In this document: one piece after another, positions 1 through 32,775 of the stretch
Numbering within the stretch: position 1 is the first letter of the stretch
Layout of the letters: the number at the start of each line of letters is the position of its first letter
Assembly: GCA_017161705.1 (NCBI GenBank)
Contig: JADFCW010000036.1
Coordinates: forward strand, 1 to 32,775
Direction of reading: 5' to 3'
DNA: 32,775 bases
Origin: Candidatus Sumerlaeota bacterium
GTDB lineage: Bacteria > Sumerlaeota > Sumerlaeia > JADFCW01
The notes under the pieces: generated by a model
What the model saw: only the letters and a program-made list of their open reading frames with translations
What the model was told of the DNA's origin: nothing
The model's database searches: none
Made by a program: the position numbers and the translations under genes

Positions 1-781
1 GGTAGCCCTCGTCGGCGCTCCAGACCGATTTCGACGATTCGAGGTCGCGCCCGAACGCCGCCACGCCGGTCGGACAGAACAGGGGCGCATAGACCCCGTA
101 GCGAGGTCGCCGGTCGGCAAACAGAATGCCGTGCGCGTCCACAAAGAAGAACCGGATGCCCTGTTCGGCCAAAATGGCGTCGAGACCCGGATAGTAGCCG
201 CACTCGCCGTTCCAGATCCCCCGCGGCGGCTGCCCGAAAGTCTCCTGATGATATTGTACGGCAATGGCTACCTGCGCCCGGACAGCCTGGGGTTGCATCT
301 GCAGGAGGGGGAGAAAGCCATGGGTGGCGCCGCACGTGATGATCTCCAGCCGGCCCGTATCGGCCAGCTGCTGGAAGGCTCTGACCAGATTCCGTTTATG
401 TTTGTCCACGAACAGCCGGCGGCACATCTCGAACCGGCGCAGATACATCTTTGCCGTGTCATGGAACTCCGGCATCCAGCGCGTCCGCTCGATCTCCTTG
501 TGTGCCAGCTCGATCAGCGACTCCAAATGTTTGGTGTATCGCTCGATCAGCAGCGCATCCGTCATCATGGCGACCAACGGCGGGGTCAGCGACATGGTGA
601 CCCGGAAATCCACCCCGTCGCGCACCAAGCCCTCGAACACATCCACCAACGGCAAATATGTCTCGGTCATCGCCTCGAAAAACCATCTCTCTTCGAGGCA
701 ATCGTCATATTCGGGATGACGGACGTAAGGAAGATGTGCGTGAAGGACTAAACAAAGATAGCCGGTGGCTTCTGCAACCAT
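1..781 (-). CDS. GH57 1,4-alpha-glucan branching enzyme, 3'-truncated by window edge
   Basis: The N-terminal 260 residues are present and the rest lies beyond base 1. The start is the ATG at 781-779. The protein opens with the GH57/DUF1957 signature (LHAHLPYVRHPE, residues 13-24, including the H14-x-H16 pair), followed by WFFEAMTETYLPL. The segment WNGECGYYPG carries Glu193, which sits where GH57 branching enzymes have their catalytic nucleophile (about residue 183-184 in characterised members). The last visible residues, WSADEGY, also fit the family. By family, the enzyme creates alpha-1,6 branches in glycogen in the cytoplasm; related GH57 amylases cannot be excluded without the C-terminal half. 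It lies 111 bp downstream of the DUF4912 gene on the same strand, so co-transcription is likely. I see no strong Shine-Dalgarno directly before the ATG. Confidence 0.88.
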   Translation of the reverse strand, partial: MVAEATGYLCLVLHAHLPYVRHPEYDDCLEERWFFEAMTETYLPLVDVFEGLVRDGVDFRVTMSLTPPLVAMMTDALLIERYTKHLESLIELAHKEIERTRWMPEFHDTAKMYLRRFEMCRRLFVDKHKRNLVRAFQQLADTGRLEIITCGATHGFLPLLQMQPQAVRAQVAIAVQYHQETFGQPPRGIWNGECGYYPGLDAILAEQGIRFFFVDAHGILFADRRPRYGVYAPLFCPTGVAAFGRDLESSKSVWSADEGY

Positions 782-892
782 AAGAAATCCGCTACAGCCT
801 CAGGATGATCGTCCAGCAATAATCTGCCCCAACTCTTTCGATTTCCCCGGGATTCTGCGTTTCTCGTTCCGCACTCTGTGTTGTTGGTTCCC

Positions 893-2227
893 TCACGACC
901 GCATCGTTCGGCGGACAATGGGAATGACCTCGCGCGTCAGCGCGGCATTGCTGCTGACTGCGCGGACAGGAATGATCTGCTCGCCGTCCGGCAACTCAAA
1001 CCGCAGCGAGAATGTGCCATCAGGCCGCACCAGGACCGGCTGGCCTTGGATGGTTACGCGGGCCGACGGATCCGTTGCGCCGCTGACAATCAACTCGGTT
1101 CGCACGGAAAGCGGGAGTTCGGCAGCCGCTCCGCCGGCTTCCTCTTTTGCACCCGGGCGCCGCCCGAGGCGCAACGCGGCCAGCGAGCCCGACGGCGGGG
1201 CGCTGACCCCTTCGCCCTGTTCGAGCCGCAACCGCAGCCGACGCGAGATTTGGCGGATTGCGGCCTCCGATCCCATCCGGCTGCTGCCGGCCAAAACCAC
1301 ATCGGCCGAACGCGCGAGAATCTCCTTCAACTCCTCCGATACCGACATCCATTCCGCGTCCTCGGCCGATGCCTCCGCGATGAAGTTTCGCGGCGTGTGC
1401 ACCGTATTGGACCGGCATATCTGGATGAACTCCCCCTCGGGGTTCAACACGCCGATTTCCGCGCACCACTCGCAATCTGTCTTCGGAACGTTGACATACC
1501 AGCTGACCGCGCCGCCGGTGATCGGGATTTCATACCATGCCCGACTATTAAGCCCGTTGAACTCCTCAACTCCGGTAATATCGTGCAAGCGCACAACCAG
1601 CCGCTCGATGAATCCTTCCGGGGCAAGTCCCAGCATCTGGCGGACATCCTTGCCGATTTCCCAATAGAAGAACAGCCATTCCGGATCGCGGACCATCAGA
1701 ACCAACTTCGTATCGCCGTATTCGCGGGGCAAATCGCTGATGCGTTCTTCCGGATAGATTGGCTCGATGATCCGATCGGGCGGCGTAACCTCGTATTTGG
1801 CTGCGCGAATGGCGATGACGGGGCTGCCGCTGACTGCTGCGGCATGAGGGGTGGCTCCGACCACTGTGCTGTGGGGATGCACGACAACGGCTTCGGGCTC
1901 GGGTTCGGCCTCGACTCTCTTTTCCACGACCGGCTGAGCAGTAGGGGGGGGAGCGGCTTTTCGGGTGCGCTTTTTCGGCGTTGCGGCGGTGGTCCGGGTC
2001 CGCTTCCTGGTCGGGGCGGCCGCCGCGGAGGAGAGGGCTGCGCTTTCCTTCGGAACCGCTTTGCGCGACGGCGAAGCAGCCTTTTTCCCCTCTTTTGCCG
2101 GCGCTTGCGCTTTCTTAGGCGCCTCGGCAGCAGTGCTGCGCTTGCGGCGCGAGGCTGTTTTCTCCGCGCTCGCTTTTGTTTCGGTGGTGGACGATTTTCG
2201 AGTTTTTGATTTCTTTTCTTTATCCAT
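893..2227 (-). CDS. DUF4912 domain protein with Lys/Ala-rich N-terminal tail
   Basis: 444 residues from the ATG at 2227, where a purine-rich GGAGGAAGG stretch lies about 16 bases upstream. An in-frame ATG at 2503 would add 92 unconvincing residues. Residues 1 to about 115 are low complexity, rich in Lys, Ala, Thr, Ser and Pro, reminiscent of histone-H1-like tails. Residues about 150-285 match DUF4912: YGDTKLVLMVRDPEWLFFYW, then RLHDITG, WYVNVPKTD and a CAEIGVLN segment. The C-terminal 65 residues (LIVSGATDP, VRPDGTFSLRFELPDGEQ) look like a small beta-sandwich of the glucodextranase or Big type. DUF4912 proteins often precede GH57 branching enzymes, as here, which suggests a role in binding or organising alpha-glucan; the molecular function is unknown. 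The basic tail could bind an acidic partner, but that is inference. Confidence 0.85.
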   Translation of the reverse strand: MDKEKKSKTRKSSTTETKASAEKTASRRKRSTAAEAPKKAQAPAKEGKKAASPSRKAVPKESAALSSAAAAPTRKRTRTTAATPKKRTRKAAPPPTAQPVVEKRVEAEPEPEAVVVHPHSTVVGATPHAAAVSGSPVIAIRAAKYEVTPPDRIIEPIYPEERISDLPREYGDTKLVLMVRDPEWLFFYWEIGKDVRQMLGLAPEGFIERLVVRLHDITGVEEFNGLNSRAWYEIPITGGAVSWYVNVPKTDCEWCAEIGVLNPEGEFIQICRSNTVHTPRNFIAEASAEDAEWMSVSEELKEILARSADVVLAGSSRMGSEAAIRQISRRLRLRLEQGEGVSAPPSGSLAALRLGRRPGAKEEAGGAAAELPLSVRTELIVSGATDPSARVTIQGQPVLVRPDGTFSLRFELPDGEQIIPVRAVSSNAALTREVIPIVRRTMRS

Positions 2228-2505
2228 TTGAAACACCCCGCCCCCTTCCTCCCATGCCTTTTTCAAAGGCAAGAAAGAAAACGGAAGTTTTTTGCGGCCC
2301 CTTCGCCATTCAAACAAAGGAACAATAGCCAGTGCCCAATTTACAAAACAAGTGAAAAATGCATTTGGATACACTCGCGATGTCCGACGATAAGCGACAA
2401 TTTCCCGTTGACGGACACCGCGGAGCAACGGTAACCAATAAACCGCATTCCTGCGGTGCGAATTTTTCCACCGGCAAACCAAATCCATCATCGAGGTGAA
2501 CAACT

Positions 2506-3264
2506 ATGGCGACCCGAACAAGCAGTCTTATCCGGCAATTGTGTTTTGCAGGATTGATTCTGGCTCTCATCGCCCCGTATGCGGCAGCGGGCGAGGCCAA
2601 GACGGCCAGGAAAGGCAAAGGCGGCGGCAAAAAAGGCGCCAAAACCGAAACGCCCGCACCAGCCGCATCCGAGGAAGGCTTTGTCAGCCTGTTCGACGGC
2701 AAGACCCTCGACGGCTGGAAGGTCAACGAAAATCCCGGCTCGTTTGTCGTCGAAAACGGCGCCATCGTGACCAAGAATGGGACACGCTCGCATCTGTTCT
2801 ATGACGGCCCCGTGGCCAATCACGATTTCAAAAACTTTATCCTCCGCATGGACGTCATGACCACAACCGGCGCCAACAGCGGCGTCTTCTTCCACACCCA
2901 GTTCCAGGAAACGGGCTGGCCCGGCATCGGCTACGAATGCCAGGTCAACAGCACCCATAGCGACCCGATTCGCACCGGCAGCATTTATCAGGCCAAAGAC
3001 CTTGTCAACAAAGACGGCTCGGAGCACACCAAGGACGGCAAATGGTTTGCCCTCGAGATTGCCGTGGAAGGCAAAAAAATCACGGTCAAGGTCGACGGCA
3101 AGGTGATCAATGAATACACCGAACCGGACAACGTCGCGCCGCCGAAGAATAGCCCGGGCCGGAAGCTGTCGAGCGGAACATTCGCCCTGCAGGCCCATCC
3201 GCCAATTGCGGGCACGCCCGGCACGGTGATGTTCAAAAATATTCGCGTGAAGGTCTTGCCGTAG
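2506..3264 (+). CDS. Secreted DUF1080 (3-keto-disaccharide hydrolase-type) protein
   Basis: 252 residues. The start is ATG 2506 with GAGGTG about 6 bases upstream. Residues 1-28 form a Sec signal peptide (hydrophobic core CFAGLILALIAPYAAAG), followed by a Lys/Gly/Ala/Pro linker to about residue 57. The rest is a jelly-roll DUF1080 domain (PF06439): FVSLFDGKTLDGWK, NSGVFFHTQ, GYECQVN, WFALEIAVEGKKITVKVDGK and IRVKVL are its recurrent strands. Some DUF1080 proteins cleave 3-keto-glycosides; others are uncharacterised, so the substrate is not determined. The next gene on the same strand is a Tat-exported Gfo/Idh oxidoreductase, the enzyme class that makes 3-keto sugars. A repeat and a hairpin lie between them, so they may not share one transcript. 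Confidence 0.9.
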   Translation: MATRTSSLIRQLCFAGLILALIAPYAAAGEAKTARKGKGGGKKGAKTETPAPAASEEGFVSLFDGKTLDGWKVNENPGSFVVENGAIVTKNGTRSHLFYDGPVANHDFKNFILRMDVMTTTGANSGVFFHTQFQETGWPGIGYECQVNSTHSDPIRTGSIYQAKDLVNKDGSEHTKDGKWFALEIAVEGKKITVKVDGKVINEYTEPDNVAPPKNSPGRKLSSGTFALQAHPPIAGTPGTVMFKNIRVKVLP

Positions 3265-3309
3265 CAAGACAAGAAGGACCGAAAGGGCAGGAAGGACCCA
3301 AAGAACGCC
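3265..3309 (+). repeat. Degenerate 9-bp tandem repeat immediately after the stop codon
   Basis: Five consecutive 9-base units start at the first base after the DUF1080 stop: CAAGACAAG, AAGGACCGA, AAGGGCAGG, AAGGACCCA, AAGAACGCC. Read through in frame they would give a Lys-Asp-Arg-like periodic peptide. The units are purine-rich on the plus strand. No coding role is evident. Confidence 0.6.
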
Positions 3310-3623
3310 AGGGCGAGAAGACCCGGCGAAGGGGAGTGATATCCCATCCATCGGTCTCTTCCGTCCCCGACATAGCCTATGGCCACAACCCAAAAGACCT
3401 TCGCACAATGGCCAGGCCTCAAGCGGGCTTTGGACTGCGGCAGCCATGCTGCCGCTTTTGCGCGGGCAGGTTTCGACGCACCTTCCGCGGCCCATGGTAC
3501 AACCAAGCATAAGATGTTCCATAAAGATGCATGCATTGTAGCTAGCTCCTTTAATGAAAGCATCTAAACTCTTGGCAGTCTTTCATGACGTCAATGCGTC
3601 AACAAGAAATAGATGAAAATACT
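3310..3623. other. Intergenic stretch without a convincing gene
   Basis: 314 bases between the 9-bp repeat and the heptamer hairpin. The only reading frames are short and lack family signatures and ribosome binding sites. Composition becomes AT-richer toward 3600, so a promoter for the Gfo/Idh gene could lie here, but I cannot identify convincing -35 and -10 boxes. Confidence 0.5.
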
Positions 3624-3685
3624 GAGGTTACGAGGTTGCGGTTTTGTTTTTCTCCAATCTCCAACCTCTAACCTCCCGTTTTTTT
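3624..3685 (+). terminator. Hairpin built of 7-bp repeats followed by a T-run
   Basis: GAGGTTA (3624-3630), a bulged C, and GAGGTTG (3632-3638) pair with CAACCTC (3662-3668) and TAACCTC (3669-3675), giving 14 base pairs around a 23-base loop. CCG and seven T (3679-3685) follow, the layout of a Rho-independent terminator on the plus strand. Both arms show a 7-base period. The loop is long for a terminator, and the Gfo/Idh start is only 40 bases further on, so it could instead be a repeat element or 5' leader structure. Confidence 0.5.
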
Positions 3686-3711
3686 CAGAGTAGTTTTTTT
3701 AAATTTCTCCC

Positions 3712-3717
3712 AAGGAG
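3712..3717 (+). promoter_or_regulatory. Shine-Dalgarno deciding the Gfo/Idh start
   Basis: AAGGAG with 7 bases to ATG 3725. This places the start at the Tat signal peptide and rules out the upstream in-frame ATG at 3644, which would lie before the hairpin's right arm and T-run. Confidence 0.8.
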
Positions 3718-3724
3718 ACTGCCC

Positions 3725-5083
3725 ATGAATCGTCGTCTGTTCTTGAAAGCAGCGGCCGCGGCAAGCGCCGCGCTATCGTCGCGCCGCAGTCTGGCCGCAG
3801 AAGCAGCGGCCGGCAAACGCGTCGCTCTCATCGGCTCCGGCTGGTATGGAAAAAGCGCCCTGTTCCGACTGCTTCAGATCGCGCCGGTCGAGGTCGTCGC
3901 CCTTTGCGACGTGGACAAGAAGATGGTGGCCGAGGCCGCCGACATGGTGGCCGAACGTCAGGTGTCCAAGAAAAAGCCCCGAACCTACGGCGATTATCGG
4001 GAAATGCTCAAACAGGAGAAACCCGACATTGTCCATGTGGCCACGCCCGACCACTGGCACGCCTTGTCGATGATCGCTGCGGTCCAGGCCGGCGCCGATG
4101 TGTATGTCGAAAAACCTATCAGCGTGGACATCGTCGAAGGGCAGGCCATGGTCGCCGCGGCCCAAAAATACAACCGCGTCGTGCAGGTCAACATGCAACG
4201 CCGCAGCACACCCCACCTGGTCGAGGCACGCGACCGCGTCATCCGGGAAGGCAAACTCGGCAAGGTCGGTCTGGTCGAGATTTATTGCTACTATCAGATG
4301 CGGGCGCGCGAAAACCCGCCCGATACCGACCCGCCCGAATACCTGGATTATGAAATGTGGACCGGCCCCGCTCCCATGCGCCCCTACAACGCGCTCGTCC
4401 ATCCGCGCCGCTGGCGAGCGTTCATGGAATACGGCAACGGCATCGTCGGCGATATGTGCGTCCACATGCTCGACATGGTGCGCTGGATGCTCAATCTGGG
4501 CTGGCCGAAACGCATTTCCTCCAGTGGCGGCATCTTCCTCGACAAAAAAAGCAAGGCCAACATCTCTGACACCCAGATCGCCACGTTCGAGTATGATGAC
4601 CTCACGATCGTCTGGCAGCACCGCTCGTGGGGCGACCCGCCGGTGCCGGCCGCCCAGAAATTTCCGTGGGGCGCAACCCTCTACGGCGAGAACGGAACGC
4701 TGACGGCCAACGTGATGAACTACGAATTTATCCCGCGCGGCAAGGGCGGCACCCCGCTCAGCGGCAAATGTCTCTATGAATACGACAAATATCCCGAAGA
4801 CGAAACCGAGAAGGACCTCGAACGCCACGTCGCTTCGGCCATCCGCCGCCACTATCAGAACTTCCTCGAAAACATTGCCACGCGCGGCAAGCCCGTCTCG
4901 AACATCGAGGAAGGCTACATTTCGGCGGCGTGCTGCATCCTGGCCAACATGGCTATGCAGCTGGGCCGCACGCTGGCCTTCGATCCGACGAAGGGGAAGA
5001 TCATCGGCGACGACGAGGCGAACCGGTTGCTCGCCCGGCCCTACCGCGCCCCATGGGTGCACCCAACGCCGGACACCGTGTAG
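3725..5083 (+). CDS. Tat-exported Gfo/Idh/MocA family oxidoreductase
   Basis: 452 residues. The N-terminus is a twin-arginine signal (NRRLFLKAAAAASAALSS, matching RRxFLK), so the enzyme is probably exported folded with its nicotinamide cofactor. The Rossmann fold begins with GSGWYG (residues 37-42), continues with EVVALCDVD, TPDHWHA and the family Lys in EKP (Glu129-Lys130-Pro131), then the C-terminal alpha/beta dimer domain. Family members oxidise or reduce sugars and cyclitols with NAD(P); the substrate cannot be read from the sequence. The terminal RPYRAPW segment is shared with the second Gfo/Idh protein of this window (30205-31509, RAPW). It lies downstream of the DUF1080 gene on the same strand, which suggests a shared carbohydrate pathway. 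Confidence 0.93.
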   Translation: MNRRLFLKAAAAASAALSSRRSLAAEAAAGKRVALIGSGWYGKSALFRLLQIAPVEVVALCDVDKKMVAEAADMVAERQVSKKKPRTYGDYREMLKQEKPDIVHVATPDHWHALSMIAAVQAGADVYVEKPISVDIVEGQAMVAAAQKYNRVVQVNMQRRSTPHLVEARDRVIREGKLGKVGLVEIYCYYQMRARENPPDTDPPEYLDYEMWTGPAPMRPYNALVHPRRWRAFMEYGNGIVGDMCVHMLDMVRWMLNLGWPKRISSSGGIFLDKKSKANISDTQIATFEYDDLTIVWQHRSWGDPPVPAAQKFPWGATLYGENGTLTANVMNYEFIPRGKGGTPLSGKCLYEYDKYPEDETEKDLERHVASAIRRHYQNFLENIATRGKPVSNIEEGYISAACCILANMAMQLGRTLAFDPTKGKIIGDDEANRLLARPYRAPWVHPTPDTV

Positions 5084-5154
5084 GCGGCAGCCCTTTCCCA
5101 GGCCGATCGGCAATAGGCGTTGTAGGCGTCGCACGCTGATACCAGGGCGGCGCC
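5083..5154. repeat. Imperfect inverted repeat after the Gfo/Idh stop (REP-like or terminator-like)
   Basis: The left arm 5083-5101 (GGCGGCAGCCCTTTCCCAG) is a partial reverse complement of the right arm 5136-5154 (CTGATACCAGGGCGGCGCC), with the GGCG, GCCCT and CAG blocks matching. The loop contains the palindrome GCCGATCGGC. There is no T-run. It could stabilise or end the transcript, or be a dispersed extragenic palindrome. Confidence 0.4.
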
Positions 5155-5603
5155 AACAACCGAGTGTTTATCCTTGAATCCATGCGGGCGGGGAATTCGA
5201 CATCCGGAACACAGACCACCGGGAAATCCGGCGTCCACGAAATCGCCCTGACAGGCAACAGTCCCGTTGCGGGCGACAACGCCCAGGCCGACTCCGCGTT
5301 CATCCGAAGAATTCCCACCAGTGGATGCCCAGAACGGTCGCGGGTTTCTAACATGGCCTGGGGCCACGACCAAACATTCTCTCCGGTTTTATCCCCCAGT
5401 CCGTGGAAGAATGAAATTGGTAACACTTGAAAAACTCGAGAGAAGCTGTCGGAATACCATTTGCATTGCCGCTTGCGGCGCATGGATCTCTCATTTCGGC
5501 GGGATTTCTTCCCCCTGACTGGTCATCAAAGAAACGACATACGTTTCTCGGCACGCGGCAAGGGTTCTAAGATTTACCGCAACTATCCCAACGGATTTTT
5601 CCC
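5155..5603. other. 449-base intergenic stretch, no gene supported
   Basis: Open frames exist on both strands but none has family resemblance, a ribosome binding site or consistent codon usage. Base composition drops in GC relative to neighbouring genes, especially after 5380. It must hold the promoter for the MBL-fold gene or operon starting at 5604, but I cannot place it. Confidence 0.5.
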
Positions 5604-6227
5604 ATGCCTTTTCTTCACACGCTGGCAGTGGGTCCGCTTGAAACGAATTGCTATCTGTACGGCGACGACAAAACAGGCGAGTGCGCGATCATTGATCCGG
5701 GCGGCGATGGGGAACGGATTGCCGCCGCCATCGGGCGCCACTCGCTCCAGCCGACGCTGATTCTGCTGACGCATGCGCACTTTGACCACACAGGGGCTGT
5801 AGCCGCGTTGAACAAGCGCTATGGGGCGCGCGTGGGTCTGGGCGAACCCGAGGCGCCGGCTCTGTCGAATGCCCTGCAAAGCGGTGCAACGTGGTTTGGT
5901 TGTCCATTCGAGCCCGCCGCGCCGGATTTTTTCATCGCCGACGGCCAGCGGATTTCCATCGGCGCGGCGGAGTTGACCGCCCTGGCTACACCCGGCCACA
6001 GTGCCGGCGGCTTGAGCTTTCTCGGCGACGGGCTTGTCTTTGTCGGCGACGTTCTGTTTCGCGACGGTATCGGCCGCTACGATCTTCCCGGTGCAGACTT
6101 TGAAACACTGCGCCGGAGCCTCCGGCGTCTCCTTTCGCTTCCCGACGATACCCGTGTTCTGCCCGGCCACGGACCGGCTACGACGATTGGCCGCGAGCGA
6201 AAAACCAATCCCTATCTGGCGGAGTGA
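5604..6227 (+). CDS. MBL-fold metallo-hydrolase (glyoxalase II-like)
   Basis: 207 residues, a full-length compact metallo-beta-lactamase-fold protein. It starts with a typical glyoxalase-II-like N-terminus (VGPLETNCYLYGD, IIDPGGD), then the metal motif HAHFDH (residues 57-62), the third-ligand region TPGHSAGG, the bridging Asp in FVGDVLF and the last His in VLPGHGP. The arrangement predicts a dinuclear zinc or iron centre hydrolysing thioesters such as S-lactoylglutathione or a similar compound; the true substrate is unknown. It is shorter than classical GloB (about 250) and lacks the C-terminal glutathione-binding domain, so it belongs to the broad YcbL-like group. No clear Shine-Dalgarno precedes the ATG. 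queG follows closely. Confidence 0.9.
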   Translation: MPFLHTLAVGPLETNCYLYGDDKTGECAIIDPGGDGERIAAAIGRHSLQPTLILLTHAHFDHTGAVAALNKRYGARVGLGEPEAPALSNALQSGATWFGCPFEPAAPDFFIADGQRISIGAAELTALATPGHSAGGLSFLGDGLVFVGDVLFRDGIGRYDLPGADFETLRRSLRRLLSLPDDTRVLPGHGPATTIGRERKTNPYLAE

Positions 6228-6243
6228 GGTCGGTGAAAAGCCG

Positions 6244-7413
6244 GTGGAGCAGAGGAAACGACACCCCTCCATAGCCTCTTCAAGCGGCGCAAACCCGGCC
6301 GAACCGCCCGCCGCGCCCGTCCATGCCGTGCGGTCTGGCCCTAAATCCACACCCCCGCTGCTAAATCTTTCCGATCTCCAGAGACTCGGACGCGCAGCCG
6401 GCTTTGACTTGACCGGTGCTGCGCCGGCCGAACCGCTTGCCGAATTCGACTACTATTGCGCGTGGCTACAGCGCGGCTTCCATGGCAATATGGACTATCT
6501 GGAACGCAGGGCTGACGCGCGCAGCAACCCGCAGGCGCTTCTGCCGGAGGCCCGGACCGTTGTGGTCTGCGCCCTCAACTACTTGACGGCGCATCCGGCT
6601 GAGAATGTGGGCAGCGAAGAAGAGCAGCACGGACTACCCGATGGTTCCAGGCCTCGTAAGACCGACGACGAGAGGCGTGCCGGCCGCAATCCCCCCTTGG
6701 ATATCCTGAGCCGTGTTTCGCGCTACGCCTGGGGCCTTGATTATCACAAGGTCGTCCGGCGGCGGCTCGAGCGGCTTCACGCCACGATCGAGGCGCGCCT
6801 GCGCCGTCCCGTGCGGGCGCGGCTTTGCGTGGACACCGCTCCGCTGCTCGAACGCGCCCTGGCCGCACGCGCCGGACTGGGCTGGATCGGCAAAAACAAC
6901 TGCCTGATCCATCCACGCTTCGGCTCGTTTCTTTTCCTTGGCGAACTGCTGCTGGATGTCGAGCTGGAGTGCGGCACCCCCATGGCAGAACGCTGCGGAC
7001 GGTGCGAGCGCTGTTTGCGCGCATGCCCGACGCACGCGCTTGCGGCCCCGCGGGATCTCGATGCGCGGCGATGCCTTGCGTATCAAACCATCGAGATCAG
7101 GAACGATCAACCGCCCGAAGTCGGCATCTATCTGTATGGATGCGACATTTGCCAGAATGTCTGTCCGTGGAACATGCGGGCGCAACGCCGCTTTGCCTGC
7201 AATGTGCGCGAGTTTTGGCCCTTGCCCCATCTTGCCGCGGCGCGATGGGAAAACCTCGATTTCCCCGACGAGTCCGCTTTCCGCAACTTTTTCCGCGGCT
7301 CGGTCATTCGCCGCATTGGCCTCGAACGATGGAAAGCCAACCTGTCCAAAGCCGCCGCTGCGCGGCCGCAGAAAAGCCTTGAAACGGAAGGAATTGACAG
7401 GCACTCTTCTTGA
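6244..7413 (+). CDS. queG: Epoxyqueuosine reductase QueG
   Basis: Cobalamin-dependent iron-sulfur enzyme that makes the last step of queuosine in tRNA, reducing epoxyqueuosine. Diagnostic segments are GFDLTGAAP near the N-terminus, the Asp-containing CVDTAPLLER (Asp197 in this numbering), GWIGKNNCLIHP, FLGELLLD, and two 4Fe-4S motifs: CGRCERCLRACPTHAL and GCDICQNVCPWN. The start is uncertain. No ATG lies between the upstream stop and the conserved region, so GTG 6244 (389 residues) or GTG 6328 (361 residues) are the candidates; the family is usually about 360-390. About 25 extra residues rich in Glu, Arg and Asp separate LNYLTAHP from VSRYAWGLDYHK, where most homologues have a short loop. It follows the MBL gene by about 16 bases and precedes coaBC by 21, so an operon is likely. 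Confidence 0.92.
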   Translation: MEQRKRHPSIASSSGANPAEPPAAPVHAVRSGPKSTPPLLNLSDLQRLGRAAGFDLTGAAPAEPLAEFDYYCAWLQRGFHGNMDYLERRADARSNPQALLPEARTVVVCALNYLTAHPAENVGSEEEQHGLPDGSRPRKTDDERRAGRNPPLDILSRVSRYAWGLDYHKVVRRRLERLHATIEARLRRPVRARLCVDTAPLLERALAARAGLGWIGKNNCLIHPRFGSFLFLGELLLDVELECGTPMAERCGRCERCLRACPTHALAAPRDLDARRCLAYQTIEIRNDQPPEVGIYLYGCDICQNVCPWNMRAQRRFACNVREFWPLPHLAAARWENLDFPDESAFRNFFRGSVIRRIGLERWKANLSKAAAARPQKSLETEGIDRHSS

Positions 7414-7434
7414 CGAATTCAGCGGAGGCGGATC

Positions 7435-8667
7435 ATGGCCGCAGAGCCGGAGAACAATCAGACGCTGGCGGGACGCAAAATTGTCCTGGGTATTTCCGGC
7501 GGTATCGCTGCATATAAAGCGGCCGAGCTGGCCCGCCAATTGCGCAAGCGCGGCGCGGATTTGCGCGTGGTGATGACCCGGAACGCCGCGCGCTTTGTCT
7601 CGCCGCTCACCTTTGCCACACTCACGCAAGCCCCGGTTTGTACCTCGCTGTGGAAACCGTCCGACACCTGGTCCATCGAGCATGTCAGCAACGCCCGCTG
7701 GGGCGACTTGCTGCTGGTGGCGCCCGCAACGGCCAACCTGATCGCCAGGTTCGCCCACGGCATCGCCGACGATGCGCTGACGACACTCTACCTGGCATGG
7801 CGCGGACCTGTGGTCGTCGCTCCTGCGATGAACACGGCGATGTTCGAGCACCCGGCGTATCGGGCCAACGAGGCGGCGCTGCGCCAGCGCGGCCATGCCA
7901 TTGTCGGGCCGGAGCCGGGCGAGCTGGCCTGCGGCGAGGAAGGCCCAGGCCGGCTGGCGTCGCTCGAAGCGATCCTAGCCGCGGTTGAATCGGCTTTGTC
8001 GCCCGCCCGCCCCCTCGAAGGCATACGGGTCCTCGTTACGGCCGGACCGACGCGCGAGTTTCTCGATCCGATTCGGTTTCTCTCCAATCCTTCGTCGGGC
8101 AAGATGGGTTTTGCACTGGCCGAACAGGCGGCGCGGATGGGCGCGCAGGTGACGCTGATCGCCGGTCCGGTCGCATTGGTAGCGCCGCCGGGCGTCGAGC
8201 GCGTGGATGTGGTCAGCGCCCAGGAAATGCACGATGCGGTGATGGAGCGGTGCGGGCAGGCAGACATTCTGGTATTCGCCGCGGCGGTCGCAGACTTTGC
8301 CCCGGAGCGCGCCGCCGAGAGCAAGATCAGGAAACGCGAGTGGGCGCGCTCGCTTCAGTTGCGGCGGACGCCGGATATCGCACGGGCATTTGGCGATATC
8401 AAACGGCCGGATCAGGTGAGCGTGGGCTTCGCCGCCGACACGGAGAACGTCATCCCGTCGGCGCGGATGAAGTTGCGCGAAAAGCACTTCGATTTTGTCC
8501 TTGCCAATCCGGTGCGGGGAGAAGAACAAGTGTTTGGTTCGGAGCATAATCGCGGCTGGCTGGTCGGGCCGTCCGGCCGCCCGCGCCCGCTCGACCGCAT
8601 GACCAAGAGTGAAATGGCCAGACAGATATTGCTGCACGCCGTCGAGGTACTGCGGCGTAAACGATAA
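7435..8667 (+). CDS. coaBC: Bifunctional phosphopantothenoylcysteine decarboxylase / phosphopantothenate-cysteine ligase
   Basis: 410 residues, normal length for the fused enzyme of coenzyme A synthesis. It adds cysteine to 4'-phosphopantothenate (C-terminal CoaB half) and decarboxylates the product with FMN (N-terminal CoaC half). CoaC features: GISGGIAAYKAAEL, the active-site His in SIEHVSNARWGD, the PAMNTAMFEHP motif, and the redox Cys in ELACGEEGPGRL. CoaB starts near residue 196 with VLVTAGPTREFLDPIRFLSN and PSSGKMG, then AAAVADF and the KIRK lysine motif. All key residues are present. GGAGG (7424-7428) lies 6 bases before ATG 7435. Its position between queG and a pilus ATPase looks like genomic proximity rather than shared function. 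Confidence 0.97.
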   Translation: MAAEPENNQTLAGRKIVLGISGGIAAYKAAELARQLRKRGADLRVVMTRNAARFVSPLTFATLTQAPVCTSLWKPSDTWSIEHVSNARWGDLLLVAPATANLIARFAHGIADDALTTLYLAWRGPVVVAPAMNTAMFEHPAYRANEAALRQRGHAIVGPEPGELACGEEGPGRLASLEAILAAVESALSPARPLEGIRVLVTAGPTREFLDPIRFLSNPSSGKMGFALAEQAARMGAQVTLIAGPVALVAPPGVERVDVVSAQEMHDAVMERCGQADILVFAAAVADFAPERAAESKIRKREWARSLQLRRTPDIARAFGDIKRPDQVSVGFAADTENVIPSARMKLREKHFDFVLANPVRGEEQVFGSEHNRGWLVGPSGRPRPLDRMTKSEMARQILLHAVEVLRRKR

Positions 8668-8757
8668 GCGCCGGCGCATCCCGTGCCGGCAAGGGTCGCT
8701 CTGCGGCCAAACCGGCCCGGCGGGCGGCAGAGGCATGAGGGAAAGGGGTGTGAGTCC

Positions 8758-9888
8758 ATGTCCAATGATGCAACGACCGATGAACTGGTCAAGATGCTGC
8801 GGGACATCCTGCAAAAAATGGTCAAGCTGAATGCTTCGGACCTGCATCTGAAGGTTGGATCGCATCCGGTGTTCCGCATTCATGGGGCATTGCAGCCCGA
8901 CCCTTCCTATCCCAAAATGACCAGGGAGATGATGACAGCCCTGGTCGAGCGGCTGGTGCCCGGGCCGCTGAAAGAGAACCTCAAGCGCGACGGCGCGGTG
9001 GACTTCGGCTTCAGCCTCGACGCCAACAATCGGTTGCGCACCAACGCCTACCTGCAGCGAAGCAACTACAGCATCGCCCTGCGGCGTCTGGGCTATGAAC
9101 ATCTGGGGTTCGAGCAGCTCCATTTACCCCCGATCATTACGACCATCGCCGAATACAAATACGGTATGATTCTGCTGACCGGCCCGACCGGCTGCGGCAA
9201 ATCCACCACGATGGCCGCGATTCTTAACCATATCAATACCCATAAACAATGCCACATCATCACGATCGAGGACCCCATCGAGTTTATTCACCGCGACATC
9301 AACTGCCTGATTGACCAGCGCGAGATCGGCATTGATACGCGCTCGTTCGAGGTCGGGCTGCGCCACGCCATGCGCGAAGACCCCGACGTAATCCTCGTGG
9401 GCGAAATGCGCGATCAGGAAACCGTCAACATCGCCATTCGCGCGGCCATGACCGGCCACCTGATTCTCAGCACCACCCACACGATCAGCGCTGTCCAGAC
9501 GGTCAATCGCATCCTGAAGTTCTTCCCCGTCGAGACACATCCGGCCATCCGCAGCGACCTCACTCTCGCACTCAAGGCCGTGCTGACCCAGCGGCTGATT
9601 CCGGGAGCCGACGGCCACTCGCGCGTGCCCGCCGTCGAGGTGATGATTGTCAACGAAATGATCCGGAAACTGATCCGCGAAGACCGAATCGAGGACATGA
9701 TCCAGGTCATCCGCAACCGCGTAGATGACATGCAGTCGTTCGATCAGTCGCTGTATGATTTGGTACAGCAAAAGCTGGTGGCCCCCGAAACCGCGATCGA
9801 GTATGCGGAAGACCCTGCGGCCTTCCGGCGCAACCTTCTGGGCGGCTTTGCCGGCACCGACCGGTCGAGCCTGGTAGGGTCGTTTTAG
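8758..9888 (+). CDS. pilT: Type IV pilus retraction ATPase PilT
   Basis: 376 residues from ATG 8758 (GGGG about 9 bases upstream); an in-frame ATG at 8683 would add 25 atypical residues. The N-terminal PAS-like domain shows LNASDLHLKVGSHPVFRIHG. The motor domain has an intact Walker A, GPTGCGKST (Lys148), Asp box ITIEDPIEFIH, Walker B with catalytic Glu (DVILVGEMRDQET) and His box GHLILSTTHT. The C-terminal VMIVNEMIRKLIREDRI corresponds to the PilT-specific AIRNLIRE region, and there is no tetracysteine motif. PilT hexamers power pilus disassembly at the inner membrane, needed for twitching and for pulling in DNA. A UDG gene and a second pilus ATPase follow. A PilB extension ATPase with a full N-terminal domain is not in this window. 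Confidence 0.95.
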   Translation: MSNDATTDELVKMLRDILQKMVKLNASDLHLKVGSHPVFRIHGALQPDPSYPKMTREMMTALVERLVPGPLKENLKRDGAVDFGFSLDANNRLRTNAYLQRSNYSIALRRLGYEHLGFEQLHLPPIITTIAEYKYGMILLTGPTGCGKSTTMAAILNHINTHKQCHIITIEDPIEFIHRDINCLIDQREIGIDTRSFEVGLRHAMREDPDVILVGEMRDQETVNIAIRAAMTGHLILSTTHTISAVQTVNRILKFFPVETHPAIRSDLTLALKAVLTQRLIPGADGHSRVPAVEVMIVNEMIRKLIREDRIEDMIQVIRNRVDDMQSFDQSLYDLVQQKLVAPETAIEYAEDPAAFRRNLLGGFAGTDRSSLVGSF

Positions 9889-10006
9889 GCGAACAATGGA
9901 CGGGCTGGACGTGGTGGACCATGCACGCGAAGGGACGGAGCCGCTGCCGGGAGGCCGGGAATTGGACATTCCACTTGCATCATTTCATTGACAGAGGCCC
10001 CGATTC

Positions 10007-10975
10007 GTGATTGAAAATCGCAAGAAGTGGCAAGAATTGCTTCGCCAGACACGGGCATATTTGGAAGTACTTCGCGACGGCGGCATCGTGTTTGCCGAAG
10101 GGCGATTTGCTAAGAGCACCGCGGGGATTGAACCGCCGGCGGCCGAACGCGTCGAAAGCGCCAAGGCCGGCCGGTCGCGCCCCATGACAGCAGAGGAGCG
10201 AGCTGCGCTGAAAGCTGCATTGACCGACCCCTATGCACGGCTGGTGCCGAGACCGCCTGCCGCGGCCGGTGCGCCCCTAGCGCATCCGGCTGCAACGCCC
10301 ATCAAGCGGAGCCGAGAAACATCTGCACCGGGGCCGCCGGCCAAGCCGGCGAAAGTAACATTGAAAGACCGCACGGAAGGAGCAAAAGTTATTGCTGCGG
10401 CCGAGGACCTGGAGCGCCTGCGGGACCTCATTTCGGGCTGCTATATGTGCGGCCTTTCTGCAGGGCGAACCCATACGGTTCCCGGGGAAGGCAATCCGCG
10501 GGCAGCCTTAATGTTTATCGGTGAAGCGCCGGGATACCATGAGGACGTACAGGGGCGTCCGTTTGTCGGGCGGGCCGGCGAACTGCTCACAAAGATGATC
10601 GAAGCAATGGGTCTGCGCCGCGAGGATGTCTATATCGCCAACATCGTCAAATGCCGGCCGCCGGGCAACCGCGACCCTCTGCCGGAGGAAATGTTGGCGT
10701 GCGAGCCGTATCTCAAGCGCCAAATCGAATTGATCCGTCCGAAAATTATCTGTGCGCTGGGCCGCATAGCGATTCAGGGACTGTTGCGCGAGACCACCCC
10801 GATCAGCCAGTTGCGCGGCCAGTGGCGCACCTACCAGAATATTCCCTTGATGCCGACGTTTCACCCCGCATATCTTTTGCGCAACCCCGGCGGGAAGCGC
10901 TTTGCGTGGGAAGATCTCAAGGCAATCTTGGCCAGGCTGGGCCGGCCGGTTCCGGCAGGTCGCAGCGGACCGTGA
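10007..10975 (+). CDS. Family 4 (4Fe-4S) uracil-DNA glycosylase with N-terminal extension
   Basis: 322 residues from a GTG start with GAGG 9 bases upstream. The catalytic domain occupies about residues 135-318: [20 protein letters not shown] is the family 4 uracil-pocket motif, HPAYLLR is the C-terminal His motif, and four cysteines (145, 148, 216, 232) form the expected iron-sulfur site. The enzyme removes uracil from DNA to start base excision repair. The first 130 residues are an Ala/Pro/Arg-rich extension roughly doubling the usual length of about 200; similar extensions occur in proteins annotated as phage SPO1 DNA polymerase-related. Its place between two pilus ATPase genes is unusual and may link repair to incoming DNA, but this is inference from position. 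Confidence 0.95.
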
Positions 10976-10980
10976 CGCCG

Positions 10981-10986
10981 AAGGAG
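10981..10986 (+). promoter_or_regulatory. Shine-Dalgarno deciding the second pilus ATPase start
   Basis: AAGGAG, 11 bases before ATG 10998. It lies just after the UDG stop and supports 10998 over the in-frame ATG at 10902, which would overlap the UDG gene by 74 bases. Confidence 0.65.
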
Positions 10987-10997
10987 CAGGACAAGTT

Positions 10998-12134
10998 ATG
11001 GAACTGCGAGAGTTGCTCAAGCGGTTAAAGGACCTGGGAGGCTCGGATCTGCATTTGGTGGCAGGACTACCGCCGGCCGTGCGGGTCCACAACGAACTGA
11101 CTATCCTCCGCGACGTCGGGCGCCCCACGCCCGAACAGATGCGCGAGATGATCTATCCCATTCTCGCCAAAGAAGAGATCGAACGGTTCGAAAACGACCC
11201 TCACTTCCGCTACGATCTGGATTTTGCTCGTGGCGTGGCCGATTTGGGCAGGTTCCGTTTCAATCTCCATAAACAGCGCGGGAGCCTCTCCTGCACCATT
11301 CGCGCACTGTCGGGCTCCATCCCGTCGCTGGAGTCATTGGGGCTGCCCCCCGGTGTTCGCGATTTTACCGCCAGCCTGCGGGGACTGGTTCTGGTCACCG
11401 GTCCGGGAGGCAGCGGGCGTTCGACCACACTGGCTTCGCTGGTGGACGAGATCAACCACCAGCGCTCGGCGCGCATCATGACCATCGAGGACCCAATCGA
11501 GTATCAGCTGAAAGGGATCAACCAGGTTCAGGCGCGCCCCGAGATTGAACTGACCTTTGCCAACGCGCTGCGCGCCTTCTTGCGCCAGGACCCCGACATC
11601 ATTCTGGTCGGCGAGATTCGCGACAAGGAGACCGCCGAGATCGCCGTCAAGGCCGCCCTGACCGGCCATCTGGTTCTTTCCACTCTGCACACCAATGACG
11701 CGCCCAGCACGATCAACCGTCTCACCAACATGGGTGTCGAGGCGTTCCTCGTCACCGCTTCGTTGCTGTGCGTGCTGGCCCAGCGCCTCGTCAGACGTAT
11801 TTGCGACCAGTGCAAAGAGGAGTTTCGGCCCTCGCCCGAATTGCTGAAGGCGGTGGGCATTCCGCCCGAGCAAGCGACGACGCTCTTTGCAGGACGCGGG
11901 TGCGAATCCTGCCATGGAACCGGCTATCGGCGCCGCGTCGCGCTCTATGAGTTGATGAAAGTCACCGACCGATTGCGGGACGCGATTATCGAGGGAGCTT
12001 CCGCCACGCAAATCAAGCAACTAGCAATGGCGGAAGGCATGATTACGCTGCGCCAGGCAGGCATTCGGAAGATTCTCCAGGGAATGACCACACCGGAAGA
12101 AGTGATCTCGCAGACTGTGGCTGACGACAGGTAA
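10998..12134 (+). CDS. PilT-sized pilus ATPase with PilB-like C-terminus and Arg in Walker A
   Basis: 378 residues. The N-terminal 115 residues are PilT-like (LLKRLKDLGGSDLHLVAGLPPAVRVHN), with no MshEN/GspE N1 domain. The motor domain is clear: Asp box IMTIEDPIEYQ, Walker B IILVGEIRDKET, His box GHLVLSTLHTNDA and the PilB-style INRLTNMGVEAFL. After it comes a PilB/GspE tetracysteine zinc motif (Cys269, Cys272, Cys302, Cys305, with GTGYRRRVALYELM). Walker A reads GPGGSGRST: the invariant Lys is Arg141 (codon CGT 11418-11420). The protein therefore mixes PilT size with PilB tail, and its ATP turnover may be weak or absent. It may be a regulatory partner of the motor or a dedicated low-activity ATPase. 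pilC starts 26 bases downstream. Confidence 0.9.
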   Translation: MELRELLKRLKDLGGSDLHLVAGLPPAVRVHNELTILRDVGRPTPEQMREMIYPILAKEEIERFENDPHFRYDLDFARGVADLGRFRFNLHKQRGSLSCTIRALSGSIPSLESLGLPPGVRDFTASLRGLVLVTGPGGSGRSTTLASLVDEINHQRSARIMTIEDPIEYQLKGINQVQARPEIELTFANALRAFLRQDPDIILVGEIRDKETAEIAVKAALTGHLVLSTLHTNDAPSTINRLTNMGVEAFLVTASLLCVLAQRLVRRICDQCKEEFRPSPELLKAVGIPPEQATTLFAGRGCESCHGTGYRRRVALYELMKVTDRLRDAIIEGASATQIKQLAMAEGMITLRQAGIRKILQGMTTPEEVISQTVADDR

Positions 12135-12160
12135 CCAAACCGTTTGGGAGGAGGCCGGTT

Positions 12161-13387
12161 ATGCCGTTGTTTCAATATACCGCGCGGAACGTCCAGGGCA
12201 AGGTGGTTTCCGGAGTCACCGAGGCGGTGAACCCAGGAGCGGCGGCTCGTGCACTGCGCGAGCAGGGATTGATTCCCATTTCCATCGGCGCGGGAGCCGG
12301 TCCTGCGGCAGCCGCCAAGAAACGGCGGCCGTATCGAGGAAAAGGCGGCCGCGTGCGGTTGGACGACCTCGTGGTGTTCTCGCGGATGCTGGCGGTGATG
12401 ATTCGGGCGGGTCTGCCGTTGTTGGAAGTGATCAACATTCTGGGCGAGCAGGCGGACAAGCGCGCGCTGCGCAGCGTTCTGGCGCAGGTCGAGCGCAGCG
12501 TCCAGGAAGGCTCGTCCTTCACCGAAGCGCTTCAAAAACACCCGCGCGTGTTCAACCAGTTTTTTATCAGCATGGTGAAAGCCGGCGAGGCCTCCGGTAT
12601 GTTGGACACCATTCTCGATCTCGTGGCCAGCTATCTGGAGAAGACCGCGTCGTTGCAACGCAAGGTCAAGAGCGCCGTAACGTATCCCGCTGTCGTCGGC
12701 ACCGTCGCCCTGCTGATCACCCTGGGGCTGGTCTGGAAAGTGGTGCCGCAGTTCGAAGATATCTTCGCCGACCTCGGCGGCGAGCTGCCTCTCATGACGC
12801 GCATCACGGTTGCGTGCAGCCACTTTATTCAGGAGCGATGGTATCTGCTCTTCATTGGCCTGGCGGTAATAATTGTGGCCTTCTGGCAGTTCAAACGCAC
12901 CTATCATGGGAAACGAGTCGTAGACCGCGCCCGGCTGAAGTTGCCGGTGTTCGGGCCGCTGATGCTGAAGGTGGGCGTGGCGCGGTTCGCCCGCACGTTG
13001 TCGGTGCTCACGCGTGCGGGCGTCAGTATTCTTTCCGCACTCGAAATCGTCGCCAATACCTCCGGCAACAGTCTGATCGAAGACGCAGTGATGCAAACCA
13101 AACAGAGCATACAAGGGGGCGAGACGCTGGCCAAACCGCTGGTGGATTCCGGCATTTTTCCGCCGATGGTTACCCGAATGATTGACGTCGGCGAACGGAC
13201 GGGCGCTCTGGAAAACATGCTCGCCAAAATCGCGGATTTCTACGAAGACCAGGTGGACGCCACCGTGGGCATGCTGATGTCGCTGATCGAGCCCATGCTG
13301 ATCGTGTTCCTAGGCCTGGTGGTCGGCTTCATCGTGATCTCAATGTTCCTGCCGCTGTTCAAAATGCTGGAAATGGTGCAGGGGTAA
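12161..13387 (+). CDS. pilC: Type IV pilus / type II secretion inner-membrane platform protein PilC (GspF family)
   Basis: 408 residues, normal family length. ATG 12161 is preceded by GGGAGGAGG. The N-terminal segment PLFQYTARNVQGKVVSGVTEA and two repeated GspF domains are evident: first DDLVVFSRMLAVMIRAGLPL, later ARFARTLSVLTRAGVSIL. Hydrophobic segments lie at about residues 183-203, 226-243 and 375-400, the last ending in ISMFLPLFKMLE. PilC is the membrane platform that couples the cytoplasmic ATPases to pilin insertion and removal. Its position directly after the hybrid ATPase gene suggests that ATPase acts on this platform. Confidence 0.96.
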   Translation: MPLFQYTARNVQGKVVSGVTEAVNPGAAARALREQGLIPISIGAGAGPAAAAKKRRPYRGKGGRVRLDDLVVFSRMLAVMIRAGLPLLEVINILGEQADKRALRSVLAQVERSVQEGSSFTEALQKHPRVFNQFFISMVKAGEASGMLDTILDLVASYLEKTASLQRKVKSAVTYPAVVGTVALLITLGLVWKVVPQFEDIFADLGGELPLMTRITVACSHFIQERWYLLFIGLAVIIVAFWQFKRTYHGKRVVDRARLKLPVFGPLMLKVGVARFARTLSVLTRAGVSILSALEIVANTSGNSLIEDAVMQTKQSIQGGETLAKPLVDSGIFPPMVTRMIDVGERTGALENMLAKIADFYEDQVDATVGMLMSLIEPMLIVFLGLVVGFIVISMFLPLFKMLEMVQG

Positions 13388-13453
13388 CGGTCCCGATTCC
13401 CGCGCGTTTATTGCACAGGTTGGCTCGAAAAGCCGGATGCAGGCGAGGTACGA

Positions 13454-14539
13454 ATGATAGATCCTATTCTGGAACGACGGTATTCAGATTGCCGCGAGCT
13501 GCTCAATCTCTGGCGGCGTTTCCACGACTTTTTCAAAATGGGCGTGCAGGGCGAAGGCATCACCCCGGAGAAGGAACATGAGTTCATCACCGTCAAAAGC
13601 CGCATCGCTATGCTGCACGACACCTTCATGAGCGTTCTGGATCACGACCAAAACGTCGGCCAGAACATCCTGACCATCGTCACCCGCTCCATCACCCTCA
13701 AGCACCTGCGCCGCATGAGCACGGCGGAAATCAAGAAAATCGAACTCGAGTGGCACGAATCCTATCTGCTGCTCAACGAGGTAATCGGGCTTCTGGACGA
13801 CAAGCGCAAGCAGTTCGCCACGGTTACCCCCACCCAATACTACCGGCAGGTCTATACAAAAAAGGCCAAGGAAGCCCTGATTCAGTTTTTCACTGGCTGG
13901 GTATTCAAGACCATCGCCATCCTGCTTGCCCTGGTCATCGGCGGCTTTTTCTTCCTCCAATACGGCGGAATGGAGTATCTGCTGCGCACACCCGCCACGC
14001 GGTCCCTGGTGATCAAACTCGAAGATGTCATCCGGCTGGTTTATAGCGAGTATCCTTATCGCGACTTGGTTTCCGTGACGCGAATGGACGCCAACCTGTC
14101 CAAGCAGATCATCGAAGAAGCCAAAGACAATGCTCACAACGAACCGGGAAACGGCCCGGCGGAAGGAATTAAAAAGATCGCACAGAAGATGGCCGGCAGC
14201 CCCGAGGATGTGTCCAAAGACCTTGCCGCCATCGCCAAAGGCCAACCCGGGACGGACTTTCGCACGGATGCCTTCCGCACCAACTTCATGGTGGGTGGCG
14301 CATCGCCGCCCGTCGTCTATATGTATCGCCTGCCCAGCAAAGCGGCGGCCATGGCCATTGAAACAAAATACCGCTCGTGGCGAAGCAAACAGCCGGCGAA
14401 TTACGTCGAAGACTGGCATCTGTTCCGCCGCGCCAATATGATCGGCGTCATCTTTGGGGGCGACGACCGCGGGCAAGCGCGCAGCTACCTGCTGGGCCAA
14501 TATACGCATGTTCGTACGCCTGTGCCCTCGGCCCCGTAG
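13454..14539 (+). CDS. Unrecognised single-pass membrane protein in the pilus cluster
   Basis: 361 residues; no family recognised. The start is ATG 13454 with GAGG close upstream. Residues 1-150 are charged and mostly helical by composition (Lys/Glu/His/Leu-rich), with no signal peptide. One strongly hydrophobic segment follows (151-170, FKTIAILLALVIGGFFFLQY). Residues 171-361 form a second, probably periplasmic, region with a Lys/Ala-rich middle (about 220-265) and a small alpha/beta-looking end containing YMYRLPSKAAAMAIETKYRSW and MIGVIFGGDDRGQARSYL. It lies between pilC and dprA on the same strand, 66 bases after pilC. The layout resembles an assembly or alignment protein, but that is only analogy; it shows no PilM, PilN, PilO or PilP motif. 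Confidence 0.8.
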   Translation: MIDPILERRYSDCRELLNLWRRFHDFFKMGVQGEGITPEKEHEFITVKSRIAMLHDTFMSVLDHDQNVGQNILTIVTRSITLKHLRRMSTAEIKKIELEWHESYLLLNEVIGLLDDKRKQFATVTPTQYYRQVYTKKAKEALIQFFTGWVFKTIAILLALVIGGFFFLQYGGMEYLLRTPATRSLVIKLEDVIRLVYSEYPYRDLVSVTRMDANLSKQIIEEAKDNAHNEPGNGPAEGIKKIAQKMAGSPEDVSKDLAAIAKGQPGTDFRTDAFRTNFMVGGASPPVVYMYRLPSKAAAMAIETKYRSWRSKQPANYVEDWHLFRRANMIGVIFGGDDRGQARSYLLGQYTHVRTPVPSAP

Positions 14540-14658
14540 GCTATCCTGCCGGCTTCGATCCTTTTCCGGCCAGGTTTGTCCTCGCAAAGCAGAATAAGTT
14601 TGCTTGCCAAGTTGGTCTGCTAAGGCTTCTGCCAGTTTCGGCAACAGCAGGGGTTCGG

Positions 14659-14691
14659 CGTGTCCGCCATTGTTTTTCATTGACGGACACG
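14659..14691. repeat. Perfect 8-bp inverted repeat upstream of dprA
   Basis: CGTGTCCG (14659-14666) and CGGACACG (14684-14691) can form a stem with a 17-base T-rich loop that repeats CATTG. No T-run follows, so a terminator is not clearly supported; a protein-binding site or leader hairpin for dprA is possible. Confidence 0.4.
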
Positions 14692-14768
14692 GCCCGCTTC
14701 CCGCATACATTTCCGTCGCACTGGGGGAATGGGGCAACCTCTCCTGATTTGTTTTTTGCGAGTCACAC

Positions 14769-15905
14769 GTGGGCTTGGATTCTTCCGCCGAACTCTGGCT
14801 TCGCCTGCTTCTGGTGCCCGAACTGAAAAAGGTGCACTGGTTCCGCCTCCATCAAGAGTTGGGATCGCCGGAGGCAATTCTTGGCGCCAGTGTCTCCCGC
14901 CTGTGCAAAATCGCTCAGATCAGTTCGGAAATGGCCGAAGCGATCCTACGCGGTCCGGATGCGGAGACCCTCGCGCGCGAAAAAGACGCCGTCGCCCAAA
15001 CCGGCGCTGAACTGATTCCCTTCGACCACCCGCGCTATCCCGAAAACCTCCGGCGGTCGTCCGCCCCCCCGCCGGCGTTCTACATGCTCGGCGACCTCCT
15101 GCCCGACGACAGTCAGGCCCTCGTCGTGGTCGGCAGCAGGCAGATGACGCAATACGGAAAAATGACCTGTCAGAATATCGTCGCCGAACTGGCGGGTGCA
15201 GGGCTGACGATTGTCAGCGGCATGGCTTACGGCATAGATTCCATCGCACACGAGAGCGCCCTGCGCAACGGCGGGCGGACCGTGGCGGTGCTGGCGCAGG
15301 GGCTGGCCGTTCGCGAAACTGCCCAGCGTCAGGACCTGCGCCGCAGAATCATGGCCCAGGGCGCCGTTCTCAGCGAGTTCCCCATGACCGCCACCCCCGA
15401 GCGGTATCATTTCCCTACGCGCAATCACACCATGGCTGCACTCGGTTTGGCCACGGTGGTGATCGAGGCGGGGGAAAAGAGCGGCGCGTTGATTACCGCC
15501 GAGCGCGCACTGGATGAAAACCGCCACGTGTTTGCCGTTCCCGGCGATATTACGCGCGAGATGTCCAGCGGCACCAACAACCTCATTCGCGCGGGAGCGA
15601 CACTCATCCGAAACGGCCGCGACGTGCTCGAAGAACTCAAGGACCAACTGGGAGCGATCCTCCGCGAAACCGCCCCAGCGGGCGCCGAACGTCGCTCTAC
15701 CCCCGCGGAGACCCAGCTCGACCCCACCGCACGCGCCATCCTCGACCGCATTCGTTTCGAGCCGGTTCACTTCGACCTCTTACATGAGCAGCTGGCCGAC
15801 ACCGGCATCGGGTTCGGACCGCTTTCGGCCGCCTTGCTGGATTTGGAAATGAAAGGGCTGATCCGTCATCTGCCCGGAAACCTTTATGTTGCAGGAACGG
15901 GATAA
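14769..15905 (+). CDS. dprA: DNA-processing protein DprA
   Basis: 378 residues from a GTG start. DprA binds single-stranded DNA entering the cell and loads RecA during natural transformation. The extended Rossmann domain shows VVVGSRQMTQYGKM, GAGLTIVSGMAYGIDSIAHE, GGRTVAVLAQGL, GAVLSEFPM, the FPTRN motif, VVIEAGEKSGALITAERALD and VFAVPGDI, ending in SGTNNLIRAGA. A C-terminal winged helix follows (about 315-375, IRFEPVHFDLLHEQL). Where most homologues have RNRIIAGLS, this one has RNHTMAALG, a modest change in a normally conserved block. Its stop overlaps the topA start by one base (TAATG), so translation is coupled. The dprA-topA order is common in bacteria; its place after pilus genes supports a DNA-uptake theme. 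Confidence 0.95.
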   Translation: MGLDSSAELWLRLLLVPELKKVHWFRLHQELGSPEAILGASVSRLCKIAQISSEMAEAILRGPDAETLAREKDAVAQTGAELIPFDHPRYPENLRRSSAPPPAFYMLGDLLPDDSQALVVVGSRQMTQYGKMTCQNIVAELAGAGLTIVSGMAYGIDSIAHESALRNGGRTVAVLAQGLAVRETAQRQDLRRRIMAQGAVLSEFPMTATPERYHFPTRNHTMAALGLATVVIEAGEKSGALITAERALDENRHVFAVPGDITREMSSGTNNLIRAGATLIRNGRDVLEELKDQLGAILRETAPAGAERRSTPAETQLDPTARAILDRIRFEPVHFDLLHEQLADTGIGFGPLSAALLDLEMKGLIRHLPGNLYVAGTG

Positions 15906-18211
15906 TGAGCAAATCGCTGGTGATTGTGGAGTCGCCCACCAAAGCGCGCACGTTGAGCAAATTCCTGGGCAATAATTTTGTCATCGAGGCCTCGCTGGGC
16001 CACGTCAAAGACCTCCCGACCAACCGCATGGGCGTGGACGTGGACAACGGCTTCCGCCCCGAATATGAAATCCTTCCGGGCAAGAGCCGTTTCCTGGAAA
16101 AACTGCGCAAAGCCGCCCGCGAGTGTGATCGGATCTATCTGGCGCCCGACCCCGACCGCGAAGGCGAGGCGATTGCATGGCATATCGCCGAGGAATTGAA
16201 AGCCACCGACCGGCCGGTGCACCGCGCCGCGTTCGAGGAAATCACGCGCGATGCCGTTCTCCGCGCAATCGAAAAACCAACCAAACTGAACAAGGCTCTT
16301 TATGAAGCCCAGCAGGCGCGCCGCATTCTCGACCGCCTCGTCGGCTATAAGATCAGCCCAATGCTGTGGAAGCGCGTCCAGGCCGGCTTGAGCGCCGGCC
16401 GCGTCCAATCGGTGGCGCTCCGGTTGATCTGCGACCGCGAGGACGAAATCCGTCAGTTTCAGCCCCGCGAGTATTGGACCATAGACCTGCAGGTCGAAGG
16501 GCCGACACCCCCGCCCTTTCCCATGAAACTGGCCACTGTGGACGGCGAGAAATATGAGCCTGCCACCGGCGAGGCGGCCCAGCAAATCGTGGATGCCGTG
16601 CAGGGTCGGCCGTTGATTGTCTCCAAAGTGGAAAAAAAGGAAATCCGCCGGAATCCTCCGCCCCCGTTTATCACCAGCACGCTTCAACAAGATGCCTACC
16701 GCAAGCTGCGCTTCTCCGTGAAAAAAACCATGATGATCGCCCAGCAATTGTACGAGGGTGTGGACTTGGGCGAAAAGGGCGTCCAGGGATTGATCACCTA
16801 CATGCGCACGGACTCCGTACGGCTGTCCAAAGAGGCGGTTGCCCAGGCACGGGACTATATCGCCAGAAAGTTTGGCAAAGATTATCTGCCGGAAAAGCCG
16901 AACGTCTACAAGAGCCGAAAGTCCGCCCAGGAAGCGCACGAAGCGATCCGGCCCACGACCCCCACGCTGACCCCCGAGGAGGTCCGGCCCTTCGTCGAAC
17001 GCGATCAATACATTCTCTATGAGTTGATTTGGAAACGCTTCATGGCCAGCCAGATGGAAGCCGCCCGGTTTCACCAGACCCGCGTCACCGCACTGGTGGA
17101 CAACAAATACGGCTTCACCGCCGCGGGCCTCGAACAGATCTTCCCGGGTTTTCTCGCCCTCTATCAGGTTCCGGCCGAAGACGAGAACGGCAAGGAAGAA
17201 GAAACAAGCGCAAACGCTCTGCCGCCGCTGAAAAAGGGCGATCGCCTCACCGTCCTGTCCATCACACCCAACCAGCATTTCACCGAGCCGCCGCCGCGAT
17301 ACAACCAGAGCTCGCTGGTCCGCGAACTCGAAGCCCAGGGAATCGGACGACCCTCGACCTATGCCTCGATCGTCAGCACCATCCAGGAGAAGAAATACGT
17401 CGAGCAAATCAAAGGGCGGCTCCATCCAACGGAACTGGGCGAAATGATCACGGACCTGCTGGTCGAAAGCTTTCCCGACATCATGGATGTCAAGTTCACC
17501 GCGCTGCTGGAAGAACAACTCGACCGCGTCGAGGAAGGCTCGGCTAACTGGCATGATCTGCTCAAAAACTTCTGGCAGCAGTTCAAAATGCGACTCGAGG
17601 AAGCCGACACCCGTATGCGGAATGTGCGCCGCGAGGTGGTGCCCACCGAGCACAAGTGCGAGAAATGCGGCGCCCACATGGTGCTCCGCTGGGGACGCAA
17701 CGGCCGTTTCCTCGCCTGCTCGGCCTACCCCAAATGCCGCAATGCCAAACCGTATTTGATCGAGAAAGAGCAAGCCGAAACCAATCTCTATCAGCGGCCG
17801 GCCAAAAAGACCGAGTTCAAGTGCGAGAAATGCGGCCGCCCGATGGTCATCAAAACCGGCCGGCGCGGACGTTTTTTGGCATGCGCCGGCTACCCGGAGT
17901 GCCGCAACACCATGCCGCTGAAAATGGGGCTGCCCTGCCCCGAAGAGGGCTGTACGGGCGAACTGGTCGAGCGCATGTCCAAACGTGGCCGGGTGTTTTA
18001 CAGCTGCACGCGCTATCCCGATTGCCGCTATGTGCAATGGGAAAAGCCGGTGAAACACCCGTGCCCGGCGTGCGGGTACTACTTCATGGTGTATATCCGG
18101 CGCGAGGGCAAGCATGTGCTGCGGTGTCCCAAGTGCAAACACACCGAGGACGCCGGCGAACTGATTTCCGGTCGGAAAAACCAGGGGGACGAAGAAACGC
18201 CCCACGAATAA
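15905..18211 (+). CDS. topA: DNA topoisomerase I (type IA)
   Basis: 768 residues. It relaxes negatively supercoiled DNA through a transient single-strand break. The TOPRIM domain starts with VIVESPTKA (Glu9) and contains LAPDPDREGEAIAWH; the catalytic tyrosine is Tyr299 in ITYMRTDS, with the conserved QSSLVRELEAQGIGRPSTYA segment. The C-terminal 190 residues hold four zinc-ribbon units: CEKCGAHM ... YPKC, CEKCGRPM ... YPEC, CPEEGCTGE ... YPDC, and CPACGYYF ... CPKC. All catalytic blocks are intact and the size matches the family. It is translationally coupled to dprA by a one-base overlap. Confidence 0.98.
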   Translation: MSKSLVIVESPTKARTLSKFLGNNFVIEASLGHVKDLPTNRMGVDVDNGFRPEYEILPGKSRFLEKLRKAARECDRIYLAPDPDREGEAIAWHIAEELKATDRPVHRAAFEEITRDAVLRAIEKPTKLNKALYEAQQARRILDRLVGYKISPMLWKRVQAGLSAGRVQSVALRLICDREDEIRQFQPREYWTIDLQVEGPTPPPFPMKLATVDGEKYEPATGEAAQQIVDAVQGRPLIVSKVEKKEIRRNPPPPFITSTLQQDAYRKLRFSVKKTMMIAQQLYEGVDLGEKGVQGLITYMRTDSVRLSKEAVAQARDYIARKFGKDYLPEKPNVYKSRKSAQEAHEAIRPTTPTLTPEEVRPFVERDQYILYELIWKRFMASQMEAARFHQTRVTALVDNKYGFTAAGLEQIFPGFLALYQVPAEDENGKEEETSANALPPLKKGDRLTVLSITPNQHFTEPPPRYNQSSLVRELEAQGIGRPSTYASIVSTIQEKKYVEQIKGRLHPTELGEMITDLLVESFPDIMDVKFTALLEEQLDRVEEGSANWHDLLKNFWQQFKMRLEEADTRMRNVRREVVPTEHKCEKCGAHMVLRWGRNGRFLACSAYPKCRNAKPYLIEKEQAETNLYQRPAKKTEFKCEKCGRPMVIKTGRRGRFLACAGYPECRNTMPLKMGLPCPEEGCTGELVERMSKRGRVFYSCTRYPDCRYVQWEKPVKHPCPACGYYFMVYIRREGKHVLRCPKCKHTEDAGELISGRKNQGDEETPHE

Positions 18212-18320
18212 GTGCCGCCTTGCAGCCCTTTCGCTCGAAGGAAGTATGATTAGGCTCTGCGCGGGGAAATTCGACATTCCCTCGATCGCATCTTGAAATT
18301 TCGGAATGTGCCGATCCATT

Positions 18321-18655
18321 TTCGGCCCTGACGGGCTCGTCGAATCAGACCCAGGGCCTTGCCGTTCAAAGCCGCCTTCGGTGCTTCGATGGAACCATGG
18401 AAAGCGTCGCGTTCCACGGGCACCGTGGGAATGTCGCGCGTCCTACATATTGAGCGCCGTTCAGGCCCTGGAGGGGCGGCGTGGAAAAACGGATGCGGCA
18501 GGAGGCGTTTCGCCAGACCTTTGGAATGCACCAGCATGGCCGCCGGCACTCCAAAGGCCGGCCGAACATCCCGGAGCCCAAGGACAACCTTACGTTGATG
18601 CATCGAATCCCCATGATTCCTCTGGCGGCCCGCTCAATCGCCCTATTGGGGCGAC
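18321..18655. repeat. Cluster of small GC-rich hairpins (REP-like)
   Basis: Three short perfect palindromes lie in this stretch: GCCC-TGAC-GGGC at 18325-18336, GCCC-TGGAG-GGGC at 18465-18477, and TCGCCC-TATTG-GGGCGA at 18638-18654. The first two share a longer degenerate context (TTCGGCCCTGACGGGC, TTCAGGCCCTGGAGGGGC), suggesting copies of one element. From 18212 to about 18597 I see no supported gene. The third palindrome overlaps the candidate N-terminus of the next CDS, which casts doubt on its upstream starts. Confidence 0.45.
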
Positions 18656-19902
18656 GATGGATCTGGGCACCGCGGGCAATTGCACGATTCCAGCGCCGAT
18701 GTCGAGCGCACGCGACGACAGCCGTGCAAACAGGCGCGCCGCCCGACCGCTCCGCCGCGTCCTCTCCGCGCCCTCTTCTGTTCTTTTTTTCCCAGGTGGT
18801 CTGGCAGGATGTGTGGCAGCGGCCGCAGGAACTGGCGCTGGGTCTTAGCGAGCACCTGCCGGTCGTGTATTTCAGCCCGCTCCAAATTCACCGCCGCTAT
18901 GACAGCATCCCACACTGGCGGCCTGAGATTCATATAGACCGCGGCTGCGGCGTGCACGTCGTTCAACCTCTGATCCTTCCGGGCGAATACAAGTCGCGCC
19001 TGATCTTTGCACTCAACCGCCGACTGATTTGGGCCGAGGCCTGCCGCGTTCTTTCGCCCGAAGCTGATCTGTGGTTGCTCAGCAACAGCCCTTTCAGCGC
19101 CGATTTGCTGGACCGGGTCAATTGGGCCAGGCGCATCTACGACCTGATAGACGACTTCCCCGGATTCTCCTGGGCGCCGCCGAACGCACGCCGCCTCGAA
19201 GCACTCTGGCTGCAACAGGCGGATGTCGTAGTCAGCGGCACGCTGGCGCTTTGCGACCTTCACCGCGCCGCGCGGTCCGACATTCAGTTTATCCCGTCGG
19301 GCGTCCGGTTCGACTTGTTTCACACGCCGCCCGGTTCCGTTCCCGACGATATTCGGTCGCTCCCGCGCCCCATTCTCGGCTATACGGGCACGCTCAGCGA
19401 CCGTTTGGATCGCCGCCTGCTCGAAGACCTCTGCCGCGAGTTTCGCAACGGGTCGGTCGTTCTGATCGGCCCGGTTCACGGCAGTTTCGACATGCCGTCG
19501 CCCGCGCCGAATCTCCATTTGCTCGGCCCCAGGCCGCACGACCAACTTCCGGCCTATGTGCACCAGTTCGATCTGGCGTTGCTGCCCTTTGCCATCAATA
19601 CGGCGACGCAGGCGATCAATCCGATCAAGACCCTGGAATACCTCGCCGCCGGACGCGTGGTGATCTCGACGGCGGTGCCGGACATTGGGCGTTTTTTCGC
19701 GAATGAAGTAGTGATTGCCCGCGATCGCGCGGAATTTATCCGTCTGGCGCGACACTGGCTGACCGCCGACAGTGCGGCACTCCGCCAGCGCGGAATCGAG
19801 CGGGCGCGCCGCTGTTCATGGGGGCAAACCGTTGCGGACTTTGCGCGCGCCATCGGTCTGAGGCCGCAAGAAAACTTCCGACAGGAAACACTTGCCGAAT
19901 GA
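18598..19902 (+). CDS. GT-B glycosyltransferase (TuaH-like), start uncertain
   Basis: 434 residues from ATG 18598. The conserved protein begins around the FFFSQVVWQDVWQRPQELA segment, whose WQRPQ motif typifies a group of GT4-type transferases including TuaH-like proteins. Further landmarks are RRIYDLIDDFPGF, DVVVSGTLALCDLH, FIPSGVRFDLFH, LGYTGTLSDRLD and the donor-site region NPIKTLEYLAAGRVVIST. Codons before about 18724 show no family resemblance and cover a REP-like hairpin, so the true start may be GTG 18724 (392 residues); GTG 18481 is the longest option. It should transfer a nucleotide sugar to a cell-surface glycan or lipid acceptor; specificity is unknown. It is linked to the next glycosyltransferase by overlapping reading frames. 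Confidence 0.82.
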   Translation: MHRIPMIPLAARSIALLGRRWIWAPRAIARFQRRCRAHATTAVQTGAPPDRSAASSPRPLLFFFSQVVWQDVWQRPQELALGLSEHLPVVYFSPLQIHRRYDSIPHWRPEIHIDRGCGVHVVQPLILPGEYKSRLIFALNRRLIWAEACRVLSPEADLWLLSNSPFSADLLDRVNWARRIYDLIDDFPGFSWAPPNARRLEALWLQQADVVVSGTLALCDLHRAARSDIQFIPSGVRFDLFHTPPGSVPDDIRSLPRPILGYTGTLSDRLDRRLLEDLCREFRNGSVVLIGPVHGSFDMPSPAPNLHLLGPRPHDQLPAYVHQFDLALLPFAINTATQAINPIKTLEYLAAGRVVISTAVPDIGRFFANEVVIARDRAEFIRLARHWLTADSAALRQRGIERARRCSWGQTVADFARAIGLRPQENFRQETLAE

Positions 19903-19964
19903 AATCGCTTCGGTTCATCTTCCGGCGTCGGAGCCCGGCGGAGCGGACGGAGCCAGCCTTATGA
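19899..19964 (+). CDS. Possible 21-residue coupling ORF between two glycosyltransferases
   Basis: The upstream glycosyltransferase ends at an ATGA (19899-19902). The ATG in it opens a 22-codon frame whose TGA (19962-19964) again overlaps the next gene's ATG (19961) as ATGA. The peptide is short and basic (MKSLRFIFRRR ...). Ribosomes finishing the first gene could restart and be delivered to the second. It may be chance; no dedicated function is proposed. Confidence 0.3.
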   Translation: MKSLRFIFRRRSPAERTEPAL

Positions 19965-21094
19965 GAATTGTCATCGATGCACGCTATCTGTGCGGCGAGT
20001 ATTCTGGCATCGCCGAATACAGCGAGGAATATCTATCGCATCTCGCGGCAGCCGATACGTGCACCGAATATATTGTCTATGTTCACCCAAACTATAAGAC
20101 CGAATTGCCTCTGGGGCCGAACTTCACCGTCAAACCATTCAATGCCCGCCCGATTTCCCTGGCCACGGTCTTTGAGTTTGGCCGGGTGGTCCAACGAGAC
20201 CGCCCTGACATTCTCCATTCCCTCTATCCGCTGACCCCGCTGTTCTACCGCGGTCCGCTGCTGGTGACCATCTACGACTTGCAGGCGCTCCTGGTGCCCG
20301 AGTTCACCGGGCGCCGACCGTGGCCGGTGCGAAAGGCGTATGATCTTTTTTATGGCTGGGCCTACCCGCGGGCCGTGCGCCGCGCCCGGTACGTTCACAC
20401 GGTCTCGGAAGCCACCCGCCGCGACATCGCACGCGTTTTTCCCCGCTACGCCGACCGCGCCATTGTCGTTCACGCGGGCATAACCGCGGAAGCGCTCGCA
20501 GAATGCCCGCCGGAGCTGCTCGAACAGACCCGCCGCCGGTTTGGTTTGCCCGACCGCTATATCCTTTATATCGGCAGCACGCGGCCCAATAAGAACCTCC
20601 CGACCATGATCCGCGCTTATGCCCTCGCCCTTCATGACTATCCGGCTCTGCAACACACATCACTAGTTCTTGTGGTCTCGCCCGACCGTTTTTTTGCCGA
20701 ATGCAGCCGGCTGATCCGCGGGTTGAAACTTAGCGAACGGGTGCAGATTTATCGCAGCATTACGGAAGAAGAAAAAAAAGCTTTCTACCATGGATCCCAA
20801 GCGCTTTTTCTGGTCACCAAATTCGAGGGATTCGGTCTGCCGCTGCTCGAGGCGCAAGCCTGCGGCGTGCCCGTGCTGGCTGCCAATCACGCAGCGCTGC
20901 CCGAAATCGGCGGCGATTCGGCACTGTTCGTCAATCCCGACGACGTTCGCGCCGTTGCAGACGGGCTGGCGCGAATCCTTACCGACGAACCGCTTCGACG
21001 ATCGCTGATCGAAAAAGGACGGAAGAATCTCAACCGCTTCCGCTGGGAGAAAACCATCAAGACCATGCTTCAGATTTACTTGAACCTGTTCTGA
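19961..21094 (+). CDS. Glycosyltransferase family 4 protein
   Basis: 377 residues. ATG 19961 begins the typical first strand MRIVIDARYL, with ACGGAG upstream; an upstream TTG (19892) would add 23 residues without support. The GT-B fold shows the N-terminal acceptor domain with DILHSLYPLTPL and VTIYDLQALL, VHTVSEATRRD, the linker YILYIGSTRPNKNLPTMIRA and the donor motif FEGFGLPLLEAQACGVPVLA (the E-x7-E signature), then ALPEIGGDSALFVNPDD. These are retaining transferases that add mannose, glucose or similar sugars during cell-surface or exopolysaccharide synthesis. Paired with the preceding transferase, it probably acts on the same glycan; acceptor and donor cannot be inferred. Confidence 0.93.
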   Translation: MRIVIDARYLCGEYSGIAEYSEEYLSHLAAADTCTEYIVYVHPNYKTELPLGPNFTVKPFNARPISLATVFEFGRVVQRDRPDILHSLYPLTPLFYRGPLLVTIYDLQALLVPEFTGRRPWPVRKAYDLFYGWAYPRAVRRARYVHTVSEATRRDIARVFPRYADRAIVVHAGITAEALAECPPELLEQTRRRFGLPDRYILYIGSTRPNKNLPTMIRAYALALHDYPALQHTSLVLVVSPDRFFAECSRLIRGLKLSERVQIYRSITEEEKKAFYHGSQALFLVTKFEGFGLPLLEAQACGVPVLAANHAALPEIGGDSALFVNPDDVRAVADGLARILTDEPLRRSLIEKGRKNLNRFRWEKTIKTMLQIYLNLF

Positions 21095-21119
21095 AATCGC
21101 CCATGAGGAGAGCCGGACG

Positions 21120-22268
21120 ATGAACACAATGCCTGCCGCCAACGGGTTTCGCGCCATTGTTCTGATGGCTTTGGTCGGAATGGTCGGCCGCATGACCGTC
21201 GCCGGCCCGGGCGCTTCGCCGAATGCCGAAAAAGAGGCGATCTGGCAAAGGATTTCTGTCTATTTCACTCCGCCGCCGGAATACGCAAACGATTTTGGCT
21301 CCTACCGCTCGCCGCTGCTATTCAACGACGGCCGCAGGGTCAAAACTCCAGCGGACTGGCAGGAGCGGCGCGCCGAAATCCTTGCAACGTGGGAGAGCCT
21401 TCTGGGCAAGTGGCCGCCCCTGTTGGAAAAACCCAACGTTGAGTTTCTGGACAAGGTCCGCCGCGAGAATTTTACCCAGCACAAGGTGCGCGTCGAGTTC
21501 GCCCCCGACGGCCGCACCACCGGCGGCTATCTGCTGGTTCCTGATGGCCGCGGGCCGTTCCCTGCCGTCGTGATTGTCTATTACGAACCAGAGACCGCCA
21601 TCGGGGAAGGCAAGGGGGCCGACCGCGATTTTGCCTGTCAACTGGCCCGGCGCGGGTTTGTCGCCCTTTCCTTCGGCCATCAGCCGTCGCTGTATTACCC
21701 CAGCCGCGAGCAGGCCGACCTCCAGCCGCTTCATGCGCTCGGCTATGCAGCGGCAAATTGCTGCAACGCGCTCGCCCGCCTCGACTTTGTGGACTCGAAG
21801 CGCATCGGCGTCACGGGCCATTCCTACGGAGGAAAATGGGCAATGTTTGCTTCGTGCTTCTATGAAAAGTTTGCCTGTGCGGCCTGGTCCGATCCCGGGA
21901 TTGTCTTCGATGAAGCCCGCCCGAATGTGAACTATTGGGAACCGTGGTATTTGGGCTGGCAGCCAGGCCCCTGGCGAAAGCGCGGCATTGTCACCCCGGA
22001 CAATCCGCGCACGGGGGCTTACAAAACGATGATCGAAACCGGCCGCGACCTGCATGAACTCCACGCTCTGATGGCCCCGCGGCCATTTCTCGTCTCCGGC
22101 GGCGCAGAAGATCAGCCGTCCAGATGGCGGGCGCTCAACCATTCTGTTGCGGTCAACAAATTGCTCGGCTACGAGAACCGCGTAGCGATGACTAACCGCA
22201 AAGAGCATGCGCCCAATGCGGAATCTAACGAAGTGTTATGTTTGTTTTTTGAGTATTTTCTAAAATGA
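21120..22268 (+). CDS. Exported alpha/beta-hydrolase, probable carbohydrate esterase
   Basis: 382 residues from ATG 21120, AGGAG 9 bases upstream. A hydrophobic N-terminus (FRAIVLMALVGMVGRMTVAG) is a likely signal peptide. The alpha/beta-hydrolase core has GGYLLVPDGRGPFPAVVIVYY, the nucleophile elbow GHSYGGKW (Ser235), a likely acid in SGGAEDQ and the C-terminal His in NRKEHAPN. The arrangement resembles acetyl-xylan and glucuronoyl esterases (CE7/CE15-like and the dienelactone-hydrolase group); the family cannot be fixed by eye. It lies 25 bases after the glycosyltransferase and about 55 before the heparinase-type gene, so its substrate may be a decorated polysaccharide. Confidence 0.85.
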   Translation: MNTMPAANGFRAIVLMALVGMVGRMTVAGPGASPNAEKEAIWQRISVYFTPPPEYANDFGSYRSPLLFNDGRRVKTPADWQERRAEILATWESLLGKWPPLLEKPNVEFLDKVRRENFTQHKVRVEFAPDGRTTGGYLLVPDGRGPFPAVVIVYYEPETAIGEGKGADRDFACQLARRGFVALSFGHQPSLYYPSREQADLQPLHALGYAAANCCNALARLDFVDSKRIGVTGHSYGGKWAMFASCFYEKFACAAWSDPGIVFDEARPNVNYWEPWYLGWQPGPWRKRGIVTPDNPRTGAYKTMIETGRDLHELHALMAPRPFLVSGGAEDQPSRWRALNHSVAVNKLLGYENRVAMTNRKEHAPNAESNEVLCLFFEYFLK

Positions 22269-22272
22269 AAGA

Positions 22273-22299
22273 GTCGGACAGGTCGGACTGGTCGGACTG
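22273..22299 (+). repeat. 9-bp tandem repeat, three units
   Basis: GTCGGACAG, GTCGGACTG and GTCGGACTG run without a gap, starting 5 bases after the esterase stop. The spacing to the next start is only about 25 bases, so the repeat lies in the 5' leader of the heparinase-type gene. In one frame it reads Ser-Asp-Arg/Trp repeats. Confidence 0.7.
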
Positions 22300-22323
22300 A
22301 TACTGCTACTGGAACAGGAGGCA

Positions 22324-24729
22324 ATGATGCTGGATCGAAGGGACTTTCTCAAAAGCTCCGCCATTCCGTTTCTGGGAGTTGCAGCACCGACGTTTGCGGC
22401 AGCGGTGCCCGCCGGATTTCCCGCTGCTCAGCCCGAACGTGCGCTGTTCCCGACGCCTGCCGATGGCGCGACGGTCGGAATCAACCCGCCGGGATTTGCC
22501 TGGTGGCGTGCCCCCGGCAAAGCCATCGCCTATCGCCTGATCATTCAAGACCGCACAGGCCGCCGAATCTATGAAGCCGCCGGTCTGCCCGACCCCGTCC
22601 ATGTACCCAACCGCACTTTAGCGCCTGGCAACTACGCCTGGGACGTTGCGGCTTGTGATGCCAGCGGCAAGGAAATCGCCCGCCGCGGTCTATGGAAATT
22701 CACTGTGCCGGAAAACATTCCCTTGCTGCCATGGGAAGACCCCAAAGCCATTCTTGCCCGCGTGCCCGACGACCACCCGCGCTGCATATTCCTGAAAAAA
22801 GACCTCGACGCCCTTCGCGCCACGCTTAAAACCACGCGCCGCCGCGCATGGGAATCGCTCGAAGCCCAGGCCGACCGCGCCCTCAAAACTCCGCTCCCCG
22901 AACCGCCCCGTTATCACACATTCGACACGCCGGCCCGCCGCCGCATGGGTTACACCCGTTACTTTCGCAACTTCCGGGGCCGCGTGGATGCCGTCCTCGC
23001 TCCGCTGTCCCTGGCATGGCTCCTCAGCGGCGACGAGCGCTATGGCCAGGCCGCAAAGCGCCTTCTCCTGACCATCGAGCCGTGGGGAATCGAAGGTCCG
23101 ATGTCGCTGCTCTCCCCCTATGGCGACGAACCGGGGCTCAGCATGTCGCGCCACGGCGCCCACGCTTACGATTGGCTCTATCCGCTGTTCAGTGAAAGCG
23201 AGCGCGCGCGAATTCGCGCCATGACCACCGGCCGGGCCCGACAAATCCTCCAGCGCCTTCGCCGCAGCGACTATCTGGCCGCGCCCGCCGAAAGCCACAA
23301 CGGACGGCTCATCGCGTATCTCGCCGAACATGCCATTGTCCTGAAGGACGAAGTGCCGGATGCCGCTGAATGGCTCGACTATTCGCTGCGCGCCCTGATG
23401 ACTTTCTATCCCCACTGGGGCGATGCCGACGGCGGCTGGGCCGAAGGCGTCAGCTACGCACTCGCCTACAATACGATTTATCTTGGAGCACTCGAAGCGC
23501 TGCGGGCTATCGGCTTGGATCTTTACAAGCGCCCCTTCTTCCGCAACGTTCGCAAATTTTTCCTCTATTGCACATCGCCCATTGGGGAAATCAAACCCTT
23601 CGGCGATGGCGCCGAACGCGGCGGCGTCGGCTCCACAGGCGCCGCCCTTCTCGCCCATCATGGCCGCCGCTTCAACGACCCGCATTGCATCTGGTGGGCT
23701 CGCCAGGCCGGCGACGCGTCGGCGGGCGATCCGATGGTGGCTTTGGTCACCGAGGACACCGTCAAGCCGGAGCCGCCGACGCCGCTGCCCACAGCCGCGG
23801 TCTTTCGCGGCATCGGCTGGGCGGGACTTCACAGCGCTCTCGACAATCCCAAAGAGGACACGTTTTTTATCTTCAAGAGCAGCCCGTACGGCAGCGTCAG
23901 CCACAGCCACGCCGATCAGAATTCGTTTTGCATTCTCAAGGGCGGACGCGCGCTGGCCATCCCTTCCGGCTACTACGGCCCCGCCTATGGCATGCCGCAT
24001 CATGCCCAATGGACGCGCCAGACCAAGGCCAACAACTGCGTGCTGGTCAACGGCGAAGGGCAGATTGTGCGCGCCGCATCAGCCGCGGGGCGAATCGCAG
24101 CGTTCCAGCATCAGAAAGCGATCACCTATTTGTGCGGTGACGCCGCGCCAGCCTATGGAGGCAAGCTCAAGCGCTTTCTGCGCCACGTGTTGTTCCTGCG
24201 GCCGGGCGTCTTTGTCCTGCTGGATGAACTGGAGTCCCCCGCTCCGGCCGAGTATAGCTGGCTGCTTCATGCCTTCGACCAGATGCAGGTGGACGAGGGA
24301 CAAAGCACGGTGATCAGCACCCGGCGCGGCGCCGCTCTCACGGTGCGGCTGGCCTCCGAAGCCGGACTGACTTTCAGCCAGACGGACGTATTCGACACTC
24401 CCTACAACGAGGGCAATCCGCAGGAGTATCACGAAAAAGTCGAAAACCACTGGCACTTTACGGCGCAGACAAACCGGCGCGCGGCCGCAGCCCGCATCGC
24501 GGCAGCGATGACCGTTCTCGGCCCCTCGGAAAAATTGGACGTCGAATGGAGACAAGCCGACGGCTGGCTGGGAATTGCGCTGCAAACACCCGACGGTACC
24601 GGCGAGGCCTGGGTGCAAATGTCACCCGGCGCCAGGCCGCCGTTAGCCGCGGCCACGTCGCAATCGCTCCTCGCCGCTGTCTGGCGTCCCCGCAAAGGCG
24701 AAGAAGAACGACTGGTGATAGGCACATAA
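22324..24729 (+). CDS. Tat-exported DUF4962 / heparinase II/III family protein
   Basis: 801 residues; AGGAGG (22315-22320) precedes tandem ATGs at 22324 and 22327. A twin-arginine signal, DRRDFLKSSAIPFLGV, opens the protein. A beta-sandwich N-terminal region (about 40-130, PADGATVGINPPGFAWW) matches DUF4962; an alpha/alpha toroid follows (about 140-440, with SRHGAHAYDWLYPL and ESHNGRLIAYLAEHA). The heparinase II/III beta-sandwich domain includes HSHADQNSF (residues 527-535), a hallmark where the His/Asp residues hold a metal, followed by ALAIPSGYYGP. Family members are polysaccharide lyases acting on uronate-containing glycans such as heparan or alginate; the substrate here is unknown. It is likely to work with the adjacent esterase. 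Confidence 0.92.
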   Translation: MMLDRRDFLKSSAIPFLGVAAPTFAAAVPAGFPAAQPERALFPTPADGATVGINPPGFAWWRAPGKAIAYRLIIQDRTGRRIYEAAGLPDPVHVPNRTLAPGNYAWDVAACDASGKEIARRGLWKFTVPENIPLLPWEDPKAILARVPDDHPRCIFLKKDLDALRATLKTTRRRAWESLEAQADRALKTPLPEPPRYHTFDTPARRRMGYTRYFRNFRGRVDAVLAPLSLAWLLSGDERYGQAAKRLLLTIEPWGIEGPMSLLSPYGDEPGLSMSRHGAHAYDWLYPLFSESERARIRAMTTGRARQILQRLRRSDYLAAPAESHNGRLIAYLAEHAIVLKDEVPDAAEWLDYSLRALMTFYPHWGDADGGWAEGVSYALAYNTIYLGALEALRAIGLDLYKRPFFRNVRKFFLYCTSPIGEIKPFGDGAERGGVGSTGAALLAHHGRRFNDPHCIWWARQAGDASAGDPMVALVTEDTVKPEPPTPLPTAAVFRGIGWAGLHSALDNPKEDTFFIFKSSPYGSVSHSHADQNSFCILKGGRALAIPSGYYGPAYGMPHHAQWTRQTKANNCVLVNGEGQIVRAASAAGRIAAFQHQKAITYLCGDAAPAYGGKLKRFLRHVLFLRPGVFVLLDELESPAPAEYSWLLHAFDQMQVDEGQSTVISTRRGAALTVRLASEAGLTFSQTDVFDTPYNEGNPQEYHEKVENHWHFTAQTNRRAAAARIAAAMTVLGPSEKLDVEWRQADGWLGIALQTPDGTGEAWVQMSPGARPPLAAATSQSLLAAVWRPRKGEEERLVIGT

Positions 24730-24744
24730 GAGCCTGTTTCGCGG

Positions 24745-25380
24745 TTACGTTCCGCCGCCGCCTTTCATCCCGTTCGCCCAAGACGGAACCGTTCCGCCGA
24801 AATAACCAATATCGCCTTCGCTGACGGTGCCATTGGTCGGGTCGTAAATCCGGCGCGTCTGGTCTGGATTATAAACCAGCCACTCAATGGCCTGCTGGGC
24901 GCGGTCGGGCCCCCAGCTGGTAATAGACCAGCCCGCATAGGCCACGCGCGGCGTCTGGCGCTGTTCCAGTCCGCTGGGATACGAACTCGCCGTCCCGCCG
25001 TTAATGACATAGCGCCAGAGGCTGTCGTACTCATAACTGAAGTAGATGTAGTCGCCGTTACGGTTGTTCTGCGGATTCGGCTTGAACGGATCGCTCATAT
25101 TCACCGCGCTCAGATACGATACAGGCGTAGTCAAACGGATCAGACTGATAGGGGTGATATAGGCCGGCCAGCCGGACGGATAGCTCTGGTAGTCGGTGCG
25201 GTAAGACTCCAGCCCCACGGCGATGGCGCGAAAATCCGCCTTGACGCGCGAGACCTTGGCGCGGGTTTGCGCCTCGAGAAAATTCGGGATGGCGATGGCC
25301 GCCAAAATCGCAATGATAGCGACGACGATCAGCAGTTCGATCAACGTAAATGCGTTTTCCCTTTGCCTTGGAAATGTCAT
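24745..25380 (-). CDS. GspG-like type II secretion / pilus pseudopilin
   Basis: 211 residues; GAGGAGGTG lies just upstream of ATG 25380 on the minus strand. The prepilin N-terminus is textbook: basic leader MTFPRQREN, then AFTLIELLIVVAIIAILAAI with Glu5, then PNFLEAQTRAKVSRVKADFR. The residue before the cleavage point is Ala rather than the usual Gly. The rest is a small soluble domain with YRTDYQSYPSGWP, a DYIYFSYEYDS segment and a Gly-rich end, as in the many GspG-like pseudopilins of Planctomycetes, Sumerlaeota and Armatimonadetes. It is separate from the pil genes 11-16 kb away and faces them convergently. The heparinase gene ends 15 bases from its stop. Confidence 0.93.
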   Translation of the reverse strand: MTFPRQRENAFTLIELLIVVAIIAILAAIAIPNFLEAQTRAKVSRVKADFRAIAVGLESYRTDYQSYPSGWPAYITPISLIRLTTPVSYLSAVNMSDPFKPNPQNNRNGDYIYFSYEYDSLWRYVINGGTASSYPSGLEQRQTPRVAYAGWSITSWGPDRAQQAIEWLVYNPDQTRRIYDPTNGTVSEGDIGYFGGTVPSWANGMKGGGGT

Positions 25381-25644
25381 GATCCACCTCCTCGTTTTCT
25401 TGCGTCCTGGTTCAGCCGGAAATGGACAGCCGGCCTCCGTCTGCTCTCGGTCCGCCCCCGCTCACCGACGCCTCACCCCCCGCCAACTCGCGTTAGCCCT
25501 CCGCCCATTTCCAGAGGAAGCATGGCAGCTATAGTAGGGACGAGACCTACGTTTCCACACAGGCTCGTTGGGACAGAACCGCATGCCTATTCGAGAAACC
25601 ATCGCTCACTTTGGGCAAATCAGTGGAATGTTCGGTTCGTTCCT

Positions 25645-26490
25645 TTACGCCTTCTCTTCGCGAATCACTTTTTTCAGATACTTCAAACTCGCGGCGGCCT
25701 GCGGAATGGTGCCGCACTCGACCGACAGCACGCCGTTGAATTTGGCCTTTTTCAGAATGCGCACCACGCGATGCCAGTCAATGACCCCTTCGCCGCAGGC
25801 ACACCCCACCGGCGTTCCCGTCACCTTGCCGCGCTCCTCGGCGCTGTGTGCAACGCTGATATCCTTGGCGTGGATGTGCACCATGCGGTCGGCCGTCGCT
25901 TCCAGCATCTCGTACGGGTCGCTCACACCGCCCAGATAGGCGTTGCCCGTGTCCACATTGAAGCCGATCGCCGGCGATTTGACAAGGTTGGCAATGCGGA
26001 TGAGTTTCTCCGTATCGCGCGTAAAAATCTGGTGCGGTTCCAGCCCGATCTTGACGCCGTGCCGCTCGGCCACCGGCACGACCTTCCGCAGCGTGTATTC
26101 CATAATTGCATACGCGCGCTCCTCGTCTTTTTGCAGCCATTCGGGCACCACGCCCTCGTCGGTGTTGACGACGGGCGCGCCCATCTCGGCGGCAAAACGG
26201 ATGGCCTGTTTGAGATATTCGACCGAGATTTCCGGCTGCGCCAGCGGACAATGCGCCGAAAGCCCGCTGGGCTTGAGACCGTGCCGGTCGAGCATGGCCT
26301 TGATCTCGAGCGGGTCTTCGAGCAGCGAGACCGAATGGAAATAGCCCGCCTCGCTCATCAGTTCGCGGCCCCAGTGAACCATTGGCTCGCAGTATCTGTA
26401 GCCAAGTTCAGCGGCTTTGGCCAGCCCCCATGCAAACGATTTGTCATCGTGACGCACGAACTCCAGGTTAATGCCGACTTTCATACCCAT
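25645..26490 (-). CDS. Sugar phosphate isomerase/epimerase-like TIM barrel
   Basis: 281 residues from ATG 26490, decided by the ribosome binding site. The protein belongs to the xylose isomerase-like / AP endonuclease 2 fold: VGINLEFVRHDD, GYRYCEPMVHWG, LSAHCPLAQPE, VVNTDEG, IGLEPHQIF, IGFNVDTGNAYLGG, MVHIHAKDIS, VIDWHRVVRIL and LSVECGT. The acidic and His residues in these strand ends would bind a divalent metal. No signal peptide is seen, so it is probably cytoplasmic. Members act as epimerases or isomerases of keto sugars, and some as lyases in 3-keto-glycoside breakdown. The pseudopilin gene follows on the same strand after 264 bases without a recognised gene. Confidence 0.92.
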   Translation of the reverse strand: MGMKVGINLEFVRHDDKSFAWGLAKAAELGYRYCEPMVHWGRELMSEAGYFHSVSLLEDPLEIKAMLDRHGLKPSGLSAHCPLAQPEISVEYLKQAIRFAAEMGAPVVNTDEGVVPEWLQKDEERAYAIMEYTLRKVVPVAERHGVKIGLEPHQIFTRDTEKLIRIANLVKSPAIGFNVDTGNAYLGGVSDPYEMLEATADRMVHIHAKDISVAHSAEERGKVTGTPVGCACGEGVIDWHRVVRILKKAKFNGVLSVECGTIPQAAASLKYLKKVIREEKA

Positions 26491-26497
26491 GATGGCG

Positions 26498-26503
26498 CCT
26501 CCC
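26498..26503 (-). promoter_or_regulatory. Shine-Dalgarno deciding the TIM-barrel start
   Basis: GGGAGG on the minus strand, 7 bases before ATG 26490. It argues against the longer reading from ATG 26559, whose extra 23 residues show no family similarity. Confidence 0.75.
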
Positions 26504-26794
26504 TGTGGAATGTAGCCGCCGAAACGAACAGGCGGACCGGGTGGTTTGCCGAGGAGCATGCAGCGACCCTCGGTCTCAAGTCAAGCCGCTTTCTCTGAAA
26601 AGAAGAACGGAACCAGGGTTTCAGAAGTCGGATGGAGTGTGTTGAAGAAATAATAGGCCGCTTCGACCTGCCTCAAAGAAAAAGCTTGCAGCGGGGAACC
26701 GCCGTTGCAATACGTTAGGTGTTATGGCAGGCAACGGCCGCATCTGAAGCACGGCGGGTGCGGTTCAGCGAACGTGACAGCGGACACCGAACGC

Positions 26795-27160
26795 ATGCCC
26801 CCCCATCGCCCCATTCGAGTTGCAGACTACGCGCGGCGGTTTCGGCTCTTTTTGGGTCTGACGGCGGTGCTCTCCGGCATCGTGGCGCTCACGGCGGCCA
26901 ATTGGTGGAATCTCCAACGCTATTTTTATGCATACGCGCAATGCAAGGAGATTCGCCGGACGGTCGAAAAACAAAAAGCGATGGTGGCGCAACTGGAGTG
27001 GGAAAAACGCCAGTTGGAATTCAGCGCGTTTGAAATCGAAAAGGCGGTTCGAGAGTCTGACAAGGTCGTCCGTCCGGGCGAACACCTCATATTTCTACGG
27101 CGTGCTGACCGCCCGACCAGTTCAACCGTAGCCCCTGCGATTCACGAAAATAATCGTTGA
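26795..27160 (+). CDS. Septum formation initiator family protein (FtsB/DivIC-like)
   Basis: 121 residues from ATG 26795; GTG 26774 or ATG 26705 are longer alternatives, none with a good ribosome binding site. A basic N-terminus (PPHRPIRVADYARRFR) is followed by a transmembrane segment (about 17-38, LFLGLTAVLSGIVALTAANW) and a coiled coil (about 43-85, CKEIRRTVEKQKAMVAQLEW ...), then a compact end, VVRPGEHLIFLRR, matching the GE-containing C-terminal turn of FtsB/DivIC. In known members the protein forms a periplasmic coiled-coil complex with FtsL and FtsQ that recruits the septal synthesis machinery. The short size and layout fit, but sequence similarity is weak by eye. Confidence 0.72.
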   Translation: MPPHRPIRVADYARRFRLFLGLTAVLSGIVALTAANWWNLQRYFYAYAQCKEIRRTVEKQKAMVAQLEWEKRQLEFSAFEIEKAVRESDKVVRPGEHLIFLRRADRPTSSTVAPAIHENNR

Positions 27161-27197
27161 CATCGCCCGGCCCGGTTTAAGAGCATTGCTTTGTTAT

Positions 27198-27272
27198 CGC
27201 GGGGTGGAGCAGTGGTAGCTCGTTGGGCTCATAACCCAGAGGTCGTCGGTTCGAATCCGGCCCCCGCAACCA
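27198..27272 (+). tRNA. tRNA-fMet (CAT), initiator
   Basis: 75 bases including encoded CCA. The acceptor stem (CGCGGGG with CCCCGCA) leaves the C1-A72 mismatch that marks initiators. The anticodon arm TTGGG-CTCATAA-CCCAG has the three consecutive G-C pairs that let the tRNA enter the P site. D-stem GAGC/GCTC and T-arm GTCGG-TTCGAAT-CCGGC are complete. Confidence 0.96.
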
Positions 27273-27281
27273 GACCCTGAC

Positions 27282-27318
27282 CGGTCGGAAGGCTGTCGTT
27301 TGGCCGGCCGACCGTTTT
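27282..27318 (+). terminator. Hairpin with short T-run between two tRNA genes
   Basis: CGGTCGG (27282-27288) pairs perfectly with CCGACCG (27308-27314); GGC and GCC inside can extend the stem. TTTT follows (27315-27318). The position directly after tRNA-fMet fits a Rho-independent terminator, though the T-run is short and the second tRNA lies 44 bases on. Confidence 0.5.
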
Positions 27319-27362
27319 CATATCCGCCTTCCAGGGCAGCCGAAAAGTCTGCCGTGTCCCGT

Positions 27363-27439
27363 GGCGATGTAGCTCAGTTGGTCAGAGCGGCGGATTCATA
27401 ACCCGCAGGTCCTCGGTTCAATTCCGAGCATCGCCACCA
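27363..27439 (+). tRNA. tRNA-Met (CAT), probable elongator
   Basis: 77 bases including CCA. Acceptor GGCGATG/CATCGCC, D-stem GCTC/GAGC, T-arm CTCGG-TTCAATT-CCGAG. The anticodon arm GCGGA-TTCATAA-CCCGC has an A-C mismatch at its last pair next to the loop. It has no initiator features, so it is elongator Met, or less likely tRNA-Ile whose C34 is modified to lysidine. Confidence 0.92.
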
Positions 27440-27520
27440 TTCATTCACACCGGGCGCTTCGCTAAACTCTTTCGAATAGACATTTAGAGGTTTTTCTTAC
27501 GTTCTGAAAGGCCTGCCCTA

Positions 27521-27685
27521 ATGCCCACTGCTGAGGAAGCCAATCGGCGATGTTTTATGCGCAAGGACCTCGAGGCGCTCTTCGGCCGGCATTTCATTTC
27601 CCTGGAGTGGATCGAGGAGTGTGGAAAGAACGGCGGCTTTTGGCACGTGCCTTTCCGCCGCCGGCGACCCAACTCGTGCATATGA
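27521..27685 (+). pseudogene. 54-residue remnant resembling a methyltransferase C-terminus
   Basis: The frame from ATG 27521 reads MPTAEEANRRCFMRKDLEAL ... and ends in GKNGGFWHVPFRRRRPN, which resembles the last strand and tail of class I SAM methyltransferases. No upstream methyltransferase core is present: an in-frame stop lies at 27485-27487. It may be a fragment left by deletion or insertion next to the tRNA genes. It could also be a small real gene; the resemblance is from memory of the family ending only. Confidence 0.35.
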
Positions 27686-27736
27686 GGTATGAACCTCTTT
27701 TCACCCAAATCTCACCCAAGGAAAGCGAGAACACCC

Positions 27737-29899
27737 ATGATTTCTCATGCAATGTTTCGTTCAGTATTCCTGCGAATTCGCAAGGCTATCGGTCTGGGAT
27801 CGTTGGGAGCGACGTGGCTGTTCGCCGCTCCGGTCTGCGCTTCGCTGCAGGCCGAAAAACCGCGGCAGATAATCGTGCTCGACGGGATGTGGCAGATCGA
27901 GGAGGGGAGCATGGACGCTGTGCCGAAGGAATTCGCGCACAAAGTGGTTGTGCCGGGTTTAGCAGACCTGGCCAGGCCGGCATTTGCCGAGGTCGGCACG
28001 ACCAGTACGCTGCGGCAAGCCTTCTGGTATCGCCGCACGTTCAAAGTGAAGGGCGAAATTCCGGCGGTCGCGATCCTGAAAATCCACAAAGCGCGCTACG
28101 GCACGAAGGTCTGGCTCAACAGTCAATTCGTTGGCGAGCATTTGCCGTGTTTCACGCCCGGTTATTTCGACGTCAAGCCGTATCTCAAGGGCGGTGGTGC
28201 GGAGAACGAGCTCGTCATCCGCGTCGGCGCTCATCGCACCTCGCTTCCCCAGGATATGCCTACCGGCTGGGATTTTGAAAAGTATCTATACATACCCGGT
28301 ATATACGACTCGGTCGAACTGATTCTGACCGGCGCGCCCTATATCCGAAACGTGCAGATTGCGCCCGATATCGAAACAGGCACGGCGCGTGTCGTCGCCG
28401 AAATCGTCGGCGCGGGCAAGACAGGCGAAACGGCCGTCGAGGCGGCGGTGCGCGAGGCTCGAAGCGGGAAACGAGCGGGCGAGGTCAAGTCCACGGCCGC
28501 GATCGGCCCCGATGGAGAAACGAAGATCGATTTGATGATCCCCATCCAAAACTGCCGACTTTGGTCGCCCGAAGACCCGTTCCTCTATGAGCTGACCCTC
28601 AAAACGTCGGACGATGCGGTGCGCACTCGGTTCGGCATGCGGTCGTTTCGGTTCGATCCCGAAACCCGCCGGGCTATTCTCAATGGCAAGCCCTACTATC
28701 TGCGCGGAAGCAACGTCACCTGCTATCGCTTTTTCGAGGATGCCGAACGCGGCACTCTGCCCTGGGACAAAGACTGGGTCGAGCGGTTGCACCGGAAATT
28801 CAAAACCATGCACTGGAACTCGCTGCGCTACTGCATCGGTTTCCCGCCCGAGTTCTGGTATGACATCGCCGACGAAACGGGCATCATGATCCAGGATGAA
28901 TTCCCGATCTGGCTGCTGGGGAAGGCGCCCGAAAATCCTGTCGCTGAAAAAATCATCCCCGAATACATCGAATGGATGCGCGAGCGCTGGAATCACCCGT
29001 GCGTAGTGATCTGGGATGCGCAAAACGAAAGTCACACCGAGGAGACGGGAAAGGCCATTCGGGCCGTGCGGTCGCTCGACCTCAGCAATCGCCCGTGGGA
29101 CAACGGCTGGGCTGCACCGCAAAGCCCGACCGACTGCGTCGAGGCGCACCCCTACTTATGCAGCCGCATGTGGCAGGGCAAGGGGGTCTGGAAACTCAAA
29201 GACATGCCGTCGGTCTCGCCCGTGCCGCGACTCCAGCCGGCCCAGAAGGCCACGAGCATGCCGATCATTATCAATGAATATGCGTGGCTGTGGCTGACGC
29301 GCGACGGTAACCCGACTTGCCTGACGACCAACGTGTATCAGACGCTGCTTGGTCCTAACTCAACGGTCGAGCAGCGGCGCGTGCTCTATGCGCGGTACCT
29401 CGCGGCGAAAACCGAGTTCTGGCGCGCCCACCGCGAGTGCGCCGGCGTACTGCATTTCTGCGGACTGGGCTATTCGCGCCCCGGCGAAAAGCCGCGTCCG
29501 GAAGGCGGCGCCACAAGCGATCACTGGATAGACTTGCGACGGCTGAAATTCGAGCCGAACTTCGAAAAGTACGTCCGCGACGCTTTTAATCCGGTCGGTC
29601 TCATGCTCGACTTCTGGGCCGAGGACGTCGCACCCGGCGCGCAGCAAGATGTAAAAGTCTATGTGATCAATGACCTATACCAAGACTGGTCGGGCGACGT
29701 AAAACTGGGGATACTGCGCAACGACAAGCGTATTTCCGTGCAGTCGAAGCCGTGCACTGTTGCTGCTCTCGGCCGACAAATTCTGACCCTGAAAATCGCT
29801 TTCCCCGACTCGCCCGGCGATTATCGAATGGTCGCCGAACTCCGCGACCCCAAGGGCAACACGGTTCGCAGCCTGAGGGATTTCAAGGTCGCCAAATAA
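27737..29899 (+). CDS. Secreted glycoside hydrolase family 2 protein
   Basis: 720 residues from ATG 27737; an in-frame ATG at 27689 adds 16. Residues 1 to about 40 (FRSVFLRIRKAIGLGSLGATWLFAA) look like a signal peptide. The sugar-binding jelly roll (about 45-210, VWLNSQFVGEH, GYFDVKPYL), an immunoglobulin-like domain (LWSPEDPFLYELTLK, MRSFRF) and a TIM barrel (about 320-580) follow in GH2 order. The acid/base is Glu431 in DAQNESHTE and the nucleophile Glu514 in IIINEYAW. The C-terminal 110 residues are another beta domain. GH2 members are exo-acting beta-galactosidases, beta-mannosidases or beta-glucuronidases; which one is not clear. A second Gfo/Idh follows. Confidence 0.93.
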   Translation: MISHAMFRSVFLRIRKAIGLGSLGATWLFAAPVCASLQAEKPRQIIVLDGMWQIEEGSMDAVPKEFAHKVVVPGLADLARPAFAEVGTTSTLRQAFWYRRTFKVKGEIPAVAILKIHKARYGTKVWLNSQFVGEHLPCFTPGYFDVKPYLKGGGAENELVIRVGAHRTSLPQDMPTGWDFEKYLYIPGIYDSVELILTGAPYIRNVQIAPDIETGTARVVAEIVGAGKTGETAVEAAVREARSGKRAGEVKSTAAIGPDGETKIDLMIPIQNCRLWSPEDPFLYELTLKTSDDAVRTRFGMRSFRFDPETRRAILNGKPYYLRGSNVTCYRFFEDAERGTLPWDKDWVERLHRKFKTMHWNSLRYCIGFPPEFWYDIADETGIMIQDEFPIWLLGKAPENPVAEKIIPEYIEWMRERWNHPCVVIWDAQNESHTEETGKAIRAVRSLDLSNRPWDNGWAAPQSPTDCVEAHPYLCSRMWQGKGVWKLKDMPSVSPVPRLQPAQKATSMPIIINEYAWLWLTRDGNPTCLTTNVYQTLLGPNSTVEQRRVLYARYLAAKTEFWRAHRECAGVLHFCGLGYSRPGEKPRPEGGATSDHWIDLRRLKFEPNFEKYVRDAFNPVGLMLDFWAEDVAPGAQQDVKVYVINDLYQDWSGDVKLGILRNDKRISVQSKPCTVAALGRQILTLKIAFPDSPGDYRMVAELRDPKGNTVRSLRDFKVAK

Positions 29900-29952
29900 G
29901 AAGTGTGCAAAAGGAGGAATCCGCACGCCGTGAAAGGCCTCCCTCCATTTGC

Positions 29953-29976
29953 GTCTCCGTGTTTCCGTTCCTCCGT
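29953..29976 (-). repeat. Degenerate 8-bp tandem repeat
   Basis: On the plus strand GTCTCCGT, GTTTCCGT and TCCTCCGT follow one another (minus-strand units ACGGAGGA, ACGGAAAC, ACGGAGAC). It starts 54 bases after the GH2 stop. The remaining 305-base gap (29900-30204) holds no supported gene; its right half is AT-richer and probably carries the leader of the next gene. Confidence 0.5.
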
Positions 29977-30204
29977 TGCGTCTTGGAATTTCACATGCTG
30001 GCGGCGGCCTGTTATTATAACCTTCCTGGGTTTGTGCTTCGTGGAAAGATTCGACAGAAGAAATACCCGCTGTTAGGGCGCTCTTGTGGTGTCTTGTGGG
30101 ATCGCTGAACCCACGCGCAGATAATCTTCGAACAACAGGCATCCAACTGGTCGCAAAATTAAATAAAACCCTCTGCATCAAAAACACCCAAAGGAGAAAC
30201 AACC

Positions 30205-31509
30205 ATGTCCCACAAAATAACCCGAAGGCATTTCACGCAAGCCGGCGCAATGGCGCTGGCCCTGGCGGCCTCGCGCGCTCCGGCGGCCCCCAGGAAGCCC
30301 GCGGGCGATTCCGTGCGCCTCGGCGTCATCGGCACCGGCAATCGCGGGCGCCAACTTATGAGCGCATTTCTCAAACAGAACGACGCCGAAATTGTCGCCC
30401 TTTGCGACGTGGACGAAACGCAACTGGACGAGGCCAGAAAGATGGTCAGCTCCGGCGTGGCAATCTACAAGGATTTCCGAAGGATGCTCGAAAACAAAGA
30501 CCTCGATGCTGTGGTCATTGCCACGCCCGAGCACTGGCACGCCGTCATGGTGATCCAGGCGTGCGAAGCGGGCAAGGATGTCTATGTCGAAAAACCGCTG
30601 ACCATCGTCGTCGCCGAAGGCCGCAAGATGGTCGAGGCCGTGCGGCGTACCAACCGAATTGTCCAGGTGGGCCTTCAGTCGCGGTCCTCGGAAGCCTTCC
30701 AGAAACTGGCCGCACTGGTGCAACAGGACGGTATCGGCAAGGTCACTGTCGCCCGCGCCTACCATGTCAGCAACATGTGGCCGAATGGAATCGGCAAGGA
30801 GCCGGACAGTCCGCCGCCGCCCACGCTCGACTGGGATATGTGGCTGGGGCCGCGGGCGATGCGTCCTTACCGGAAAACAATCGTGCCCTATAAGTTCCGC
30901 TGGTGGCATTTGTATTCCTCGCAAATTGCCAACAACGGGGTTCACTGGCTGGATGCCATTCTCTGGGTGTTGGGCGAAAAGGCGCCGGCGTCGGTTTGCG
31001 CCCTGGGGGGAAAATTCGCCGTGGACGACGACCGGACAATTCCGGACACGATGGAAGCCGTATTCGAGATGGCCTCGGGCCGCTTGATTATTTTTGGACA
31101 CTACGAGGCCAACGGCAATCCGGTGCTCCCGCAGCCGGGCATCGAGTTCCGCGGCACGCGCGGAACGGCGTACGCGCAACGGGAGGGATTTGAAATCATT
31201 CCCGAAAAAGGCGGACAGTTTCAAGATCCCGCCCCCCGAATGGACCCCGTGAGTTTTTCGACCGGCGTGCGCGACTCGACATCGGACCACGTGGCCAACT
31301 TCCTCGAATGCATCAAAACCCGTCGGAAACCCAATTGCGACATCGAGGACGGGCATCGCGCAACTACCATGGCTTTGCTCGCCAATATCTCGTTGGCCGT
31401 GCGCGCGCGCCTGGAGTGGGACGCCGAACGCGAGGTTATCCTCAATCACAAAGAGGCTAACGAGATGCTGCGCTATGAATACCGCGCGCCATGGTCTCTG
31501 GGCGGATGA
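30205..31509 (+). CDS. Second Tat-exported Gfo/Idh/MocA family oxidoreductase
   Basis: 434 residues; AAGGAG (30191-30196) lies 8 bases before ATG 30205. The twin-arginine signal TRRHFTQAGAMALALAASRA precedes the Rossmann domain GVIGTGNRG (residues 40-48), EIVALCDVD, ATPEHWHA and EKP (129-131). The C-terminal domain includes FRWWHLYSSQIANNGVHWLD and DHVANFLECIKTRRKPNCDI, typical of secreted members abundant in Planctomycetes and relatives. It resembles the enzyme at 3725-5083 in layout and motif positions but differs in sequence, so they are paralogues, probably with different sugars. It follows the GH2 gene on the same strand, suggesting oxidation of a released sugar. Confidence 0.93.
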   Translation: MSHKITRRHFTQAGAMALALAASRAPAAPRKPAGDSVRLGVIGTGNRGRQLMSAFLKQNDAEIVALCDVDETQLDEARKMVSSGVAIYKDFRRMLENKDLDAVVIATPEHWHAVMVIQACEAGKDVYVEKPLTIVVAEGRKMVEAVRRTNRIVQVGLQSRSSEAFQKLAALVQQDGIGKVTVARAYHVSNMWPNGIGKEPDSPPPPTLDWDMWLGPRAMRPYRKTIVPYKFRWWHLYSSQIANNGVHWLDAILWVLGEKAPASVCALGGKFAVDDDRTIPDTMEAVFEMASGRLIIFGHYEANGNPVLPQPGIEFRGTRGTAYAQREGFEIIPEKGGQFQDPAPRMDPVSFSTGVRDSTSDHVANFLECIKTRRKPNCDIEDGHRATTMALLANISLAVRARLEWDAEREVILNHKEANEMLRYEYRAPWSLGG

Positions 31510-31731
31510 AGGCAAAACCTCCCGCCTTGCGAAACAGGGCTCCCCAACGACCGTCCGATCGCACCCGTCGGCGGCAAGCGACCGGGCGCAGCGTCGAAGG
31601 GTGTTTTTGGTTGCATTGCGTTTCCGGCCGGCCTACCTTTCTCTCTGCTTGGATGATGTTGCAGCGCATTCTGCCCAAAGGCAGGCGAGTCCGCACGTTG
31701 GGGTCCTTCTTGTGAGGTCGAGGTGAAGGAG

Positions 31732-32775
31732 ATGAAATTGCATACCACGTTCCGATTAAGCCGTGCGGCGGCTCGTTGGGCTTTCTATGGCATGTTGTCT
31801 TGTGTCCTGGCGGGTGCAGCTGGCACACCGCCGCCCGCCTCGTTGGAACCCATAACCCGCACGTTCACAATTGAGGCCAAGCCCATACCGACCGTGGCGC
31901 CGCCGCGTCCGGCCGCACCCAAACCCCTTGTGGCCCTGCTGGATTTCACCAGCGAGGACGTACCCGCCAACGAAGTCGAAGCCGTCTGTCGCGCGCTCTG
32001 GGATTGCCTCTACCAGCGTAAAAAAGTTACCCTGATGCTTCGGGGCGCCGCCCGGATTTCCTTGCAGCAATGGGGCTTGCTTCCCGGTATGACGCGCGCC
32101 CAGCCCGCCAGCTACGGACGCATTGCTCGCGCGCTCGGAGTAGATTATCTTGTGTTCGGCCATATCGCCCGGTCAGGCGAGGTCTATGCGCTCGACGCCT
32201 CCGTGTTTTCCGTTCGCGAAGGCAAAACCATTATCAGCCGAACGTGGGTGTTTGAAAAAGGCCTGGACCAACTCCTGGCAGACCTCCATCCCGTGGCCGA
32301 CGTTTTATTGACATTGCAGCCCGAACCGCCCGAACCCACCCCGACACCTGCGCTCATGACGGCCATGGCTACCCCACCGGTATTCCCGACGTCTCCGGTC
32401 CCGGCCGCCGCGGTTGTCACGCCCCCTCCAGTCCGGCCGACCGCGTCGCCAATCTCCACGCCGAAGGCCGCTTTGCCGGCGGACGTTGTGGCTCTGCCCA
32501 CTCCTGCCCCCAAGCCGTTAAAAGAGGCAATAACTGACATATCGAAGCCTTCCTTGCCGACGCTAACACCGACGCCAGTGCCAACTCTTACACCGACGCC
32601 AAGACCTACGGCTTCACCTACACCAGTTCCGACGCTGACGCCCACGCCGATACCCGCACCGACTCCAACACCAACGCCTGTGCCCACGCCCACACCGACA
32701 CCGACGCCAACACCAACTCCAACACCAACGCCTACTCCAACTCCAACACCGACACCAACCCCAACGCCCACGCCC
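31732..32775 (+). CDS. TolB-N-like protein with Thr-Pro-rich tail, 3'-truncated by window edge
   Basis: 348 residues visible; the frame stays open to the edge. AGGTGAAGGAG sits just before ATG 31732. The N-terminus has a hydrophobic stretch ([19 protein letters not shown]), a probable signal peptide; its Cys does not make a good lipobox. Residues about 62-195 ([61 protein letters not shown]) resemble the TolB N-terminal or FlgO/CsgG-like fold, an alpha/beta domain of periplasmic proteins. From about residue 200 the chain becomes Pro/Thr/Ala-rich, then an almost pure Thr-Pro tract, probably an extended cell-envelope spacer to an unseen C-terminal domain. Confidence 0.8.
32570..32775 (+). repeat. 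Tandem Thr-Pro codon repeat inside the last CDS
   Basis: A six-base period (ACN CCN) covers at least 200 bases to the window edge, with synonymous third positions varying (ACA/ACC/ACG, CCA/CCC/CCG/CCT). The early part is interrupted by Val, Leu, Arg, Ala and Ile codons and the later part is almost uninterrupted, suggesting recent expansion at the 3' side. Confidence 0.85.

Follow-up and report, generated by a model that had tools for sequence, protein, structure and literature searches.

We analyzed a 32,775-nucleotide stretch of DNA from a Candidatus Sumerlaeota bacterium, referred to here in its entirety as the window. The source assembly (G000) comprises 4.67 Mb in 395 contigs. It contains 18 secretion-ATPase matches above the Pfam cut-off, about six of them of PilB/GspE length and many of PilT type. 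At 10998-12134 on the plus strand of the window lies an open frame of 378 amino acids that is in phase throughout. It is preceded by coaBC, pilT, and udg and followed by a gene for a PilC-type platform protein, a gene for a membrane protein, dprA, and topA (Table 1). The pilT-udg adjacency is also found in the genomes G003, G004, and G012. The 361-amino-acid protein encoded between pilC and dprA (13454-14539, plus strand) is predicted to be a membrane protein and matches no family in Pfam or NCBIfam; over its first 171 residues it is 52% identical to the protein at the same position in G004, a genome of the same class.

Table 1. Positions of genes and sequence features around the 378-amino-acid frame
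Feature	Position	Strand	Remarks
coaBC	7435..8667	+	TIGR00521, 436.7 bits; left arm, syntenic with the pilT2 locus of G001
canonical pilT	8683..9888	+	TIGR01420, 410.1 bits, above cut-off; GPTGCGKST, DVILVGEMR, GHLILSTTHT
udg (family-4 uracil-DNA glycosylase)	10007..10975	+	TIGR00758, 220.9 bits; between pilT and pilT2
pilT2, 5' part	10998..11483	+	PilT-type N-terminal domain and P-loop, residues 1 to ~162; genuine sequence, cut by the join
Walker A, GPGGSGRST	11400-11426	+	residues 135-143; Arg141 codon 11418-11420; identical in PilT2 of G001
stretch matched by both parents	11475..11503	+	blastn, diagnostic bases
pilB, 3' part	11492..12134	+	Walker B, His box, tetracysteine motif, and C-terminal domain, residues from ~163; obg-proB-proA-pilB-pilC locus
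pilC/gspF-type platform protein, partner of pilB	12161..13387	+	right arm; contiguous with full pilB in G004 and G002
membrane protein of unassigned family, dprA, topA	13454..18211	+	order after pilB-pilC as in G004

Downstream of its Walker A motif, the frame encodes TIEDP, DIILVGEIR, and GHLVLSTLHT, and a tetracysteine motif (CDQC / CESC) lies in its C-terminal part. When its sequence was aligned with those of solved structures, residues 2-245 matched PilT and residues 105-374 matched PilB/PilF. The score against the PilT/PilU family (TIGR01420) was 279.1 bits, below the cut-off of 319.1. The score against PilB, the type IV-A pilus assembly ATPase (TIGR02538), was 352.5 bits over residues 128-374 only, below the cut-off of 675.65. 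The right part of the frame corresponds to the C-terminal region of a typical PilB, and the N-terminal domains of PilB and its own Walker A motif are missing.

Two parent genes and the origin of the frame

We compared the frame with G001, the only further genome found for this genus; all comparisons within the genus rest on G000 and G001. The best match to residues 101-378 was a 611-codon frame on contig C255 (86%). This frame encodes a canonical PilB of 581 amino acids and is preceded by obg, proB, and proA. Residues 1-239 had their best match in a 411-codon frame on contig C202, which encodes a 404-amino-acid PilT paralog that we call PilT2 and lies in the order coaBC-pilT-udg-pilT2-argG. 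The two genes are full-length and sit in different loci of G001, and both products score above their family cut-offs (336.1 bits against TIGR01420 for PilT2, 705 bits against TIGR02538 for PilB). The C-terminal tetracysteine motif is present in the right part of the window frame and in the PilB of G001, and is not found in its PilT2.

The window follows each of these loci in turn. By blastn, positions 7361-11503 are collinear with the pilT2 contig of G001 (locus L051) at 84%, and positions 11475-12204 track the pilB contig; the right part and the 3' end of pilB in G001 are 87% identical as DNA. Among diagnostic bases, 11483 is the last that sides with pilT2 and 11492 the first that sides with pilB, which places the switch at about 11483-11491, within the TIEDP codons. 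Since pilT2 and pilB are homologous and in phase at TIEDP, a join at this point keeps the frame, and it accounts for the absence of the PilB N-terminal domains and Walker A. No exact 12-mers are common to pilT2 and pilB of G001. Further upstream, positions 1-7361 of the window (queG-like and metallo-beta-lactamase-fold genes, upstream of coaBC) have no match on the G001 contig, which reflects either a genuine rearrangement or another misjoin.

The missing half of pilT2, and the gene expected before the missing half of pilB, were located in G000. The remainder of pilT2 opens contig C135 at base 1 and continues in frame to a normal stop, followed by argG as in G001; about 82 bases of the gene between the join and the start of C135 are not covered. 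Contig C160 carries obg-proB-proA, and its last base falls inside proA, just before the expected pilB. Because the same-class genome G004 has the unbroken order obg-proB-proA-pilB-pilC-unknown-dprA-topA, the right arm of the window belongs after C160. A search of the G000 assembly for the 5' part of pilB returned paralogs only, at 66-76%. Thus, the sister species has each parent as a complete gene of its own, and what is missing from G000 lies at or beyond contig ends.

We infer that the join was made in assembly and not in the cell. The misjoin would have occurred at the short conserved stretch formed by the TIEDP codons, where an assembler-level overlap between the two genes of G000 is presumed. 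It is almost certain that the frame at 10998-12134 is no natural gene. We consider it very probable that it is an assembly misjoin of pilT2 and pilB; PilT2 itself is probably an ATP-dead PilT, which would most likely act as a passive partner of PilT or PilC. Contamination of one arm by another organism was considered and rejected. The dS values relative to G001 are 0.695 and 0.704 for the two arms, and this equal distance indicates that both come from one organism.

A true gene fusion, in which pilT2 and pilB recombined in vivo at TIEDP to give a PilT-N/PilB-C hybrid, is improbable. Such a gene would have the open, in-phase frame that is seen along the whole length, and six other PilB/GspE-type genes in G000 could stand in for pilB. 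However, the frame is kept automatically whenever homologous motifs are joined. The 3' part of pilT2, which a fusion would have left over, is no decaying remnant: it is intact and in frame, is still followed by argG, and is under purifying selection (dN/dS 0.057). This part also begins exactly at the end of contig C135, and the proA-pilB side likewise breaks at the end of C160. Finally, we looked for the hybrid gene in 60 other genomes and found it in none (0/60).

These results change how the frame is to be read. The preliminary description had presented it as a PilT/PilB hybrid ATPase, with an arginine Walker A motif, a seemingly intact Walker B and His box, and the PilB tetracysteine motif attached to a PilT-length protein. 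All of these features are present in the frame as printed, but not as parts of a single natural gene: the arginine derives from pilT2 and the rest from pilB, and the two halves are separate genes in G001. The odd contrast between the Walker A motif and the other, intact features (Walker B, His box, and PilB zinc motif) is an artifact of the join. A striking but false hybrid motor can therefore be taken off the list of candidates. The case illustrates that, when an assembly is fragmented, a join within a conserved ATPase motif can yield an in-frame and convincing "new" protein. The genuine lead that is left is an evolved, putatively ATP-dead PilT.

Catalytic motifs of PilT2 and selection on the gene

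PilT2 matches PilT, the type IVa retraction ATPase (TIGR01420; PDB 2gsz, 6ojx, 3jvu), along its full folded length (residues 2-342). It retains the Asp-box TIEDP of that family, and in G001 the acidic residues of this box are kept (TIEDPVE). In contrast, the Walker A lysine, the Walker B glutamate, and both His-box histidines are replaced. Both histidines are replaced by leucine and threonine in G000 and G001. The catalytic glutamate position varies between the two species, with tyrosine in G001 and serine in G000 (contig C135), as would be expected if catalysis had ceased to matter. Among the secretion-ATPase frames surveyed in our collected loci, 150 of 151 scorable PilT-type proteins had the Walker A lysine and 150 of 152 the Walker B glutamate, PilT2 accounting for the exceptions in both cases. 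Because three of the four motif features of active enzymes fail despite its membership in TIGR01420, we call PilT2 a putative pseudo-ATPase variant of the PilT family, neither PilT nor PilU.

The arginine in place of the Walker A lysine, reported in the preliminary description, is genuine and belongs to PilT2, since the intact pilT2 of G001 carries an identical GPGGSGRST. A base-calling error in an ordinary lysine motif has a negligible chance of explaining it, because G001 was assembled independently and differs at many synonymous sites around the motif and because a change from AAR to CGY takes more than one base; sequencing error at Arg141 is ruled out by G001. The expectation that orthologs share Arg141 held inside the genus (G000 and G001) and failed outside it, where the nearest relatives among the matches listed have GPTGSGKST. 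These relatives are 45-53% identical to PilT2, and three are from the same class, one is titled Aminicenantes, and one is titled Verrucomicrobia. They group with PilT2 in one clade (support 0.993), and their motifs are canonical, so the motif losses appear to have arisen on the branch leading to the genus, within the genomes covered. In a tree without PilU, PilT2 clusters with the other PilTs of its class. A widespread family of PilT proteins with an arginine Walker A was not found: the best 80 named-genome matches and those from a scan of the class had canonical residues in Walker A and Walker B, except for G000 and G001.

We noted a separate case of motif loss in Nitrospirota (locus L141, JAOUDF010000007.1). 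A frame starting at about position 5194, near a canonical PilT, encodes a PilB-like protein of ~570 amino acids in which Walker A (VTGTSEKDNAAT), the Walker B glutamate (MVDGL), and the His-box histidine are lost and the tetracysteine motif (CPSC / CEQC) is retained. This protein is a possible PilB pseudo-ATPase.

We examined selection on pilT2 by comparing G000 with G001. The N-terminal part shows 3 amino acid differences in 159 codons and a dN/dS of 0.021. The dN/dS is 0.057 for the C-terminal core and 0.2 for the tail; the pilB part of the window gave a value of 0.033. The gene is under strong purifying selection and is not decaying, and is therefore presumably used. The idea that pilT2 is a decaying pseudogene and encodes no functional pseudo-enzyme draws on the loss of its catalytic motifs, its long branch in the tree (0.75), and its variable C-terminal tail. 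We regard it as highly improbable, because the open frames are full-length and dN/dS is low over both folded parts at a dS of ~0.7.

A possible role for PilT2 in pilus retraction

PilT2 is probably a genus-restricted PilT pseudo-ATPase that exists beside a canonical PilT. Its motifs predict a protein that cannot hydrolyze ATP, and some binding of nucleotide by the arginine P-loop may still be possible. The preliminary description had proposed a non-hydrolyzing subunit. This proposal does not apply to the hybrid frame, but it carries over to PilT2 as a putative property, given the arginine, the loss of the glutamate and histidines, and the purifying selection on the gene.

Work on other retraction ATPases suggests how such a protein might act. 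PilU, a retraction ATPase that depends on PilT (PDB 9n32), resembles PilT2 in being an additional PilT-type protein with its gene near pilT, and it is a possible model for a paralog that works through PilT. In Vibrio cholerae, PilT Walker mutants (K136A, E204A) are inactive, but PilU still retracts pili, and two-hybrid tests show that these mutants continue to bind both PilU and PilC (PMC6762196, PMC6821130). According to a proposal made in a 2026 study of PilU, PilT in its inactive form can take on shapes that stabilize an active partner (PMC13142100). The results with engineered dead PilT suggest a structural role for PilT apart from ATP hydrolysis. PilT2 may be the natural counterpart of the dead PilT that supports PilU-driven retraction in V. 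cholerae. The V. cholerae mutants carry engineered alanine changes, whereas PilT2 is an evolved paralog whose proposed partner is canonical PilT. In Geobacter, the conserved residues are present in all of PilT1-4 (PMC5065972). The part of the literature that we searched, which took in few subscription journals, held no description of a natural ATP-dead PilT or PilT pseudo-ATPase.

By analogy with these proteins, PilT2 might associate with canonical PilT, whether by stacking, mixing, or clamping, or it might hold PilC. It would then act through these partners, one of which, canonical PilT, is encoded two genes upstream, and an ATP-dead ring or subunit would support or tune retraction. We give roughly even chances to the proposal that this dead paralog is retained by the genus as a functional component of the pilus motor, where it would mix with the retraction ring, cap it, or clamp it. 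If true, a natural PilT with a structural role only would allow that role to be tested directly.

An improbable alternative is that PilT2 binds nucleotides and acts as a regulator outside pili, for instance in competence with DprA. The presence of udg among the neighbors of pilT2 and the large number of type IV pilus ATPases in G000 are consistent with this possibility. Membership in the PilT fold family above the cut-off and the proximity of canonical pilT argue instead for a function in pili. The dprA gene belongs to the pilB arm of the window and thus says nothing about pilT2.

Two minor observations concern other genes of G000. A second family-4 uracil-DNA glycosylase gene (G000:C270:712-1257) is 58% identical to the pilT-adjacent one. 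Two closely spaced tRNA genes lie on the plus strand of the window at 27198-27269 and 27363-27436.
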